Shown: positions 1-64,000 of the stretch, piece by piece | Numbering within the stretch: position 1 is the stretch's first letter | How the letters are laid out: each line of letters begins with the position of its first letter | NCBI GenBank assembly: GCA_017883385.1 | Contig: JADGNQ010000001.1 | Location: 1-64,000, forward strand | DNA from: Candidatus Sulfotelmatobacter sp. | GTDB taxonomy: Bacteria; Acidobacteriota; Terriglobia; Terriglobales; Acidobacteriaceae | DNA length: 64,000 nucleotides | Reading direction: 5' to 3' | Translations under genes and position numbers: made by a program | Notes under the pieces: model-generated | Database searches by the model: none | Told to the model about the DNA's origin: nothing | What the model saw: the letters and a program-made list of their open reading frames with translations, nothing else

Positions 1-404
1 ACGGCTCCTTCGTTGGCCTTGTCATAGCGCAGGCCGTGAGGATGGATGCCGTGGGGCTCGCGGGTGCGATTCAGGAACTCGACGATGACAGTGTCGCCGA
101 CTTCGGCGCGGATCACCGGGCCCAGGATGCCGAGCCACTCGGGTTGCGGTTTTTTCGAGGAGAAGGTGTTGTCGGTGTATTCGATGTAGCGGGTCTTGGG
201 ATACTGCAGGCGCGACCACATGGCGGGAAGTGGGCGGCCGTCGAGAAGGTCGCGTCCGCTGGGGGCGTAGTTCCAGGTTACGTATTCGGCGGCGATGTAG
301 TAGTGGCGAACTTGTGCTTTGCTCCATGCGGGGGCGGCACAGAGGATGAATGCCATGGTCCAACGAATGCTGAGAATACCAGGGGACTTTCTCGGAGTCG
401 TCAT
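1..404 (-). CDS. Multicopper oxidase, N-terminal part (runs off left edge)
   Basis: Reading the reverse strand from ATG at 404 gives 134 residues before the window ends. Residues 1-30 form a signal peptide (hydrophobic around MAFILCAAPAW). The mature start VRHYYIAAEYVTWNYAPSG is the opening strand of ceruloplasmin/factor VIII-type cupredoxin domains. EVGDTVIVEFLNR at about 101-113 and HPHG at 121-124 match the first copper-ligand block of multicopper oxidases. The protein is probably a periplasmic or secreted oxidase of metal ions or phenols. The C-terminal copper site lies outside the window, so the substrate cannot be judged. An overlapping longer frame starting at 415 is a shadow without family features. 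The gene sits 162 nt downstream of hpnE on the same strand, separated by a palindromic repeat, so co-transcription is uncertain. Confidence 0.85.
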   Translation of the reverse strand, partial: MTTPRKSPGILSIRWTMAFILCAAPAWSKAQVRHYYIAAEYVTWNYAPSGRDLLDGRPLPAMWSRLQYPKTRYIEYTDNTFSSKKPQPEWLGILGPVIRAEVGDTVIVEFLNRTREPHGIHPHGLRYDKANEGA

Positions 405-521
405 GCGGTTCCATGATGGTATATGGCGCGGGGGAGCGCAAGATTTGTATCGGAGGGTGCATTGACTTGGGAGACTCTCCGGGGGTCGGTTCTGAGCGGC
501 AGGGTGGTGGAGCTTTGCTCG

Positions 522-552
522 ACGGACAGCCGAGGGCGGCTGTCCCCACATG
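522..552. repeat. Palindromic repeat family C, copy 1
   Basis: The core GGACAGCCGAGGGCGGCTGTCC folds as a short hairpin (ACAGCC/GGCTGT) and is followed by CCACAT. A near-identical copy lies at 36984-37012. It fills most of the gap between hpnE and the oxidase gene and could act as a processing or termination hairpin. It has no coding content. Confidence 0.75.
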
Positions 553-566
553 GGTTCTGCGTGGGA

Positions 567-2195
567 TCAGGTGAAGAGGCGCATTAGGCCCCTGGGTGGC
601 AGGTCTGGAGATACGAAGCGTGACGGATTGATGCCGGCGGCGCGGGCTATGGCTTCGGCGGCCAGGTATCCGCTGCGGACGGCGCCTTCCATGGTGGCGG
701 GCCAACCGGTGGCGGTCCAGTCGCCGGCGAGAAAGACGCGCGGCCACGCGGTAGCGGCGGCGGGACGGTGGGCGTCGATTCCGGGGCGCGGAGAGTAGGT
801 CGCGTTTACTTCTTTGATGACGGTGGATTTCACGAGAGTGGCCTCGCGCGCGGCGGGGAAGAATTCGCGGACTTCGGCGAGGGCGAGATCGACGATTTCG
901 GAGCGGGATTTGTCGATGAGAGTTTTCGAGGAACTCACAACGAGTTCGATGTAGCTGGGGATTTCGGATGAATTGCTCGCTGCAGGAATATTCTTTCGCC
1001 CCTCCGGGGCTGGTGCTTGCCTGGGTTCTGACCCACGGCTTGCGCCGTGGGCTGCATTCTCACGCCGCTCCGCGGCTTCGGACCCATATGCTGACGTGCC
1101 TTGCTCCTCCGCGCTGGCTTCCCCCGCGCTGGCTTCCCCCGCACGCATGGGTTGAAGACGGGATTTGTGAAACATCCATTGGATGGTGCGGTCGAGGAGG
1201 ACGGCGTGGTCGAGGGTAGAGATTTGACGGTCGAACCAGAGGTGGATGCCGGTGATGGGGGAGTTCTCGAAATGGCCGAGTTGCTCGCGGATCGCTGCGC
1301 TCTCGGGAGATTCTGGAAGAATTTTGTCGAGCGCGTCGAAGGGTAGGGCCAGGACCAGGAAGTCAAAATCCCCACCCTGTCCCTGCAAACTACGCAGGGA
1401 CAAGGGTGGGGCACCCTCTTGATGTTGCCGATTTTCTTCTTGGTTCCGGAGTTGCAGTTGAACCCGCGCTGCGTGAGCTGTGAAACCTTCGATTGGTTGA
1501 CGGAAATGCAGGACGCCGCCGCGCGCCCGAATGTAGTCTCCGGCTTTGTTGTAAAGATCGGTGAGAGGGACTGTCGGGACTCCCATGTGGCGGGCTGCGG
1601 GAGACTTCATCGACTCGCGCACGACCTGGGCCGCGGCGGAAACGGAGATCAGGTCGAGTTCCTCGCTGAGGGCACTAACCAGGATTGGCCGCCAGAAGCG
1701 CTCGATGGCGTGCTTGGTTTGGCCGTGGCGGTCGAGCCATTCCTGAAACGACTGTCCGGTGTCGCGCTGGACGGTGAGCGTGAGCGGCACTAGAGCGCGG
1801 GCGATGGAGAGCTTGTCAGGTGCGTTCAGGAACGGGAATCCGAAGAACGAAGGCGCGGTGTGAAGGGGCGCGGGAAGCGGCGACGATTTCATGACCGAGG
1901 TGCGGCCGCCCGGTTCGATGAAGTTCATTTGATCGAACCAGCGGATTTGGTCGGCGACGCCAATGCGGTCGTAAAACTCCATCAGGTTGGTGCACACGCG
2001 GAACAGGACATGCTGGCAGTTGTCGACCACTTCGCCGGTGCCGGGATGTTCCCAGGACGAGGCTCTGCCGCCGAGGAAGGGACGCTTCTCGAAGAGCGTG
2101 ACTCGGAATCCCGCGTTGGACAGGGCGCAGGCGGCGGCTAGTCCGGCGAGGCCGCCTCCGGCGACGGCTACTGTGGGTTGGGGACTGGGGGGCAT
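567..2195 (-). CDS. hpnE: Hydroxysqualene dehydroxylase HpnE, carrying two in-frame repeat insertions
   Basis: This FAD-dependent amine oxidase/phytoene-desaturase-like enzyme performs the last step from hydroxysqualene to squalene. The N-terminus VAVAGGGLAGLAAACAL is the dinucleotide-binding glycine motif, followed by EKRPFLGGRASS. Near the C-terminus, VFLAGDWTATGWPATMEGAV is the FAD-closing motif. I chose ATG at 2195 because the upstream in-frame ATG at 2234 lies inside a palindromic repeat (2217-2259) and would translate that repeat. At 542 residues the protein is longer than most HpnE proteins. The extra length comes largely from a family A palindrome at about residues 260-278 (GAPPLSL...) and a family B repeat plus a 15-nt tandem repeat at about 350-401. 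Both keep the frame. It is the last gene of hpnC-hpnD-hpnE, 102 nt after hpnD. Confidence 0.93.
   Translation of the reverse strand: MPPSPQPTVAVAGGGLAGLAAACALSNAGFRVTLFEKRPFLGGRASSWEHPGTGEVVDNCQHVLFRVCTNLMEFYDRIGVADQIRWFDQMNFIEPGGRTSVMKSSPLPAPLHTAPSFFGFPFLNAPDKLSIARALVPLTLTVQRDTGQSFQEWLDRHGQTKHAIERFWRPILVSALSEELDLISVSAAAQVVRESMKSPAARHMGVPTVPLTDLYNKAGDYIRARGGVLHFRQPIEGFTAHAARVQLQLRNQEENRQHQEGAPPLSLRSLQGQGGDFDFLVLALPFDALDKILPESPESAAIREQLGHFENSPITGIHLWFDRQISTLDHAVLLDRTIQWMFHKSRLQPMRAGEASAGEASAEEQGTSAYGSEAAERRENAAHGASRGSEPRQAPAPEGRKNIPAASNSSEIPSYIELVVSSSKTLIDKSRSEIVDLALAEVREFFPAAREATLVKSTVIKEVNATYSPRPGIDAHRPAAATAWPRVFLAGDWTATGWPATMEGAVRSGYLAAEAIARAAGINPSRFVSPDLPPRGLMRLFT
991..1085. repeat. Three-hairpin repeat (family B) inside hpnE
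   Basis: The segment contains three successive small palindromes: CCCCTCCGGGG, CCCACGGCTTGCGCCGTGGG and GCCGCTCCGCGGC. They are separated by short AT-richer spacers. Repeats of this style are common between genes in acidobacterial genomes (family knowledge), but here the repeat is inside the hpnE reading frame. It encodes an Arg/Ala/Pro-rich stretch with no stop, approximately residues 371-402. Confidence 0.7.
1112..1141. repeat. 15-nt tandem duplication in hpnE
   Basis: Two adjacent copies of GCGCTGGCTTCCCCC encode the repeated residues GEASAGEASA on the reverse strand. It lies immediately beside the family B repeat and adds to the same low-complexity insert. Confidence 0.8.
1362..1416 (+). 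repeat. Palindromic repeat family A, copy 1 (in frame inside hpnE)
   Basis: The 55-nt copy starts GTCAAAATCCCCACCCTGTC and ends AGGGTGGGGCACCC. The arms pair around a CCTGC/GCAGG inner stem. Translated from the reverse strand it gives GAPPLSLRSLQGQGGDFD within HpnE. It is six bases longer than the 49-nt copies in recN and ndh, so the frame is conserved. Confidence 0.85.
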
Positions 2196-2216
2196 GCGGT
2201 CGGAGTGGTCAGGCAA

Positions 2217-2259
2217 TCCCCACTTCTCGCGCAAAGAACGCGCGAGAAATGGGGCACCC
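2217..2259 (+). repeat. Palindromic repeat family A, copy 2 (intergenic)
   Basis: The sequence reads CCCCACTTCTCGCGCAAAGA then ACGCGCGAGAAATGGGGCACCC, with TTCTCGCG/CGCGAGAA as stem. It lies between hpnD and hpnE and overlaps the upstream in-frame ATG of hpnE at 2234, which argues for the start at 2195. Confidence 0.85.
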
Positions 2260-2297
2260 GGTCTCGGGATGATGACGAAACAGTATTCTTTTCGCGG

Positions 2298-3242
2298 TCA
2301 CGTTAGGCGCTTGAAGAAGCCTTTCCCCAGGATGCGGAGCTTTTCCCATGTGCTCAGAGAGATTTTGGCGGTGAAGACATCGTACTGTTTCTCGGCGATT
2401 CGTTCGAGCAAGCGGCGGTAAATGGTTACGAGCACCCACAGCGCGGGCTGGCTGTCTTCCGCGACGTAGGGAATGAGTTCATCCCCGGAGGCATAGAACT
2501 CGCGGGCGCGGTCGGCTTCGAGGGCCAGCAACGGACGGAAGCGCGCGGGGTCTGGAGTTGCGAGCAGTTCCGACGCAGAGAGGCTGAACTTCGCGAGATC
2601 TTCTTCCGGGAGGTAGATCCGGCCCATGCTCGCGTCTTCCTTCACGTCGCGAATGATGTTGGTGAGTTGGAACGCCAGGCCGCAGCGCTCGGCGAGGGGT
2701 TCGGCTGCAGGATCGCGGTAGCCGAAGACATGGATGCAAACGAGGCCGACGACCGAAGCAACACGATAGCAGTAGAGGCGGAGATCTTCGAACGTCTTGT
2801 ACTGGATGGTAAGGCCGGGAGCGCTGGTGGTCTGGGCAGAGCTCTCAACATCCTCAATGTCCATCGCCGTGCCGTGCGCGAGTTCGTCGAGCAGTCCGGC
2901 GGGAATCTGGTAGCGGCGTTGGGCATCGGTGAGGGCGAGCAGGATCGCATCGTCGGTGGGCTGGCCTTGCTGGGCGCGGTGCAACGCATCGAGCCAGATG
3001 TCGAGTTTCTGGCGGCGTTCGGGGAGGCTGAGCGAAGAGTCGTCGGCAATATCGTCGCAGCGGCGCATGAAGGCGTAGACAGCGCAGAGGGCCTCGCGCT
3101 TGCGGCGCGGCAGAACGAGGAAGGCGTAGTAAAAATTCTTCGCTGCAGTGCGCGTGATGCCGCGGCAGACCGAATACGCCATAATGAGCTGCCGCGGGGC
3201 GGGGGCCCAGGGCAGGATGACTTGCTGGGTGCCGGCGCTCAT
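2298..3242 (-). CDS. hpnD: Presqualene diphosphate synthase HpnD
   Basis: This 314-residue enzyme of the squalene/phytoene synthase family condenses two farnesyl diphosphates to presqualene diphosphate. Both Asp-rich motifs are present: DDIADD at 63-68 and NIIRDVKED at 195-203. The Arg in YAFMRRCDD and the motif YCYRVASVVG are also typical. Its ATG overlaps the hpnC stop as ATGA, so the two are translationally coupled. The order hpnC-hpnD-hpnE is the standard three-enzyme bacterial squalene route, which supports HpnD over phytoene synthase. A carotenoid role cannot be excluded from motifs alone. Confidence 0.94.
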   Translation of the reverse strand: MSAGTQQVILPWAPAPRQLIMAYSVCRGITRTAAKNFYYAFLVLPRRKREALCAVYAFMRRCDDIADDSSLSLPERRQKLDIWLDALHRAQQGQPTDDAILLALTDAQRRYQIPAGLLDELAHGTAMDIEDVESSAQTTSAPGLTIQYKTFEDLRLYCYRVASVVGLVCIHVFGYRDPAAEPLAERCGLAFQLTNIIRDVKEDASMGRIYLPEEDLAKFSLSASELLATPDPARFRPLLALEADRAREFYASGDELIPYVAEDSQPALWVLVTIYRRLLERIAEKQYDVFTAKISLSTWEKLRILGKGFFKRLT

Positions 3243-4225
3243 GCTTTGGCACCCCCTTTGGCACCCCGTGTAGCGCCAACTCCCAGAAGCTTACCCAGCG
3301 CGGCACGCGCGACCAGGGCCAGCTTGCGCGGGTTCGAAATGGCGGGACGATTTCCCAGGACTGCGAAACCCTGTTTCTCAATCGCATGCAGAATTTCCTG
3401 GCCGCCGCGGCTGAAGAGATCAAGGTCGATGGCCAGCTCGTGATCGACGTTGCCGATCAGGGGAAGCCCCTGACGGAACCAGTCACGGGCGCGTTCGACT
3501 TCGAACTTCATCATGGCGCAGAAGGCCGGGGTGTTCTGGTTGCGGGCGATATCGTCTTCGCTGACGTGGAAGCGCCGCAGGTCTTCGAGTGGAAGATAGA
3601 TGCGGCCTTTGGCGTAGTCGACGGTGACGTCCTGCCAGAAGTTGGCGAGTTGCAACGCGGTGCAGGTGAAATCGGAAAGCTGCTGGCGCTCGGGATCGCG
3701 ATAGCCGCAGAGGTAGAGCACGAGGTGGCCGACGGGATTCGCGGAATAATGGCAATAGGCCAGGACGTCGTCGAAGGTTTCGAAGCGAGTGACGGTTTGG
3801 TCCTGGCGGAAGGCGATGAGCAGGTCAGAGAATTCGTGCTTCGGAATGTCGAAGGTGCGGACGGTTTCAGCGAGGGCAACGAACACTGGATGTTTCGGAA
3901 CGCCTTCGTAGCAGGCGTCGAGTTCGTACTGCCACTGGTCGAGGAGTTCGAGGGAAGCAGCGGTGTCGCCGACTTCGTCGCCCAGGTCGTCAGAGATGCG
4001 GCAGTAGGCGTAGACGTTGAAGAAATGCTGGCGCAGGCGGCGGGGAAGGAACCAACTCGCGACTGAGAAGTTTTCGTAGTGGGTGCGGGCCAGCCGGGCA
4101 CAGTATTCGCGGGCTTCGGCGAGTGTGGGCGGAGTCGTGGGGATGGCATAGCTTGCGGGCAGGCGGGACCAGCCGAGTTCGGCGGAGGCCGTGAGTGGCG
4201 GGTTTTGGGTGGCGAGTTGGGTCAT
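3239..4225 (-). CDS. hpnC: Hydroxysqualene synthase HpnC
   Basis: This 328-residue squalene/phytoene synthase-family protein converts presqualene diphosphate to hydroxysqualene. DDLGDE at 79-84 and NFWQDVTVD at 195-203 are the two Mg-diphosphate-binding motifs. YCHYSANPVGHLVL is typical of HpnC. The extreme C-terminus (GATRGAKGGAKA) is low-complexity and encoded by a 12-nt tandem duplication just before the stop. It is the first gene of the hpnC-D-E operon. Upstream lies a palindromic repeat and then the dehydrogenase pair on the same strand, 191 nt away. Confidence 0.94.
   Translation of the reverse strand: MTQLATQNPPLTASAELGWSRLPASYAIPTTPPTLAEAREYCARLARTHYENFSVASWFLPRRLRQHFFNVYAYCRISDDLGDEVGDTAASLELLDQWQYELDACYEGVPKHPVFVALAETVRTFDIPKHEFSDLLIAFRQDQTVTRFETFDDVLAYCHYSANPVGHLVLYLCGYRDPERQQLSDFTCTALQLANFWQDVTVDYAKGRIYLPLEDLRRFHVSEDDIARNQNTPAFCAMMKFEVERARDWFRQGLPLIGNVDHELAIDLDLFSRGGQEILHAIEKQGFAVLGNRPAISNPRKLALVARAALGKLLGVGATRGAKGGAKA
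3244..3267. repeat. 12-nt tandem duplication in the hpnC tail
   Basis: CTTTGGCACCCC occurs twice in a row. On the reverse strand it encodes the repetitive end of HpnC, only a few bases from the ATGA junction with hpnD. Confidence 0.85.
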
Positions 4226-4323
4226 TCCCGTGTCAGCACGAGTGAGCGACTCCGAATTCGTCCTAACGGGCGAGAGCGTTGTCAGAACTCCTCTTTGCGG
4301 TCTGCAACCACAGGTAGTACAGG

Positions 4324-4384
4324 GATCCTTCGACTGCGTAACTGGTTCGCATTCGCGAACCAGTTACTTCGCTCAGGATGACAA
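4324..4384. repeat. Palindromic repeat family D, copy 1
   Basis: The sequence contains TCCTTCGACTGCGTAA, then the perfect arms AACTGGTTCGC and GCGAACCAGTT around ATTC, then CTTCGCTCAGGATGACAA. The outer ends (ATCCTTCG and CGCTCAGGAT) also partly pair. Relatives occur at 6749-6834, 12064-12097 and 38385-38409. It fills the gap between hpnC and the dehydrogenase gene. Confidence 0.8.
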
Positions 4385-4416
4385 AACACTTTGGCTTCGT
4401 ACTGCTTTACTGCGAA

Positions 4417-5466
4417 TCAGTGGCCGGGGATGATTGCGGTTTTGATGTCGCCGCCACGGTTCAGCATGTGACGCAGAACCTGCTGCAGGCGGGACAACGG
4501 CGCCTCCCCGGTGATGTAGTCGGTGGGACGAATCTTCTTGGCCGCGATCAATCCGAAGGCCCGGCGAACGGTTTCTGGCGTGTGGTGGAAGGTGGCTTTC
4601 AGAGTGATTTCGGAATAGTGCAGGCGATTGGTGTCGAGTTGCACTTTTGTCCCACTGGCGCAACCACCGAAAAAGTTCACGGTGCCGCCCTTGCGAACCA
4701 TGTCGACCGCCCACTCCCAGGCTTCGGGCTTGCCAACGGCTTCAATGACGACGTCACAGCCGCGCTTCTGCGGGGCGAGCGCGCGGACGGCTTCGACCAC
4801 GTTTGCTACTTTCGTGGTTTGGACGATTTCATGCGCGCCCATTTGTTTGGCGGCGTCCACCTGGCCGTCGCGCTTGACGACGGAAATTACGTTGCAACCG
4901 ATGGCGCGGGCAACCTGGACGAACATGAGGCCGATGGGGCCGCCGCCCAGGATGGTGACGGTGTCGCCGATTTCGACTCCGGTTTCATGCAGACCACGGA
5001 GCACGCAGGCCAGAGGCTCGGTCATGGCAGCGTCTTCGAAGCTGACGTTGGGCGGGATAATCAGCATGTTGGCTTCAACAATGCGCTTCGGCACACGAAT
5101 GTATTCCGCGTAGGCGCCGTTGTTGAAGAGCAGATCTTCACAGAGATTCTCCTGGTGCTTGGAGCAGTAGAAGCACATCTGGCAGGGGGCGGAGTTCAGC
5201 GCGACGACGCGCATGCCCTTCTTGAAGCCGTTGACGCCAGCGCCAACCTCCTCGATGACTCCTGCCAGTTCGTGGCCGAAGAGCGCGGGAGGAACAATCA
5301 TGCGCGCGTGGTAGCCGCGCTGGTAGACCTTGAGGTCTGTGCCACAGGTCAAGGCGACCTGCACCTTGACCAGAACCTCGCCGTTACCCACGCGAGGGAT
5401 GGGAACTTTTTCGATCTTCAGATCTTCTTTGCCGTACAGGACGGCAGCGGTCATTGTTCCATTCAC
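4417..5466 (-). CDS. Zinc-dependent medium-chain alcohol/polyol dehydrogenase
   Basis: This MDR-family oxidoreductase resembles threonine/sorbitol dehydrogenase. GHELAGVIEEVG carries the catalytic-zinc GHE. CQMCFYCSKHQENLC supplies four structural-zinc cysteines, and GGGPIGLMFVQVARA is the NAD(P)-binding turn. The substrate cannot be predicted. I place the start at GTG 5466, which overlaps the upstream stop as GTGA and has GGAAGGAAG a few bases before it. ATG at 5454 (MTAAVLYGKEDL) is the alternative, and the ATG at 5484 is less likely because it lies deeper in the upstream gene. It is paired with a paralogous dehydrogenase upstream. Confidence 0.85.
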   Translation of the reverse strand: MNGTMTAAVLYGKEDLKIEKVPIPRVGNGEVLVKVQVALTCGTDLKVYQRGYHARMIVPPALFGHELAGVIEEVGAGVNGFKKGMRVVALNSAPCQMCFYCSKHQENLCEDLLFNNGAYAEYIRVPKRIVEANMLIIPPNVSFEDAAMTEPLACVLRGLHETGVEIGDTVTILGGGPIGLMFVQVARAIGCNVISVVKRDGQVDAAKQMGAHEIVQTTKVANVVEAVRALAPQKRGCDVVIEAVGKPEAWEWAVDMVRKGGTVNFFGGCASGTKVQLDTNRLHYSEITLKATFHHTPETVRRAFGLIAAKKIRPTDYITGEAPLSRLQQVLRHMLNRGGDIKTAIIPGH

Positions 5467-6587
5467 TGCGGACTTCCTTCCCAACTACTGCCGGGCTGGA
5501 TCAGAATTTTCATGGATGAAGGTTGCGGATGCGCCGCCAGGTCGAGGGCTTGCGCGCTCTCGGCGAGCGGGAAGCGATGACTGACGAGGCGCTCGAGATC
5601 CATCTCGCGATTCATGACAAAACGTACGGACTCTTCCTGCAGGTCGACCGACGCGCTGTAGGACCCCACTAAAGTCTTCTCATCGACACAGATGGCTGCA
5701 GGATCGATCACGGCCTCTCCGTGCTGCGTTTGCGCAAAAAGCAATACCCGTCCCCCAGGACGGGCCGCATCCATTGCGGTACGAATCAGGGAGTTGCCGC
5801 CGACCGCGAGAATTACCGCATCGGCGCCACGTCCCTCCGTCAATTCACGGACGCGCTCAACCACGTTTGCCCGCGAAGCATCAATTGTCTGCTCTAACCC
5901 GAAGTATGTTCCTATTCTAAGCCTCTCCGGATACAAATCGGAAGTAATTAAGGTGGCCCCTGCCCGGCGGGCCAATACGCTCAATATGATGCCGATTGGG
6001 CCCTGGCCGATGGCCAGTACAGTTTCGCCGCGGCGAAGGCGCAGGGCATCAATGCCTTTCATGCAAGTGTTGATGGGCTCGACGAAGCAGGCTTGCTCGA
6101 AGGAGACGCCGTCTGGGATAGGGACGGTGCCGCGCTCGACGATCCAGTCCATGACCCGAACGTATTCGGCGAAACCGCCGCCAGAGGGCTCGAATCCGGC
6201 GGTACAGCCCACTTTCTTGTAGGTCGCGCACTGGGCGAAGGTCTTGTTCTTACAGTAGAAGCACTGGCGGCAAGGAATGTGGTGGAAGACCATGACCCGG
6301 TCGCCGGCGCGGTAGTTGCGCACCCCTTCCCCGACGGCGGCAACCACGCCGCTGGTTTCGTGTCCGAAAATACGTGGGGCGGAGTGCGAACCTGTGGAAA
6401 TCTTTTTCAGGTCGGTGCCACAGACGCCGCTGGTGTGGACTCGAACCAGCATCTCTCCGGGGCCAATGCTGGGGACGGGGACGGTTTCGAGGCGGATGTC
6501 GTTGACGCCGCGGTAGACCGCCGCCAGCATGGTGGCGGGGATCGATTGGAGATGAGTCTCGACCGTCAGCGGTCCGGCAATGGCCAT
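5463..6587 (-). CDS. Zinc-dependent medium-chain dehydrogenase, upstream paralogue
   Basis: This 374-residue MDR-family dehydrogenase has GVCGTDLKK and GHETSGVVAAVGEGV for catalytic zinc. CRQCFYCKNKTFAQC is the structural-zinc loop, and GQGPIGIILSVLARRAGA binds the nucleotide. Its stop overlaps the next gene's GTG, so the two are coupled and probably act in one pathway or as a hetero-oligomer (inference). The two proteins share the domain plan but differ clearly in sequence, so this is an old duplication. It is the first gene of its strand run, with 346 nt of repeat-rich DNA upstream that it shares with recN. Confidence 0.85.
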   Translation of the reverse strand: MAIAGPLTVETHLQSIPATMLAAVYRGVNDIRLETVPVPSIGPGEMLVRVHTSGVCGTDLKKISTGSHSAPRIFGHETSGVVAAVGEGVRNYRAGDRVMVFHHIPCRQCFYCKNKTFAQCATYKKVGCTAGFEPSGGGFAEYVRVMDWIVERGTVPIPDGVSFEQACFVEPINTCMKGIDALRLRRGETVLAIGQGPIGIILSVLARRAGATLITSDLYPERLRIGTYFGLEQTIDASRANVVERVRELTEGRGADAVILAVGGNSLIRTAMDAARPGGRVLLFAQTQHGEAVIDPAAICVDEKTLVGSYSASVDLQEESVRFVMNREMDLERLVSHRFPLAESAQALDLAAHPQPSSMKILIQPGSSWEGSPQ

Positions 6588-6748
6588 CGGTCTATTTTAG
6601 ATGATGTTGGGGGTGGATTCGTTTCAAATCAAGGGGATGGGGGCACCGACGGTAACGACCGAGGGTCCGTGTGCCTGGCGTACGTTCCTCCGCGGGTGAC
6701 CGAGTCCGCGACGAACTCAAACGATGACGCACTGCGGGGAGGGTAGGG

Positions 6749-6834
6749 ATCCCCTCGGCTTCGCTGGGGGCAGGCTCTTCGACTGCGTAAGTCGTACGCG
6801 TTCGCGAACCACATCCTTCGCTCACGAAGACCAA
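6749..6834. repeat. Palindromic repeat family D, copy 2 (degenerate)
   Basis: CTTCGACTGCGTAAGTCGTA, GCGTTCGCGAACCAC and ATCCTTCGCTCACGAAG match the copy at 4324-4384 with several changes. An extra hairpin (CCCCTCGGCTTCGCTGGGGG) is attached. It lies in the 346-nt gap between the divergent dehydrogenase gene and recN. I see no gene in that gap. Confidence 0.65.
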
Positions 6835-6844
6835 GGCGTTTGAC

Positions 6845-6887
6845 ACTGACTGATAACTGGCTACGGACAACTGGCAACTGGCGACTG
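6845..6887. repeat. ACTGRYAACTGG-type short repeats upstream of recN
   Basis: Repeated units of the form ACTGATAACTGG, ACAACTGGCAACTGG and CGACTG resemble degenerate half-copies of the inverted repeat at 15188-15275. The recN start follows 47 nt later. Confidence 0.45.
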
Positions 6888-6933
6888 TTTTTCATGCTAT
6901 GCTGCGCAAAACTTCGGCTTTCCAGGATCGCTT

Positions 6934-8679
6934 GTGCTGATTGAAATGCGGCTCGAGAACTACGCGGTGATCGACAACCTGGCGGTGGAGTTCGGGCAGG
7001 GGTTGAACCTGCTGACGGGCGAGACCGGGGCGGGGAAGTCGATCCTGATCGATGCACTGTCGCTGCTGTTGGGGGAGAAGGCTTCGAGCGACGTGATTCG
7101 CACGGGGACGGAGCGTGCGGTGGTCGCAGCCGTGTTCGAAGGCGGGGGCGCGGCGGAGAAATCGTTGGCGAAGATTCTGGAAGCAAATGGGCTCGACGAG
7201 TCGGACGACGGATCGCTTATTCTGCGGCGGGAGATCGCGACCGGCGGCAAGGGACGCGTGTTTGTGAACAATCAGCCGGCGACGGTGGCGGTGCTGCGGT
7301 TGCTGGCGCCGCATCTGGCGACGATTCACGCGCAGAACGAATCCATTCTGGCTTTCGACGGTCCGGCGCGGTTGGGGCTGCTGGACGCGTTTGCGGGCAG
7401 TCAACTTGAGGCGGTGGAGACGGCGTTTGCGGAGTGGAAGGAGATTCGGACACGCATCGACGACCTGGAGCGGGGAGAACAGGACCGGCTGCGCCTGGTG
7501 GACTTGTGGATCTTTCAGAAGCGGGAGATCGAAGAAGCGCATCCGCAAACCGGAGAAGATGAGCGTCTGGAAGGGGAAAAGCGCGTTCTTGCCAACGCCG
7601 AAAAGATCTACAACGCGGCGATGAATGCATTTGACCTGCTGTACGAGGGTAACGGGTCGACAGCGTCGTCGCTGCGGGCGGCGCAGAAGCAGGTCGAAGA
7701 GCTGACGCGATACGAGCCGAAATTTCAGGAGGCGCTGGCCGCGCTGGAGACGGCGCGTATCAGCGTCGAGGACGTCGGGGCCACCGTGCGCGACTACGCC
7801 GGAGGCATTCACGCTTCGCCGGAACACCTCGCGCAGGTGGAAGACCGGCTGGCACTGCTGGACCGGATGAAGCGTAAGTATGGGCCCACGCTGGATGAGG
7901 TGATTCAGTTCGGAGCAGACGTCTCGCGAAAATTGTCGGAGGTCGAGAACAAGGACGAGATTCTGCGGCAGCTGCGGAAGGAACTGGCGAAGGCAGCCGA
8001 GGGATATCTACATGCGGCGCGAGGATTGTCGAAGAAGCGAGCCTCGGCTGGGCGCACGCTGGAGAAACTGGTGGAGGCGGAGATCAACGACTTGGCGATG
8101 AAGTCGGTGTTCCGGATCGAGATGACGACCTCGGAAGAAGAAGGGAACTGGAATGGCTCGGGCATCGATCAGGTGGTGTATATGATCTCCACCAATCCGG
8201 GAGAGCCGTTACGGCAACTGGAACACATTGCTTCGGGCGGGGAACTCTCGCGGGTGATGCTGGCGTTGAAGGCAAGTGTGGAGGCAGGAAGCGTACGCGA
8301 GGAGCGGGGGCGTGAGAAAGTCAAAACCCCCACCCTGTCGCAAAAGACGCGACAAGGGTGGGGCACCCAAAGGACTCTTGTGTTCGACGAGATCGATACC
8401 GGGATCGGGGGACGCGCGGCCGAGAGTGTGGGCAAGAAATTGAAGTCGTTGGCGAGATCGAATCAAGTATTGTGCGTCACGCATCTACCGCAGATCGCGA
8501 CTTTTGGCGACCATCACTACGTCATTGAGAAGAAGGAATCCGGGGGGCGCACGCGCACGAGTATCCGACCGGTGACGGGCGAGGAGCGCACGGAGGAAGT
8601 GGCGCGCATGTTGAGTGGGGCGAAGCTTACCGAGACTTCGCGCAAGCATGCGGAGCAGATGATTAAGGCTAACGCGTGA
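6934..8679 (+). CDS. recN: DNA repair protein RecN, with an in-frame palindromic insertion
   Basis: This 581-residue SMC-like ATPase takes part in double-strand-break repair. It starts at GTG (MLIEMRLENYAVID after initiation), with AGGA upstream. The Walker A motif TGETGAGKSILIDALS is near residue 27, followed by a long coiled-coil middle. The signature ASGGELSRVMLALK and Walker B LVFDEIDTGIGG are in the C-terminal third. Between the signature helix and Walker B, about residues 463-479 (VKTPTLSQKTRQGWGT) are encoded by a family A palindrome at 8320-8368. The rest of the gene looks intact, with no stop or frame change. Its 3' end overlaps the convergent TonB-like gene by 11 nt. Confidence 0.95.
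   Translation: MLIEMRLENYAVIDNLAVEFGQGLNLLTGETGAGKSILIDALSLLLGEKASSDVIRTGTERAVVAAVFEGGGAAEKSLAKILEANGLDESDDGSLILRREIATGGKGRVFVNNQPATVAVLRLLAPHLATIHAQNESILAFDGPARLGLLDAFAGSQLEAVETAFAEWKEIRTRIDDLERGEQDRLRLVDLWIFQKREIEEAHPQTGEDERLEGEKRVLANAEKIYNAAMNAFDLLYEGNGSTASSLRAAQKQVEELTRYEPKFQEALAALETARISVEDVGATVRDYAGGIHASPEHLAQVEDRLALLDRMKRKYGPTLDEVIQFGADVSRKLSEVENKDEILRQLRKELAKAAEGYLHAARGLSKKRASAGRTLEKLVEAEINDLAMKSVFRIEMTTSEEEGNWNGSGIDQVVYMISTNPGEPLRQLEHIASGGELSRVMLALKASVEAGSVREERGREKVKTPTLSQKTRQGWGTQRTLVFDEIDTGIGGRAAESVGKKLKSLARSNQVLCVTHLPQIATFGDHHYVIEKKESGGRTRTSIRPVTGEERTEEVARMLSGAKLTETSRKHAEQMIKANA
8320..8368 (+). repeat. Palindromic repeat family A, copy 3 (in frame inside recN)
   Basis: The 49-nt copy starts GTCAAAACCCCCACCCTGTC and ends GACAAGGGTGGGGCACCC. 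CCACCCTGTCGC pairs with GCGACAAGGGTGG around AAAAGAC. It is translated in the sense direction as VKTPTLSQKTRQGWGT. It aligns without gaps to the 49-nt copy in ndh. Confidence 0.9.
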
Positions 8680-9547
8680 GGGTCTCGAAGGTGAGGGGGC
8701 GGCTTTCCGCCAAAGTAGTTTTCGCGGAACCATCCGCGACATTGATCGTAAAGTTCACCGTGATCCTGGCCTGGGATTCGACCGCCTGACCGTTCTCTAC
8801 GATCGGTCTGAATCGCCACTCGCGCACGGCTTGCTGGGCCGCCGAACTCAGAATGGCGGGGCCACTCAGCACATGCAGATTCTGGATGACGCCGTCGGCT
8901 CCGATGAGCGCCTGCAGCACAACCGATCCCTTTACCTTCATCTGCTGCGCCAGCAGCGGATAGGTCGCCTGCACTGCGGCGGGGATGTGCTCGCGTTCGG
9001 CCGCGTTCGTGGCTACGGCAAAGTTTGCGGTGGACTGCGCCGGGACGGATGATCCGGAACGCGCGATTTCGACTTTTTCGGCATTGCTACCGGGATGAAG
9101 CGTCCGGTGGGTGTCGCCAGCTACCACCTCGACGTCCAGAGGAGGGAGCACGGTGCGAGTGGTCGCCACAGCGGGTGCGTCGGCAGAGTTCGTCCCGGCG
9201 GGATTCGTGACGGCGATTTTTCTCTTCGCAGGAGCCGGGGCGGATAGGGCAGTGCTCGATGGCGATTTTGATACCGCACGGGATGCGACCACAGGCTCGG
9301 CAACTTCCTGATCGAAAGCCGACTGCTCAGAACTGAACCAGAAGTCGCGGTCTCTCCACAGAACTCCAGCGAGCGCAACCAGCAGAAGAACGAGTGCGAG
9401 CAGCAGCCTGCGGGGTTGCTGGCTCTCGCTTGCTGCCTGAGCCCGGGGGGAACCGGCGGTCGGTCTTGGCTTTAGCTCCAGCATTTGGTTCGCTGACCTG
9501 GGAGTCTGCGCGACGGCAATATGGTGCGGCAGTTCGCCTTCGATCAC
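8669..9547 (-). CDS. TonB-family protein (single-pass, periplasmic C-terminal TonB domain)
   Basis: The protein has 292 residues. A cytoplasmic N-terminus is followed by one membrane segment near residues 47-64 (LLLALVLLLVALAGVLW). A low-complexity Ala/Pro/Ser-rich periplasmic spacer follows, then a C-terminal TonB-type domain at about 195-275. That domain has YPLLAQQMKVKGSVVLQALI and AVREWRFRPIVENGQAV, the usual G-x-V-x-L and W-R-F-x-P pattern. It would transmit energy or signals to outer-membrane partners, but none is nearby. It is not in an operon. It overlaps recN tail to tail, its two neighbours are on the other strand, and its promoter must lie in the gap before 9782. Confidence 0.8.
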   Translation of the reverse strand: MIEGELPHHIAVAQTPRSANQMLELKPRPTAGSPRAQAASESQQPRRLLLALVLLLVALAGVLWRDRDFWFSSEQSAFDQEVAEPVVASRAVSKSPSSTALSAPAPAKRKIAVTNPAGTNSADAPAVATTRTVLPPLDVEVVAGDTHRTLHPGSNAEKVEIARSGSSVPAQSTANFAVATNAAEREHIPAAVQATYPLLAQQMKVKGSVVLQALIGADGVIQNLHVLSGPAILSSAAQQAVREWRFRPIVENGQAVESQARITVNFTINVADGSAKTTLAESRPLTFETLTR

Positions 9548-9613
9548 AATGGCACGGGGAGGGGGGATGGGGGCACGATGGGGCCATACGGGGTCCTCAG
9601 AGGCGTCGGGGGC

Positions 9614-9680
9614 TAGACAGCTTTGCTGAAAAACTCGCGATTCGTATCAGGTATCGCTTCGGCGATACCGTAAATGCCAC
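9614..9680. repeat. Repeat family F, copy 1
   Basis: CTAGACAGCTTTGCTGAAAA ACTCGCGATTCGTATCAG is followed by a hairpin GTATCGCTTCGGCGATAC and AAATGCC. It aligns with the reverse complement of the right half of the element at 45412-45541. It lies between the divergent TonB-like and adenylate-kinase-like genes. The rest of the 234-nt gap shows no gene. Confidence 0.65.
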
Positions 9681-9781
9681 AGAGTCAGTCTCGCCTTGGA
9701 GCCCGAGGCTGTGCTTCGGGGAGGGGTGGGGTGTGATTTCTATCACCGCGAAAAAGGCGCCGATCTCATACACATAGAAGA

Positions 9782-10558
9782 ATGAGCACACAAAACAAGC
9801 AGGATCGCGAGGCGTGGCTGCAGGGGCCAACGGCTCAGTGCCAGGTTGTTCCAGAGCATGGGGAGAATCCCTGGAGGCTCGTATTGTTGGGAGCCCCGGG
9901 CGTGGGCAAAGGGACTCAGGCCGATCTGCTGCACCAGCGATTGGGGGCATGTCACTTGTCGACAGGCGACGTTTTCCGGGCCGCAGGCAGTAGGCCTGAC
10001 TGTGAGCAGAGCCCGGCCATGAAGGAAGCGGCAGGATACATGCGTCGCGGCGCGCTGGTGCCCGATTCCACCGTGTGGGAGATGGTTCGCGAGCGCAAGG
10101 GCTGCCTGCACTGCGGCGGCGGCTTCATCCTCGACGGATTCCCCCGAACCCTGGGGCAGGCCGAATCACTAAAGAAACTGATGGACAGCGAAGGACTCTC
10201 GCTGACCGCGGTGGTCAACTACGATTTGCCTTTCGGTGAAATTGTCGCCCGCTTGGGCGGACGCCGGACGTGCGAGAAGTGTAAGGCGGTGTACCACGTG
10301 ACCGAACGTCCTCCCACGGTGGAGGGCCGGTGCGATCGCTGCGAAGGGAAGCTGTTTCAACGCGACGATGACCGGCCGGAATCGATCACGGTACGTCTGG
10401 AAGCTTACGACCGGAGTACGGCACCGCTGATCGAGTTCTATGGGAAACTCGGGTTGCTGGTTTCGGTGGCTGCCACGGGATCTCCGGACGAGATTTGCGC
10501 GGCGACTCTCTCAAGCCTCGAATCGCGGCACGCCGAACGAGTGCCCCAAGCGAGATAG
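9782..10558 (+). CDS. Adenylate kinase-family nucleoside monophosphate kinase
   Basis: The protein has 258 residues and transfers phosphate between ATP and a nucleoside monophosphate. The P-loop is GAPGVGKGTQ at about 38-47, HLSTGDVFRA begins the NMP-binding region, and ILDGFPRT follows. A zinc-type LID with CEKCKAVYH and CDRCEGKLFQRDDD completes the fold. A 30-residue N-terminal extension and an insert with a further Cys pair (KGCLHCGGG) separate it from a standard Adk. It may be a second, specialised kinase, with the housekeeping adk elsewhere (inference). It is a single gene, and the start ATG is preceded only by a weak AGAAGA. Confidence 0.85.
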   Translation: MSTQNKQDREAWLQGPTAQCQVVPEHGENPWRLVLLGAPGVGKGTQADLLHQRLGACHLSTGDVFRAAGSRPDCEQSPAMKEAAGYMRRGALVPDSTVWEMVRERKGCLHCGGGFILDGFPRTLGQAESLKKLMDSEGLSLTAVVNYDLPFGEIVARLGGRRTCEKCKAVYHVTERPPTVEGRCDRCEGKLFQRDDDRPESITVRLEAYDRSTAPLIEFYGKLGLLVSVAATGSPDEICAATLSSLESRHAERVPQAR

Positions 10559-10918
10559 CCGCATCACAATCGCAAGAGCTCAGGAATAGAACTGGTTCTT
10601 CGCCAGGCCGGTTCGGCATCGTCTTTCCCAGCGGGGAAAGACGCTTCCCGTTGGATTATCCTCCATTCTTGTCAAGCCCCTAAATCGCCCCATTTCACCG
10701 CACCTCAATACTCCAAGGCGATTCTGTGCCAGCTACCCGGTCGGGTGTCAAAGAGAAAACCGCACGGCGAGGAGACGCACATCTTCACGCATTGAGCAAT
10801 TCCGCACAGACACGCTGCCGCCGAGGATGTCTTAATCGACTGCGTGGGGACTCCGATAACGGAAACCTTTGGGTGTGCTGTCGGCCACGGCGGAAAAACA
10901 GAATTCGAGGGAGCCTGC
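10559..10918. other. Non-coding gap with one strong hairpin
   Basis: There is no convincing gene in 360 nt. A perfect 10-bp hairpin, CGTCTTTCCC AGCG GGGAAAGACG at 10620-10643, lies 62 nt after the kinase stop. It lacks a T-run, so it could be an RNA-stabilising or weak termination structure. Nothing else was recognised. Confidence 0.5.
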
Positions 10919-11200
10919 ATGACCGATGCCGAGCAGAAGCGGATGCTAAGGTTTTTACAAACCGTTGAGTGCTTGTTTTCTGAGAACATGGCTTTGAAAG
11001 CTGTGCTGCATTCGCATCAAGTGCCAGAGCCAGTGTGGCAGCAGGAATGCGACGATCTGATGAATGATCCTCAACTTTCCCCGCTAGTCCGTGCAAAATT
11101 TCAACACCTCTACCGTGAAATTGAGCAAGCTCGCGATGAGTCCAATGCATTTGCAGCACTTTTGCAAGACCTGCCAAAGCCGAGGAAAGAGTGGAGCTAG
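10919..11200 (+). CDS. Small hypothetical protein, 93 residues, helical
   Basis: The ATG at 10919 is preceded by GAGGGAG at good spacing, which favours it over the ATG at 10844. The product (MTDAEQKRMLRFLQ...) is charged, has no signal peptide or membrane segment, and looks largely alpha-helical with heptad-like leucines (residues 8-35 and 60-85). The C-terminus is basic (PKPRKEWS). I recognise no family. It stands alone between two non-coding gaps on the same strand as its neighbours. Confidence 0.6.
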   Translation: MTDAEQKRMLRFLQTVECLFSENMALKAVLHSHQVPEPVWQQECDDLMNDPQLSPLVRAKFQHLYREIEQARDESNAFAALLQDLPKPRKEWS

Positions 11201-11464
11201 AGTTCTCGAAAACACCGGACCTACCAGGTCTCACCCAGCAAAACGGCCAAGACTCGGGCCACAATCCTCGGGCCACAATCAACGTGAAGTAAGGAACACG
11301 CAATTACAGTGCTGGGCGCTTCTCCGCCAAGGATCTCTCAACGTACTCATAAAAGGTAAGATCTCGACTATTTCGTGTCATTTTGCTCAGACGAAAGCCG
11401 GGATCTAGCCCCATCATGTCTGCAGGGGTGAATCTTAATCCCTACATGTTCGACTGGAGGCACT

Positions 11465-11536
11465 ATGTTAGGTATGGGTGTGGTCGGAACAATTATTGTG
11501 ATTCTGGTGATTGTGTGGCTCGTGCGTCGCGCGTGA
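11465..11536 (+). CDS. 23-residue single-span membrane peptide
   Basis: The frame encodes MLGMGVVGTIIVILVIVWLVRRA, one hydrophobic helix ending in a positive RRA tail. GGAGG lies five bases before the ATG, one of the best ribosome sites in the window. It resembles in style the very short lmo0937-type bacterial membrane peptides (weak comparison). It is isolated, with over 250 nt of apparently non-coding DNA on each side. Confidence 0.6.
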   Translation: MLGMGVVGTIIVILVIVWLVRRA

Positions 11537-11961
11537 AGGGAGTTTCTCAGCAGTAAGATTCAGCCCTCCACAATCTTCGCAGACCAAGAGATATCGATCC
11601 GGCCCGCAGACTGTTTTCATCGGGCGATTACACTCGTTGACGCGGGCGGGCGATGGAGTATTTCGAACTACAGCTGTCCGTTACCCCCGAAATTGGCGAC
11701 AGGCGAGCGAGGGGGATGGGCCATGGAACATGAGTCTGTCGCTGGATAAACTCGGCGACCGTAGAAGAGCCGTCGGACACGGTGCGGCTGAGCTGAAAGC
11801 GTACGAGGAAATCGAGGATCCAACTTCTGAGCAGGTTGGTGCGCCACTCGGGGGAGTGGCAAAAGCCGGGGGGGGGCGACGGTTGGTTCAATAGCCTCCT
11901 CCCAGTTCGCGTGCCGGTTTTCGCCGTTCGCTGCTAATCCCCGCTGTTTCTATGTCTTACG

Positions 11962-12044
11962 TTGACCATCCCGGTACTTTCCGGTAGTTTATTGATATCG
12001 CCACAATGGGGATCGTGTACCCTGAAGGTACGGATTTTGTGGCG
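11962..12044 (+). promoter_or_regulatory. Candidate ispH promoter and structured leader
   Basis: TTGACC (11962) and TAGTTT (11985) are 17 nt apart, a weak sigma-70-like pair. About ten bases on, a nested inverted repeat begins: CGCCACAA (11999-12006) pairs with TTGTGGCG (12037-12044). Inside it, GTACC pairs with GGTAC. If transcribed, this would be a stem-loop at the 5' end of the ispH leader. No known riboswitch class is recognised. Confidence 0.35.
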
Positions 12045-12063
12045 GTTCTTGCATCCAATGACT

Positions 12064-12097
12064 GAGAGCAGATTCCTCGCTTCGCTCGGAATGACAA
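12064..12097. repeat. Palindromic repeat family D, short copy
   Basis: AGATTCCTCGCTTCGCTCGG AATGACAA is the widespread short form of this repeat, with CGCTTCGCTCGG-type self-complementarity. It lies in the ispH leader. Confidence 0.6.
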
Positions 12098-12137
12098 CCG
12101 GGCGGGCGCTTCGGAATTTGAGGAGCGGGCACACATC

Positions 12138-13127
12138 GTGACTGGAATTCTGGGGAAGACTGACGGGAAGACCTTACTTTTGCTCAAGCCGCGGGGGTTC
12201 TGCGCGGGCGTGGTGCGGGCGATTGACGTTGTCCGCATTGCTCTGGAAGCCTTTGGGCCGCCGATCTATGTGCGCAAGGAGATCGTCCACAACAGCTTTG
12301 TGGTGGAAGAGCTGCGAGGGAAGGGCGCGATCTTTGTCGATAGCGAGGACGAGGTACCCAACGGCGAGCGCATCATTTACAGCGCGCACGGTGTTTCTCC
12401 GGAAGTGCGCGATCACAGTGCGCTGCGTGGGCTACGCGTGATTGACGCGACTTGTCCGCTGGTGACCAAGGTCCACGTGGAGGCGGTGAAGTTCGCCAAG
12501 GAAGGGTATTCGCTCATCCTTATCGGCCATAAGGATCACGATGAGGTTATCGGGACACTAGGCGAGGCTCCGCTGGTGACGCAGGTCGTAGGATCGCCGG
12601 AGCAGGTGAAGTCCCTGAGCGTACCGGACCCGGACCGCGTGGCTTATCTGACGCAGACGACTCTGAGCTTGGACGAGACTAAGGACATTATTGCGGCGCT
12701 GAAGAAGAAGTTTCCCAACATCAAGGGGCCGGCTGCGCAGGATATTTGTTACGCGACCGAAAACCGGCAGGTCGCGGTGAAGGAGGTTGCGTCCGAGGCT
12801 GACTTGCTGCTGGTCGTGGGATCGGAAAACAGCTCAAACTCCAATCGATTGGTGGAAGTGGCACGCAACCTGGGCACGAAGGCGCATCTCATTGATAGCT
12901 GCAACGACATTGAGTCGGAGTGGTTGAAGGGCGTGAAGACGATTGCTCTGACGGCTGGCGCTTCGGCGCCAGAGCACCTGGTGGAAGAGACGGTGGCGTT
13001 CCTGCGCAACAAGGGCTTCGACAACTTGCAGGAGCTTGAAGTGATGCCAGAAAATGTCCGCTTCGGGCTGCCGCCGGAGATTGTCGAGGCGATCGCCGCC
13101 GCTCCGAGCAGCGCGACCGCGGATTAG
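12138..13127 (+). CDS. ispH: 4-hydroxy-3-methylbut-2-enyl diphosphate reductase IspH
   Basis: This 329-residue iron-sulfur enzyme makes IPP and DMAPP in the last step of the MEP pathway. The three cluster cysteines are visible: KPRGFCAGVVRAID near residue 22, DATCPLVTKVH near 98, and QDICYATENRQ near 200. EIVHN and GSENSSNSNRLVEVA are the substrate-binding blocks. The start is GTG at 12138. It lies 79 nt before squalene-hopene cyclase on the same strand, so precursor supply and hopanoid synthesis may be co-transcribed. Confidence 0.96.
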   Translation: MTGILGKTDGKTLLLLKPRGFCAGVVRAIDVVRIALEAFGPPIYVRKEIVHNSFVVEELRGKGAIFVDSEDEVPNGERIIYSAHGVSPEVRDHSALRGLRVIDATCPLVTKVHVEAVKFAKEGYSLILIGHKDHDEVIGTLGEAPLVTQVVGSPEQVKSLSVPDPDRVAYLTQTTLSLDETKDIIAALKKKFPNIKGPAAQDICYATENRQVAVKEVASEADLLLVVGSENSSNSNRLVEVARNLGTKAHLIDSCNDIESEWLKGVKTIALTAGASAPEHLVEETVAFLRNKGFDNLQELEVMPENVRFGLPPEIVEAIAAAPSSATAD

Positions 13128-13164
13128 GACGCATCAGCGTCGCGACAACGTTGATCTGGACGCA

Positions 13165-13194
13165 GGCGAGACGTAGCAAGCTACGTTTCTACGG
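13165..13194. repeat. Short palindrome between ispH and shc
   Basis: ACGTAGC AA GCTACGT (13171-13186) is a perfect 7-bp palindrome within GGCGAGACGTAGCAAGCTAC. It has the look of a dispersed repeat. Only this copy was seen in the window. Confidence 0.5.
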
Positions 13195-13206
13195 AGACGC
13201 AACTGC

Positions 13207-15189
13207 ATGAATACAGACTCCCCCGACTCCAACATAACTTCCGCACCGTTAGGTTCCAATCCACAGCTTCGCTTCGGAAAAATTGAGGAACTGGCGAGCC
13301 GCGTGGGCGCGGCCGTCGCAGCCGCGCGCAGGTATCTTTTCTCGGAGCAGCACGAGGAAGGGTATTGGTGCGGCGAACTTGAAGCCGATACGACGCTTGA
13401 GTCCGATTACATCCTGCTGCACACCTTGCTCGGGACGGGCAACCAGGAACGCTTCCAGAAGGCGGCGAACTGGATTCTGCGGCATCAGAATGAAGACGGA
13501 GGCTGGAGTATTTACGCCGCTGGACCGTCGAACATCAGCGCTTCGGTGAAAGCGTATTTTGGGTTGAAGCTGGCCGGGTATGCGGCCGACCATTCTGCTA
13601 TGCAACGCGCCCGGAAGAACATCCTCGATATGGGCGGCGTCACCGAAGTCAATACATTTACTAAGATCTATCTTTGTTTCTTCGGGCAGTACGATTACGA
13701 CGCGGTTCCGGCCATTCCGCCGGAGATCGTTCTTTTTCCGAACTGGTTCTGGTTCAACATCTACGAGATATCGTCGTGGTCGCGGGCCATCCTGGTGCCG
13801 CTCTCGATTTGCTACGCCAAGAAGCCGTTCAAGAAGATTCCGCGCGAAATGGGCGTGGAGGAGTTGTTTGTGGGCGGGATGCAGAAGTCTCGCATGCACT
13901 TGCACTGGGCGAAGAAGCTGGTTTCGTGGCGGAATTTCTTTCTTGTACTCGATCGCTTAACGCACTGGCTGGAGCGGGTGCATGTGCGGCCGTTGCGCTC
14001 GATCGCGCTGAAGAGCGCGGAGAAGTGGATGCTGGCGCGCTTCGAGATGAGCGACGGGCTGGGCGCGATTTATCCGTCGATGATGAATGCAATCATCGCG
14101 CTGCGGTGCCTGGGATATTCGCTCGACGATCCCCAGGTGATTCGCGCGCTCGATGAATTTGAGAAGTTGGGGATCGAAGAAGATGACACGTTCCGCATGC
14201 AGCCTTGCATGTCGCCGGTGTGGGACACGGCGTACGCGCTGTTTGCGCTGGGCGAGGCGGGAGTGCCGGCGAACGATCCGCGCCTGGTGAAGTGCGCCGA
14301 CTGGATCCTGCAAAAGCAAGTGCGCACGGTGGGCGACTGGAAGGTCAAGAACAAGAAGGGACAGCCGGGCGGTTGGTACTTCGAGTTCAACAACGAGTTT
14401 TATCCGGATGTGGATGACAGCGCGATGGTTTGCCTGGGGCTGAGCCGGGTGGAGCATCCCAACGGACGCTACCAGCGGGAGTCGGTGCAGCGGGCGATCG
14501 ACTGGATCCTCTCGATGCAGTGCAAGAACGGCGGGTGGGCGTCGTTTGACAAAGATAATGACCGCATGGTGTTCCAGTACATTCCGTTTGCCGATCACAA
14601 CGCCATGCTGGATCCGCCGACGGTGGATATCACGGGGCGCATCCTGGAGATGCTGGCCACTTACGGATACGACAAGAACCATCCGGCGGTGCAGCGAGCA
14701 ATCGAGTTCGTACGCAAGGAACAGGAGCCGGACGGAAGCTGGTTCGGACGCTGGGGCGTCAACTACATCTACGGCACGGCACTAGTGTTGCGCGGGCTGG
14801 AAGCCATTGGTATGGATCTGCACGAACCATGCGTCCAACAGGCTGCGGAGTGGCTGCGTATGGTGCAGAACCCCGATGGCGGGTGGGGCGAGAGTGTGGG
14901 CTCGTACGACGATCCGGCCCTGCGGGGCGTGGGGCCGAGCACTCCATCGCAGACGGCGTGGGCGATTCTGGGCCTGCTGGCGGTGGGCGATACGCGGAGC
15001 GACTCCGTCGCGCGCGGCGTTGCCTACCTGCTGCGTACGCAGAAGAACGACGGGTCATGGGATGAGCCGTTCTTTACCGGCACGGGATTTCCGCGCGTGT
15101 TCTATCTGATGTATCACCTCTACCGGGAATACTTCCCGCTGCTCGCACTGACGACGTACGCGAAAATCATGGAGAAGGGCGCGAGCTAG
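13207..15189 (+). CDS. shc: Squalene-hopene cyclase
   Basis: This 660-residue membrane-associated cyclase turns squalene into hopene/hopanol. The catalytic acid motif DVDD is at residues 401-404. Several QW repeats are visible, for example QNEDGGWS, CKNGGWASF, QEPDGSWFGRW, QNPDGGWGES and QKNDGSWDE. The length matches the family. A Pro-rich N-terminal 20 residues may be flexible. It is followed by hpnA and hpnG. HpnC/D/E, which make its substrate, are encoded about 9 kb upstream on the opposite strand. Confidence 0.97.
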   Translation: MNTDSPDSNITSAPLGSNPQLRFGKIEELASRVGAAVAAARRYLFSEQHEEGYWCGELEADTTLESDYILLHTLLGTGNQERFQKAANWILRHQNEDGGWSIYAAGPSNISASVKAYFGLKLAGYAADHSAMQRARKNILDMGGVTEVNTFTKIYLCFFGQYDYDAVPAIPPEIVLFPNWFWFNIYEISSWSRAILVPLSICYAKKPFKKIPREMGVEELFVGGMQKSRMHLHWAKKLVSWRNFFLVLDRLTHWLERVHVRPLRSIALKSAEKWMLARFEMSDGLGAIYPSMMNAIIALRCLGYSLDDPQVIRALDEFEKLGIEEDDTFRMQPCMSPVWDTAYALFALGEAGVPANDPRLVKCADWILQKQVRTVGDWKVKNKKGQPGGWYFEFNNEFYPDVDDSAMVCLGLSRVEHPNGRYQRESVQRAIDWILSMQCKNGGWASFDKDNDRMVFQYIPFADHNAMLDPPTVDITGRILEMLATYGYDKNHPAVQRAIEFVRKEQEPDGSWFGRWGVNYIYGTALVLRGLEAIGMDLHEPCVQQAAEWLRMVQNPDGGWGESVGSYDDPALRGVGPSTPSQTAWAILGLLAVGDTRSDSVARGVAYLLRTQKNDGSWDEPFFTGTGFPRVFYLMYHLYREYFPLLALTTYAKIMEKGAS

Positions 15190-15275
15190 TTCTCAGTTCT
15201 CGGTTCTCAGTTCTCAGTTGCGCTGCCGAAGCTTTGAGGCTCTGACTGAGAACTGAGAACTGAGAACCGAGAACT
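15188..15275. repeat. Long inverted repeat between shc and hpnA (family E)
   Basis: Arms of 31 nt (15188-15218 and 15245-15275) built from TTCTCAGTTCTC/GAGAACTGAGAA units pair at 29 of 31 positions around a 26-nt loop. The left arm begins inside the shc stop codon and the right arm ends four bases before the hpnA TTG start. It fills the whole intergenic space and would form a very stable RNA hairpin between the two genes. Confidence 0.85.
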
Positions 15276-15279
15276 GCTC

Positions 15280-16266
15280 TTGAAAGCTTTCGTTACAGGC
15301 GCTACCGGATTTCTGGGATCGCACGTCGCGCGGGTGCTTGCCGACCAGGGCGCGGAGTTGCGGCTGCTGGTGCGGTCCACTAGCAATTTGCGCAATCTGG
15401 AAGGGCTCAAGGCTGAGACCGCGACAGGAGATTTGCGCGACGCGGGCTCGCTCGAAAAAGCCATGGCAGGGTGCGACACGGTTTTTCATGTGGCTGCCGA
15501 CTATCGGCTCTGGGTGCGCGATCCGGAGGAAATGTACCGGTCGAATGTGGAGGGCACGCGGGCGATTCTGGAAGCTGCGCGCAAGACTGGCGTGGGACGC
15601 GTGGTGTACACCTCGAGCGTGGCGACGATGGGATTTACCAGGAACGGGTATCCCGCCGACGAGGATTCTCCGGTTGCGCTCGCCGACATGATCGGTCACT
15701 ACAAGCGGTCGAAGTTCATGGCGGAGCAGATTGCGCTGGAAGCCGGGCGCAGCGGGATGCACGTAGTGACGGTGAATCCGACGACACCGATCGGCGAGCA
15801 GGATATAAAGCCGACTCCCACGGGGCGCATCGTCGTGGATTTTCTCAAGCGCAAATTCCCCGCCTACGTGGAGACTGGATTGAATCTGGTGGACGTGAGG
15901 GAATGCGCGCGCGGGCATATTGCGGCGTTAGAAAAAGGGAAGGCGGGCGAGCGTTATATTCTGGGTGGAGAGAATCTGACGCTAAAGCAGATTCTGGACA
16001 GGCTGGGGAGGATCACGGGGCTGCCTTCGCCGAAGATAAAGCTGCCGTACGTATTCGCCTTCGCGGCGGGCGTGGTGGACGAAGCGATCACCGGGAGAAT
16101 GTTGCACCGCGAGCCGCGCGCCACGGTCGATACGGTGCGCATGGGCAGAAAGAAAATGTTTGCCAGTTCCGACAAGGCCGAGCGGGAGCTGGGTTGGAAG
16201 ATCGTTCCGGTCGAGGGGGCATTGCGGCGAGCGGTGGAGTGGTTTCAGGGCAACGGATATGTCTAA
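15280..16266 (+). CDS. hpnA: Hopanoid-associated sugar epimerase HpnA
   Basis: This 328-residue extended short-chain dehydrogenase starts with FVTGATGFLGSHVARVL, the NAD-binding TGxxGxxG motif. The catalytic elements are TSSVAT and GHYKRSKFMAEQI (Y-x3-K). It belongs to the dihydroflavonol-reductase-like group found next to hopanoid genes. Its exact substrate is uncertain, presumably a hopanoid or a sugar-nucleotide step. The start is TTG at 15280, since no ATG fits the Rossmann strand. It overlaps hpnG by 8 nt. Confidence 0.9.
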   Translation: MKAFVTGATGFLGSHVARVLADQGAELRLLVRSTSNLRNLEGLKAETATGDLRDAGSLEKAMAGCDTVFHVAADYRLWVRDPEEMYRSNVEGTRAILEAARKTGVGRVVYTSSVATMGFTRNGYPADEDSPVALADMIGHYKRSKFMAEQIALEAGRSGMHVVTVNPTTPIGEQDIKPTPTGRIVVDFLKRKFPAYVETGLNLVDVRECARGHIAALEKGKAGERYILGGENLTLKQILDRLGRITGLPSPKIKLPYVFAFAAGVVDEAITGRMLHREPRATVDTVRMGRKKMFASSDKAERELGWKIVPVEGALRRAVEWFQGNGYV

Positions 16267-16981
16267 AGTCGCCATTGTGGCCGCGCTGGAGAGGGAAGTG
16301 CGGGCGCTCGTGAAACAGTGGCGCGTCAGCGAGAAGGAACATGCGGGCCGGCACTTTCGCTTCTTCGAGAAGGACGATGTGGTGCTGGTTTGCGGCGGGA
16401 TTGGAGGGGAGGCGGCGCGACGGGCGGCGGAAGTGGTGATCGCTCTCTATGCGCCGACGGTGATCTATTCTGCGGGATTTGCGGGCGCTCTCGATCCTGG
16501 GCTCAGGGTGGCGTCGGTTGTGCAGCCGCGGCGGGTAGTCAATGCGGGCGACGGCAGCTGCGTGAACCTGGACCGGGGGGAAGGTGTGCTGGTCAGTTTT
16601 GGATCGGTGGCGAGTCCGGCTCAGAAGGCGAAGCTGCGCGACTCCTTCGCGGCCCAGGCGGTTGACATGGAAGCGGCAGCAGTGGCACGCGCTGCGGAAG
16701 TGAGGGGAGTAGGATTCGGAGTGGTGAAAGTAATCTCGGACGAATTCGACTTCACGTTTCCGTCGATGGAGAGGTTCGTCGATTCCGAGGGACGGTTCCT
16801 GGAAGCGCGCTTTGCGGTATTCGCCGCGCTTCGCCCCTGGCTCTGGCCAAAAGTTGTCCGGCTGGCACGCAACAGCAACCGGGCTTCTCTTGCCTTGTGC
16901 AACTGGCTGCGGGAAATGAGTACGAAACGGATTTCCGGTTTCGCGGACGTCCATGGCATGGAGGCAGTCGACCGAAGATGA
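16259..16981 (+). CDS. hpnG: Hopanoid-associated phosphorylase/nucleosidase HpnG
   Basis: This 240-residue protein of the purine nucleoside phosphorylase/nucleosidase fold removes adenine from adenosylhopane to give ribosyl- or phosphoribosylhopane. VAIVAALEREVRAL and CGGIGGEAARRAAE form the N-terminal part. SAGFAGALDPGL and DMEAAAVARAAEVRGVGF are the characteristic base/ribose motifs, and VISDEFDF follows. ATG 16259 overlaps the end of hpnA by 8 nt, while the longer upstream frame only covers hpnA. HpnH, which makes adenosylhopane, is not in the window. Confidence 0.9.
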   Translation: MSKVAIVAALEREVRALVKQWRVSEKEHAGRHFRFFEKDDVVLVCGGIGGEAARRAAEVVIALYAPTVIYSAGFAGALDPGLRVASVVQPRRVVNAGDGSCVNLDRGEGVLVSFGSVASPAQKAKLRDSFAAQAVDMEAAAVARAAEVRGVGFGVVKVISDEFDFTFPSMERFVDSEGRFLEARFAVFAALRPWLWPKVVRLARNSNRASLALCNWLREMSTKRISGFADVHGMEAVDRR

Positions 16982-17508
16982 AGCGGGTTGCCTTCAGGGT
17001 TCTCGGGTTGGTTCTGCTCGCGGTTTCCGCGCGGGCCCAGAGCGTCGAGCCCACAATTTATGCAGAGAGCTTTCGAAAAGGGGAGACGCGCATTACCGAG
17101 GACAGCTTTGAGGCCAAGCTAGACCCGGACAACGCGACGTACCGGGAACGTATCAAGGATTCGCGGGGCAATGACCGTTACGAGCTTGCGATTACTCCGC
17201 AAGGGCCGGAGGGCGATAAGCAGATTACATCGTGGCGTGTGAAGCTCAGAGACCTGCATCACAGCATCTACAGCAACATTTTACTGGAGGAGCAAGAGCC
17301 TTCGGGGGACCCGAAGAACAATCTGTGGTGGCTGAACCCGAACCGGTTTGGCGGGGTGCCGATCCGCGCGAAGCGGATCATGAAGGTCGATGGGTTTTAT
17401 GTGATGTTTCAAGTGAAAGACATTCACTTCACACCGCTGGACTCGCCGTATTTGGATTCGATGGCGGTGCAGTTCGCGTTTACCAATAGCGATCCGAGAA
17501 GCCGGTAG
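16978..17508 (+). CDS. Secreted hypothetical protein coupled to hpnG
   Basis: ATG at 16978 overlaps the hpnG stop as ATGA, so the 176-residue product is translationally coupled. Residues 1-20 form a signal peptide ending ARA-QS. The mature part is rich in charged and aromatic residues with no membrane helix (KNNLWWLNPNRFGG near 121-134, FYVMFQVKDIHF near 147-158). It may fold as a beta-rich domain. I do not recognise a family. The tight coupling points to a periplasmic role linked to hopanoids or the outer membrane (inference). Confidence 0.8.
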   Translation: MKRVAFRVLGLVLLAVSARAQSVEPTIYAESFRKGETRITEDSFEAKLDPDNATYRERIKDSRGNDRYELAITPQGPEGDKQITSWRVKLRDLHHSIYSNILLEEQEPSGDPKNNLWWLNPNRFGGVPIRAKRIMKVDGFYVMFQVKDIHFTPLDSPYLDSMAVQFAFTNSDPRSR

Positions 17509-17558
17509 ATCTCGTTGCTGGGCGCATTTCCTTGCGAGGCGTTCCCATGACGCTGCAA

Positions 17559-17598
17559 GTCCCCACTTCTCGCAAAGTACGCGAGAAATGGGGCACCC
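17559..17598 (+). repeat. Palindromic repeat family A, copy 4 (intergenic)
   Basis: GTCCCCACTTCTCGCAAAGT ACGCGAGAAATGGGGCACCC is the shortest copy (40 nt), with TTCTCGC/GCGAGAA as stem. It lies in the 192-nt gap between the hpnG-linked gene and tolQ. Confidence 0.85.
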
Positions 17599-17700
17599 GG
17601 CACATGTATCGCTGCAACTTTTCATTGCTGGATCGGGTACGTGCAAAAAAGCACACGGCTGGGTTCATCTATAATCAAAGCAGGTGTCTTCCTAAACCCG

Positions 17701-18417
17701 ATGCAATCTTTCCCCTTGCTGGCAGCGTTCGTCGGCGGCGAAATCGTCGACATGATCTCCAACACTGGCGCGGTCGCCAAGCTGGTATTGTTCGTCCTGC
17801 TGGCGTTCAGCCTGATCTCGTGGTCCATCATCCTGACAAAATGGAGTTTGCTGCGGCGGGCGCGTGCGCAGAGCGGGCGTTTCGTGCGCGCGTTTCGCAA
17901 GGCGCAGCGGTTGCAGGATATTGCCGCCGTGGCCGAGCAATTCAAGCCGAGTCCGCTGGTCGGCGTGTTCGAGGGCGGCTATGAAGAGTACAAGCGGCAG
18001 ACCGCGACGTCGGGGGTGCTGCGAAATCTGACGGCGATCCAGCGCGGGATGCAGATTGGGGCTTCGGAAGAAGTCACGCGGCTGGAGCGGAACGTGCCAT
18101 GGCTGGCGATCACGGCGTCAGTTACGCCGTTTGTCGGGCTGTTTGGGACGGTGTGGGGCATCATCGATGCATTCCACGGACTAGGGACAGCCGGGGCGGC
18201 GACGTTGCGGGCGGTGGCTCCAGGCATTTCCGAGGCACTGATTACGACCGCTGCCGGGCTGGGCGCCGCGATTCCCGCGGTGATTGCCTACAACCTAATT
18301 GGGGCGTCGATACGCGAGTTTGCCGCGCGCAGCGACGACTTTGCGCTCGAGGTGCTCAACGCGGTCGAGCACAGCCAGGCGCAGGTACCGGCACAGACCT
18401 CAGAAGTGAGACGCTAA
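17701..18417 (+). CDS. tolQ: TolQ/ExbB-type proton channel subunit
   Basis: This 238-residue MotA/TolQ/ExbB-family inner-membrane protein has three membrane segments. One is near residues 22-42 (AVAKLVLFVLLAFSLISWSII), and two flank the conserved GLFGTVWGIIDAFHGLG block in the C-terminal half. With TolR it uses the proton gradient to power the Tol-Pal machine at division sites. The start ATG 17701 (MQSFPLLAAF) is chosen over 17641. Its stop overlaps tolR as TAATG. Gene order identifies it as TolQ rather than ExbB. Confidence 0.93.
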   Translation: MQSFPLLAAFVGGEIVDMISNTGAVAKLVLFVLLAFSLISWSIILTKWSLLRRARAQSGRFVRAFRKAQRLQDIAAVAEQFKPSPLVGVFEGGYEEYKRQTATSGVLRNLTAIQRGMQIGASEEVTRLERNVPWLAITASVTPFVGLFGTVWGIIDAFHGLGTAGAATLRAVAPGISEALITTAAGLGAAIPAVIAYNLIGASIREFAARSDDFALEVLNAVEHSQAQVPAQTSEVRR

Positions 18418-18845
18418 TGGCATTCACCTCGTCCAACGGACGAACGCAGACGGCGCTGGCCGACATCAACATCACTCCGCTGGTCGATGTGGTGCTGGTG
18501 TTGCTTATCATTTTCATGGTGACGGCGCCGGTGTTGCAATCGGGGATCGACGTCAGCGTGCCGAAGACGCGCACGGTGAAACAGATCACGGAGGAGCGCC
18601 TGGTGATCACGATCAACAAAGATCAGCGCGTCTTTCTGGGGAATGATTCCATCAATATCAATGAGATTGGGAGCAGGCTGCGGCAGAAGATTCGCGATCC
18701 GCGAAACCAGTCTGTTTTTGTGCGGGCGGATGAGAATGTTCCGTTCGGCGCGTTCGCGACCGTGATGGATGCGGTGAAACAAGCGGGGATTACCAACGTC
18801 AGCATTGTGACGCAACCTCTCGAGCAAAATGGCAGCAAACGCTGA
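18417..18845 (+). CDS. tolR: TolR/ExbD-type proton channel subunit
   Basis: The protein has 142 residues. A short cytoplasmic N-terminus leads to one membrane helix containing the proton-carrying Asp24 (NITPLVDVVLVLLIIFMV), followed by a periplasmic domain (about 45-142). It forms the proton channel with TolQ. It starts inside the tolQ stop (TAATG) and overlaps the following tolA-like gene by 17 nt, so the three are made together. Confidence 0.93.
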   Translation: MAFTSSNGRTQTALADINITPLVDVVLVLLIIFMVTAPVLQSGIDVSVPKTRTVKQITEERLVITINKDQRVFLGNDSININEIGSRLRQKIRDPRNQSVFVRADENVPFGAFATVMDAVKQAGITNVSIVTQPLEQNGSKR

Positions 18846-19614
18846 AATCTACTTCGAGCACGACGGCTGGGGACGCGCGCTGGCGTGGTCGGCAGGGCTG
18901 CACGTGGGGATTACCGCCCTGCTGCTGGCGTACTCGGCGGTGTTCTACGGGACCAGTGGCGGGACTTGGGGAGCAGGCGGTGGCGGCGAGGCGATCGGAG
19001 CGACGCTGGTGAGCACGGTTCCGATTGCAGCGACGCCAACACAATCGCAAAACGTGCTGGCGAATGAGTCGAAGGGGCTGACCAAGTCGCAGGCCAAGAT
19101 CGAAGAGAAAGAGCCGGATGCGATCGAGATTCAGGGCAAGAACGCGAAAATAAAACCGAAGAAACAGCAAACTGCTGCGAAAGAGACAGCGCAACCGGAA
19201 CCCGAGGAAGAGACGAACCAAGTCGCATTCGGAGAGGGCGGGCCGGTCAGCGGGCCGTACGGCACGTTCAGCGCGGCGGGGGCGAAAGGTGGCTTCGGCT
19301 TTACCGGCGGCGGCGGAGATTTCGGGACGCGTTTTTCCTGGTACGTGCAGGGCGTGCAGCGGATCGTCTCGCAGAACTGGATGAAATACGAAATCGACCC
19401 GCGGATTACGAGCGCGCAGCGGGTCTACATCACCTTTGACATTGCGCGCGACGGACATCCGGCGAATGTACAGGTGGAGCAGTCGAGTGGTGTACCGTCG
19501 CTCGATATTTCCGCGTCGCGCGCGGTCCAGCGGATCGACACGTTCGGCCCCTTGCCTCCCGAGTATTCCGGGAGCAAGGTGTCAGTAGAGTTCTGGTTCG
19601 ACTACAAGAAGTGA
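18829..19614 (+). CDS. TolA/TonB-like energy transducer
   Basis: The protein has 261 residues and one membrane helix near residues 17-37 (GLHVGITALLLAYSAVFYG). A Lys/Glu/Gln-rich spacer (about 75-145) and a Gly-rich hinge (about 135-170) follow. The C-terminal TonB/TolA-type domain contains VQRIVSQNWMKYEID and VYITFDIARDGHPANV. Its position between tolR and tolB gives it the TolA role, linking the TolQR motor to Pal/TolB. By sequence the C-terminal domain looks closer to TonB, so no symbol is given. Confidence 0.85.
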   Translation: MAANAEIYFEHDGWGRALAWSAGLHVGITALLLAYSAVFYGTSGGTWGAGGGGEAIGATLVSTVPIAATPTQSQNVLANESKGLTKSQAKIEEKEPDAIEIQGKNAKIKPKKQQTAAKETAQPEPEEETNQVAFGEGGPVSGPYGTFSAAGAKGGFGFTGGGGDFGTRFSWYVQGVQRIVSQNWMKYEIDPRITSAQRVYITFDIARDGHPANVQVEQSSGVPSLDISASRAVQRIDTFGPLPPEYSGSKVSVEFWFDYKK

Positions 19615-19803
19615 GCCGGTTGCCGGTTATCGGCGGGATCGGTAATTAACCGGGTACGGGAGCAACATTCCGTCGATGGAAAAGCGCACAATAGAGTTTT
19701 TGGACCCGTAAGGGAATGCGGCCACGTGAGGGACAAGACCTTGCCATGGAATAAGTATCGGGCTACGATATTGTCGTACGGCGTACGTTTCTCCGGAAAG
19801 CGG

Positions 19804-21183
19804 ATGGATCAACCCGTAAGACCCACACACCGGCGGTCGTTTCGCAGCAGCACGCCCAGCGTGCGGCTCGCGCTTGTGCTGATGGCCATTTGTAGTCTCA
19901 GCGGCCTCGTATTCGCGCAGGACTGGGTTAAGACGGGAACAAGCCTTGGGGTGGAGAAAGTGCGGCTGGCCGTTCCCGACTTCAAGCCTTCGACCACCGA
20001 TCCCCAAAATACCGCCCTGCTGAAGACCTTCAATGACACGCTGTGGAACGATCTTGATGTCTCCGGCGTAGTGGAACTGGTATCGAAGAGCTTTTATCCG
20101 TTGCAGGCGCCGGGGCAGCCTCCGGAGGTGAACTTTCTGGCATGGAACGCGCCGCCTCCCAACGCCGCCATGCTGGCCTTCGGAAGCCTGGGAGTGAGCG
20201 GGGGACGGCTCACTTTACAGGGCTGGCTGTATGACGTGAAGAACATCCAGTCGCCACAGATTCTGGGCAAGCAATATGGAGACACGCCGAGCGACGCCGC
20301 GGCGCGCCTGATGGCGCACAAGTTCGCCGACGAGATTATCTTCCGGCTGGGTGGTGGTCTCGCGGGGATTGCCGAAAGCCAGATTTATTTTGTCAGCGAC
20401 CGGAGCGGGCACAAGGAAATCTGGGCGATGGACTATGACGGATCGAACCAGCACCAGATTACTCATCTGAACTCGATCTCATTGTCGCCGCGCATTTCGC
20501 CCGACGGTTCGCGCATCGCCTTCAGTTCGATGACCAAGTCCGGCTGGGAGATCATGCTGTATTCGCTCGACCTGAGCCGGGCGGTAAATTTTCCGCATTT
20601 AGGAGGAACCAACCTGTCGCCAGCGTGGTCGGGCGACGGGACGAAGCTGGCGTTTTCTGCGTCGCGCAGCGGCGCTCCGGAAATTTGTGTGACGGATGCC
20701 TCGGGCGGGAATCTGCATTGTGTAACGACGGCGAAGGGGCCCGACGTTTCTCCGGTGTGGAACCGGAAGACGAATTCGCAGATTGCCTTCGTGAGCGGGC
20801 GCACGGGACTGCCGCAGATCTACGCTATGGAACAGGATGGCACCAACCTGCAGCGCATGACGGACCAGGGATACGCGGTCTCGCCGAACTGGGCGCCGAA
20901 CGGGCAGTTCCTGACCTTCGCCTGGGTGAGGAAGTACGGGCCCGGAGAACCGGGAGCGTCGGATCTGTACCTGATGGACATCGCCAGCAAGCAGTGGGTA
21001 CAGCTGACGCACGATGGCGGGCGCAACGATTTTCCGTCCTGGTCGCCGGATGGGCGGCATATCGTGTTTCAATCGAGCCGTTCAGGTAAGGAAGAAATCT
21101 GGACGATGCTGGCCGACGGAACCAAGCTGCAGCAACTGACTTTTGCAGGACGTAACACGCAACCAAACTGGAGTTGGAAATAA
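19804..21183 (+). CDS. tolB: Tol-Pal system protein TolB
   Basis: This 459-residue periplasmic beta-propeller protein starts at ATG 19804, with GGAAAG upstream. The signal peptide is around residues 18-38 (LALVLMAICSLSGLVFAQ). The N-terminal TolB domain covers about 45-190, and the propeller about 200-459 with repeated WD40-like units. Examples are SDRSGHKEIWAMDYDGSN, PRISPDGSRIAFSS and FPSWSPDGRHIVFQSSRSG. It binds Pal and the TolA-like protein. The gap after the tolA-like gene (about 190 nt) has no gene. Confidence 0.95.
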   Translation: MDQPVRPTHRRSFRSSTPSVRLALVLMAICSLSGLVFAQDWVKTGTSLGVEKVRLAVPDFKPSTTDPQNTALLKTFNDTLWNDLDVSGVVELVSKSFYPLQAPGQPPEVNFLAWNAPPPNAAMLAFGSLGVSGGRLTLQGWLYDVKNIQSPQILGKQYGDTPSDAAARLMAHKFADEIIFRLGGGLAGIAESQIYFVSDRSGHKEIWAMDYDGSNQHQITHLNSISLSPRISPDGSRIAFSSMTKSGWEIMLYSLDLSRAVNFPHLGGTNLSPAWSGDGTKLAFSASRSGAPEICVTDASGGNLHCVTTAKGPDVSPVWNRKTNSQIAFVSGRTGLPQIYAMEQDGTNLQRMTDQGYAVSPNWAPNGQFLTFAWVRKYGPGEPGASDLYLMDIASKQWVQLTHDGGRNDFPSWSPDGRHIVFQSSRSGKEEIWTMLADGTKLQQLTFAGRNTQPNWSWK

Positions 21184-21237
21184 ACGCACTTCGTCAGGCC
21201 TCGATGGCAATCATAGAGGTCCGCAAGGAGGAATACA

Positions 21238-21975
21238 GTGAAGCAACAGAATAGGAAGTGGTTCCTGCTGGTAGTCGCGCTCGGTGCTGTCATGATGCTT
21301 GGCGCTTGCGGTAAGAAGAAACTACCCCCACCGCCGCCACCGCCGCCACCAGCGCCTGCGGCCCCGACCGCTGCGATTTCCGCGAGTCCGAACAGCATTC
21401 AGGCCGGACAGTCGGCGTCGTTGACCTGGCAGACAAGCAACGCTACCGATGTCTCCATCGACGGCATCGGTGCCGTGCAGCCGAATGGTTCGCAGAGTGT
21501 ATCTCCGACGGACTCCACGACCTATCACCTGACGGCGAAAGGTGCGGGAGGAACGCAAGAGGCGAGCGCGCGAATCACGGTGACGCAAGCACCGGCCCCG
21601 CCGCCACCACCGCCGTCGGCTACGGAGCAGGAGTTGTTCAGCCAGAATGTTAAGGATGTGTACTTCGACTATGACAAGGCGGAAGTTCGCGGCGACCAGC
21701 AGGGCTCGCTGCAGGCCGATGTGCAGTTCCTGACCCAGCATCCCAATGTGAACATCACGATTGAAGGGCACTGCGACGAGCGCGGGTCGACGGAGTACAA
21801 CATCGCTTTGGGCGACAAGCGCGCCACCGCGGTTAAGAGTGCGCTGGTCGCGGCGGGCATCAACGCGAGCCGCATCAAGACGATCAGTTACGGCAAGGAA
21901 AAGCCATTCTGCTCGGAAAGCAACGAAGCTTGCTGGCAGCAGAACCGGCGCGGCCATTTCGTCTATCAACAGTGA
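21238..21975 (+). CDS. pal: Peptidoglycan-associated lipoprotein Pal with an added Ig-like domain
   Basis: GTG 21238 has AAGGAGG eight to nine bases upstream. The 245-residue product has a lipobox (LGAC, Cys22) and a Pro-rich linker near 26-40. An all-beta Ig-like stretch follows at about 41-117 (ISASPNSIQAGQSASLTW ... TTYHLTAKG). A second Pro run leads to a C-terminal OmpA-like peptidoglycan-binding domain at about 130-245 (VYFDYDKAEV, IEGHCDERGSTEYNIALGDKRA). Standard Pal lacks the middle domain and is about 170 residues. It anchors the outer membrane to peptidoglycan in the Tol-Pal system. Confidence 0.93.
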   Translation: MKQQNRKWFLLVVALGAVMMLGACGKKKLPPPPPPPPPAPAAPTAAISASPNSIQAGQSASLTWQTSNATDVSIDGIGAVQPNGSQSVSPTDSTTYHLTAKGAGGTQEASARITVTQAPAPPPPPPSATEQELFSQNVKDVYFDYDKAEVRGDQQGSLQADVQFLTQHPNVNITIEGHCDERGSTEYNIALGDKRATAVKSALVAAGINASRIKTISYGKEKPFCSESNEACWQQNRRGHFVYQQ

Positions 21976-21982
21976 AGAAGGT

Positions 21983-22009
21983 GGGGATGCGGGTTCGGCC
22001 CGCATCCCC
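21983..22009 (+). terminator. Strong hairpin after pal
   Basis: GGGGATGCGGG TTCGG CCCGCATCCCC is a perfect 11-bp stem eight bases after the pal stop. The downstream sequence (TGTATGTTCCCC) is not a clean T-run. It may therefore attenuate or stabilise the transcript rather than end it fully. Confidence 0.6.
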
Positions 22010-22191
22010 TGTATGTTCCCCTCAGGGCGGACGCATGTGTGCGTGCAGTCCGGCGCGAGAGCCACGGCCATGGGAAGTGAACTGTGTGCCGGTTGCGGCT
22101 TGCGGTTCCCCGTGATCCTTAGCGCTGCCGAATCGTCCCAACCTGTGGGATACTCAAGGCATCAGAACAGGCTGTCTTCAGGGAATCTATT

Positions 22192-23031
22192 ATGAAAATA
22201 CATCGTATTTCTGCGTGTTTTGCATTGTTGTCGATGCTCTGGCTGGGAGCCGCTCCTGCCTGGGGCGTGAATAAGGATATGGTCCAACTGCAGACGCAGG
22301 TGCAGCAACTGCAAGAGCAGATGACGGCCATGCAGCGCGCCTTCGACGAGCGCATGGGCGTCATGAAGAACCTGGTCGAGCAGGACACAGACGCGGTGAA
22401 TAAGGTGGCTGCGGCGCTGACGGCGTTGCAGACCACGCTGCAGAAGCAGCAAACGGAGGGTGGCACGCGGACGGACCAGGTTTCAGGGCAGATCCAGGCG
22501 CTGAACGACACGATGGATGAGATCAAGGTGCGCCTGGCCAAGGTTACCAAGCAACTCGAAGACATGCAGGCGGCGCAGCAGAGCCTGGCCGCGCAGCAGG
22601 CTACGCAACAGGCTACGCAGCAGGCCCAGGCGCAGGCGCCGCCGCCAGATGTGCTTTACAACAACGCCTTGCGCGACTACAACGGCAACAAGAATGACCT
22701 GGCGCTGCAGGAGTTCTCGGACTACATCAAGTTCTATCCCAACACTGACTTGGCGGGAAACAGCTATTACTACCTGGGCGAGCTTCAGTTCCGCCAGGCG
22801 AACTACCAGCAGGCGGCGCAGAGCTACGATCAGGTGTTGCAGAACTTTCCCAGCGGAAACAAGGCGGCGTCGGCGCAGTTGAAGAAGGGATTCGCTCTGA
22901 TCGAACTAGGGAAGCAGGATGACGGGGTCAGCGAGTTGCGGCACTTGATCCAGCGCTATCCACACTCGCCGGAGGCGCTGCAGGCCCGAGACCGGCTGCG
23001 CAAGCTGGGAGTTCCGACCACGGGGAGATGA
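22192..23031 (+). CDS. cpoB: Tol-Pal associated protein CpoB/YbgF
   Basis: The protein has 279 residues. A signal peptide (1-25, ending APAWG) is followed by a Gln-rich coiled coil (about 30-135, MVQLQTQVQQLQEQM). A Gln/Ala linker and C-terminal TPR repeats come next (about 150-279; NNALRDYNGNKNDLALQEF, YYLGELQFRQANYQQAAQ). The family coordinates Tol-Pal with peptidoglycan synthesis at division. It closes the tol-pal cluster, 216 nt after pal. Confidence 0.92.
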   Translation: MKIHRISACFALLSMLWLGAAPAWGVNKDMVQLQTQVQQLQEQMTAMQRAFDERMGVMKNLVEQDTDAVNKVAAALTALQTTLQKQQTEGGTRTDQVSGQIQALNDTMDEIKVRLAKVTKQLEDMQAAQQSLAAQQATQQATQQAQAQAPPPDVLYNNALRDYNGNKNDLALQEFSDYIKFYPNTDLAGNSYYYLGELQFRQANYQQAAQSYDQVLQNFPSGNKAASAQLKKGFALIELGKQDDGVSELRHLIQRYPHSPEALQARDRLRKLGVPTTGR

Positions 23032-23101
23032 TTCCGGTTGTTCTGCAAGGATGCGCAGGATCGGACAGCTTTGGCTCGGACGAGCTTGGATCACCAGCCC
23101 G

Positions 23102-23290
23102 CTAGACAGTCCGGTGATGCCGCTTGGGATGGTGATGTTTGCCCGCCTTGTGGGCGCGGTAACGGTGACGCGGATGGGTTGCCTTCACGGACGTGGGCGC
23201 AGCTTGCGGCGGTGCAGCCCAGGCGAATGTGCTCGAGAGGGCACACATCGTCAAAAAACACATCGTCAGTACCGTAAGAAAGCGCCTCAT
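23102..23290 (-). CDS. Small secreted His/Lys-rich protein, 62 residues
   Basis: AGAGGG lies just upstream of ATG 23290 on the reverse strand. Residues 1-25 form a clear signal peptide (FLTVLTMCFLTMCALSSTFAWA). The remaining part is basic and His-rich, ending HKAGKHHHPKRHHRTV, which could bind metal ions or polyanions. No family was recognised. It is convergent with cpoB, whose stop is 70 nt away. Confidence 0.6.
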   Translation of the reverse strand: MRRFLTVLTMCFLTMCALSSTFAWAAPPQAAPTSVKATHPRHRYRAHKAGKHHHPKRHHRTV

Positions 23291-23426
23291 ATACCCTCTT
23301 CAGGATGAACTTCTCCTAGTTTATAGCTGTTTTCTTCGGAAAGCTCCAGGGCTAAACTGATCCGGATGGGCGACCCTTAATTCGTCCTCCGGCAGCATAC
23401 CGCCCATTCATGTACGAGGTGGAATC

Positions 23427-23627
23427 ATGACGCATAGCACGAACGATCAGGATACGGCGAAGGGCGCTACGGAATCTGAGGATCACAAGGAGCCAGGGAA
23501 TATCGGCTTGCAAGAACAGCTCGGGCATCGCGACCAGGACCCCATGCTGAAGGATGCGGATTCCGATTTTCCTGAGCCGGGGCAGAGTCCCGAGCACAGT
23601 GGAGAGCCGCGGCGCAAAAGCGCTTAG
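23427..23627 (+). CDS. Small acidic hydrophilic protein, 66 residues
   Basis: ATG 23427 is preceded by GAGGTGGAATC, a usable ribosome site. The product is strongly polar (Asp, Glu, Gln, Pro, Gly), with no hydrophobic core, and is probably disordered. It ends EPRRKSA. It resembles small stress or desiccation-type proteins only in composition. No family is assigned. A family A repeat starts 24 nt after its stop. Confidence 0.5.
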   Translation: MTHSTNDQDTAKGATESEDHKEPGNIGLQEQLGHRDQDPMLKDADSDFPEPGQSPEHSGEPRRKSA

Positions 23628-23650
23628 GCGGGAGCGTCGCCGACCAACAG

Positions 23651-23704
23651 TTAAAATCCCCACTTCTCGTTCTCGCGCAAAGAACGCGCGAGAAATGGGC
23701 ACCC
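23651..23704 (+). repeat. Palindromic repeat family A, copy 5 (intergenic)
   Basis: TTAAAATCCCCACTTCTCGT followed by TCTCGCGCAAAGAACGCGCG and AGAAATGGGCACCC. It has an extra TTCTCG duplication and lacks one G of the GGGG block. It lies 24 nt before the korB stop codon, between convergent genes, and may serve as a bidirectional terminator. Confidence 0.85.
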
Positions 23705-23727
23705 ACGATTTTCTCGGCGTCGGTCTC

Positions 23728-24786
23728 TTACCGCAACTCTTCCATCACCGCGTCCAGTACTTCTTTGCCCGGACGCGTCATTGAATCGGGCAGGGTGGCC
23801 AGCGGCTCGTCTACCACGTTTAACATGTCGATGAAGTTCGGGGCCTCAGGATTTACATAGAACACGCCGGTCAGTACTTCGCCCTTGTCGTGCGCTTCGG
23901 TGAGACGGGTGATGGCGCGAATCTTGTCTGTGGGGTCATAGTCTTCTTCCAGTTTGCGCAGGTGCAGGTGCGAACCGTCGTGCATGGTGACTTCGACGGT
24001 TGTGCCGGGATCGTACTCGACGGCGATCTCTTCGAAGTGGGGGACGAAGCTGATATCCTGCAAAGTCTCTTCGTGCTCTTTCACGTACTTGTAAGATTTG
24101 GTGGAGCCCTCGTGATCGTTGAAGGTCACGCAGGGCGAGACCACGTCGAGCATGACCGTGCCCTTGTGCGCGATCGCGGCCTTAAGCATGGCGCTGAGCT
24201 GGCGCTTGTCTCCGGAGAAGGAGCGGCCGACCAAAGTTGCGCCGAGTTGAATGGCGAGGGCGCAGGTGTCGATGGGCGGAAGGTCGTTGACTACGCCGGA
24301 CTTCAGTTTCGAGCCCAAGTCAGCGGTGGCCGAGAACTGGCCCTTGGTAAGGCCGTAGACGCCGTTGTCTTCGATGATGTAGATGATGGGAAGATTGCGG
24401 CGCATGAGGTGGATGAATTGTCCGATGCCGATCGAGGCGGTGTCGCCGTCGCCGCTGACGCCGATGCAGATCAGTTTGTGGTTCGCGAGCAGGGCCCCAG
24501 TGGCGACGGAGGGCATACGACCGTGCACGGCGTTGAAGCTGTGCGATCGGCTCATGAAGTAGGCGGGCGTTTTTGAGGAACAACCAATGCCGCTGGGCTT
24601 GATGAGCAGTTCGGGCTGCACGCCCATTTCGTACATGGACTCGATGATGCGCTCGGAAATCGCGTTGTGGCCGCAACCGGCGCACAGCGTGGTCTTTCCG
24701 CCTTTGTAGTCCATGACGGTGAGGCCGATGCGGTTGGTCTTCGGTGCCGGTGCGGCTGCGCCGGGCTCAACGGGAGTCGTTACCAT
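23728..24786 (-). CDS. korB: 2-oxoacid:ferredoxin oxidoreductase, beta subunit
   Basis: This 352-residue thiamine-diphosphate subunit shows TTLCAGCGHNAISERI, KPSGIGCSSKTP, and the ThDP/Mg block GVSGDGDTASIGIGQF with EDNGVYGLTKGQ. It pairs with KorA to oxidise 2-oxoglutarate (or a related 2-oxoacid) to the acyl-CoA with reduction of ferredoxin. Its ATG directly follows the korA stop (TAGATG). No ferredoxin-type delta subunit is present. 2-oxoglutarate is the most likely substrate for the two-subunit form (inference). Confidence 0.92.
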   Translation of the reverse strand: MVTTPVEPGAAAPAPKTNRIGLTVMDYKGGKTTLCAGCGHNAISERIIESMYEMGVQPELLIKPSGIGCSSKTPAYFMSRSHSFNAVHGRMPSVATGALLANHKLICIGVSGDGDTASIGIGQFIHLMRRNLPIIYIIEDNGVYGLTKGQFSATADLGSKLKSGVVNDLPPIDTCALAIQLGATLVGRSFSGDKRQLSAMLKAAIAHKGTVMLDVVSPCVTFNDHEGSTKSYKYVKEHEETLQDISFVPHFEEIAVEYDPGTTVEVTMHDGSHLHLRKLEEDYDPTDKIRAITRLTEAHDKGEVLTGVFYVNPEAPNFIDMLNVVDEPLATLPDSMTRPGKEVLDAVMEELR

Positions 24787-26625
24787 CTACTTGCCCTCCA
24801 TGCTGGTCAGTTCGTCAGTAATGGACCGCGCATCGAGCGGCAGTCCGGTGATGTGAGCGATGCTGCGGAGGCGGCCGATCAGTTCGGGCTTGAGGTCGAG
24901 CTTGAGCAGGCTGAGCATTTGCGCGTCGCGATTCTGCTCGACGACATAGATGCGCTCGTGCTGCTCGATGAACTCATGCACTTCGCGGGTGAAGGGATAG
25001 GCGCGGAGGCGCAGATAGTCGGTCTCGACCTTATATTCGTCCCGCAATTGATCGCGGCTCTCGGTGATGCCCCAGTGCGAGGTGCCGTAGCCGATGATTC
25101 CGATTTTCGCATCCTTGCCTTTGGTGATCTCGGGGCGGGGAACGAAGGAGCGCGCGGTCTCGAACTTGCGGTTCAGGCGCTCCATGTTGTTTTCGAAGTC
25201 GTCGGCGCGTTCACTGTACTGAGCTCTCTCGTTGTGCCCGCTGCCTCTCGCAAAGTAGGCTGCTGCGGGATGAATCGTTCCGGGCAGCGTGCGGTAGCCG
25301 ATGCCGTCTCCGTCGACGTCTTTGTACCGCGCGAATCCGCCGAGGCGATCGAGATCTTCCTTGCCGAGCACTTTGCCGCGATTGATCGGTGTGGTGGGAT
25401 ATTCGAACGGATCGGACATCCAGTTGTTCATGCCGAGGTCGAGATCGGACATGACGAACACCAGCGTCTGGAACTGCTCGGCGAGGTTGAAAGCTTCGGG
25501 CGCCATGGTGAAGCACTCTTCGACGGAGCAGGGAATCAGCATGATGTGCTTGGTGTCTCCGTGCGAGAGAACCGCGGTGGAGAGAATGTCACCTTGGGAA
25601 GTGCGCGTGGGCAGGCCGGTCGAGGGGCCTACGCGCTGAATGTCCCAGATGACGCCGGGGACTTCGACGTAGTAGGCGAGGCCGGCAAACTCTGACATCA
25701 GAGAGATGCCGGGGCCAGCGGTAGCGGTCATGCTGCGTGCTCCGGCCCAGCCAGCGCCGATCACCATTCCGATTGCGGCTAGTTCATCTTCAGCCTGCAC
25801 GATGGCGAAGGTTGCTTTGCCGTCGGGGCCGATGCGGTATTCCTTCATGTACTCGATCATCGTTTCAACAAGCGACGACGAGGGGGTGATCGGATACCAG
25901 GTGACGACGGTGCATCCGGCAAACATGCAACCGAGAGCGGCGGCGGAGTTGCCGTCGATGATGATCTTGCCCGCGGTCTTGTCCATGCGCTCGATGTAGA
26001 AAACGCCGAGCTTCTTCAAGCTCGCTTTGGCGTAATCGAATCCCGCCTGCGCCGCGGCCAGATTCAGATTGGCCGCTTTCACCTTCTTCGCAAACTGTTT
26101 GCGGATGGCCTTTTCAACCTCGCCCATATCAACTGCGAGCAGTTGGGCGACGACGCCAACATAGACCATGTTCTTGACCAGTTTGCGCAGCTTGGCTTCG
26201 GGGCAGACCGCCGCGACCAACTTGTCGTAAGGAACAGCATAGAAGAGCAGATCATCACGGAGTTTGTGCAGGGCGAGGGGCTCGTCGTACAGCACCGAGG
26301 CGCCGGGAGCGAGCGACATCGTGTCTTCGACAGCCGTCTCTGGATTCATGGCCACGAGGAAATCGATTTCCTTCTTGCGGCCGATGTACCCGTTCTTGTT
26401 GGCGCGGATGGTGTACCAAGTGGGAAGGCCGGCAATGTTCGAGGGGAACATGTTTTTGCCGGACACCGGCACGCCCATCTGGAAAATGCTGCGCAATAAA
26501 ACCGTGTTCGAACTCTGCGAGCCGGAGCCATTGACCGTCGCGACCTGAATGCTCATGTCGTTGACGATGCGCTTTTGCCCCACGCCTCCGGAGGATTCCC
26601 GGGGCGTAACATCCGTAGTGGCCAT
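24787..26625 (-). CDS. korA: 2-oxoacid:ferredoxin oxidoreductase, fused gamma-alpha subunit
   Basis: The protein has 612 residues. The N-terminal part (about 25-200) is the gamma domain (SSNTVLLRSIFQMGVPV, RKKEIDFLVAMNPETA). From about 220 it is the alpha subunit, with WYPITPSSSLVETMIEYM, TATAGPGISLMSEFAGLAYY and DLDLGMNNWMSDPF. It works with KorB in ferredoxin-linked TCA chemistry. A reverse-strand AAGGAAGG lies about eight bases before ATG 26625. ATG at codon 25 is an alternative start. Confidence 0.92.
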   Translation of the reverse strand: MATTDVTPRESSGGVGQKRIVNDMSIQVATVNGSGSQSSNTVLLRSIFQMGVPVSGKNMFPSNIAGLPTWYTIRANKNGYIGRKKEIDFLVAMNPETAVEDTMSLAPGASVLYDEPLALHKLRDDLLFYAVPYDKLVAAVCPEAKLRKLVKNMVYVGVVAQLLAVDMGEVEKAIRKQFAKKVKAANLNLAAAQAGFDYAKASLKKLGVFYIERMDKTAGKIIIDGNSAAALGCMFAGCTVVTWYPITPSSSLVETMIEYMKEYRIGPDGKATFAIVQAEDELAAIGMVIGAGWAGARSMTATAGPGISLMSEFAGLAYYVEVPGVIWDIQRVGPSTGLPTRTSQGDILSTAVLSHGDTKHIMLIPCSVEECFTMAPEAFNLAEQFQTLVFVMSDLDLGMNNWMSDPFEYPTTPINRGKVLGKEDLDRLGGFARYKDVDGDGIGYRTLPGTIHPAAAYFARGSGHNERAQYSERADDFENNMERLNRKFETARSFVPRPEITKGKDAKIGIIGYGTSHWGITESRDQLRDEYKVETDYLRLRAYPFTREVHEFIEQHERIYVVEQNRDAQMLSLLKLDLKPELIGRLRSIAHITGLPLDARSITDELTSMEGK

Positions 26626-26705
26626 CCCAATACCTTCCTTCAGTTAACGGGCTGAACCCAGTCGCCCATGATTTGTGGAGTACGGAGGAGAAAACATTTA
26701 ATTAT

Positions 26706-26787
26706 ACGGCGGCAGCGCCGCTCCGTGCGGCAAATCGCCCGCCTGTAGCCCGGAGGAACCTGCTTTGGAAACGAGAGGAAAGTCCAC
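26706..26787 (+). pseudogene. Possible truncated 5' end of RNase P RNA
   Basis: GAGAGGAAAGTCC at 26773-26785 matches the near-universal conserved region I of bacterial RNase P RNA. It is preceded by about 68 nt of GC-rich, foldable sequence (GGCGGCAGCGCCGC and further), the spacing seen in E. coli P RNA. The expected continuation is absent, because the accA stop codon begins at 26792 and the sequence there is protein-coding on the other strand. It is either a remnant of rnpB or a chance match. Confidence 0.35.
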
Positions 26788-26791
26788 GGAC

Positions 26792-27748
26792 TCAAGGTTC
26801 GGTCTTGTAGAACTGGGCGATATTGCGGAACTTATTATATCGTGACACGAGTAATTCCGCAGTAGGAGTCTTCTTCAGCTCGGCGTAGTGTTTTTGCCAG
26901 CTGGCGTCGAGCAAGTTGGCGGCGGCTTCGTGATCGCGGTGGGCGCCGCCTTCGGGCTCGGGAACCATGTCGTCGATGCAACCTAGTTCGCTCAAATCCG
27001 TGGCGGTGATGCGCATGGCTTCGGCGGCGAGTTCTTTCTTGGACGCATCGCGCCACATGATGGCAGCGCAGCCCTCTGGCGAGATGACGGAGTAGATTGA
27101 GTTTTCCATCATCAACACGCGGTCGGCCACTGCAATCGCGAGAGCGCCGCCGCTGCCGCCGACGCCTATCACGGTGGCAATGATGGGGACCTCGAGTCGC
27201 GCCATTTCGCGGAGGTTGTAGGCGATGGCCTCGGCCTGGCCGCGTTCTTCGGCGTGAATGCCGGGGTAAGCGCCGTCGGTGTCGACCAGGGTGAAGATGG
27301 GCCGGCGAAACTTCTCAGCGAGTTGCATGATGCGGATGGCCTTGCGATAGCCCTCGGGATGCGGTGTTCCGAAGTTCCGGTAGACACGCTGCTTCATGTC
27401 CCGGCCCTTCTGGGTGGCAACGATCATCACTTCATCCCCGTGGAAGCGGGCCATGCCACAGATGATGGCGGCGTCGTCGCCGAAGCTGCGGTCGCCATGG
27501 ATCTCGCTGAAATCGGTGAAGACGCGCTCGATGTAATCAAGAGACTGCGGACGCTGCGGGTGGCGGGCCAATTCGGTCTTCTGCCAGGCGGTGTGGGGCG
27601 CGTTCATCTCTCGTCTCAGCGTCTCGATGCGGTCCTGCAGAGTTTCGATCTGACGGCGAGTGGCGTCATCGGTGCCAGCGGATTCCATCTCCGCCACTTG
27701 CCGTTCGATCTGTTCGAGTTCCTGCTGCGCTTTTTCGGTTGCGGCCAT
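26792..27748 (-). CDS. accA: Acetyl-CoA carboxylase carboxyltransferase alpha subunit AccA
   Basis: This 318-residue subunit transfers carboxyl from biotin to acetyl-CoA, together with AccD (not in the window). A helical N-terminus (MAATEKAQQELEQIERQV) precedes the crotonase-fold CT domain. That domain contains DYIERVFTDFSEIHGDRSF, GVGGSGGALAIAVADRV and ISPEGCAAIMWRDA. I start at ATG 27748, because the longer frame from 27835 runs through the dnaE stop region without family similarity. It begins 10 nt after dnaE and is probably co-transcribed with it. Confidence 0.94.
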   Translation of the reverse strand: MAATEKAQQELEQIERQVAEMESAGTDDATRRQIETLQDRIETLRREMNAPHTAWQKTELARHPQRPQSLDYIERVFTDFSEIHGDRSFGDDAAIICGMARFHGDEVMIVATQKGRDMKQRVYRNFGTPHPEGYRKAIRIMQLAEKFRRPIFTLVDTDGAYPGIHAEERGQAEAIAYNLREMARLEVPIIATVIGVGGSGGALAIAVADRVLMMENSIYSVISPEGCAAIMWRDASKKELAAEAMRITATDLSELGCIDDMVPEPEGGAHRDHEAAANLLDASWQKHYAELKKTPTAELLVSRYNKFRNIAQFYKTEP

Positions 27749-27758
27749 GGCTGTGAAA

Positions 27759-30700
27759 TCAGCTGATGACGCGGACGCTGCCGCGCCCGCACAATTGCTC
27801 GACCCGGGCGATGAAATTTCGGTCTGGAAGGACATTATAGCCTTCCGCTTCCATCACGACCATGAAATCGCCCTGGCGTTCCACGTCAAACAATACTTTG
27901 GCGTCACCTTTGCGCTCGAGAAACAGCGTGTGGAGATCGTCGACGGTGGCATCTCCAGCGCCTTCAAGCGGCACGCGAATGCGGATGGCGCGCGGCAACG
28001 GCACCTTGGCTTCTTCGAGCGGCTGGATTTCGGCAGCCAGAACTTTTGGATTCGCGCCTTCTTCAATGCGCACACCCGCTTTCACCAGCACTGGAACTTC
28101 TAGCTTCACCTTGTCGCCGATGCGCTTATACGCGTCGGGGAAGACGATCATCTCGACTGAACCGGCCATGTCTTCGAGGTTCGCCTGGGCGTAGAAATCG
28201 CCGCGCTTGGACTTGAGCACGCGGACGTTGGTGATGATGCCCGCGGTCACGATGGTTTCGTCCTTGCCGGTCGAGTTCTTCATGGCCGCGATTTCATCGG
28301 TACTCAGTGCCCGCAAGTCCGCGAGTTTGTCCTTGTACTTTTCCAGGGGATGGCCGGTGATGAAGAATCCGAGAATTTCCTTTTCGGCGGAAAGCCGGGT
28401 GTGCTCGTCCCAGTCCGGACTGTTGGGCAGTTTGTCATTGTTGAACGCGGCCTCTTCCTGCTGAAACACCCCAAACAGGCCGTGCTGGCCTGATTCGGCG
28501 TCGCGCTGTGCCTTCTGAGCTTGCTCCATTGCCTTGTCGAGGACCGCCATCAACTGTGCGCGACGACCGAGCGAATCCATGGCGCCGCTCTTAATCAAAG
28601 ACTCAAGCACGCGTTTGTTGAGCAGACGGAGATCGACGTTTTCACAGAATTCGAAAATGGACTTGAACTGGCCCAGTTTCTTGCGAGCCACCACTATCGA
28701 TTCGATGGCGTTGCCGCCTACGTTTTTCACGGCGGCCAGGCCGAAGCGGATCGATTCGCCGTGTGGAGTGAAATTGGCATCCGAGACGTTGATGTCGGGG
28801 GCTTCGACGGCGATGCCCATCTCGCGGCATTCGTTGATGTACTTGACGACGTCGTCCGTGGAGCCGGTCACCGACGTCAGCAACGCCGCCATGAACTCAA
28901 CGGGATAGTGCGTCTTGAGGTAAGCCGTGTGATAGGCCAACAAGGCGTAAGCGGCGGAGTGGGACTTGTTGAAACCGTATCCGGCAAACTGCGCCATGAG
29001 ATCGAAAATCTTCTCAATCTTTTTCGGTGGATATTTTCGCTGTGCAGCGCCCTCGACAAAGCGCTCGCGCTGCTGCGCCATTTCTTCGGCTTTCTTCTTG
29101 CCCATGGCGCGGCGGAGCAGATCGGCTTCTCCCAGGGAGTAGCCCGCGAGGCGGTTTGCGATCTGCATGACCTGCTCTTGATACACAATCACGCCGAGGG
29201 TTTCCTGCAGAATCTCCTGTAGCTCCGGCAGTTCGTATTCGACTTTCTTGCGACCATGCTTGCGGTCGACGAAGTCGTCGATCATGCCTCCCTGGATCGG
29301 GCCGGGACGGTAGAGCGCGTTCAGAGCTGTGAGGTCTTCGATGGAATTCGGCTGGTATTTGCGCAGCACATCACGCATGCCGTGCGATTCGAACTGGAAG
29401 ATGCCGGAGGTCAGTCCGCGATGGAAGACCTTTTCGTAGGTCTCGTTGTCTTCGAGCGGAATCTGTTCCAGGGTCAGGAGTGTGCCGCGCGCCTGCAGAA
29501 TCAATTTCAAAGCATCGGTGAGAATAGTGAGCGTGGTCAGGCCGAGGAAGTCCATCTTCAGCAAGCCCAACTTATCGATGGCGACCATGTCGAACGCGGT
29601 CACGATTTCGTCGTTCTTGGTCCGATGCAGCGGAACGAGGTCGGTGAGCGGGCGGGGCGAAATTACGACGCCGGCGGCGTGGACGCCGGAATTGCGCACC
29701 ATGCCTTCCAGCTTTTTCGCGGTCTCGAACAACTCGCGAATCTGCCCGTCTTTCTCGATGGCCTCCCGCAGCTGAGGGGAGTCTTCGATGGCTTGCGCCA
29801 GGGTGATGTTGAGCTGGGTGGGGACCATCTTGGCGATGCGGTCGACGTCGGCATAGGGAATCTCCATGGCGCGGCCAACGTCTTTGATCGCGGCTTTGGC
29901 GGCCATGGTGCCAAAGGTGATGATCTGGGCCACGTTGTCGCGGCCGTATTTCTGGGTGACGTAGTTGATGACTTCGCCGCGGCGGTTCATGCAGAAGTCG
30001 ATGTCAATGTCGGGCATGGACACGCGCTCGGGATTCAGAAAGCGCTCGAACAGCAGTTCATGCTGCAGGGGGTCGATGTCGGTGATCCGCAGAGCGTAGG
30101 AGACGAGGGATCCCGCGGCCGATCCGCGGCCCGGGCCTACGGGGATGTCGTGCTCCCGGGCATAGCGGATGAAGTCCCAGACGATGAGGAAATAGCCAGG
30201 GAACTTCATCTGCTGGATGATGCCGAGTTCGCGTTCCAGGCGCTGCTCGTAGTCGGCGATGGAGTGCTTCAGTTTTCCACTCTCGTGCAGCGGGCGGAGG
30301 GTCTCCATGCGTCGGGCGAAGCCTTCTCGCGTCACGTGGACGAAGTAGCTGTCGATGGTGTAACCGGGTGGAACCTCGAACTGGGGAAAGGGGCTGGCGA
30401 TTTTCTCGATGCGAAGGCTGCAACGCTCGGCGATATCGAGCGTGCGTGAAAGTACATCGGGCGAGTCCTTGAACACGCGCTGCATTTCGTCGTGGTTCTT
30501 GACGAAAAACTGCGTGCCTTCGAACTTCATGCGGGCGGTATCGCGGATCGACTTGCCGGTCTGGATGCACAGCATGACGTCCTGGGAATGGGCGTCGTCT
30601 TCGCAGAGGTAGTGGCTGTCGTTGGTGGCCACGAGCGGCAGGCCAAGATCCTTTTCCAGTTGGAAAAGTCCGGGATGGATGCGGTGCTCCATCTCCAAAC

Positions 30701-31241
30701 CTTGATCCTGAATCTCAAGATAGAAATTCTCTTTGCCGAAAATGTCGGAGTACGTGGAAGCAGCGGCGCGCGCGGCGTCGTAGTTGCCCTCCGTCAAGCG
30801 CTCCGCGACTTCGCCTTTCAGGCATCCGGAAAGGCCGATGAGGCCGCCGGAATGCTCCGCCAAAAACCTCTTGCTGACGCGCGGCTTGTAGTAGAAGCCA
30901 TGCAGCGAGGCTTCGGAGGTGATTTTGACGAGATTGCGGTAGCCTTCTTCGTTCTGGGCCAGCACCAGCAGATGGTTGTAAGTGTCGCCCTCGGGAGGCG
31001 TGCGCTCGATGTTGTGGTCGTCCTTCTTGCAGACGTAGAGTTCGCAGCCGACGATCGGCTTGACGCCGTGCTTGTGCGCCGCGTTGACGAAGTGTACTGC
31101 GCCAAAAATATTGCCGTGGTCGGTCATGGCCACGGCGGGCATGCCGAGTTCACTTACACGCTGACAGAGTTTGTCGACATCGCAGGCGCCATCAAGGAGA
31201 GAGTAGTCGGTGTGCAGGTGCAGGTGGACGAATTGGGACAT
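27759..31241 (-). CDS. dnaE: DNA polymerase III alpha subunit DnaE
   Basis: This 1160-residue replicative polymerase begins with a PHP domain (HLHTDYSLLDGACD at the N-terminus, about 1-230). The palm/fingers contain GPGRGSAAGSLVSYAL, and the catalytic acidic block MPDIDIDFCMNRR lies near 400-430. The tau/beta-binding and helix-hairpin-helix region follows (about 780-920). The C-terminal OB domain is about 960-1060 (TAGIITNVRVLKSKRGDFYAQANLEDM). The length and order are those of DnaE1. The accA gene follows directly, the dnaE-accA arrangement known from other bacteria. Confidence 0.97.
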   Translation of the reverse strand: MSQFVHLHLHTDYSLLDGACDVDKLCQRVSELGMPAVAMTDHGNIFGAVHFVNAAHKHGVKPIVGCELYVCKKDDHNIERTPPEGDTYNHLLVLAQNEEGYRNLVKITSEASLHGFYYKPRVSKRFLAEHSGGLIGLSGCLKGEVAERLTEGNYDAARAAASTYSDIFGKENFYLEIQDQGLEMEHRIHPGLFQLEKDLGLPLVATNDSHYLCEDDAHSQDVMLCIQTGKSIRDTARMKFEGTQFFVKNHDEMQRVFKDSPDVLSRTLDIAERCSLRIEKIASPFPQFEVPPGYTIDSYFVHVTREGFARRMETLRPLHESGKLKHSIADYEQRLERELGIIQQMKFPGYFLIVWDFIRYAREHDIPVGPGRGSAAGSLVSYALRITDIDPLQHELLFERFLNPERVSMPDIDIDFCMNRRGEVINYVTQKYGRDNVAQIITFGTMAAKAAIKDVGRAMEIPYADVDRIAKMVPTQLNITLAQAIEDSPQLREAIEKDGQIRELFETAKKLEGMVRNSGVHAAGVVISPRPLTDLVPLHRTKNDEIVTAFDMVAIDKLGLLKMDFLGLTTLTILTDALKLILQARGTLLTLEQIPLEDNETYEKVFHRGLTSGIFQFESHGMRDVLRKYQPNSIEDLTALNALYRPGPIQGGMIDDFVDRKHGRKKVEYELPELQEILQETLGVIVYQEQVMQIANRLAGYSLGEADLLRRAMGKKKAEEMAQQRERFVEGAAQRKYPPKKIEKIFDLMAQFAGYGFNKSHSAAYALLAYHTAYLKTHYPVEFMAALLTSVTGSTDDVVKYINECREMGIAVEAPDINVSDANFTPHGESIRFGLAAVKNVGGNAIESIVVARKKLGQFKSIFEFCENVDLRLLNKRVLESLIKSGAMDSLGRRAQLMAVLDKAMEQAQKAQRDAESGQHGLFGVFQQEEAAFNNDKLPNSPDWDEHTRLSAEKEILGFFITGHPLEKYKDKLADLRALSTDEIAAMKNSTGKDETIVTAGIITNVRVLKSKRGDFYAQANLEDMAGSVEMIVFPDAYKRIGDKVKLEVPVLVKAGVRIEEGANPKVLAAEIQPLEEAKVPLPRAIRIRVPLEGAGDATVDDLHTLFLERKGDAKVLFDVERQGDFMVVMEAEGYNVLPDRNFIARVEQLCGRGSVRVIS

Positions 31242-31311
31242 GGGTAGTCGCTAGTCTACCGCAAGAGGGACGGAGGAAAACTCGGCAATTACCGGATCAG
31301 GTGGGTCAGAG

Positions 31312-34300
31312 TCAGTCCGCTCCTGCTCCAGCGGCGAGCACTTTCTGCAGCAGGCGTCGGGTCTGGCTGATGAGTTCTGCGACTTCAAATGGTTTCGCGA
31401 GGTAAGGGACGTTGTTCTCTTGCAAGAAGGTGTGTCCGTCGGTTGGCTCGACTCCACTCGCGAACGTGAACAGAACGTGACCTTCCATGGTGGGGCAATT
31501 TGTTTTCAGCCAAGTGTAGGACTCTCGGGCATTCCAATCGCCCGGCATCTTGCCGTTCATGATGACGGCGTCAAACTGTTCGGAGAGCAGGCGAGTCTTG
31601 ACGTCGTCGCTCGTTCTGGCGGTGACGACTGCTGCGCCGGCACCGGCGAGGACATCGCGCTCAAATTCGAGAACGGATTCTTCCTCTTCCACCAATAACA
31701 CGCGGCCGCTCACAGCTCCTTCGTGCTGCCTGGTTGGAACCTTTGGTAGTTCGGCATGGGCAACCGCAGCCGGTAGCCGCACTTCGATCACAGCGCCGCC
31801 TTCCGGAGCGTTGTTGGCCGTGATATCGCCGCCATGCTCTTTCACAATGCCGTAGCAGATGCTCAGCCCCAAACCGGTGCCTTTACCCACGCTCTTGGTC
31901 GTGTAGAAAGGATCGAAAATGCGCTTGGGGTCCTTGAGGCCGGGGCCGTCGTCGGAGAACTGCGTGCAGACGTGTCCGTCCTGCCAGTAGACGCGGATCT
32001 TTATCTTACCCGTGCGGCCGGTTTCGAGTATGGCGTCGACGGAGTTGTTGATGATGTTCAGAAATACTTGTTCAATCTGGTGAGGATCGGCGACCACGAC
32101 CGCAGGTTCGGTGGATGGGTCGAGCTCGACGCGAATGTTGTTGGTCTTGAGGTCGTAGTCGCGCAGTGCCAGCGTCTCATCGAGCACTTTGCGCAGGTCG
32201 ACTTCTTCGCGTTGTGGCTTGCGCTGCCGGGCGAAGGAGAGAAGGTTCTGTACCACGCGGTGGGTGCGCTGCGCCTGCTTGAACAGTTTGCTGACGTAGT
32301 CTTGTGCGCGGTCGTTGAGACCTTCACTTTCCAGAAGCTCTGCATAGCCCAGGATGGCGGTGAGCGGATTGTTGAGTTCGTGGGCGACGCCGGCGATTAA
32401 CTGGCCGACGGCGGACATTTTTTCGCTTTGCAGCAGTTGTTCCTGGGTCTTACGCAGGTCTTCGTAGGCGCGGCAGGTTTCCTCGTACAGGCGAACCTTT
32501 TCGATAGTGGTGGCGAGTTGCCGGCTGATGGCGACCAGCAGGTTCTCGTCGTTGCTGGAATACTCGTACCCCAGATCGCTGCACAGGCCCATGATACCGA
32601 CGGGACAGTCCTTGCCCCAGAACAGGACCCAGAGCCAGGAGCGGTCCGCATCCGAGCGCAAGAACTCCGCTACCTTGGGAGGCAGGTGTGGGAGATATTC
32701 TGCCGTGACGACTTCGGTGCGCGAGCGCATCACCAGATCACCAAAGCCCTCCGGGAAGGAAATCTCTGCGGCCCGCATCTGGTCGCGGCTGCGTGGGCCC
32801 CAGGCCGCGCGCCGGCGGTAGGTGGCGTTGTCGGAATCGGACAGGTAGACGGTACCGCTCTCGCCGCCGAACAGGGTGACGACCTGGCGGAGCGTGAGGT
32901 TCAGAATCTCGTCCAGATCGAAAGATTGCGCCGCAACTACGGCCATGGCGTTGAGCGCATTCAGTTCGCGATTGCGGCGCCGCATCTCGTCTTCGGCGCG
33001 GCGCTTCTCCGTCATGTCGAGCACGAAGCCCTGGTAGCGCTCAATGTTGCCCGTGGCGTCGCGCTTGGCGAAACTGCTCTCGACTGCGAGCAGAAGGGTG
33101 CCATCCTTGCGGCGCAAGGTGACTTCGAAATTGCGTACGTAGTTGTGGGCCTCGATCTCCTGCCGGAAGTTTTCCCGCTGGCGGGAGTCGACACAGATTT
33201 CGGAATCCAGGTTCAGGACCAGCAACTCCTCTCGAGTGCTATAGCCGAGCATGTGCACGAATGCGTCGTTGCAATCGATGATCCGGCCCGCAGGCGTGGC
33301 AACGTAGACGCCTTCCTGCACTTGCTCGAACAGCAGGCGATATTTTTCTTCCGCCGAACGCCGGTCGGTGATGTCGCGAACGACGTGGATGATGCCTTGT
33401 TGCGGGCTGCCTTGCTCGGCGTAGGAAGAAGTGGAAACCACCGAGAAACCGCCAAAGCAGGGGTCGGATCCTTCGGTGAATTCTTCGTCCGCGCCCATTG
33501 CGCAGTAGGGGCAACCGGTCCATTGACCATAGGTGTGGGGTAGAGCTGTCTCGCAAGTATTGCCGATGACATCGGCGGGCGCCTGGCCAAGATGTTCGAG
33601 GAGAACCTGATTGGCTTTGACGATGCGGAAGTCGGCGTCGTGCGCCAGAATGATGTCATGGATGGAGTCGAACGTATTCATCCACTGGCGCTGCGAGCGC
33701 AGTACTTGCTCCAGCAGGCGGAAATTTTCGACGGCAATGGCCAACTGAAGGGCGCAGGTTTGCAGAAAGTCCAGTTCTTCGGAGGTCCAGCGCCGGCTGC
33801 CTGAAATTCCCAGAAGCAGCAAGCCGATGGGCGATTTCTTGCCGACTACGGGCAGCATCACTACCTGATGAATCTTCTCTCCGGTCAGGCACTCGACGGT
33901 CTCGGGGCCGGCGGCGTCGCGCTTGGTGACGCGCGGCTCCGGCTTCTCCAGCAGCTTCGAGAGATCCTCGGTGACTTCAGCAAATCCGGCATCGCGCAGA
34001 AAGTCGGGCGAGACGCCAACGGCGTGGGTCGCGACCAAGTGGCCACCCTCAAGGAGGCGGAACCAGGCAGCCCGTACTCCAGTCAGACGCTGTAATTCTT
34101 CCACGGACGACTGCACCATGTTCCCGTATTGCTGTGCGCTGACGATGTTGCCGGTCAGGACCTGCACGACCGCGAGTCTTTTCGCACGCGTCTGCGCTTC
34201 CCCAAATGCGATCAGCAGCATGGCCAGGCCGACAGCGACCTCAGCCACGACGGACGCCGCTGCAGGCACCCGGTCGGTGAAAGGCGACCAGGCAAGATGT

Positions 34301-34842
34301 AACGCGGGCAGGCAGAGGGCGAGTAACCACGCCGAAGGTTCCCAGCGTCCGCGGCGGGCCCGCAGCAGTGCGATCGCAGCCGTCAGCAGGATGATTCGAT
34401 AGCTGACTTCCACGGCTACACGCAAGGGCAGGGAATCAGGCCACAACAGGACTCGGGCTCCGGCAAAACCGATCAGGACGGGAGTGATCACCGTCAAGGG
34501 GACGAGCAGATCGCGGGTGCGGGTGTAAAGCAGAACGGCTCCCGCGAGCAACCCCACGGCCAGCACAAAGGACGCTTGCACCGCCACTAGATCAAAGGGT
34601 GCGGGCAGCTTGGCCGCGAACGAGTGCTCGGCGAGGCGTGAGCTCACAAGAACAGCCCAGCCCACAACCCATACTCTGAAGTAGTTCTCGCGGAAGGCGC
34701 GCAGGGCGAGCAGAGAGGCGCCCAACAGAATCAGCAGGGCTAATTCTGCCGCCGAGGGCTTGGCAATTCCAAGCTTTAACGCCGAGTTCCAGATAGACCA
34801 AAGGGAAGCGTTCATCGCATTGCGGGCGTACGTGTTCCTCAC
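31312..34842 (-). CDS. Hybrid sensor histidine kinase, 7-8TM-GAF-PAS-PAS-GAF-HisKA-HATPase-REC(degenerate)
   Basis: The protein has 1176 residues. The first roughly 235 residues carry seven or eight membrane segments. GAF- and PAS-type sensor domains follow to about 800, including IQWM-type PAS linkers and [16 protein letters not shown] and [16 protein letters not shown] boundaries. The phosphoacceptor is His820 in [16 protein letters not shown]. The ATPase has [20 protein letters not shown] and [12 protein letters not shown]. The C-terminal receiver domain has the acidic pocket (VEEEES) and Lys (LAKPF), but the phosphorylatable Asp is replaced by Asn1096 (VIMNGKMP). It diverges from the HD-GYP regulator at 34953, a likely partner. 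ATG 34815 is an alternative start. Confidence 0.9.
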
Positions 34843-34952
34843 TTGTGAATATCACGGGACGGGGCATTCTCGATGGAGATTCCGGACCTCAGTGATTACT
34901 TTCGGAATCTCGCGTCTGGGTTACAATCGCCAATAGACTTTCGTGTATTCGC

Positions 34953-36038
34953 ATGCCAGATCGTATTCTCGTAGTTGACGACGAAGAGCCGATTCGGGAA
35001 ATCATCGACTCGATGCTCACCGCCGCCGGATATGCTTGCAAACAAGCGGGTTCCGGCATGGAAGCCCTCGCTGTGCTCACGTCCGGGGAAGAGTTCGAGT
35101 TGATGCTCTCGGACCTGATGATGGCGGACCTTGACGGCATAGGGTTGCTGGAGCGCACGAAGGAGAAGTATCCGGACATGCCGGTGGTGATGGTTACCGC
35201 CGTGCACGACATCTCCGTGGCGCTGGCCGCTATTCGCAACGGGGCGTACGACTACCTTTTGAAGCCGTTCGAGCGCGAACAACTGCTCAACACCGTCAGC
35301 CGCGCCCTGGAGAACCGGCGCCTGAAAGTGGAGAACCGGAAGTACCAGACGGATCTAGAGTCTCTGGTCAAGGAGCGGACGAAACAATGGCAGGCCGCGA
35401 ATCGCGAGTTGATCGGTTCTTATGACATCACACTGCAGGCGCTGGGAGATGCGCTTGACCTTAAGGATCGCGAGACCGAGGGCCACTCCAGACGCGTAAC
35501 GGCTTTCACCATGGCGATTGCTCGTGCCATGGGACTGCCCGGCGAACAAGTGGCGACTATTGCCCGCGGCGCCTTCCTGCACGACATCGGCAAAATGGCC
35601 ATCCCGGACAAGATTCTGAACAAGCCGGGAAAGCTCGATGCCGAGGAAACCGCCATCATGCGCGAGCATTGCTTCAAGGGCTATCAGATCGTTAAGAAGA
35701 TTCCCTTTCTTAAAGAGGCGTGTGACATCGTCTATTCCCACCAGGAGCACTATGACGGCTCGGGTTATCCTCGGGGCCTGAAAGGCACCGAGATTCCGCT
35801 GGGGGCGCGCATCTTTTCCGTCGCTGATACGCTGGATGCCATCATCTCCGACCGTCCGTATCGCTTAGCTAGAACGTTCGCGGAAGCCCGGAAGGAAATC
35901 CAGGAGTGGTCGGGCCGGCAGTTTGATCCGGAAGTGGTGGAGGTGTTTCAGCAGATGCCGGACGAAATCTTTAGCGAATTGCGCCGCGCCATTAGCGCCC
36001 AGACCGATCCTCTCGCCTACAGCGCCGGCAGGGACTAG
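34953..36038 (+). CDS. Response regulator with HD-GYP phosphodiesterase domain
   Basis: The protein has 361 residues. The receiver domain (1-125) has acidic residues DDEE at 9-12, phosphoacceptor Asp54 (LMLSDLMMADLDG) and Lys in LLKPFE. A coiled linker (about 125-165) leads to an HD-GYP domain with FLHDIGKMAIPDKIL (His210, Asp211) and HQEHYDGSGYPRGLKG, the GYP signature. It would hydrolyse cyclic di-GMP under control of phosphorylation. A possible -10 box TACAAT at 34922-34927 lies in the short region shared with the divergent kinase gene. Confidence 0.93.
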   Translation: MPDRILVVDDEEPIREIIDSMLTAAGYACKQAGSGMEALAVLTSGEEFELMLSDLMMADLDGIGLLERTKEKYPDMPVVMVTAVHDISVALAAIRNGAYDYLLKPFEREQLLNTVSRALENRRLKVENRKYQTDLESLVKERTKQWQAANRELIGSYDITLQALGDALDLKDRETEGHSRRVTAFTMAIARAMGLPGEQVATIARGAFLHDIGKMAIPDKILNKPGKLDAEETAIMREHCFKGYQIVKKIPFLKEACDIVYSHQEHYDGSGYPRGLKGTEIPLGARIFSVADTLDAIISDRPYRLARTFAEARKEIQEWSGRQFDPEVVEVFQQMPDEIFSELRRAISAQTDPLAYSAGRD

Positions 36039-36221
36039 CTTGCCCGAACTGCTCTGGGGGTAAGGGGAAGGTGAGTGTTGGTCTGAGGGCGCGCGAAGCG
36101 GCCTCGCTACGACGGATCGTTGTTCTATATTCCACGTTCTGTATTCCACGGCCCGCGGGCAGCAGTTTCTCCATTTCCGCCATCCAATGTATAAAGGGGT
36201 TCCGTTTACAGGGAGATACCT

Positions 36222-36863
36222 ATGCTTATCCGCATCCTCCGCTTGCGTGTTGGGCTGGTCCCGCTGATCGCGCTGTTTTCTGTATTGTTGGCTGCGCAAG
36301 ACGCACCTCCTGCGCCCGCTAACGCTGTCCCGCAAGGCACAATCTTTCTGATCCAGCTTGCCGACAGGCTGGATACGCGCGCGGTGAAGGCCGGCGATCA
36401 TTTTCATGCGCGGTTGGCGGAGTCGCTAGTCACTGCCAACGGCCTGACGATCGATGCGGGGAAGAAGATCAAGGGGCACATCAGCGCCGTCGAGCCCGGC
36501 CTGAACACCCGCCTCCTGCTGAGCTTCGACGAAATTGAAACGGCGCGGGGATGGGTGCCCCTGATCGCGACCGTCACCGGAGTTCCCGGCGAACACGGCC
36601 TGAAGCAGATCGGCGAGGAAGGTGAAATCGGGCGCAAGGGGATGAGCAAAGAGCAAATTGCCGAGGCCGTGATTGTGGGAGCCGGCGAAGGTGCAGCGGA
36701 GGGCGCACGGTCCGGGGGAAAGCGCGGAGCCGCTACCGGCGCTGGTTCCGGCGCCGCGAACGGAGCTTTCTCTGCACTCGAGTCTGGACACGATCTCGTG
36801 CTCGACAAGGGGACGGCTCTGGAAGTTCGGCTGGACCGCAATCTGGCGGTGCGGTCGCGGTGA
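36222..36863 (+). CDS. Exported hypothetical protein with an Ala/Gly-rich zipper
   Basis: The protein has 213 residues with a signal peptide at about 1-25 (GLVPLIALFSVLLAAQ). A beta-rich domain follows at about 40-130 (IFLIQLADRLDTRAVKAGDHF, LLLSFDEIETARGWVPLIATV). A small-residue zipper comes next at about 150-185 (GAGEGAAEGARSGGKRG, TGAGSGAANGAF), then a final strand LEVRLDRNL. This layout recurs in acidobacterial exported proteins thought to bind or line the envelope. I cannot name a function. It is a single gene, 183 nt after the HD-GYP gene. Confidence 0.7.
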   Translation: MLIRILRLRVGLVPLIALFSVLLAAQDAPPAPANAVPQGTIFLIQLADRLDTRAVKAGDHFHARLAESLVTANGLTIDAGKKIKGHISAVEPGLNTRLLLSFDEIETARGWVPLIATVTGVPGEHGLKQIGEEGEIGRKGMSKEQIAEAVIVGAGEGAAEGARSGGKRGAATGAGSGAANGAFSALESGHDLVLDKGTALEVRLDRNLAVRSR

Positions 36864-36983
36864 TTGCGCCTGATTTCTCGCGCAGGGACTAGGGGGAACT
36901 GACCGGAAGGGGCGGTTCCGGGTCCGGTCAGAGCATATCCAGCCATCCAGAGTTCCCGTGTGTTCCGCTGGGCTTCGCCCTCG

Positions 36984-37012
36984 CGGGACAGCCGAGGCGG
37001 CTGTCTCCACAT
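36984..37012. repeat. Palindromic repeat family C, copy 2
   Basis: GGGACAGCCGAGGCGGCTGT CTCCACAT matches copy 1 at 522-552, except for one missing G in the centre and one C-to-T change. It lies between convergent genes, a position suited to a bidirectional terminator. Confidence 0.75.
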
Positions 37013-37025
37013 CGCCTAATCCCCG

Positions 37026-38381
37026 CTACAGAATCGCTGGGGCTGGGGTGCCTGGAGGCGCAGTTGCTCCGAGCGGGGCGACCTCGACGGTGAGGCCGTC
37101 AACTTTTCGCACTACCACCAACTGACCTACGGGGAGCGGCGAGGAAGCGACAGCATCCCAGAGTTCGCCATGGACGAAGACCTTGCCTTGCGGGGAGAGC
37201 GCGGTCTGCGCCACTCCAGTTTCACCCACCAGACCCTGTGCTCCAGTGACGACCTTGTTGCGTCGTGCCTTGAGGGCGATGGTCATCAGAAAGGCGGTAA
37301 TCAGTCCGAGCGGGATGCTGACGGCCAGTGCGGTCACAAGGTGCACGCGCATTTCCGGAATGGGCGAGTCGACCAACAGTAGGCCACCCAAAGTGAGCAG
37401 CACGATGCCGCCAATGGTCAGAACGCCGTGGGAGGCGAATTTGGCTTCAGCGGCGAAGAGGGCGAAGGCTCCGAGGATTAGTCCCAGAGCTGCAAAGCGC
37501 GTGGGAAGAAGATTGAGAGCGAAGGCTGCGAGGAGGATGAAGACCACGCCTACCGTGCCAGGGATCACGGCGCCAGGGTGGTTGAACTCGATGTATAGAG
37601 CGAGGGCTCCGATGGCAAGGAGCAGAAAGGCGAAGTTGGGATCCATCAGCGCGTCGAGGATGTGTTCCTTGAGAGTCATCTCAAAAGGAACGATGGGCTG
37701 ACCCGCGATGGCCAGTGAAACGGATTCCCCATTGAAGCGCTTGAAGGTCTTTCCTTGTATCTGGCGGAAGAGATCCTCGGGACTGGAGGCAACGTAGTCG
37801 ATCAGATGTTGGGCCAGCGCTTCCTGTTCGGTAAAGGACTTCGATTCGCGCACGGCGCTTTCGGCGGCTTCGATGTTGCGTCCGCGCTTGGACGTGACGG
37901 AGCGCATGAGCGCTGCGGTGTCATTCTCGATCTTCCGATTCATCTCGTCATCCGGTTTGACTTGGACAGGGCCAATGAGTGTGACCGGGTGCGCGGCCCC
38001 GGCGGCCGTTCCTGGAGCCATGGCTGCGATATCGGCCGATTCAAGAATGAAAATTCCCGCGGAACCGGCGTGACCGCCAGTGGGCGTGACGTAAACGATG
38101 ACCGGCACGGACGAGGCTGAAATCTTCTCGATGATTTCCCGCGTCGAACTGACGAGGCCGCCGGGGGTATTGATCTCGATCAATACAGCTTGGGCATTGC
38201 GACGGTGGGCTTCGTCGAGAGCGCGGGCGATGTATTCCGCGCTGATGGGCTGGATGGTGTCGTTGACGACGACCCTCAGAATCTCGGCGGAGGCAGGGAG
38301 ACAGAAGAGGATGATGAATGTGATGCTGACGATCAAGCGCAACTTCGAGTAACGCTTTATGTTCAGGGACGAGGAGTGCAT
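37026..38381 (-). CDS. NfeD-family membrane-bound serine protease (ClpP-class)
   Basis: The protein has 451 residues, with a signal or anchor segment near residues 17-33. A ClpP-fold protease domain spans about 35-220, with INTPGGLVSSTREI, the Ser nucleophile in GGHAGSAGIFILES, and KRGRNIEAAESAVRES, where Lys or Arg lies at the expected dyad position. Four or more membrane helices follow (about 245-385). A C-terminal OB-like NfeD domain ends it (about 390-440; GLVGETGVAQTALSPQGKVFV). The family cleaves stomatin-like partners, but none is adjacent. ATG 38381 is used because the ATG at 38414 reads through a family D repeat (PCHPERSEGP). Confidence 0.9.
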   Translation of the reverse strand: MHSSSLNIKRYSKLRLIVSITFIILFCLPASAEILRVVVNDTIQPISAEYIARALDEAHRRNAQAVLIEINTPGGLVSSTREIIEKISASSVPVIVYVTPTGGHAGSAGIFILESADIAAMAPGTAAGAAHPVTLIGPVQVKPDDEMNRKIENDTAALMRSVTSKRGRNIEAAESAVRESKSFTEQEALAQHLIDYVASSPEDLFRQIQGKTFKRFNGESVSLAIAGQPIVPFEMTLKEHILDALMDPNFAFLLLAIGALALYIEFNHPGAVIPGTVGVVFILLAAFALNLLPTRFAALGLILGAFALFAAEAKFASHGVLTIGGIVLLTLGGLLLVDSPIPEMRVHLVTALAVSIPLGLITAFLMTIALKARRNKVVTGAQGLVGETGVAQTALSPQGKVFVHGELWDAVASSPLPVGQLVVVRKVDGLTVEVAPLGATAPPGTPAPAIL

Positions 38382-38384
38382 AGG

Positions 38385-38409
38385 TCCTTCGCTTCGCTCA
38401 GGATGACAA
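38385..38409. repeat. Palindromic repeat family D, short copy
   Basis: TCCTTCGCTTCGCTCAGGAT GACAA lies just before the nfeD-type gene start. Read on the reverse strand it would add the spurious N-terminus HPERSEGP, a typical mis-annotation caused by this repeat. Confidence 0.7.
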
Positions 38410-38476
38410 GGCATCGTTGGTGAAGGCCAATATTCGTCACAACGAGTGGCTAACAGGGGCCTTACTTATTGTCCCT

Positions 38477-39889
38477 CTATTTCGGGGCGCCGGTATGAAT
38501 TTCTTGCGGCGCTGGTTGGGTTGCAACCGGAGGTGCGGGGGCAGGAGAGGTCCATCCGGGTAAGTAGGTGCTGCCTGTGATCAAGCGCGCACCACGTTCA
38601 TAGGTGACATACGACCAGGCCCACTGAATGAAAACGAGCAGGCGGTTGCGGAAACCGATGAGGAAGAGGATGTGGACGAAAAGCCATGCCAGCCACGCGA
38701 TGAAACCGGAGACATGTATCTTGCCAAAGTCGGCGACCGCCGCGGCACGACCTATCGTGGCCAGGCTGCCTTTGTTCCAGTAGTGGAATGCGGGACGGGA
38801 GTCAAACTTCCCACCCTCTCGCACAGAACGCGAGAAGGATGGGGCACCCAGACTTTTGTTTATGCGTGACTCCAGTTCGCGACGAATCAGTTTCGCTACG
38901 AAGCGGCCTTGCTGGATTGCTACTGGGGCAACACCGGGGAGCATTTTGCCTTGCTCGTCTTTTGCGGCGGCGAGATCGCCGATGACGAATACTTCTGGAT
39001 GACCCGGGATGCTGAGGTCCGGCTGCACCAGCACGCGCCCGGGGCGATCGACGGGCACGCCCAACTTCTTTCCGAGCGGGGAGGCTGCTACACCCGCGGC
39101 CCACAAGACCACTGCGGCGGCGAGGCGCGTCTCGCCGAAATAGACAGCACCCGGTTCAATCTGCGTCACCGTTGTCGAGGTGCGGACTTCCACTCCCAGG
39201 CGATGCAGTTGTTCCTGTGCGCTGCGGGAAAGATCGTCAGGATAGGTGGCAAGGACACGCGGGCCACCTTCGATCAGCGAGATGTGGGCGCGGGCGGGAT
39301 CGATGGAGCGGAATTCGTGCGCCAGAGCGTGGTGGCAGATTTCGGCGAGCGTTCCAGCCAGTTCGACTCCGGTGGGCCCGGCGCCAACGACTACGAAGTT
39401 GAGAGGAGTTTTCGATTCTCCAGCGGCCGCCTGGCGTTCCGCCAGTTCGAAGGCGAGGAGGACGCGGCGACGAATTTCGAGCGCGTCTTCAATGGTCTTG
39501 AGGCCGGGAGCGAGCGGCTCCCAGTCATCGTGTCCGAAGTAGGCGTGGCTCGCGCCAGCAGCTACGATCAGGTAATCGTAGGGAATTTCGGCCTCAGAAG
39601 TCTGGACAGTGCGGTGGTCGAGATCGAATCCGGTGACCTCGGCCATGAGCACTTCAACATTCTTGTATGCCCGGAGAATGGAGCGAACGGGGGCGGCGAT
39701 TTCTCCTGGAGACAGGCCGGCGGTCGCGACCTGATAGAGAAGCGGCTGAAAGGTATGGTAGTTCTTTCGGTCGACGATGGTGATTTGGATCGGCGCCTTG
39801 GCCAGTGCGCGGGCGGCATTGAGGCCGCCGAAACCAGCTCCGACGATGACGACCCGAGGCGTGTTGTTGCGGGTCACTTTGCTAGTCAT
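38477..39889 (-). CDS. ndh: Type II NADH dehydrogenase with an in-frame palindromic insertion
   Basis: This 470-residue single-subunit NADH:quinone oxidoreductase has the FAD motif VVIVGAGFGGLNAARAL at about 13-29 and the NADH motif VVVGAGPTGVELAGTLAEI at about 165-183. VFVIGDLAAAKDEQGKMLPGVAPVA is the conserved FAD/quinone block, quoted in two parts: VFVIGDLAAAKDEQ then GKMLPGVAPVA. A C-terminal amphipathic/membrane segment (WLAWLFVHILFLIGFRNR) docks it to the inner membrane. Residues about 347-363 (LGAPSFSRSVREGGKFD) come from a family A palindrome at 38801-38849, between the quinone-site region and the membrane segment. Confidence 0.93.
   Translation of the reverse strand: MTSKVTRNNTPRVVIVGAGFGGLNAARALAKAPIQITIVDRKNYHTFQPLLYQVATAGLSPGEIAAPVRSILRAYKNVEVLMAEVTGFDLDHRTVQTSEAEIPYDYLIVAAGASHAYFGHDDWEPLAPGLKTIEDALEIRRRVLLAFELAERQAAAGESKTPLNFVVVGAGPTGVELAGTLAEICHHALAHEFRSIDPARAHISLIEGGPRVLATYPDDLSRSAQEQLHRLGVEVRTSTTVTQIEPGAVYFGETRLAAAVVLWAAGVAASPLGKKLGVPVDRPGRVLVQPDLSIPGHPEVFVIGDLAAAKDEQGKMLPGVAPVAIQQGRFVAKLIRRELESRINKSLGAPSFSRSVREGGKFDSRPAFHYWNKGSLATIGRAAAVADFGKIHVSGFIAWLAWLFVHILFLIGFRNRLLVFIQWAWSYVTYERGARLITGSTYLPGWTSPAPAPPVATQPAPQEIHTGAPK
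38801..38849 (+). repeat. Palindromic repeat family A, copy 6 (in frame inside ndh)
   Basis: The 49-nt copy starts GTCAAACTTCCCACCCTCTC and ends GAGAAGGATGGGGCACCC. CCCTCTCGC pairs with GCGAGAAGG. It aligns base for base in length with the recN copy, but here the gene runs antisense to it, giving GAPSFSRSVREGGKFD. Confidence 0.9.
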
Positions 39890-39917
39890 TTGCTGTTACA
39901 TGCCTCACCTCTATAAG
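39890..39917 (+). promoter_or_regulatory. Candidate sigma-70 promoter for the 39928 gene
   Basis: TTGCTG (39890-39895) and TATAAG (39912-39917) are 16 nt apart. The predicted start of transcription is only a few bases before ATG 39928, so the message would be nearly leaderless. The sequence lies between the divergent ndh and membrane-protein genes. Confidence 0.35.
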
Positions 39918-39927
39918 ATTCAGCGCG

Positions 39928-41493
39928 ATGGCAGAGGGTTCCATAAGTTCTTCGCGAGAACGAGCGACTCCGGCGTGGGTTCGCGTGGTCATGCCTTCAG
40001 TCGCGGATTTGATTTTTGTTGCGCTGCTGAGCCTGCTCGTGTTCACGCCCCTGTCGGTGCGCCTTCTAGGGGATGCGGGGATCGGGTGGCACATACGGAC
40101 CGGGCAGCAGATTCTGACTACGCACGCGATTCCGCGCGTGGATTCGTTTTCCTCAACGATGGGTGGCAGGCCGTGGTTTGCCTGGGAGTGGCTGTATGAC
40201 GTGGTTGTGGGCCAGTTAGAAGCCGGGTTGGGACTGAATGGGGTGGTATGGCTTACTGCGGTAGTAATTGCGGCCGTCTTCGCGTGGATGTTTCGGCTGC
40301 TGATCCGGCGTGGGACGCACGGGTTGGTTGCATTGGCGCTGGTGCTGTTGGCCGTGGCCGCGTCGATGATTCATTTTCTCGCGCGGCCCCACGTCATGAG
40401 CTGGCTGTTTACGCTGGCATGGTTTTGGATTCTCGACTCTTCGGAGCGGGACTGCTTTAGTGCTCGAAACCAACAAGGTCGGAGACGGCTGTGGCTGCTG
40501 CCGCCGCTGATGCTGGTTTGGGTGAACGTGCACGGTGGGTTTTTGGTAGGGTTCGCTCTCTTGGGAATTTTCTGGTTGGGAGCGACTTGGAACTGGTTCA
40601 GCTTGAAAGAAGGCCGGATCGAGAACTTACTTCGGAAGGTTGCTGCTGCGGACAGGGCGCGGGATCTGGTGTGGGTGGGGCTGTCTTCGGTGGCGGCAAG
40701 CCTGCTGAATCCCTATGGCTGGAAGCTGCATGCACATGTTTACTCCTATCTTTCGAACCGCTTCCTGATGGATCACATCGAAGAGTTTCAGTCGCCGAAT
40801 TTTCACGGGGTAGCGCAAAGGTGTTTTCTGGCGCTGCTGCTTGTCGCAGTGGCTGCTCTGGCGGCTCGGGGGCGCGAGTTGCGGATGAGCGAAGGGTTGA
40901 CGGTGCTGTTTGCGATGTACGCAGGGCTGTACGCGTCGCGGAACATCCCGGTTGCCGCTGTGCTGCTGGTGATGGTGGTAGGGCCGTTAGTGCCGGAGGG
41001 AGGGTCCCGAAGCTTCTTTCGGAGAATGACAGCAGTCGAGTCTGGGCTGCGAGGTCACGTGTGGCCGATTCTGGCGATTGCCGCCACATTTTGGATCGCT
41101 GCGACTGGCGGACGAGTCGGGTCGAGTCTATTGATGGATGCACACTTCAGCGCAAAGCGAATGCCGGTCGAGGCAGTGGATTATCTGGAGAAGAGTGACG
41201 TGAAGGGGCCAGTGTTGAGCCCGGACTACTGGGGTGGGTACTTGATCTACCAGCTTTACCCTGAGGCGCGAGTCGTGGTAGATGACCGGCATGATTTGTA
41301 CGGCGAAGAATTCTTCAAGTCTTACTTGAGGATGGTACACGTGGAGCCGGGGTGGGAGGGTTTTTTGCGGGAGCATGAGACTTCGTGCGTGTTGCTGCCG
41401 AAGGAATCGGCATTGGCCAGTATTATGATTCGAGACCCCGGTTGGAACACGATCTATGTGGACGATGTTGCGATTGCTTTCGTGCGCCGGTGA
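39928..41493 (+). CDS. Large polytopic membrane protein with C-terminal soluble domain
   Basis: The protein has 521 residues. After a short N-terminus there are about ten membrane helices between residues 28 and 395. The first loop, HIRTGQQILTTHAIPRVDSF ending near DVVVGQLE, resembles the Asp/His-rich first loop of GT-C membrane glycosyltransferases. The last roughly 110 residues (from about 410) are soluble, with SPDYWGGYLIYQLYPEARVV and DDRHDLYGEEF. The arrangement fits a GT39/GT83-like enzyme acting on lipid-linked substrates, but no specific family is certain. It is divergent from ndh and followed by a repeat. Confidence 0.65.
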   Translation: MAEGSISSSRERATPAWVRVVMPSVADLIFVALLSLLVFTPLSVRLLGDAGIGWHIRTGQQILTTHAIPRVDSFSSTMGGRPWFAWEWLYDVVVGQLEAGLGLNGVVWLTAVVIAAVFAWMFRLLIRRGTHGLVALALVLLAVAASMIHFLARPHVMSWLFTLAWFWILDSSERDCFSARNQQGRRRLWLLPPLMLVWVNVHGGFLVGFALLGIFWLGATWNWFSLKEGRIENLLRKVAAADRARDLVWVGLSSVAASLLNPYGWKLHAHVYSYLSNRFLMDHIEEFQSPNFHGVAQRCFLALLLVAVAALAARGRELRMSEGLTVLFAMYAGLYASRNIPVAAVLLVMVVGPLVPEGGSRSFFRRMTAVESGLRGHVWPILAIAATFWIAATGGRVGSSLLMDAHFSAKRMPVEAVDYLEKSDVKGPVLSPDYWGGYLIYQLYPEARVVVDDRHDLYGEEFFKSYLRMVHVEPGWEGFLREHETSCVLLPKESALASIMIRDPGWNTIYVDDVAIAFVRR

Positions 41494-41520
41494 GTGATCA
41501 CTCGCGGCCGCACGGAGGCT

Positions 41521-41553
41521 TTGAACCACAGAGGACACGGAGTGCACAGAGGG
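41521..41553. repeat. AACCACAGAGGACAC-type dispersed repeat
   Basis: TTGAACCACAGAGGACACGG AGTGCACAGAGGG contains imperfect ACAGAGG/CACGGAG repeats. It looks like a widely dispersed intergenic sequence in related genomes. It is the only copy seen here. Otherwise the 207-nt gap holds the promoter candidate below and a small hairpin, GCAACTAC/GTAGTTGC, at 41624-41644. Confidence 0.5.
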
Positions 41554-41580
41554 AAACTTGCGTCTGCAAAACCCTTCACA

Positions 41581-41610
41581 TTGACAGTGTCGGAGATGGC
41601 GGGATATGGT
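41581..41610 (+). promoter_or_regulatory. Candidate sigma-70 promoter for the propeller genes
   Basis: TTGACA at 41581 and TATGGT at 41605 are separated by 18 nt. The predicted transcript has a leader of about 85 nt containing the hairpin GCAACTAC GCGGG GTAGTTGC (41624-41644) before ATG 41701. Confidence 0.45.
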
Positions 41611-41700
41611 CAGCGGAGCCTTGGCAACTACGCGGGGTAGTTGCAGATGACTGCCCTGGGAATGATCAACAACTCTCTGCTCGTCTGAGGAAGACTCCGA

Positions 41701-43203
41701 ATGAACTCCTGTTTCTCTGGCTCTCTACGCGGAAGGACGATTTTCTCCATCCTGGTTCCGCTGCTTTGTATGGCACTGGTAACTGCAGTGTCTGCGCAAA
41801 CTCCTACAGTCAGCTTGACCCGGATCAGTTTCGATCCTTTCGCGGTCGGCCCGGGGCAGCACGCGACCGAAGTTGAGCCGCACATGCTGGCCTTCGGCTC
41901 GACGCTGGTGGCGGCGTTTCAGGTTGGACGCATAGCCCCCGGAGGCGCAACGGATATTGGGTGGGCGACGTCTACGAGCGGTGGGCTGCACTGGAGCCAT
42001 GGATTTCTGCCGGGGCTGACGAAGGGAGAGGGGACAGGTCCGTATGACGCGGCCAGCGATCCAGCGGTGGCGTATGACGCGAAGCACGGCGTGTGGATGA
42101 TCGCTTCGCTGCCCATTTCCAATACTTCGCAGACGCCGGCGGTGGTGGTCAGCCGGTCGACCGACGGAGGCTTCACGTGGGAGAGGCCCGTAAGCGTTGA
42201 TCCGACTGCACCGAGTTCCGATAAGAACTGGATCGTGTGCGACAGTTGGGCGACCAGCCCGCACTATGGCAATTGTTATATCGAGTGGGACGATCCGAAT
42301 AGCGGTGAGATTCTGATGAGCACCTCTAGCGATGGCGGGCAGACGTGGTCACCGGCGATCGGGACCGTGAACCAGGCCAGTGGCATTGGCGGACAACCGC
42401 TGGTGCAGCCCAACGGCACGGTCGTCGTGTCGATTGAGACGAACTTCATGTCGGCGTTCACGTCCACCGACGGCGGAGCGAGTTGGTCGGGGCCGAGGGC
42501 GATTGGAGTGATTCAGAGCCACACCGATGCGGGTGGGATTCGCAGCGGGCCCCTGCCTTCAGCAGCAGTGGATGGGGCGGGAACGGTTTGGGTGGTGTGG
42601 GAGGACTGCCGCTTTCGCGCGCAATGTGCGACGAACGACCTGGTGTTCAGCACTTCCACGGACGGCGTGCACTGGAGCACGGTGAGGCGCATTCCCATTG
42701 ATCCTGTATCGAGTGTGGTGGATCATTTCATTCCGGGCATTGGCATTGATCCGGCGACGTCGGGGACGAGCGCGCACGTTGGGGTTCACTATTACTACTA
42801 CCCGCGGAGCAACTGCAGTTCGATTTGCCAGCTCTACGTGGGCTACATTTCATCGCCTAATGGAGGCTCTACCTGGGCGCCTCCGGTGAAGGTGGCGGGG
42901 CCGATGAGCCTCAGTTGGCTGCCGAATTCGCAGAACGGGCTGATGGTGGGGGATTATATTGCGACTGCGTTCAGCGAAGGCGTGCCGCACGGGGTGTTTG
43001 CGGTGGCGAGGGCGAAGGCGGGCGCGACTTACAATGAGGCGATGTACACAGCGCAGGGATTGACGGTGCCGACGGTGGGGGCGGTGCTGAGTTCCGCGGG
43101 CGACAAACCTCTGCATAAACTCTCGGATAAGATTGAGAAGGAGCGTCCGGAAAAGGGCGTGATTCCACCGTCGCGGCGCGCGGCGAAACGGAGTGCGAAG
43201 TAA
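41701..43203 (+). CDS. Secreted sialidase-like (Asp-box) beta-propeller protein 1
   Basis: The protein has 500 residues. The signal peptide is about residues 1-33 (ILVPLLCMALVTAVSAQ). The mature protein has six Asp-box-like turns: STSGGLHW, STDGGFTW, SSDGGQTW, STDGGASW, STDGVHW and NGGSTW. This points to a six-bladed sialidase/BNR fold. The typical sialidase Arg triad was not identified, so an enzymatic role is unproven. The C-terminus ends in a basic tail, PLHKLSDKIEKERPEKGVI then PPSRRAAKRSAK. The next gene is a close paralogue. A clear terminator follows at 43226. Confidence 0.85.
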   Translation: MNSCFSGSLRGRTIFSILVPLLCMALVTAVSAQTPTVSLTRISFDPFAVGPGQHATEVEPHMLAFGSTLVAAFQVGRIAPGGATDIGWATSTSGGLHWSHGFLPGLTKGEGTGPYDAASDPAVAYDAKHGVWMIASLPISNTSQTPAVVVSRSTDGGFTWERPVSVDPTAPSSDKNWIVCDSWATSPHYGNCYIEWDDPNSGEILMSTSSDGGQTWSPAIGTVNQASGIGGQPLVQPNGTVVVSIETNFMSAFTSTDGGASWSGPRAIGVIQSHTDAGGIRSGPLPSAAVDGAGTVWVVWEDCRFRAQCATNDLVFSTSTDGVHWSTVRRIPIDPVSSVVDHFIPGIGIDPATSGTSAHVGVHYYYYPRSNCSSICQLYVGYISSPNGGSTWAPPVKVAGPMSLSWLPNSQNGLMVGDYIATAFSEGVPHGVFAVARAKAGATYNEAMYTAQGLTVPTVGAVLSSAGDKPLHKLSDKIEKERPEKGVIPPSRRAAKRSAK

Positions 43204-43225
43204 TTTGATTGAAATATGAACAGAG

Positions 43226-43255
43226 GCCGCCGATGATGACAGTCGGCGGCTTTTT
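43226..43255 (+). terminator. Rho-independent terminator after propeller gene 1
   Basis: GCCGCCGA (43226-43233) and TCGGCGGC (43243-43250) form an 8-bp GC-rich stem with a nine-base loop, followed directly by TTTTT. Confidence 0.85.
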
Positions 43256-43302
43256 GATTTCAGGGCGCTTCCCGCCTGCGGGCGTACCCCGGACAGATCT
43301 GG

Positions 43303-44841
43303 ATGACGAAGAATATGGCTGATGCCCTCTGGCGGGTCGTTTCTGGCTTCTTGGTTACGGTTTTCGTTCTGGCGTTTGCGGGGTGTTCGAGTTCTTCAAG
43401 TCCTTCCTTGACTCAGACGCCGCCCGTGAATCCGATCGGGCCGAACCTGACACAGGTCAGTTCGGATCCGTATTCGGTTGCTCCGGGGCAGCATGCGACG
43501 GAGGTTGAGCCGCATGCGGTGGCGAATGGGTCGACGGTGGTCGCGGCGTTTCAGACCGGGCGCATCGCCCCTGGGGGCGCCACCGATATCGGATGGGCGA
43601 CTTCTACGGATGGTGGCACGACCTGGAGCCACGGATTTCTGCCGGGGCTGACCACGGGTGAAGGAACCGGGCCGTACGACGCGGCCAGCGATCCGGCGGT
43701 AGCCTATGACGCGAAGCACGGAGTGTGGATGATCGCTTCGCTGCCGCTCTCGAACACTTCGCAAACCCCAGCGGTGGCGGTGAGCCGGTCGACCGATGGA
43801 GGGTTCACCTGGCAAAACCCCGTGAGCGTCGAACCAACTGCGGTAAGTTCCGACAAGAACTGGATCGTGTGCGACAGTTGGGCGGCGAGCCCGCACTATG
43901 GAAATTGCTACATGGAGTGGGACGATCCCAACAGCGGTGATCTGATTCTGATGAGTACTTCGGCGGACGGAGGACTGACGTGGGGCGGGGCCACTCCAAC
44001 CATAGGTTTTGCGCATGGAATTGGTGGACAGCCCCTGGTGCAGCCGAACGGAACGGTGGTGGTACCGATCCTGACGAGTGCAATGTCGGCGTTCAGTTCT
44101 AGCGATGGGGGAGCAAGTTGGACAACTCCGGTGACGATCGCGGACGTGCAGGTGCACGGAGATGCGGGAGGAATCCGCAGCGGGCCGCTGCCTTCGGCGG
44201 CTGTGGACGGGGCGGGAATGGTGTGGGTGGTATGGGAGGATTGCCGGTTCCGGTCGAGCTGCTCAACCAACGACTTGGTATACAGCACTTCGACGGATGG
44301 GGTGACTTGGAGCGCGGTCACTCGTATTCCGATCGACGACATCACCAGCACCGTGGATCATTTTATTCCCGGGATCGGGATTGACTCCGCCACTTCGGGT
44401 GCGAGTGCGCACGTGGCGATTCACTATTACTACTATTCGCAGAGCGCCTGCACGGTGTCCACATGCCAACTGATCGTGGGCTATATTTCGTCGGCGAATG
44501 GGGGGACGACGTGGAACTCTCCCGTCGCGATTACCGGGCCGATGCAGATTGGCTGGCTGCCGAATTCGCAGAACGGGCTGATGGTGGGAGATTACATTGC
44601 GACCGTTTTCAACAACGGCGTGCCCCACGGAGTGTTCGCGGTGGCAACAGCGAATTCGGGGACGATGTTCAACGAGGCAATGTACACGGGGCAAGGGCTA
44701 ACAGTGGCGAAGGCAGGACGGCAGTTGTCATCGGCAGGGGACAGGCCTCTGCACAAGCTGTCGGACAAGATCGAACGAGAGCGTCCGGAGAAGGGCGTGA
44801 TTCCGCCTTCGCGGCATAAGGCCAGGCGGAGCGCGAAGTAG
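43303..44841 (+). CDS. Asp-box beta-propeller lipoprotein 2 (paralogue)
   Basis: The 512-residue paralogue of the preceding gene, very similar along the whole propeller, differs at the N-terminus. VFVLAFAGCSSSSSPS is a lipobox with Cys near residue 28, so this copy is membrane-anchored while the first is free. Asp-box turns include STDGGTTW, STDGGFTW, SADGGLTW, SSDGGASW, STDGVTW and NGGTTW. The basic tail PLHKLSDKIERERPEKGVI then PPSRHKARRSAK is conserved. Similarity extends past the stop (TTTGATTGA) into the terminator hairpin, so the pair arose by tandem duplication including the 3' region. Confidence 0.85.
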   Translation: MTKNMADALWRVVSGFLVTVFVLAFAGCSSSSSPSLTQTPPVNPIGPNLTQVSSDPYSVAPGQHATEVEPHAVANGSTVVAAFQTGRIAPGGATDIGWATSTDGGTTWSHGFLPGLTTGEGTGPYDAASDPAVAYDAKHGVWMIASLPLSNTSQTPAVAVSRSTDGGFTWQNPVSVEPTAVSSDKNWIVCDSWAASPHYGNCYMEWDDPNSGDLILMSTSADGGLTWGGATPTIGFAHGIGGQPLVQPNGTVVVPILTSAMSAFSSSDGGASWTTPVTIADVQVHGDAGGIRSGPLPSAAVDGAGMVWVVWEDCRFRSSCSTNDLVYSTSTDGVTWSAVTRIPIDDITSTVDHFIPGIGIDSATSGASAHVAIHYYYYSQSACTVSTCQLIVGYISSANGGTTWNSPVAITGPMQIGWLPNSQNGLMVGDYIATVFNNGVPHGVFAVATANSGTMFNEAMYTGQGLTVAKAGRQLSSAGDRPLHKLSDKIERERPEKGVIPPSRHKARRSAK

Positions 44842-44863
44842 TTTGATTGAGTGCGGGAATGAT

Positions 44864-44889
44864 CCGCCGCGTATACATCGGCGGCTTTT
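44864..44889 (+). terminator. Terminator after propeller gene 2
   Basis: CCGCCG (44864-44869) and CGGCGG (44879-44884) pair around a nine-base loop and are followed by CTTTTC. It is a diverged copy of the hairpin after the first propeller gene. It lies between convergent genes. Confidence 0.75.
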
Positions 44890-44904
44890 CAATATGCGTC
44901 GAAC

Positions 44905-45258
44905 CTACCCACCGGCGTGCTTCTTGATAGCCATGATCGCCAAAACTACGGCAGAGGAGGCCATGGTGAATTCGCTTTGCGAGCCTATGGTGATTCTCTC
45001 ATCCACCGACTGGCCCGAATTGGCACAATGAACCACGTCTGCGGCAGCCCTGTGAAACCGAGCATGGTGGCTTCGGAGGGCCGAGTATTCGGGAAAGTCG
45101 GAGAGTGTCGCCCCCATGCTGTAAATCCATTGGCCCAACGGGCAAGCGTCGTCGACGGAAACGGCAAGGGGTTCTAAACTGCCATCCGGTTTGTCGAGAT
45201 ACTTCGCGAGCTTCCGTTTCCAGGCGGTATGTGCCGCGACGGCTTGATCGAAGTCCAT
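44905..45258 (-). CDS. Stand-alone CZB (chemoreceptor zinc-binding) domain protein
   Basis: This 117-residue protein shows the CZB zinc ligand pattern: His10 in AAHTAWKRKL, Cys39 in DACPLGQWI, then His65 and His69 in RSHHARFH. CZB domains usually sit at the C-terminus of chemoreceptors or in diguanylate cyclases and sense zinc or redox state, including HOCl. Here it is free-standing, so it may act as a small cytoplasmic sensor or zinc buffer (inference). It is a single gene between the propeller pair and the TonB-type gene. Confidence 0.8.
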   Translation of the reverse strand: MDFDQAVAAHTAWKRKLAKYLDKPDGSLEPLAVSVDDACPLGQWIYSMGATLSDFPEYSALRSHHARFHRAAADVVHCANSGQSVDERITIGSQSEFTMASSAVVLAIMAIKKHAGG

Positions 45259-45411
45259 TTTTGGTCCCTGGCAAAATTCTCACGTCTGTCTGGAAGCGAA
45301 AGGCTTCCAAAGTTCTTATCGGCAGAGAAAAGAATTACAACAGATTGGCGGGGCTGCAATTGAAACTCACTTGTGGCGTGCTGACGAGGAGTGCCCGGAC
45401 CGGAAAAGGGG

Positions 45412-45541
45412 CTAGAGAGGTTGCGGAAGAAGTCGCATTTCCGTGGGCAGCGCCTGAAGGCGTGATTGATTCGCCGGCATTTGCGCTATGCCTGAAGGCA
45501 TAGCCTGATACGAATCGTGAGTTTTTCCGCAACCTCTAGAA
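45412..45541. repeat. Repeat family F, complete copy with terminal inverted repeats
   Basis: The ends CTAGAGAGGTTGCGGAA (45412) and TTCCGCAACCTCTAGA (about 45525) are inverted repeats, giving a unit of about 130 nt. Inside are two hairpins (GCGCCTGAAGGCG and GCTATGCCTGAAGGCATAGC) and the block CTGATACGAATCGTGAGTTT. It is MITE-like in plan but has no gene. The stop codon of the large TonB-type gene (TAG at 45536-45538) lies within its right end. A half-copy is at 9614-9680. Confidence 0.75.
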
Positions 45542-48067
45542 GCGGTCGTTGGTGTCGATGTTGAAGCCCAGGATCGCGGTGACCTCGACTGGCTGGTCGC
45601 CGCGCCGGGCGGGTTCGAACTTCCAGCTGCGGAGAGCGATGATAACCTGCGCAGTCATGTCGGCGGGGCCGGGTTCGAGTACGTGTACGTTCTTCACGTT
45701 GCCCGAAGCATCGAGCGTGCACTTGATCACCACACGGGTGCGGGCCAGACCGTCGGGCAAATCGGCGCGGATACTCACTGGACCGGTGAGCGTCCCACCA
45801 TAGGGATGACCGGTTGCGGCTTCGTCCGCGAATTCCATGACCACCGGGCCAAGAGAAGTGTCCACATAAGTAGTGTACTTTTCACCGCGCAGCTGATTCT
45901 TGTAGGGCTCGAAGGCTCCGCCTGAAGTTGCCGTAGCGACGATGGTTACTCCGAGCGTTTTCTGTTGCTGCTTGACGGAGGAACGCCCAGGGGCTTTGGG
46001 ATCGCCAGCAGGATCGTCGCCGAAACTGCTGAGGTTGACGATGGAACTGCCGCCGTTGACCGAGACTCCGGGAACAGGTGGGTTGCCGCTGGCTGCTGTT
46101 CCCGCGCCGCCCGGGCCCGGACTGGGAGAGATTCCGCCATGAGCATTCGGGTCAGAGCCGCGACCGGGGCCGGTTTTGCCAGCGCCCGGACCTGCCCCAC
46201 TCAACCCACTGCCAGGGTCAGAGCCGCGACCAATGCTGGTGCCTCCGCCGGCACCGCCGAGGCCGGGCTTATCTCCGCCGGAGGGTGACAGCGAGAGCGC
46301 GCCATTGCCGCCTGTAGTTGGTAGTCCAACTTTGGGGCCGGGCTGGCTTGAGATCACAGCGCCGGCGTTGGTACCGCTGCCGCCAGCGGTGGGCGGCGCG
46401 ACAGAGGAGCCAGCGTCCATCGGCGCACCCAGGCCTGTGCCCCTCCGCCCAAGGCCAGAACCGGTTTGGCCGGAGCCTCCACCAAGAGAAGGTGGTGGGG
46501 GGACGATGTTGTTTGCCAATAAGGTTCCTTTGGGCGTTCCCGTACCCCCGGCGGTATTGCCGGTGCCGCCGCCTGCGCCGGAGAGCGCCGGGGGCGGAGG
46601 AACAACGCTGGGCATGCCGATAACCGGTGCGGTCGACGATGCGCGTGTACCGGTTCCTCCGGATACGCCAGTTGATGGCGGCGGAGCGATCACGTTCGCA
46701 CCGAGGGATGCGCCCATGCCACTGCGACTGCCACGAGGATTGCCGCCAGCCGCGTTGGCGCTGACGGTGGGCGGAGGTGGGACCACACTGGTCGGCAGCG
46801 CTGTGCCGGTGCTTCCGGTTGTTCCCGTTGCATTGACCGCGGGCGGCGGGGGAACGACTTCGGTCGCCCCAAAGATCTTGCCAATCAAGCTGCTCATAAA
46901 GGATCCGCTGCCCGATTGCGTTGGCGGCGGTGGGACGACGGACTTCGACGAATCAGCAACGTTGCCGCTGGCGAGGCGGTGCAAGTCGCGCGCGACATCG
47001 GTCGAGGGCGGTGGAGCGATGACGGCGGGGGCGGGCATCGCGAGCATGGGATCGCGCCTGGTTGCGCGTTCGGGCGCAGAGACGGGTGGCGGAACCACGG
47101 ACACATTCGTCATCTGCACGGGTGAGCTGGAGATCTCGCGGCTCACCGCGCCGGGAGTTGGCGGAATCACGTTTGCGGAAAGCGTCGGGGTGGATCGAGC
47201 TACCTCACGGGTAACGCTCGGCGCAGGCGCCACCACCGAGGCGCCCAGAGAGGGCGCAATCAATGCATGGTCGCGCGCGACGCTCGGCGCTGGAGGAATG
47301 ATGGCCGGACCGAGCGCCGGAGCGACAAGAGTATGGTCCCGCGAGACATTGGGTGCGGGTGGAACTACCGTCGCACTGAAATAGGGCGCGGTGAGCAATT
47401 GATCACGCCGCACCGACGGGGCGGGAGCGATCACTCCCTCAAGGGAGACACCGTTGCGGGTATAGTCGCGGATTACGTTCGGAGCTGGAGCGACGACAGT
47501 CGCGGGAAGATTGGGGGCGGTGCGAGTGGAGCGCAATCCCTCTGAGGGCGGAGGGCCGGGATTCGGCTTGACGGCCAGCAGGTTTGCCACCGCGTCGCTG
47601 GAGGAGGGAAGCTTGAGGTTGGGTGCGTCAACGACCCTGGGAACGAGCGAGCTACCACGGGCAATTCGGATGGTCTGGGTGCGATGATGGGCTTCTTCTC
47701 CGCCAGAGCGGCCGCTGCTTCCGGACTGAGCTCCACCGAGATCCTCCGTTCGCGGAAGTTCGTCGCCGCTGTAGTAAATCACGTCGTGGCTGGATAACTT
47801 GGGCGCAACGTAGGGGCGGAGCAGGGCGAGCTTCACCGGCACAATAATCACGGCAAGGATCACGAAGGCCTCCAATAAATAGGAGGGGATCATGATGCGA
47901 TAGGGAATGAGCCCGAACGGAGCTTCGCCAGCCAGGCGAGCTTCGGAGCGGGCCAGAGCCGGGCCGATGGACGTGACAAACTCACGCCAGGGCGGGGACC
48001 ACTCAACCAGCAGCTTGGGCGCTTCATGAAGCTCGACAGCTTCTTCGAGTTGGAGCGTTTCGCTCAC
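45536..48067 (-). CDS. 843-residue TonB-type protein with long Pro/Gly-rich repeats
   Basis: The protein has a cytoplasmic N-terminus (1-52), one membrane helix at about 60-82 (LLEAFVILAVIIVPVKLAL) and a very long low-complexity periplasmic region. Residues about 190-340 hold about eight repeats of the form APAPSVxRDxxLxAPxLxAxVV. Residues about 340-700 are PP-rich (VVPPPP) then Gly/Ser/Pro-rich. A TonB C-terminal domain is at about 755-843 (IRADLPDGLARTRVVIKC, ALRSWKFEPARRGDQP). The extended region could span the periplasm. It overlaps the DUF192 gene as ATGA and is the last gene of the Tad run, so it may serve pilus-linked or uptake functions. Its stop codon lies in a repeat element. Confidence 0.85.
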   Translation of the reverse strand: MSETLQLEEAVELHEAPKLLVEWSPPWREFVTSIGPALARSEARLAGEAPFGLIPYRIMIPSYLLEAFVILAVIIVPVKLALLRPYVAPKLSSHDVIYYSGDELPRTEDLGGAQSGSSGRSGGEEAHHRTQTIRIARGSSLVPRVVDAPNLKLPSSSDAVANLLAVKPNPGPPPSEGLRSTRTAPNLPATVVAPAPNVIRDYTRNGVSLEGVIAPAPSVRRDQLLTAPYFSATVVPPAPNVSRDHTLVAPALGPAIIPPAPSVARDHALIAPSLGASVVAPAPSVTREVARSTPTLSANVIPPTPGAVSREISSSPVQMTNVSVVPPPVSAPERATRRDPMLAMPAPAVIAPPPSTDVARDLHRLASGNVADSSKSVVPPPPTQSGSGSFMSSLIGKIFGATEVVPPPPAVNATGTTGSTGTALPTSVVPPPPTVSANAAGGNPRGSRSGMGASLGANVIAPPPSTGVSGGTGTRASSTAPVIGMPSVVPPPPALSGAGGGTGNTAGGTGTPKGTLLANNIVPPPPSLGGGSGQTGSGLGRRGTGLGAPMDAGSSVAPPTAGGSGTNAGAVISSQPGPKVGLPTTGGNGALSLSPSGGDKPGLGGAGGGTSIGRGSDPGSGLSGAGPGAGKTGPGRGSDPNAHGGISPSPGPGGAGTAASGNPPVPGVSVNGGSSIVNLSSFGDDPAGDPKAPGRSSVKQQQKTLGVTIVATATSGGAFEPYKNQLRGEKYTTYVDTSLGPVVMEFADEAATGHPYGGTLTGPVSIRADLPDGLARTRVVIKCTLDASGNVKNVHVLEPGPADMTAQVIIALRSWKFEPARRGDQPVEVTAILGFNIDTNDRF

Positions 48068-48462
48068 GAGGGCAGTACTCGACCATCCCTTCCGGTGGTT
48101 ATTTCAATTCTATCGCCCACCTCGGTGCCTGTTTCAGCGGCGGTGCGACACGGCAGTTCCAGTACCGACGTGGCCTGCATCCGAACCGGGGCGAATCGCC
48201 AGGGCTGCAAGCCGCGCTGGACGTGGATCACGGTCAGCGACCGGTCCAGGTAAACGACGTCGAGGGGAAACCTCATGCCCAGAGTATGAACGCCGTGGCA
48301 GGGAATAATCCAAAGGCCAGAGCCGTTACGGAAGTCATTCGGGGCGAGACCCAAAAGGCCGCGCAGCCGAGTCCAGTGCGTGTCCGCAAGCGCCAGTTCC
48401 GTCGCCAGGTCAACCTGGCGGGTCCGATTGAACACTTTTCCCTGCCTGAAACGTAGGGGCAT
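48064..48462 (-). CDS. DUF192 family protein
   Basis: This 132-residue protein has THWTRLRGLLGLAPNDF and GLWIIPCHGVHTLGMRFPLDVVYLD, then VLELPCRTAAETG. These are the conserved blocks of DUF192, a small beta-fold of unknown function. Members are often exported, but this one has no signal peptide. It is coupled to the downstream TonB-type gene by ATGA overlap and lies 46 nt after tadC. DUF192 genes do occur beside Tad loci, but the role is not known. Confidence 0.85.
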   Translation of the reverse strand: MPLRFRQGKVFNRTRQVDLATELALADTHWTRLRGLLGLAPNDFRNGSGLWIIPCHGVHTLGMRFPLDVVYLDRSLTVIHVQRGLQPWRFAPVRMQATSVLELPCRTAAETGTEVGDRIEITTGRDGRVLPS

Positions 48463-48508
48463 AACGGTTAAGGACTGACTCCTCCTAACTGGCCTGCCCG
48501 CGCCCTTT

Positions 48509-49402
48509 CTAATGTCCGGAGAGCGAACGGAACATCAGGATCAGAGCCGGGCCAACCGAAACAAAAAGGAACGGCAGCAACACGAAAACGACCAGTGGGG
48601 GGACCATCTTGATCGTGGTTTTAGCAGCCTGTTCTTCGGCGCGTTGTCGGCGTTCCGTGCGGAGGGAGTCGGAATGCACGCGGAGAGCTTGGGCCACACT
48701 TGTGCCGAAGCGGTCCGTCTGAATCAGTGTACCAACAAGAGAGCGAATATCGTCAACCCCGGTGCGATCCACCAGATTGCGAAGAGCCTCGGCGCGGGGC
48801 TTGCCGGCGCGCATCTCCAGGTTTACCAGGTGGAATTCGTCGCTGAGATCGGGATGGGCATGGTGCAAGTCCTGGCCCACGCGCATCAAGGCTTGGTCGA
48901 GTGCCAGTCCGGCCTCAACGCAGATGACAGTGAGGTCGAGGGCATCAGGCAGGCCGATGCGAATGCGATGCTGGCGGTCTTTAATCATGCGCTTCAGCAG
49001 AAAGCGGGGAAGAAAGAAGCCCAATCCGGGAATGCCCACGAGAAGGAAAAGGTTGTCGAAACCGGAGAACACCGCTACCGCGGCGAAGCCGATGCCAGCC
49101 ATCAGAAGGCGTGCGCCGAAATAGTAATTGACGTGAACGGCATCACGAAATCCGGCCTGAATCAGCCAGGCGTGCGTCCTGGAAACATCGGCTGCGGAGA
49201 GCGGGATGGCTTTGCTGAGGGGTTCCATCGCCTGCTCGATGCGTTCCCTGAGCGCGGGTTTGTTCTCTGTGGCCTGCTGCTGTCCGCCCAAGGCGCGTAG
49301 GCGCGCACCGAGAACGGAACTCGGTGTGATTGCGGCCGCGCCGAAGGAAAACACCACCACGACAACAGTCAAGAACACGACGATGGTTATGATCAGAGGC
49401 AT
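48509..49402 (-). CDS. tadC: Tad pilus inner-membrane platform protein TadC
   Basis: This 297-residue type II secretion GspF-family protein has an N-terminal membrane segment (about 1-22). Two central helices lie at about 90-140, then the cytoplasmic GspF domain (DALDLTVICVEAGLALDQALM, RTGVDDIRSLVGTLIQTDRFG). A C-terminal helix pair follows (PLVVFVLLPFLFVSVGPALIL). With TadB it forms the platform that the CpaF ATPase drives. It lies two bases after tadB. Confidence 0.9.
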   Translation of the reverse strand: MPLIITIVVFLTVVVVVFSFGAAAITPSSVLGARLRALGGQQQATENKPALRERIEQAMEPLSKAIPLSAADVSRTHAWLIQAGFRDAVHVNYYFGARLLMAGIGFAAVAVFSGFDNLFLLVGIPGLGFFLPRFLLKRMIKDRQHRIRIGLPDALDLTVICVEAGLALDQALMRVGQDLHHAHPDLSDEFHLVNLEMRAGKPRAEALRNLVDRTGVDDIRSLVGTLIQTDRFGTSVAQALRVHSDSLRTERRQRAEEQAAKTTIKMVPPLVVFVLLPFLFVSVGPALILMFRSLSGH

Positions 49403-49404
49403 GC

Positions 49405-50376
49405 CTACACCTGAATCTTAATGATCTTGCGAATCACGAAATATCCGACTGTTTGCAGGGTGATCCCGGCCACCAGCAAAGTGTGGCCGACGGGGTCAGA
49501 GAAAAGTGGCCGGACAAAATCCGGGCTAAACACCAGCATGAGGGCGACTACGACCGGAGATAAGGCCATCAGAAAAGCCATGGTGAGGCGCCCCTGAGCC
49601 GTATAGACGCGTACCTGGCGCTGGATTTTGAACCGTTCGCGGATGACATAGGACAGGTTGTCGAGGATTTCGGCGAGGTTGCCGCCGGTCTCGCGCTGCA
49701 ACATGACGGCGGTGACGAAGAACTTTACGTCAACCAGGGGCATGCGCTCGGTGAGATTGAGCAGGGCGTCGCGGACGGGCATGCCGAACTTCTGTTCCTC
49801 GTAGAGTTGGCGGAACTCGCCGGAGACGGGCTCGGAAACCTCATTTGTGATCATTTCAAGCGCCGTGGTGAAGGCGTGTCCGGCACGAACCGCGCGAGCC
49901 AGGGTATCGATCGCCTCGGGAAATAGTTCCTCAAATTTCTCGAAGCGCTTGTTGCGGCGGAAAGAGACGACCGAGTAGGGCAGTACAAATCCGATCAACA
50001 AGGCGACCCAGGCGACTTCCACCCGCTTGCTCAGAATGTAGACCGCGATTGTGGCGACGATTCCGGTAATCGCGCACAGCCCCAGGAAGTTGCCGGCACG
50101 CATCGTCATGCCGGCCTGGGCCAGCATTTTCTGGATGGCGGAAATGCGTTCCGAGCGCCGGAGCAGGCTGTCGAGTGCTGGAATCTGGCTCAGTTGCTCA
50201 TCGCGCAGGAGGGCGAGTTCTTCTTCAGGAGCGCGCTCGGGAGACTTGCGCTCGCTGGCTAAACGCTCCTTAAGCAGGCGGGCACGGGCTCTGCGCTGAT
50301 CGACCAGCGAGCCTAGGGCGAAGGACGCGAGCGCGACTACGATGAAGACTAGAAAAGCCATCAATGCTGCGGGCAT
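49405..50376 (-). CDS. tadB: Tad pilus inner-membrane platform protein TadB
   Basis: This 323-residue GspF-family platform protein has helices near 5-25, 105-145 and 270-320. The T2SSF core is FPEAIDTLARAVRAGHAFTTALE and LQRETGGNLAEILDNLSYVIRERFK. I start at ATG 50376 (MPAALMAFLVF), seven bases after the cpaF stop. The longer frame to 50607 lies within cpaF and carries no conserved features. It pairs with TadC. Confidence 0.9.
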   Translation of the reverse strand: MPAALMAFLVFIVVALASFALGSLVDQRRARARLLKERLASERKSPERAPEEELALLRDEQLSQIPALDSLLRRSERISAIQKMLAQAGMTMRAGNFLGLCAITGIVATIAVYILSKRVEVAWVALLIGFVLPYSVVSFRRNKRFEKFEELFPEAIDTLARAVRAGHAFTTALEMITNEVSEPVSGEFRQLYEEQKFGMPVRDALLNLTERMPLVDVKFFVTAVMLQRETGGNLAEILDNLSYVIRERFKIQRQVRVYTAQGRLTMAFLMALSPVVVALMLVFSPDFVRPLFSDPVGHTLLVAGITLQTVGYFVIRKIIKIQV

Positions 50377-50383
50377 AGCACTC

Positions 50384-51679
50384 TCAAACCTCAGTTCTCG
50401 ATTCAAACAGCGCGGGCCGCAAGCGGGTTCCCCCAGTGGCCAAGCGTTCAGCAAACTGCGGGCGGATGCCGGTCGCACGAAATACACCCCGGACCTTTCC
50501 GCTCTCGTCGATACCGGTACGGTCAAAACTAAAAATGTCCTGCATACCGATTGAGTCCTCGACCATTCCGGTGATTTCGGTAATCGTGATGACCTTGCGG
50601 GTACCATCGGCGAGGCGCGCGATCTGAATGACGGCGTGGACCGCGGACGCGATCTGGTGGCGCACAGCCCGTTCGGGAATGTTGAGATTCGCCATCGAGA
50701 CCATGTTCTCGACGCGAGCCATCGCGTCGCGCGGGGAGTTGGCGTGCACGGTGGTCAGCGAGCCCTCGTGGCCGGTGTTCATGGCCTGCAACATGTCGAA
50801 GGCTTCCTCGCCACGGACCTCGCCAACCACGATGCGGTCGGGACGCATACGCAAGCTGTTGATGACCAGTTGCCGCTGACGCACAGCGCCTTTGCCTTCA
50901 ATGTTAGGCGGCCGGGTTTCCAGGCGGACAATGTGTTCCTGCTTGAGCTGGAGTTCGGCGGCATCTTCGATGGTGACGATGCGGTCAGAGTTGGGAATGT
51001 ATCCCGACAGCACATTTAGCAGAGTCGTCTTGCCGGCACCGGTTCCGCCGGACACCAGGATGTTGAGGCGTCCTTTGACCATGGCGGAGAGCAACTCGAG
51101 CATCGACTCGGTGAGGCTCATATTCTCGATCATCTGGCGTGCGGTAACGGGTTCACGTCCGAAACGGCGGATGGAGAGGCAAGGGCCGTCGATGGCCAGC
51201 GGGGGAATGATGGCGTTGACGCGCGATCCGTCGGCAAGACGGGCATCCACCATCGGCGAAGATTCGTCCACACGGCGCCCGACGCGCGAAACAATGCGCT
51301 CAATGATCTGCATAAGATGCGCATTGTCTTTGAAGGACAGGCCGGTGAGTTCGAGTTTGCCGGCGCGCTCAATGTAGACGCGATCGAACTTGTTGACCAG
51401 AATGTCGGAAATTGTGGGGTCCTTGAGCAACGGCTCCAGGGGGCCCAGACCGAAAATTTCGTCGAGGATTTCGCGCGAAAGGCGTTCGCGCTCGGCAAAG
51501 CTGAGGGGCACGACCTCGGCGTTCACGGCGTTGCGAATGACGACCAGCACTTCGTCGCGTGCAGAGTCTCCGGAGGTCTTTCCCAACTTCTCCAGATCGA
51601 GGCGGTCGAGAATCTTGCGATGCAGGTCGGCCTTTACCTGCTGGTAATCTGCGCGCTCGAACGATTGGAGATTTGCCAT
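50384..51679 (-). CDS. cpaF: Tad pilus assembly ATPase CpaF/TadA
   Basis: This 431-residue type II/IV secretion ATPase has an N-terminal domain (1-170) with [21 protein letters not shown] and [17 protein letters not shown]. The Walker [21 protein letters not shown] is at about 210-229, the Asp box [14 protein letters not shown] follows, and then the Walker B and His boxes ([35 protein letters not shown]). It powers Flp pilin polymerisation through TadB/C. It lies between cpaE and tadB in the standard order. Confidence 0.95.
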
Positions 51680-51707
51680 TGTGTCCTAAATCTGTGTCCT
51701 AGAGTAC

Positions 51708-52880
51708 CTAAACCGACTTAAACAGCGACCATGCGGCGCGCTTGGCTTCGACATCGTTGCGTGTCAATTCCTGTGCCAGGCCAGAAAAACAGCGGGCGAT
51801 CTCGGTGTTGCGCTGCTCCATCAGGGGCGTGCCGCGATCGATCGCGCCTGACACCGCGAAATACTGGTTCGGTACCCGCCACAGCAGCTTGGCGCCCACC
51901 GCGGCTTCGGCGTCAGACTCGCTGAATCCGGGGACTTTGCGAAAGCGATTCAGTACCAGCCGGACCCGCTCCCGGCTCCCGGTTTCTCCCAGATACTGCT
52001 GCACACGTGCTGCGCTCCAGAGCGAGGCCACGTCGGTGCAGGCGACGAGCAGCACCGTTTCCGAGAGACTTGCGATGAGACGGCTGGCCGCGTCGAAACG
52101 CGAGGAGGCATCGACGACCACGTAACGGTAGTGCGTTACCAGCATATCGAAGAGACGCACGAATTCCGCAGTCGAGGGATCGACCGCAGCCGGCATGTTG
52201 GTTCCAGCCAGCAATTGCAGGCCGCCGTTGTGGCGCGTCATAAAGCTCTCCAGCAGGGATGCATCCATGCGGTGGAGATTGCGAGTCGCGTCGGCCACGT
52301 TGAATACCGGCTTGAGATTCATGTGCAGCGCGGCATGGCCCAACGGAGCCAGGTCAACGAGGGCAGTTTGTCCGTGAACGGACTGCAGAGCCATGGCGAG
52401 ATTGACTGCCACCGTGGTCGCACCGTTTCCACCCTTCGCGTTAATGACTGAGTAAACCTTGCCGCGAGGACCCTCCTGGCGACCCCGGCGCTGCGCCGTG
52501 GTGAGCCGGACGAAAGCTTCGAGCAGGTCGGTGGTGGTGGTGGGACGCTCAATAAACTCGCGGGCTCCGGCTCGCATGGCGTTGACGATGATCTGCGGCT
52601 GGTTGAGGTTGCCGATGGCGAAAATGGCGGCTTCGGGCATCTCCTGATGCAGCAGTTCGATGGCTCGCAGAGCCAGTGGAGGATTATCTGCGGGAATGTC
52701 GACCAAAGTGACGTCGGGATTAGCCGCGCGTACGCGGCGCGTGATCGGGTCCGATCCGGCCACCGGAAAACTGGCGCAGGTATGGACGGTGCGCGCCACA
52801 CTAGTGCCATCGACCAGTACCTGCATCACGGCCCGCTGCTCATTATCGGTAGCGACGATGACGACTGAAAGCTCTGGCAT
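51708..52880 (-). CDS. cpaE: Tad pilus localisation ATPase CpaE/TadZ
   Basis: This 390-residue protein has an N-terminal atypical receiver domain (about 1-125; VTLVDIPADNPPLALRAIELL). A MinD/ParA-like ATPase domain follows (about 140-390). Its deviant Walker A is INAKGGNGATTVAVNLAMAL, where Lys and GNGATT fit the family, and YVVVDASSRFDAASRL is the second motif. It positions the pilus at the cell pole. It is encoded between the secretin and cpaF. Upstream AGGG supports ATG 52880. Confidence 0.9.
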   Translation of the reverse strand: MPELSVVIVATDNEQRAVMQVLVDGTSVARTVHTCASFPVAGSDPITRRVRAANPDVTLVDIPADNPPLALRAIELLHQEMPEAAIFAIGNLNQPQIIVNAMRAGAREFIERPTTTTDLLEAFVRLTTAQRRGRQEGPRGKVYSVINAKGGNGATTVAVNLAMALQSVHGQTALVDLAPLGHAALHMNLKPVFNVADATRNLHRMDASLLESFMTRHNGGLQLLAGTNMPAAVDPSTAEFVRLFDMLVTHYRYVVVDASSRFDAASRLIASLSETVLLVACTDVASLWSAARVQQYLGETGSRERVRLVLNRFRKVPGFSESDAEAAVGAKLLWRVPNQYFAVSGAIDRGTPLMEQRNTEIARCFSGLAQELTRNDVEAKRAAWSLFKSV

Positions 52881-52952
52881 AACTACCCTGTGGTCTCGTT
52901 CTTCACCGTGAATCTCCCACTCGCGCCGGGATTCTATCCCGGGTCTGGCCGC

Positions 52953-54374
52953 CTACTTGCTTTGCGGTTTGTCGAACTTGTCCTTATCCATAAACGGGCG
53001 CGGGTCCTTGGGCAGGATGGGCGCCTCCGTATCAGGAGAAATGCGGCGCACTGTGCACAGAACCATCAATTCGGAGTGACTCTTCTGCGCGCTCTTGCTA
53101 CGAAAAAAATTCCCCAGGATCGGAATATCGCCGAGGCCCGGAATCTTGTTGTAAATGTCGGTGACACGATTGTCCATGAGACCCGCGATCACAAAGCTCT
53201 GACCATCCTTCAATTCAAATTCGGTTTCGGCCTTGCGGGTACTGAGAGCGGGCACGGTGAATCCGGAGATCGTCAGCGCATTGGTAAAGTCCAATGTGCT
53301 CACTTCCGGAGCTACCTTCAAATGAATATTTCCGTTGGGCATGATGACCGGGGTGAACTGCAGGCGGACGCCGAAGTCCTTGAACGAGATCGTGACCGCC
53401 GTGAAGCCGGCGCCGGGTTGCACGATGGGGAAGGGGAATTGGCCTCCGGCAAGAAAGCTGGCTTCTTTGCCGTTGAGGGCGATCAGGTTTGGCTCCGCCA
53501 GAATCTGCAACAGGTTCTTCGACTCCAGCGCCTCAACGACGGCCCCGAAATTAATGTCCGAACGAAAGAGAAAAAGGTTCAGGACATTGTTGATGGTCTC
53601 CCCGGCATTGGTGGTAACGGTAGTTCCTGCAGCGGTCTGCGTGCCCGGGGTCAAGGTCTGAGGTCCGAAGCCGCCGAACTGGCCGGTGGTGGTGCCGCCC
53701 AGGGTATTCCCGGCTCCCGTGGAAATAAAATTGATCCCCATCTGAGTAATGGCGGAGCGGTCCACTTCCGCGAATTTTACCTGGAGCAGAACCTCCTGGG
53801 CGCCAACTGGCCCGAAGGTAAGCACGTTAACTACTTTCGGAGAATAGGCAGTGGCAAGTTCTCCGGCGCGCTTGGCGACATCTTCGGTGGTCACATGTCC
53901 GGAGAGAACGATAGCAGCCCGCGAGGGCGTGACCGCGATTTGCTCATCGGGGAAGACGCGATGCTCTTCTTCAGCGCAAGCACTTACGTCGACGTCGACG
54001 CGCAGGTCGAAGCTGCGCGAGCGTTCCAGTTCATCCCAGATCAGAAGTGAAACTTCTCCTGGTGTCTTGCCGTGAACCAGAATCTGCGTGGGCGTGATGA
54101 CCTGGGCGAAAGCAATCGCCGGATCGGTGACGGAGATGCGCTTGAGTTGCTCAGTCGTGTTAATGAGCAGCGACTTGCCCACCATCACGCGCAAAGGCGC
54201 CGATCCCTGGGACTGCTGGGACTGCGGCGGAAGCGTCGTGGTCTTGGTGCCGGTGGGTGCCTCGCTCTGGGGCTGAGCCGCGGTATCCGCTTGCTGTATG
54301 ATCTCTGAAAACGCTGGCAGAGCGAAGACAACCGCGAACAGTAAAGCCCCAAGCAACGACGTGCGAACTTTCAT
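52953..54374 (-). CDS. cpaC: Tad pilus secretin CpaC/RcpA
   Basis: This 473-residue outer-membrane secretin starts at ATG 54374, with GAGAGGAA upstream. The signal peptide covers about 1-23. The pilus N-terminal domain is at about 55-135 (GKSLLINTTEQLKRISVTDP, ILVHGKTPGEVSLLIWDE). A BON-like segment follows (IVLSGHVTTEDVAKRAGELA). The secretin domain is at about 215-440 (ILAEPNLIALNGKEASFLAGG, VRLQFTPVI, FELKDGQSFVIAGLMDNR). It forms the outer-membrane channel for Flp pili. Confidence 0.95.
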   Translation of the reverse strand: MKVRTSLLGALLFAVVFALPAFSEIIQQADTAAQPQSEAPTGTKTTTLPPQSQQSQGSAPLRVMVGKSLLINTTEQLKRISVTDPAIAFAQVITPTQILVHGKTPGEVSLLIWDELERSRSFDLRVDVDVSACAEEEHRVFPDEQIAVTPSRAAIVLSGHVTTEDVAKRAGELATAYSPKVVNVLTFGPVGAQEVLLQVKFAEVDRSAITQMGINFISTGAGNTLGGTTTGQFGGFGPQTLTPGTQTAAGTTVTTNAGETINNVLNLFLFRSDINFGAVVEALESKNLLQILAEPNLIALNGKEASFLAGGQFPFPIVQPGAGFTAVTISFKDFGVRLQFTPVIMPNGNIHLKVAPEVSTLDFTNALTISGFTVPALSTRKAETEFELKDGQSFVIAGLMDNRVTDIYNKIPGLGDIPILGNFFRSKSAQKSHSELMVLCTVRRISPDTEAPILPKDPRPFMDKDKFDKPQSK

Positions 54375-54448
54375 TTTCAGATTCCTCTCCCTGTGAGGAG
54401 ACTTGCCGGTGCGTAACGATGGAACTCGCAAGATTGAACTTTTCCTGG

Positions 54449-55312
54449 TCACTTGGCCCCGCAGCCATTGTCTGTGCAATTGACTACGTCGGGCTTCTTG
54501 TCGCCTTGGTACACCTCAACGCTAACCCCGGTGGAAGCGGGTGGAAGCGGCGTCGCAGTCTTCTTCGGCACCGTGCGATGAACCACGGGTTGCACCGGAG
54601 GGGCGGCGACTCCCTTGTAAAGACCCCGAGAGTTGGAGGAAGCCACTTCGTCCTGCTTGGTGTCGAGCGGATTGCGCAGCGCGAGTTGAATATGTCCTTC
54701 AGAACTGGCGAGAGTAAGACGTTGGGCGTCGTCGGGTGAAACCAAGAGCGTGATGACCGCCGTGTTCTGGGCCTCGCCCGTGGAGGTTCGTTCCAGGGTA
54801 TGGCCCGACGCCAGTACGGCGACGTTCTGCAGAACGGTGGTTGTCTGCTGTTCACCGCCCGCGCCGGGCGTTCCCGTCAGGAGCACGTCGACGCGAGTTC
54901 CGGGTGTTACGAATCCAGCAACGGATACAACTTCATTCACCCGCACCGACACCGCGCGCATCCCCGGAGGAATCAGCGAAGGAAGACCGGATCCGGCGTT
55001 CTCCCCGGCGAGCCGGTTGGGGAGAATGAACTCACCCCTGGCGATGGGGATGATGACGCCATGTCCCAATACGTCGGATTTTCTCCTGGGCGCACCCGGT
55101 GGGAGATCGTCCCGCGGAATCTTGATGACCTTAATATCGTGTTCTTCCACCCTGGCCCCAACCTGAAGATCGTCCGCCGCGACGATGACTTCGACGCTGG
55201 GTTCGGTACTAGCCCCACTTTTCGACTGCAAATTCCTATAGACATACACGCTCGCAAAGAAGCCAAGCGCCAGGGCCAGTACTCCAATCATCATCAAACG
55301 TGTGCGGTTCAT
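54449..55312 (-). CDS. cpaB: Tad pilus protein CpaB/RcpC
   Basis: The 287-residue protein has one N-terminal membrane helix (about 6-26, LMMIGVLALALGFFASVYVY). A SAF domain follows (about 40-110; VEVIVAADDLQVGARVEEHD, LGHGVIIPIARGEFIL), then the RcpC domain (AVSVRVNEVVSVAGFVTPGTRVDVL). CpaB is thought to stabilise the secretin and may bind peptidoglycan through SAF. It is encoded between the pilin and the secretin. Confidence 0.92.
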   Translation of the reverse strand: MNRTRLMMIGVLALALGFFASVYVYRNLQSKSGASTEPSVEVIVAADDLQVGARVEEHDIKVIKIPRDDLPPGAPRRKSDVLGHGVIIPIARGEFILPNRLAGENAGSGLPSLIPPGMRAVSVRVNEVVSVAGFVTPGTRVDVLLTGTPGAGGEQQTTTVLQNVAVLASGHTLERTSTGEAQNTAVITLLVSPDDAQRLTLASSEGHIQLALRNPLDTKQDEVASSNSRGLYKGVAAPPVQPVVHRTVPKKTATPLPPASTGVSVEVYQGDKKPDVVNCTDNGCGAK

Positions 55313-55388
55313 GCTGCTCCCTTGGAAAATAGAACGCCGGCCGTCTGACTAACAGGCGACAGTCCTTGTCCGTCGCTCGGGGTTGGTA

Positions 55389-55550
55389 CTACTGAATTGA
55401 ACTGGCGACGGAGGAGAACACGGTGTTGGCATTGGAACCGATCAACCGGACCGTTCCAACTACAATGACAAGAATCACGGCCAGCATGACTGCATATTCC
55501 GCGATGTCCTGTCCTTCGTCTTGTCTCCATAGCCTGCGTAAAAGCTCCAT
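55389..55550 (-). CDS. Flp/Fap-type pilin
   Basis: The 53-residue Flp pilin precursor reads MELLRRLWRQDEG then QDIAEYAVMLAVILVIVVG. The prepilin site G/Q with Glu at +5 and Tyr at +6 is typical of Flp. A hydrophobic helix and a short tail TVFSSVASSIQ follow. ATG 55550 has GAGGG upstream. It is the first gene of the Tad run. No prepilin peptidase or TadE/TadG is in the window. Confidence 0.9.
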   Translation of the reverse strand: MELLRRLWRQDEGQDIAEYAVMLAVILVIVVGTVRLIGSNANTVFSSVASSIQ

Positions 55551-55792
55551 AAGGGTTCCCTCTTTTCTGATTTTTTGAGATCGAGTGGGATGATCTTCCC
55601 CGCGCGAGCCAGGATCATAGCTCATAGGCGCAATGATCCGCGAGCGCCCATGCGTCGGACCTGTGAAAGATTCCGCCCCCCCGAACAGGCTAATCATACC
55701 TTGCAATATGGGCAAAAGGTCGTATTTTCTTGCATACGAAGGCAAAAAATGGATTACCAGCGGGTCGAACCCAATGAATACGGTATCTGGTC

Positions 55793-57118
55793 CTAAACAT
55801 CTGGGATTGTTGGGCTTGAAGGTGGTTCAAGCGCCTGGGTACGAAGGCCCGGAGCGAGCTGATTGGGCAGTTCTGGGTGAACAAATAGTAAACAACCCAG
55901 GGCAAGCAAAACAGCCAGCGGCAATAGTGGGCTGGTGTAAAGCGGGACCTCCCAGAAGCGAAGTAACGGGGTTACAGGGAGCCCAAGGGCGGCGACCAGT
56001 AGGCCGAAGCAAGCGATCCAGGGCCAAGCCAGCAGGATCCATGCGGCGAAGCGGAGACGGCGCGCGAGTGAATTTGCAGGCCGGTGGGGAACCGGCCTGG
56101 ATAGCAGGCACAAGAACCCCGGCAACAACAATAGTTGTGCGTGAGGAGCGAGAGTCGGGATAACGACCACATTCGCCGCCAGCAAAAGGCTGCTGACCAC
56201 AAAGAATCCCGGCGAGTCTGCCGATTGGGTTCGATATGGCCAGCACAATACCAAGGTCGCCAGCAGGAGGACGGCGGAGGCTACGTGACCGAAGGCAGAA
56301 GTGAACCAAACATCTAACAGAGAATGCCCGTAAGTGTAGTGGCCGTAGGCGCGAACGACATTCAGAAAACTGGGAACCCAGCCGCGCACCAGCCATTCGC
56401 TGACAACCGCGAGGGCGAGCATCGTGATGAGAAAACTCCAGGCCGCGGAGCGGCGACGGCGCCAGTCAGCGGCGGTCCAGAGCGCGAGCCAGGGAATCAA
56501 CACGACCACGAACTGAGGTTTGAAACTGGAAGCGGCGAGGAAGATGCCAGCAAGAATGAGGTAGTCGGCCGAGAGAAGAGACAGCGTGATCGCGATGAGA
56601 GCCGCGGCAATCAGGCTCATGTTCTGCAATTTGATGGCCTGCAACGCGGGGAAACTACCCAGAACGAGAAGCGCGATCGCGAGCCGTTGCAGTGGCGGCG
56701 GACGGAAGTGTAAGACCCGCAGCCACAACGTAAGGCTCAACAACATGACCAGGACAGAGGTGCAGAAGAATACCTTCTGCGCAACCGGAAATGGCAAGTG
56801 CACCGTTGGCCAAAGAAGTAGAGCTGCGTACGGTGGATATGCAAAACCACCAGCGATGCCTGAAGGATCGTCCGGCGAAGACTCCACCGGAGCTCCGTAG
56901 ATCACGGTTTGAATTTCGTGTGCGATAGCGGGCGAATACGGACTGCGGCCGTGGAGCAGGAGTTCATGTGCTCCCCACCAGGGAGCGTACAGGTCAGAGA
57001 AATATGGGGGCTGGTTGGCACTCCAGATCGCGTTGACGTAGTGCGCCATGCTCACGGCCGAAAGAATACTGAGCAGCAGCCACAGAACAGGCTTGGAGAG
57101 GAATGGGGACTTCTTCAT
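55793..57118 (-). CDS. GT87-like (DUF2029) polyprenol-dependent membrane glycosyltransferase
   Basis: The 441-residue protein has about ten membrane helices. The first periplasmic loop SDLYAPWWGAHELLLHG then RSPYS is the characteristic Asp/Arg/Pro block of GT87 mannosyltransferase-like proteins. The same block recurs in the gene at 59298. A conserved loop around IKLQNMSLIAAALIAI and the motif SSFKPQF follow. It probably transfers a sugar from a polyprenyl-phosphate donor on the periplasmic side. The substrate is unknown. ATG 57118 overlaps the upstream PAP2-like gene as ATGA. Confidence 0.75.
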   Translation of the reverse strand: MKKSPFLSKPVLWLLLSILSAVSMAHYVNAIWSANQPPYFSDLYAPWWGAHELLLHGRSPYSPAIAHEIQTVIYGAPVESSPDDPSGIAGGFAYPPYAALLLWPTVHLPFPVAQKVFFCTSVLVMLLSLTLWLRVLHFRPPPLQRLAIALLVLGSFPALQAIKLQNMSLIAAALIAITLSLLSADYLILAGIFLAASSFKPQFVVVLIPWLALWTAADWRRRRSAAWSFLITMLALAVVSEWLVRGWVPSFLNVVRAYGHYTYGHSLLDVWFTSAFGHVASAVLLLATLVLCWPYRTQSADSPGFFVVSSLLLAANVVVIPTLAPHAQLLLLPGFLCLLSRPVPHRPANSLARRLRFAAWILLAWPWIACFGLLVAALGLPVTPLLRFWEVPLYTSPLLPLAVLLALGCLLFVHPELPNQLAPGLRTQALEPPSSPTIPDV

Positions 57119-58269
57119 CCGGTGGTTCCCCCGCGTGCTGGAGTCGGCCCTGCTCCATTGTGGCGAAGCGGACCGCCCGTGATCGCTATGCCAAGCGCGG
57201 CCACAAGTATCCCTGCGGCGATGTCGGCAACGTAATGCCATTCCAGCAAGACGACCGCAGCCGTGAGCAACACATCGTAGGCCGCGAGGGCAATCAGCAT
57301 TCGCCTCCGACGCCGCACGAACCACAACACCACCAGCGGTTGAGCGATGTGCATGCAGGGAAGACCAATGTAGTAGTCAGTGGGAATACGCGTGATTGGC
57401 GAATGGTTCCACCGTGACAGAGCGTGCGCGATCAGGGTCTTCTGGATGTTGTAGGACTGAAGGCTCGCCGGAAATCGGGAAAAATGCGCCGGACAAAGAT
57501 AATAAGGCCCCTGCGACGGCCAGATATAAAAGATGGTAAGGGCTATGTAGTAGGACATCAGAATCGTCCCCACGAACCGCAAAGCGCGCGCTTTTCCATC
57601 GCAGAGCGCGACGAGAATGATGGTCGCGCCAATCTGAGGAAACATTCCGAAGTAGACGAACTCAAGAGCGTGAAAGAAAGATAGCGGGAAGGCCTGTACT
57701 GCCCAGTGAGCGAAATCCCCAACCGAATGGCCGCGCAGAAGCCAGCGGTCCATTTCGGCAAGCGCTGGATCGAACGCGAAGTTGAAGCGAACCGAGACGA
57801 TCGCACAGTTGTAGGCGAGGACCATCAGGAATCCGAAGAACAGATAGGCAGCCGGCGTGAGAACCGCGGCCGCGGCCCGGCGTAGTCCTTGTGCTTTTTG
57901 ACGATCTTGCAGTTCGAGAAACGCGATGGTATCGACAGTCAACACCAGCGCCTTCACGCCGTTCGTGGCCCAGGCCAGGATGGCGAAATAGAAGATCAAT
58001 GCGACGATGCGAAATGGGTTCTGGCGATAACGCGCGAGGAAAGGTTCCCACACCTGGTGGCGGGGCAAACCGATGAGGCATAGGAGTACTGCTACGAAAA
58101 TGGCCTGCGCCGCGAGAAGACCCCAGTAGGCGACGCCGAGCGGGATCCAGTCGAACTTGAGCGGGAGATGCTGACTGCGCAGGACGGGGACGAGGGCCGC
58201 ACACAATAGCAGGCTCACCCAGTAGTGCCAGTAACGTGGTCTCATCGGGCTGCAGGTTTCGATGTGCAC
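57115..58269 (-). CDS. PAP2/inositolphosphotransferase-like membrane protein
   Basis: The 384-residue protein has six or more membrane helices. The C-terminal half has the Aur1/Ipt1-type PAP2 pattern: IPTDYYIGLPCMHIAQPL (His of the middle motif) and EWHYVADIAAGI (His and Asp of the last motif). Relatives include yeast inositol-phosphorylceramide synthase and bacterial phosphatidylinositol-phosphate-type transferases. It would move a phospho-head-group between lipids or dephosphorylate a prenyl phosphate. It is coupled to the GT87-like gene downstream and 34 nt after another membrane gene. ATG 58245 is an alternative start. Confidence 0.8.
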   Translation of the reverse strand: MHIETCSPMRPRYWHYWVSLLLCAALVPVLRSQHLPLKFDWIPLGVAYWGLLAAQAIFVAVLLCLIGLPRHQVWEPFLARYRQNPFRIVALIFYFAILAWATNGVKALVLTVDTIAFLELQDRQKAQGLRRAAAAVLTPAAYLFFGFLMVLAYNCAIVSVRFNFAFDPALAEMDRWLLRGHSVGDFAHWAVQAFPLSFFHALEFVYFGMFPQIGATIILVALCDGKARALRFVGTILMSYYIALTIFYIWPSQGPYYLCPAHFSRFPASLQSYNIQKTLIAHALSRWNHSPITRIPTDYYIGLPCMHIAQPLVVLWFVRRRRRMLIALAAYDVLLTAAVVLLEWHYVADIAAGILVAALGIAITGGPLRHNGAGPTPARGGTTG

Positions 58270-58303
58270 TGGGAAGGCTGGAGTCTAAACAATCGGCCCG
58301 GCG

Positions 58304-59194
58304 TCAGACAACCGGCAGCGCATGCGACTCTAGGTCGAGCGGTTGCTTTCGCAGCAGCACCACGACCAGCATCGGCAGATAGAACAAGATCACAGTCCAG
58401 CGTCCGACTTCGATGAAGCTGTGGGGAATGTGGTACCAGCGCCAAATCCCCGCTCCCCAACTGAAAAACACAGTCCAGATAATTTCGCGGCGCGACTGGG
58501 GAATGAGCCAAAGGATGAAGCTGTCAAAGAACCAGCGTTGCGGCATGATCGCGGACGAGAGCAGAAACAGTGCATCGCGATCGCGGTAGCGGAGCAGTGC
58601 GAGGAGGAGCAGCGGTCCCGGAAGAACGAGGAGGGGAAAGAAGTGCTCGTAATTTCCGGTCTGCTTCCACCACAGCAAAGGCCACGTCGGCATCACAGCG
58701 AGGCTCAACGCACCAAGCGCCGCGCACGCCCAGAGGCCGCGACGGCTGACTCTGGTCAGGAACACCGGCAGTCCGACTTGCGGTTTGGCCATGGTCACGG
58801 GCAGAAGCAGCGGGAAGAACGCGCTGGCAGCTATGATCGGAGACCATTGCACGGTCAGGATTCCGGCCCAATATGGGTAGGCGAGGAAGACCAGTAGCCG
58901 GGTATAGCCATGACGGGTCAAACCGAATGCGAGCAGGGAAGAGCTGATACCCCAGAAGAATCCGGCGGCGAGTTCCGGTTGAAGACGCACGAAGGGCAGG
59001 GCGAACAGCGCCGCGGTGAGCGGATACTGTTCCAGCGGCGTATCGTAGGGATTCTGCCGGGCCAGCAGGCGATGCGCGAGATGAAGGGCCCAGCGGAAGT
59101 CGGCGGCATCCTGATGGAAATGTTTCATCAGGAACCAGCAGAATGCACCACTCGCGAAGCCGATTGCGGCCGAGACTGCGATGCGCCATCGCAT
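58304..59194 (-). CDS. Polytopic membrane protein, probably GT87-related
   Basis: This 296-residue protein is chosen from ATG 59194 (MRWRIAVSAAIGFASG); the longer frame to 59257 adds a non-hydrophobic tail. About eight membrane helices are visible. The loop HLAHRLLARQNPYDTPLEQY resembles the Arg-Asn-Pro-Tyr loop of the GT87-like neighbours. It is shorter than them and lacks their N-terminal Asp-Leu-Tyr motif, so the assignment is tentative. It starts the minus-strand run 59194-55793 and diverges from the GT87-like gene at 59298. Confidence 0.65.
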   Translation of the reverse strand: MRWRIAVSAAIGFASGAFCWFLMKHFHQDAADFRWALHLAHRLLARQNPYDTPLEQYPLTAALFALPFVRLQPELAAGFFWGISSSLLAFGLTRHGYTRLLVFLAYPYWAGILTVQWSPIIAASAFFPLLLPVTMAKPQVGLPVFLTRVSRRGLWACAALGALSLAVMPTWPLLWWKQTGNYEHFFPLLVLPGPLLLLALLRYRDRDALFLLSSAIMPQRWFFDSFILWLIPQSRREIIWTVFFSWGAGIWRWYHIPHSFIEVGRWTVILFYLPMLVVVLLRKQPLDLESHALPVV

Positions 59195-59297
59195 GAAATG
59201 GATTGTGCCCACACAGTTGTAACATGAAGCGAATTCACTGGGACCGAGTTGGTGCAACCGGGCTGAACACGCCCGGCCGAAAGGAAAGAACGCTGCT

Positions 59298-60599
59298 TTG
59301 CTGAAGCGCCCACCGTTCGTCGTCGCACTTGCCCTGGCCGTCCTGGCCTCAGCGAGTACGTGGTTCTACGTCAATCGGATTCTGAGGGCGCAGCAGATTG
59401 CCGATGCCACGGTGCACAACCGGCCGCGGGGCAATCTGTCTGATCTCTACCCGCGATGGCTCGGAGCGCGCGAACTGCTGCGGCACGGGCGCAATCCTTA
59501 CAGCGCCGAGATCACGCGCGAGATTCAGCGGGGATATTACGGCCGGGCGCTCGATCCAGCCCGGCCGGACGATCCCAAAGATCAGCAGGGCTTCGCTTAT
59601 CCCGCGTATGTGGTATTTCTGCTGGCGCCAACCATCGGTCTCCCGTTCGATGCAGTGCAGATCGGGTTTCGATGGCTGTTGATCGGTCTCGCGGCGGGGA
59701 GCGTCTTGCTTTGGCTTCACGTTCTCCGCTGGAAGGCGACGTGCGGCACCAAGGTGATTCTGATCGCCCTGATCGTGGGTTGGCTGCCCATGGTGCAAGG
59801 AATCAAGCTGCAACAGCTGAGTTTGCTGGTGGCGGGATTGCTTGCTGGGTGTGGCGCATGCCTGGCAGGCGGTTGGTTTTTTTGCGCAGGCGCACTGCTG
59901 GCGCTCGCGACCATCAAGCCGCAACTGGCGTGGCCGGTGGTACTGTGGCTGCTGCTGTGGTCGGGCAGCGAGTGGCGCTCGCGGCGGGGCTTCGTTTTTG
60001 GGTTCGGCCTGGTCATGCTCCTGCTGCTGGTCGGAGCGGAACTGGTGTTGCCCGGTTGGCTGCGGATGTTCGTTGAAGCGATCGGGCAATATCACCGGTA
60101 CACGCAGAATCAGTCGGTGCTGGTCGTGCTCTTTGGTTCTATCGTGGGCCGAATTCTCGAGGCGATGAGCCTGCTGGCCTGCGCTCTTTGCGTCTGGCAG
60201 GCTCGCAAAGAACCCGCATCCAGTGCCGCCTTTGGACGAGCGATTGGCCTTGTGTTGGCGCTGACGGTCGTCATCGTTCCGATGTTCGCGCCCTACAATC
60301 AGGTGCTGCTGGCGCCGGCGATTCTAGCGCTGGTGTGCGGCGAGATTTCCAGCGAGCCAATCCTGCCGGCAGTTCGACTGGCCCGTGCCGTCGGTGCCGT
60401 GCTGTTTGCCTGGCCTTGGATCGCAACTCTGGGGCTGAGTGCAGCCTATCTCCGGCTGACTCCGGATCTCAGGCAGCGCGTCTGGCCGATGCCGTTTTAT
60501 TCCAACTTTGTGCTGCCCGTGTTCATCTTCGGATTGGCACTGCTGGATGCATGGATGAATGCGGCGCGCAACTTGCGAGACAACACAGCAGCAGAGTAG
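59298..60599 (+). CDS. GT87-like (DUF2029) membrane glycosyltransferase, second copy
   Basis: The 433-residue product starts at TTG 59298. It has about ten membrane helices, and the first loop SDLYPRWLGARELLRHG then RNPYSAEITREIQRGYYGR matches the 55793 gene closely. Other shared segments are GIKLQQLSLLVAGLL and ATIKPQLAWPVVLWLLL. It is a paralogue acting probably on the same type of polyprenyl donor. It is divergently transcribed from the three-gene minus-strand group and ends 83 nt before the FHA-phosphatase start. Confidence 0.75.
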   Translation: MLKRPPFVVALALAVLASASTWFYVNRILRAQQIADATVHNRPRGNLSDLYPRWLGARELLRHGRNPYSAEITREIQRGYYGRALDPARPDDPKDQQGFAYPAYVVFLLAPTIGLPFDAVQIGFRWLLIGLAAGSVLLWLHVLRWKATCGTKVILIALIVGWLPMVQGIKLQQLSLLVAGLLAGCGACLAGGWFFCAGALLALATIKPQLAWPVVLWLLLWSGSEWRSRRGFVFGFGLVMLLLLVGAELVLPGWLRMFVEAIGQYHRYTQNQSVLVVLFGSIVGRILEAMSLLACALCVWQARKEPASSAAFGRAIGLVLALTVVIVPMFAPYNQVLLAPAILALVCGEISSEPILPAVRLARAVGAVLFAWPWIATLGLSAAYLRLTPDLRQRVWPMPFYSNFVLPVFIFGLALLDAWMNAARNLRDNTAAE

Positions 60600-60681
60600 T
60601 CTGTTGAAGCAAGGCTTGCCGCGGCGGGGGCCGCGGCTTTTCAGCGCCAAGCACGGCGAACGGCGCGGCGAATTGCCATCC

Positions 60682-62358
60682 ATGACCCTGAATAGCATCA
60701 GTCATCACGGCTCCGGCTCCGGGGTGTTTCCCGCCCTCGTGTTCGTGCAGGGGAGTGAGCAGAAGAACATTATCCTGAACCACATCCCGTTCAACGTGGG
60801 GCGGAAGGTGGACAAGGATCTGGTGATTGCCGACCCACGCGTCTCGCGGGATCATGCGCAGATCATGCAGGAGGGGCAGGATTTCTTCCTGGTCGATTTG
60901 GGCAGCAAGCACGGCACGTTCGTGAATGGCGAGCGGATCCAGCGCCAGAAACTCGAGCGGGGCGACCGTCTGGAGTTTGGCGCGCGCGATTCCGCCTATA
61001 TCCTGTTCAACCCGGCGCATGCCACTTCTAATACGGCGCGCGAATTTCTCAGCCAGATCTCCGGCATTCAAATCAAGCAGGAAGCGACCGACCTCGAAAA
61101 GCTCACGCTTTTCCTGGAAGCCGCACGCAAACTGAATACGGCCGGCGTACTGGACGAGATTCTGATAACGATGCTCGACGTGACGCTGCAACTGACGCGA
61201 GCCGAACGCGGCTACGTTTTTCTCAAGGACGAGGAAGGGAAGCTCCGGCTGATGGCCGGCCGCAACTCCAAGAAAGAGCCGTTGCTGGACGACAAGACGA
61301 TTTCGCATTCGATTCTGGAAGAATCCATGCGGTCGAACTCCGAGTTTCTGTTGACCGACACCAGCCAGTCGCTTGATCTTGCGGGCCGGCAAAGCATTGT
61401 GGCCTACGATCTGCGGACCGTGGTCTGCATTCCGTTGCGCAAGATGCAGGTGCAAGCGACGCGGGATGCCCAAACGCCGGTACCGGCGCCGAATTCCGCG
61501 GAGGCGATGGGAGTCTTGTACGTCGATTCGCGCTTCGCTTCGCGCGACATTGGCGGAGTAGGCCACGATATTCTGCACGTGATCGCGACCGAAGCGGCGT
61601 CGCTCATCGAGAACGCACGCCTGGTGCAGGCGGAGGAAGAAGCCCGCCGCTACCAGCAAGAACTGAGCATCGCGGCCAGCATTCAGCAACGGCTGATGCA
61701 GGTGAAGATCCCGGAAGTGCCCTTTGCACGGCTGCGAGGCAAGAACCTGTCTTGTAAAGAGATCGGGGGAGACTTCTTCGACGCAGTGAACACCAAAGAA
61801 GGTCTCGCGGTGGTGCTGGCCGATGTCAGCGGCAAGGGAGTTTCAGCGGCTTTGCTGGCTTCCACGCTGCAGGGCATGATCTATTCACACCTGAGCGCGG
61901 GGGCGCCGTTGCTCGATGTAGTGTCGGCGGTCAACCGGTTCTTCACCGAGAAACTCGTTGGCGAAAAATACGCTACCGTGCTGCTGGTGCGCCTGCGCCG
62001 CGATGGCGAGCTTGAATATGTGAATTGCGGCCACGTTCCTCCGCTGCTGGTGTGCGCCGGAGAGGTGATGCGACCTCCGCACGGGAATGTACCGGTGGGA
62101 TTGCTGGCGGATGCGACTTTTGAAAGCGCGAGCTGTCAGATGAAATCCGGCGACCGCTTCATTCTAGTGACTGACGGCGTCACGGAAGCGGAGAACGCCA
62201 TGGGAGATTTTTTCGAAGACTCGCGGTTGGAAGCGGCTGCGTGCAAGTCCCCGACTCTGGAAGGGATTTTTTCGGCCGTGTCGGATTTCTGTGCAGGAAA
62301 TCCACTGAGCGACGATTGCACGGTGGTAGAGCTGTGCTACACCAGCGCAGACGATTAG
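60682..62358 (+). CDS. FHA-GAF-PP2C (SpoIIE/RsbU-type) serine phosphatase
   Basis: This 558-residue protein has an FHA domain (about 20-95; VGRKVDKDLVIADPRVSRDHAQI, DLGSKHGTFVNG), which binds phosphothreonine. A GAF sensor is at about 115-295, then a coiled linker and a PP2C/SpoIIE catalytic domain at about 315-555. That domain contains IGGDFFDAVNTKEGL, LADVSGKGVSAALLAS, LEYVNCGHVPPLL, FILVTDGVTEAEN and DDCTVVEL, with the metal-binding Asp residues. It is likely to control an anti-sigma-factor antagonist or a kinase pathway. Starts at 60559 or TTG 60604 would add an arginine-rich stretch. ATG 60682 is preferred, although its ribosome site is weak. Confidence 0.88.
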   Translation: MTLNSISHHGSGSGVFPALVFVQGSEQKNIILNHIPFNVGRKVDKDLVIADPRVSRDHAQIMQEGQDFFLVDLGSKHGTFVNGERIQRQKLERGDRLEFGARDSAYILFNPAHATSNTAREFLSQISGIQIKQEATDLEKLTLFLEAARKLNTAGVLDEILITMLDVTLQLTRAERGYVFLKDEEGKLRLMAGRNSKKEPLLDDKTISHSILEESMRSNSEFLLTDTSQSLDLAGRQSIVAYDLRTVVCIPLRKMQVQATRDAQTPVPAPNSAEAMGVLYVDSRFASRDIGGVGHDILHVIATEAASLIENARLVQAEEEARRYQQELSIAASIQQRLMQVKIPEVPFARLRGKNLSCKEIGGDFFDAVNTKEGLAVVLADVSGKGVSAALLASTLQGMIYSHLSAGAPLLDVVSAVNRFFTEKLVGEKYATVLLVRLRRDGELEYVNCGHVPPLLVCAGEVMRPPHGNVPVGLLADATFESASCQMKSGDRFILVTDGVTEAENAMGDFFEDSRLEAAACKSPTLEGIFSAVSDFCAGNPLSDDCTVVELCYTSADD

Positions 62359-62401
62359 TTTCCTGTTCCTCCGCAGCCTCAGCCAATCAGACTAGCCCAA
62401 C

Positions 62402-64000
62402 TCAGGACACCGTGACTCTATAGTCCGTGCCTTCCCACCGATCCTCCTTGGGCCAGTAGAAAGTGAATATGGCCTGGCCTCCAACCGGCAGCGAGTCAGT
62501 GGGCAAGTCGAGGGTGTAGATGCCGAGTCCGGTGTCGCGCGTGTCGGTATCGTGCGAGGTCGCCCATCCGTCAATGCTCCAGTGCACACGGCCGGGTGAG
62601 AGCAACACGATGCGCAGCGTCTTGTTGCGTGGGATGGAGCGCGTTTTGTTATTAAACCTCCAGCCGAAGATTTGCCGTACATGTTTCTCAATCAAATAGC
62701 GTTTTACGGTCTGTGGTGGCTGGTCGAAAACCTTGCCGTCTCGAATCGAACGGCGGAGCTTGATGTACTCGGAATGAGCCCAGACCAGCGGGCAGGCTGA
62801 ACCGGTGGGCTTTCCGCGGAACAGCTCTAGAGCGGGAATGTCGGCCGCGTCCCAGACCTGTTCAGGCAGCAGTCGGCTTTGTCCAGTGGTGGAATTCTCG
62901 ATGACAGTGAGCAGAGCCTCGGCTTCATCGGGGTGCCCAGCGGCGAGCGCGTAGTGGGCACGCTCGCCTGCGAGCAAGGGCCAGGCGCGACCGATGCCAG
63001 TGCCATCGAAGGCGGAGCCGTCTTTGTGTTCGCCGTAGCCATCGCCGTTGTAGCGATACCAGCACGGGCCCTGGGGCAACTCAACGGCGAGCAGCGCGTC
63101 GATGGCGCGCAGCGTATTCAGAATGCGCGGATCATCGGGCGCGCGCAGTCCGAAACGCACCAGCGCCAGCGCGTCGGGACTGATGATGTGATAGGCGCGC
63201 TCGTCATCCTGCCCCGGCGGACGATTCTTGATTGGGACGAATCCTTGCGTGGGCGACGCCGCGCCGTCCGTGTCGGGCGGGGCGATGCGCACGTAATAGC
63301 CATCAATACCGAGTTGCTGCGCCAGATCGCCCCCGGTGGCGTAGACCCAGCGCTCGATATTGTCGTTCCAGGCGTCGGCCGTATCGCGCATGGTCTGGGC
63401 TTGTTCGGCGTGTCCGGTGAGATCGGCGATATCGGCCGCGGCCAGCAGCGCTGAAATCTCAGCCGCGAGCGTGAATGGGGAATAGCCTCCATCTTCTTCC
63501 CAGCGATCCTGCTGGGTTACGGGACCGTTCCTCACAATGAAACTGGCGGCGTTGCGTACCATGGGCCACCAGCGGTCCAGCCTTCCCAGCGGTTCGGGGG
63601 CCTCGCGCCTCAGGAGATCGACAAGCAGGATGGGGAACGCGGTTTCGTCCATCTGAATGCCGCTCCAGTAAGGACGTCCGTCGAGCCAAAGATTCTGTGC
63701 CCAGTTGCCCGCAGCCTCCTGCGTAGCTTCGAGGTAGCGAAGCACGCGGACAGAGTCGGTAACGGCTCCGGCGGCCAGGAGCGCGCCAGCGGTTTCGACC
63801 AGATCGCGCGGCCACACAAGATGGTACCCGCCGAGGTCTTCGTCGCCCTTGTTGAAGCCCCAGGGTATCGAGAGGCTGGCGATGATGCCACCGAGAAAAT
63901 CCTTGGACTCGTGGGTGCGCAGCACTGCCGTCGAGGAACGGTAAAGATCGTACTGCCGTTTGGGTTCGTCGAGGTTGAGCAGTTTGGTCTGCCAGTTGCG
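62402..64000 (-). CDS. GH15 glucoamylase/glucodextranase-type glucosidase (N-terminus beyond right edge)
   Basis: 532 residues of the C-terminal part are in the window, and the frame is open to position 64000. SLSIPWGFNKGDEDLGGYH then LVWPRDLVETAGALLAAG is the highly conserved substrate-binding block of bacterial GH15 enzymes. EEDGGYSPFTLAAEISALL, RIAPPDTDGAA and LVWAHSEYIKLRRSIRDG continue the alpha-barrel. The last roughly 100 residues form a small beta domain (GRVHWSIDGW, FYWPKEDRWEG). It releases glucose from starch-like or isomaltose-type glucans. No signal peptide can be judged. It is convergent with the FHA-phosphatase gene. Confidence 0.93.
   Translation of the reverse strand, partial: RNWQTKLLNLDEPKRQYDLYRSSTAVLRTHESKDFLGGIIASLSIPWGFNKGDEDLGGYHLVWPRDLVETAGALLAAGAVTDSVRVLRYLEATQEAAGNWAQNLWLDGRPYWSGIQMDETAFPILLVDLLRREAPEPLGRLDRWWPMVRNAASFIVRNGPVTQQDRWEEDGGYSPFTLAAEISALLAAADIADLTGHAEQAQTMRDTADAWNDNIERWVYATGGDLAQQLGIDGYYVRIAPPDTDGAASPTQGFVPIKNRPPGQDDERAYHIISPDALALVRFGLRAPDDPRILNTLRAIDALLAVELPQGPCWYRYNGDGYGEHKDGSAFDGTGIGRAWPLLAGERAHYALAAGHPDEAEALLTVIENSTTGQSRLLPEQVWDAADIPALELFRGKPTGSACPLVWAHSEYIKLRRSIRDGKVFDQPPQTVKRYLIEKHVRQIFGWRFNNKTRSIPRNKTLRIVLLSPGRVHWSIDGWATSHDTDTRDTGLGIYTLDLPTDSLPVGGQAIFTFYWPKEDRWEGTDYRVTVS

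Follow-up and report, generated by a model that had tools for sequence, protein, structure and literature searches.

A variable set of Aur1-type PAP2 and PimE-like GT87 genes beside a Tad pilus locus in Candidatus Sulfotelmatobacter

The window analyzed here is a stretch of 64,000 nucleotides from Candidatus Sulfotelmatobacter sp. (GCA_017883385.1, contig JADGNQ010000001.1). Four adjacent ORFs between positions 55793 and 60599 encode polytopic proteins, and all were found where a preliminary description of this DNA had placed them. Three lie on the minus strand: GT87A, a PimE-like GT-C glycosyltransferase of 441 aa (57118-55793); a PAP2_3 protein of the Aur1/IPC-synthase type, 384 aa in length and hereafter called PAP2 (58269-57115); and P3, a putative short GT87 relative of 296 aa (59194-58304). 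The P3 ORF was listed with an upstream TTG start at 59257, but its homologues begin at an ATG instead, and the ATG at 59194 is the most likely start. GT87B, a second PimE-like GT-C glycosyltransferase of 433 aa, lies on the plus strand (59298-60599), and because this gene is divergent the four genes do not form one operon. As the preliminary description had pointed out, the start codon of GT87A overlaps the stop codon of PAP2 (ATGA); this overlap occurs at all eight examined loci that keep both genes, the window included, and at locus L039, where GT87A is absent, the overlap is likewise absent. The named relatives come from Candidatus Sulfotelmatobacter, Acidobacteriaceae and other acidobacterial MAGs.

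The block sits in a slot flanked by a Tad/Flp pilus locus and a regulatory gene, and this synteny, with the slot between Flp/CpaB and FHA-SpoIIE, is kept in relatives. On one side, outside the four-gene block, lies a gene for an Flp-type pilin (55389-55550, minus strand; start assigned by reading), which matches Pfam Flp_Fap at an E-value of 0.0046, below the cut-off, and which is conserved adjoining CpaB in relatives. Beyond it is a Tad core (49405-55312, minus strand), syntenic in relatives, in which CpaB/RcpC and the secretin match Pfam RcpC and Secretin, and TadB-like, CpaF and CpaE are names given from reading the sequence rather than from a search. The other flank is a gene for an FHA-GAF-SpoIIE (PP2C-type) regulator (60679-62358, plus strand; SpoIIE 137 bits, FHA 73 bits), also syntenic in relatives, whose GAF match falls under the Pfam cut-off. 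The neighboring Tad/Flp locus, which is the strongest context signal, had been left out of the preliminary description, and its presence opens a rival possibility, an acceptor linked to the pilus or to the surface.

The content of the slot varies among genomes. All four genes are intact in six of the ten slot-bearing genomes of the genus that carry this PAP2, and the block as such is a mosaic. In two genomes P3 is a remnant of approximately 30 residues, one genome is missing GT87A, and one PAP2 gene contains an in-frame TAG. Genome G087 carries in the same slot a different Aur1-type PAP2_3 protein, which the PAP2 sequence search missed. Many of the 45 genus genomes are drafts; just 11 of the 45 gave a strong PAP2 match, and among the 20 most complete a match was found in six, two of these weak. 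Three stretches with a relative (G131, L073 and L074) showed no Tad gene in the part examined; in two of the three, that part is short or runs up to the end of a contig. A 604-aa ORF at L071, picked by eye as a glycosyltransferase, was rejected after it matched an IS110-type transposase.

Both GT87A (51.2 bits) and GT87B (39.9 bits) score above the cut-off of 25 for Pfam GT87 (PF09594), the family to which PimE also belongs. The two paralogues share the loop that the preliminary description had reported, which reads SDLYAPWWGAHELLLHGRSPYS in GT87A and SDLYPRWLGARELLRHGRNPYS in GT87B. Asp49 (SDLY), in the first extracytoplasmic loop, is invariant in all 25 GT87A and GT87B sequences; the loop aspartate that is catalytic in PimE is kept. 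Eight GT87A sequences form one clade with local support of 1.0. The comparison of folds that had been called for was made with a structure model of GT87B (pLDDT 89.0), for which the best match was PimE (PDB 9dm5; Z 26.3, 345 residues aligned, rmsd 4.0 Å); behind it ranked other lipid-linked mannosyltransferases (ALG3) and proteins of the GPI pathway, with the protein O-mannosyltransferase Pmt4 at Z 11.6. The GT87B model shares its whole-chain fold with PimE, the polyprenyl-phosphate-mannose-dependent enzyme of mycobacterial PIMs, but the system differs in that GT87B is only 16% identical to PimE, is acidobacterial, occurs as one of two paralogues and has Tad pilus genes adjoining. P3 reached no Pfam family, and PF09594 matched none of 14 P3 homologues at E ≤ 10. 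Its profile did match a broad GT87 set in profile-profile comparison (P 1.6e-6, with a reversed control of 0.086) and was not significant against a narrow GT87A/B profile (P 0.058); by this comparison, P3 appears to be a short, distant GT87 relative. Over six other four-gene loci, P3 has the highest identities of the four proteins.

PAP2 scores 69.2 bits against Pfam PAP2_3 (cut-off 27), and all nine members of the A3 set match this family at E ≤ 10 (best 1.8e-20). Folds were compared because sequence searches of the PDB with three profiles (A1, A2 and A3) found no match. The PAP2 model (pLDDT 83.4) matched IPC synthase 9vj4 (Z 15.7, 230 residues aligned, 3.5 Å) and Aur1 9ivc (Z 15.3, 251 residues aligned, 4.7 Å), with alignments running from residues 16 and 3 onward, in that order, and SMSr (Z 11.4), LpxE (Z 11.1) and PgpB (Z 10.7) next; Foldseek alone gave weak E-values (7.8e-3) and superposed the structures poorly (TM 0.35, rmsd 15.4 Å). 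The protein contains the motifs LPCMH and HYVAD, with the histidines, His307 and His345, 38 residues apart and the aspartate at Asp349, and these motifs are intact in all 17 aligned PAP2 sequences and in six other Tad-linked PAP2_3 proteins examined. They agree with the P-x-x-H and H-x3-D motifs of Aur1/IPC synthase, and the histidines of yeast Aur1 are about 39 residues apart. The Aur1/Ipt1-type fold proposed earlier was borne out, although identity to these enzymes is 11-12% and, unlike in their systems, no known ceramide pathway was found. The enzymes of the slot resemble those with which mycobacteria and yeast make inositol lipids decorated with sugars.

We also evaluated linkage to Tad genes across 120 genomes of the order. 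Within CpaB-bearing genomes, 9 of 31 strong PAP2_3 matches lie within 10 kb of CpaB, where 0.13 would be expected, with strong defined by a 40-bit limit that was picked after the list was seen. Six of these nine fall outside the orthologue group of the window, and the remaining 22 matches are located away from CpaB. For GT87, among the matches listed, those sharing (or seeming to share) a contig with CpaB were picked by eye, which gave at least 12 of 74 CpaB loci with GT87 within 10 kb, compared with 1.02 expected from all 231 GT87 matches in 70 CpaB genomes; adding six loci read by hand (G000, G070, G092, G004, G090 and G109) raises this to at least 18 of 74. These Poisson figures describe randomly placed genes in independent genomes, which relatives are not, and they use chance placement rather than other surface loci as background. 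GT2 enzymes were present in three Tad-linked loci. Linkage by itself does not show function, and Tad loci may lie where genes for the cell surface tend to accumulate.

The preliminary description proposed a lipid head-group module; both of its guesses about folds held, whereas its ceramide, its fixed block and its omission of the Tad context did not. In a form that treats the Tad genes as mere neighbors, PAP2 would add phospho-inositol or a phospho-sugar to a lipid acceptor such as ceramide or diacylglycerol, the GT87 enzymes would add mannose-like sugars, and the product would be a free membrane glycolipid. We regard this as possible but rather unlikely. It agrees with the leading structural matches of PAP2 and GT87B and with the supply of inositol, since 40 of the 45 genus genomes have an inositol-1-phosphate synthase domain and the window genome encodes a CDP-alcohol transferase like PI-phosphate synthases (161 bits compared with a cut-off of 180, and under every NCBIfam cut-off), so that inositol lipids look possible. 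However, the domain occurs with or without PAP2, and because it is genus-wide rather than tied to PAP2 this supply is permissive only; furthermore, the inositol-synthase ORF of the window genome had no NCBIfam match at E 1e-5. A ceramide acceptor is unsupported, as no known serine palmitoyltransferase was found: the draft window genome gave no match to the serine palmitoyltransferase-related profile TIGR01825, and the alpha-oxoamine synthases examined, three in number and all taken from other genomes of the genus, were Kbl/BioF-like and scored 225-392 bits, compared with cut-offs of 500-670 for known types. Because no representative reached a serine palmitoyltransferase cut-off, we dropped the ceramide wording. 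The linkage to Tad genes, far above the chance figure, also argues against mere neighbors.

The pilin itself could be the acceptor, with GT-C enzymes adding sugars to Flp or minor pilins and PAP2 recycling or modifying the lipid carrier. Slot genes adjoin flp at the majority of loci where both occur, and there is precedent in TfpO and TfpW, which are reported to glycosylate type IV pilins and to give protection against phages (PMC11841053), and in an introductory sentence of PMC12307814 that implicates RcpC in Flp glycosylation. TfpW, a GT-C pilin arabinosyltransferase encoded next to pilA in Pseudomonas (PMC11841053), resembles the slot as a strain-variable accessory gene of a pilus locus, but its pilus is type IVa and that of the slot is Tad, and the likeness drawn here is one of gene context. 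We consider this explanation doubtful: GT87B is closer to the glycolipid enzyme PimE than to Pmt4, PAP2 lacks the phosphatase motif that an enzyme recycling the carrier should have, and the pilin C-terminus is nearly constant regardless of slot content. Since the Ser/Thr patterns of this C-terminus are independent of slot content, they neither support nor exclude pilin glycosylation. That PAP2 is an ordinary undecaprenyl- or phosphatidylglycerol-phosphate phosphatase, with the GT87 enzymes serving an unrelated exopolysaccharide, is improbable. The core of the model does match LpxE and PgpB, but over 161 and 176 residues compared with 230 and 251, and IPC synthase and Aur1 score approximately 4 Z higher. 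PAP2 lipid phosphatases of the PgpB/LpxE type carry an SR-X5-H-X3-D motif, and its arginine, six residues before the second histidine, was found in none of the 17 aligned sequences.

The explanation that we favor, at about an even chance, is that the four genes are a Tad-linked surface-glycoconjugate cassette, which at this locus fills a variable slot beside the Tad genes. What we observed directly are the folds of the models, the motifs, the gene overlap, the synteny and the enrichment near Tad genes. From these we infer catalysis, donors, acceptor and a tie to pilus function. Several observations weigh against this explanation: the near-constant pilin C-terminus, the limited occurrence of PAP2 in the genus, the three relatives with no Tad gene in the stretch examined, the 22 strong PAP2_3 matches away from CpaB and the weak Foldseek result for PAP2. 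The slot enzymes would act at the outer face of the inner membrane, where GT87A and GT87B, whose PimE fold was modeled for GT87B, would each draw on a polyprenyl-phosphate sugar to add a single sugar unit, with the invariant loop aspartate serving as base. P3, as a reduced GT87 relative, might be a third transferase or a helper. PAP2 would act as an Aur1-type phosphotransferase that uses its two histidines and aspartate to move the phospho-headgroup of a phospholipid onto an acceptor hydroxyl. The joint product would be a surface glycoconjugate, phospho-linked and of use to the pilus or its surroundings, either of which may carry a sugar-lipid coat. A bolder version, which we consider a long shot, is that the Aur1-type phosphotransferase and PimE-type glycosyltransferases make an inositol-phosphate glycolipid that serves the Tad pilus as decoration or as anchor, in a pilus-dedicated, strain-variable system. 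In the open-access literature searched, we found no description of a pilus-dedicated glycolipid system, nor any article that treats GT-C or PAP2 genes of Tad loci or IPC synthase with PAP2 in bacteria.

To our knowledge, bacterial PAP2_3 (Aur1-type) proteins, like GT87 enzymes outside actinobacteria, largely lack an assigned function. A recurrent, variable PAP2_3/GT87 set beside Tad genes offers a testable place for them, namely the pilus, its lipid surroundings or its exposure to phage. If the product were an inositol-phosphate glycolipid, a lipid theme like that of mycobacteria and eukaryotes would be tied to an adhesion pilus of soil acidobacteria.

The four open reading frames that the preliminary description grouped into a glycolipid module were confirmed, with GT87A (55793-57118), PAP2 (57115-58269) and P3 (most likely 58304-59194) on the minus strand and GT87B (59298-60599) divergent on the plus strand. 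The minus-strand genes head toward the pilin gene in the order P3, PAP2 and GT87A. An ATGA overlap joins the stop of PAP2 to the start of GT87A, both in the window and at all seven other examined loci that keep both genes; locus L039 has neither GT87A nor the overlap. Both GT87A and GT87B exceed the Pfam cut-off for GT87, and the PAP2 protein matches PAP2_3 above its cut-off. The 296-residue P3 reached no Pfam family, and none of its 14 homologues showed a Pfam GT87 match. The block lies between a Tad/Flp pilus locus, which includes Flp, CpaB (RcpC) and a secretin together with CpaE, CpaF and TadB (named by sequence reading), and an FHA-GAF-SpoIIE gene. In relatives, both flanks of this slot are syntenic and its filling varies. 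The FHA-GAF-SpoIIE regulator (60679-62358) is 84-93% identical in loci of the genus, above the slot genes.

We examined linkage to Tad loci in 120 genomes of the order, 70 of which encode CpaB, using a PAP2_3 threshold of 40 bits and a distance of 10 kb from CpaB. Among 40 PAP2_3 matches, 31 occur in CpaB-bearing genomes, and nine of these 31 lie near CpaB, where chance alone would place 0.13; six of those nine do not belong to the orthologue group of the window's PAP2. GT87 lies near at least 12 of 74 CpaB loci versus about 1.0 locus expected, accounted for by at least 16 GT87 matches among those listed. Further large membrane proteins, a number of them bearing PMT_2 or GT87 domains, occur in the examined Tad loci as well. 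Four putative GT2 enzymes from three of these loci were tested, and each belongs to Pfam GT2. A collection scan, after removal of ten loci coinciding with genomes already counted, added nine loci that carry a PAP2 relative. Tad core genes were detected by tblastn at four of them (L063, L065, L068, L072), and L071 encodes TadE- and TadG-like proteins recognised by eye only. L066 retains GT87B and the FHA-SpoIIE flank before its sequence stops; no Tad genes were seen at L073 or on the short contigs L070 (7.0 kb) and L074 (4.2 kb). Beside the PAP2 and GT-C-like genes of L070 is a 919-residue protein with a spermine-synthase domain (2423-5179). A recurrent family of polytopic proteins of ~486 residues, with a DPDxWWH motif, occurs near the Flp pilin; its member in L047 (4977-6434) had no Pfam match, and relatives are in L048, L049, L054, L038, L045 and L065. 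We conclude that the key context of the block is the Tad locus.

Conservation of the block is partial, and the four-gene arrangement is a mosaic. A PAP2 orthologue (E <= 1e-60) occurs in 11 of 45 genus genomes including the window's (G000), a count that omits G133 and G135 (matches at about 5e-4). In ten, it adjoins GT87B in the slot, and six of these ten (G000, G070, G117, G123, G147, G154) retain an intact set of four genes. P3 is cut to 30-31 residues between GT87B and PAP2 in G124 and G132 (L058:9865-9951, L060:9862-9951), which looks like a recent deletion; GT87A is not visible in G132 because the contig stops after PAP2. G139 lacks GT87A. The G148 PAP2 orthologue (L045:8755-9891) carries an in-frame TAG, either because the copy is decaying or because the assembly is wrong there; the GT87A, P3 and GT87B of this locus are uninterrupted. 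The eleventh orthologue (G131, 35% identity) lies where its contig ends, and the 12.8 kb examined there contain neither another slot gene nor a Tad gene. The window's PAP2 finds no match in G087, which encodes a different PAP2_3 protein in the same slot. Among the four proteins, P3 shows the highest conservation (70-81% versus 52-76% for the others, across the six other four-gene loci), and eight GT87A sequences form one clade (local support 1.0). Within the order sample, which includes the window's genome, PAP2 was matched in three genomes (E <= 1e-10), P3 in nine (E <= 1e-5) and GT87A-like proteins in 19 (E <= 1e-10), so that P3 and GT87B are probably the older core and PAP2 and GT87A the variable part.

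The PAP2 model (17 sequences, mean pLDDT 83.4) best matched IPC synthase 9vj4 (Z 15.7, 230 residues, 3.5 Å) and Aur1 9ivc (Z 15.3, 251 residues, 4.7 Å), followed by a sphingomyelin-synthase-related protein (Z 11.4), G6PC1 (11.1) and the phosphatases LpxE (11.1, 161 residues) and PgpB (10.7, 176 residues). Foldseek ranked the same IPC synthase and Aur1 as its top two, with modest E values (7.8e-3, 4.6e-2) and poor superpositions. P-x-x-H and H-x3-D occur in all 17 sequences, with 38 residues between the histidines, and the arginine of the phosphatase motif is absent from every one; six of six other Tad-linked PAP2_3 proteins examined share this pattern (spacing 37-39 residues). The predicted fold thus supports the proposed IPC synthase/Aur1-type assignment, and the lower phosphatase scores and missing arginine argue against grouping with simple phosphatases, so the outcome that the preliminary description named as refuting its PAP2 reading did not occur. 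The GT87B model (20 sequences, pLDDT 89.0) likewise favours the suggested PimE likeness, with PimE as best match (Z 26.3 and 24.8), ahead of ALG3 (19.6), GPI transamidase subunit U (17.5), GPI mannosyltransferase I (17.2), ArnT (12.5) and Pmt4 (11.6). P3 matched a broad GT87 profile (P 1.6e-6, hhalign probability 90%; reversed control 0.086), and its match to a narrow GT87A/GT87B profile was not significant (P 0.058). Its invariant or near-invariant residues (D32-F33, NPYDT, YP, KPQ) are consistent with a reduced GT87 protein.

Of 45 genus genomes, 40 encode an inositol-1-phosphate synthase domain; the window's genome is among them, although its reading frame for this domain reached no NCBIfam family at E 1e-5. 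Among four CDP-alcohol transferases in this genome, one scored 161 bits against archaetidylinositol-phosphate synthase (180 needed) and 123 bits against PI-phosphate synthase (170 needed). Inositol phospholipids are therefore plausible, independent of PAP2. An alpha-oxoamine synthase profile matched 40 of 45 genus genomes and had no match in the window's draft genome, which reflects either an assembly gap or real loss. Three named representatives are Kbl/BioF-like, and with no match in the window's genome, ceramide as the end product is unsupported.

PimE-type enzymes work on the outer face of the membrane, where polyprenyl-phosphate sugars serve as their donors. Aur1-type enzymes use a His-His-Asp site to move the phospho-headgroup of a phospholipid onto a hydroxyl. 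PAP2 and GT87A, whose genes overlap, may make a phospho-linked product and then glycosylate it, and GT87B and P3 would add further units. TfpW of Pseudomonas, a GT-C enzyme linked to a pilus, offers a precedent (PMC11841053), and RcpC is reported to have been implicated in Flp glycosylation (PMC12307814). Candidate acceptors of the product would be a lipid, the pilin or another surface glycan.
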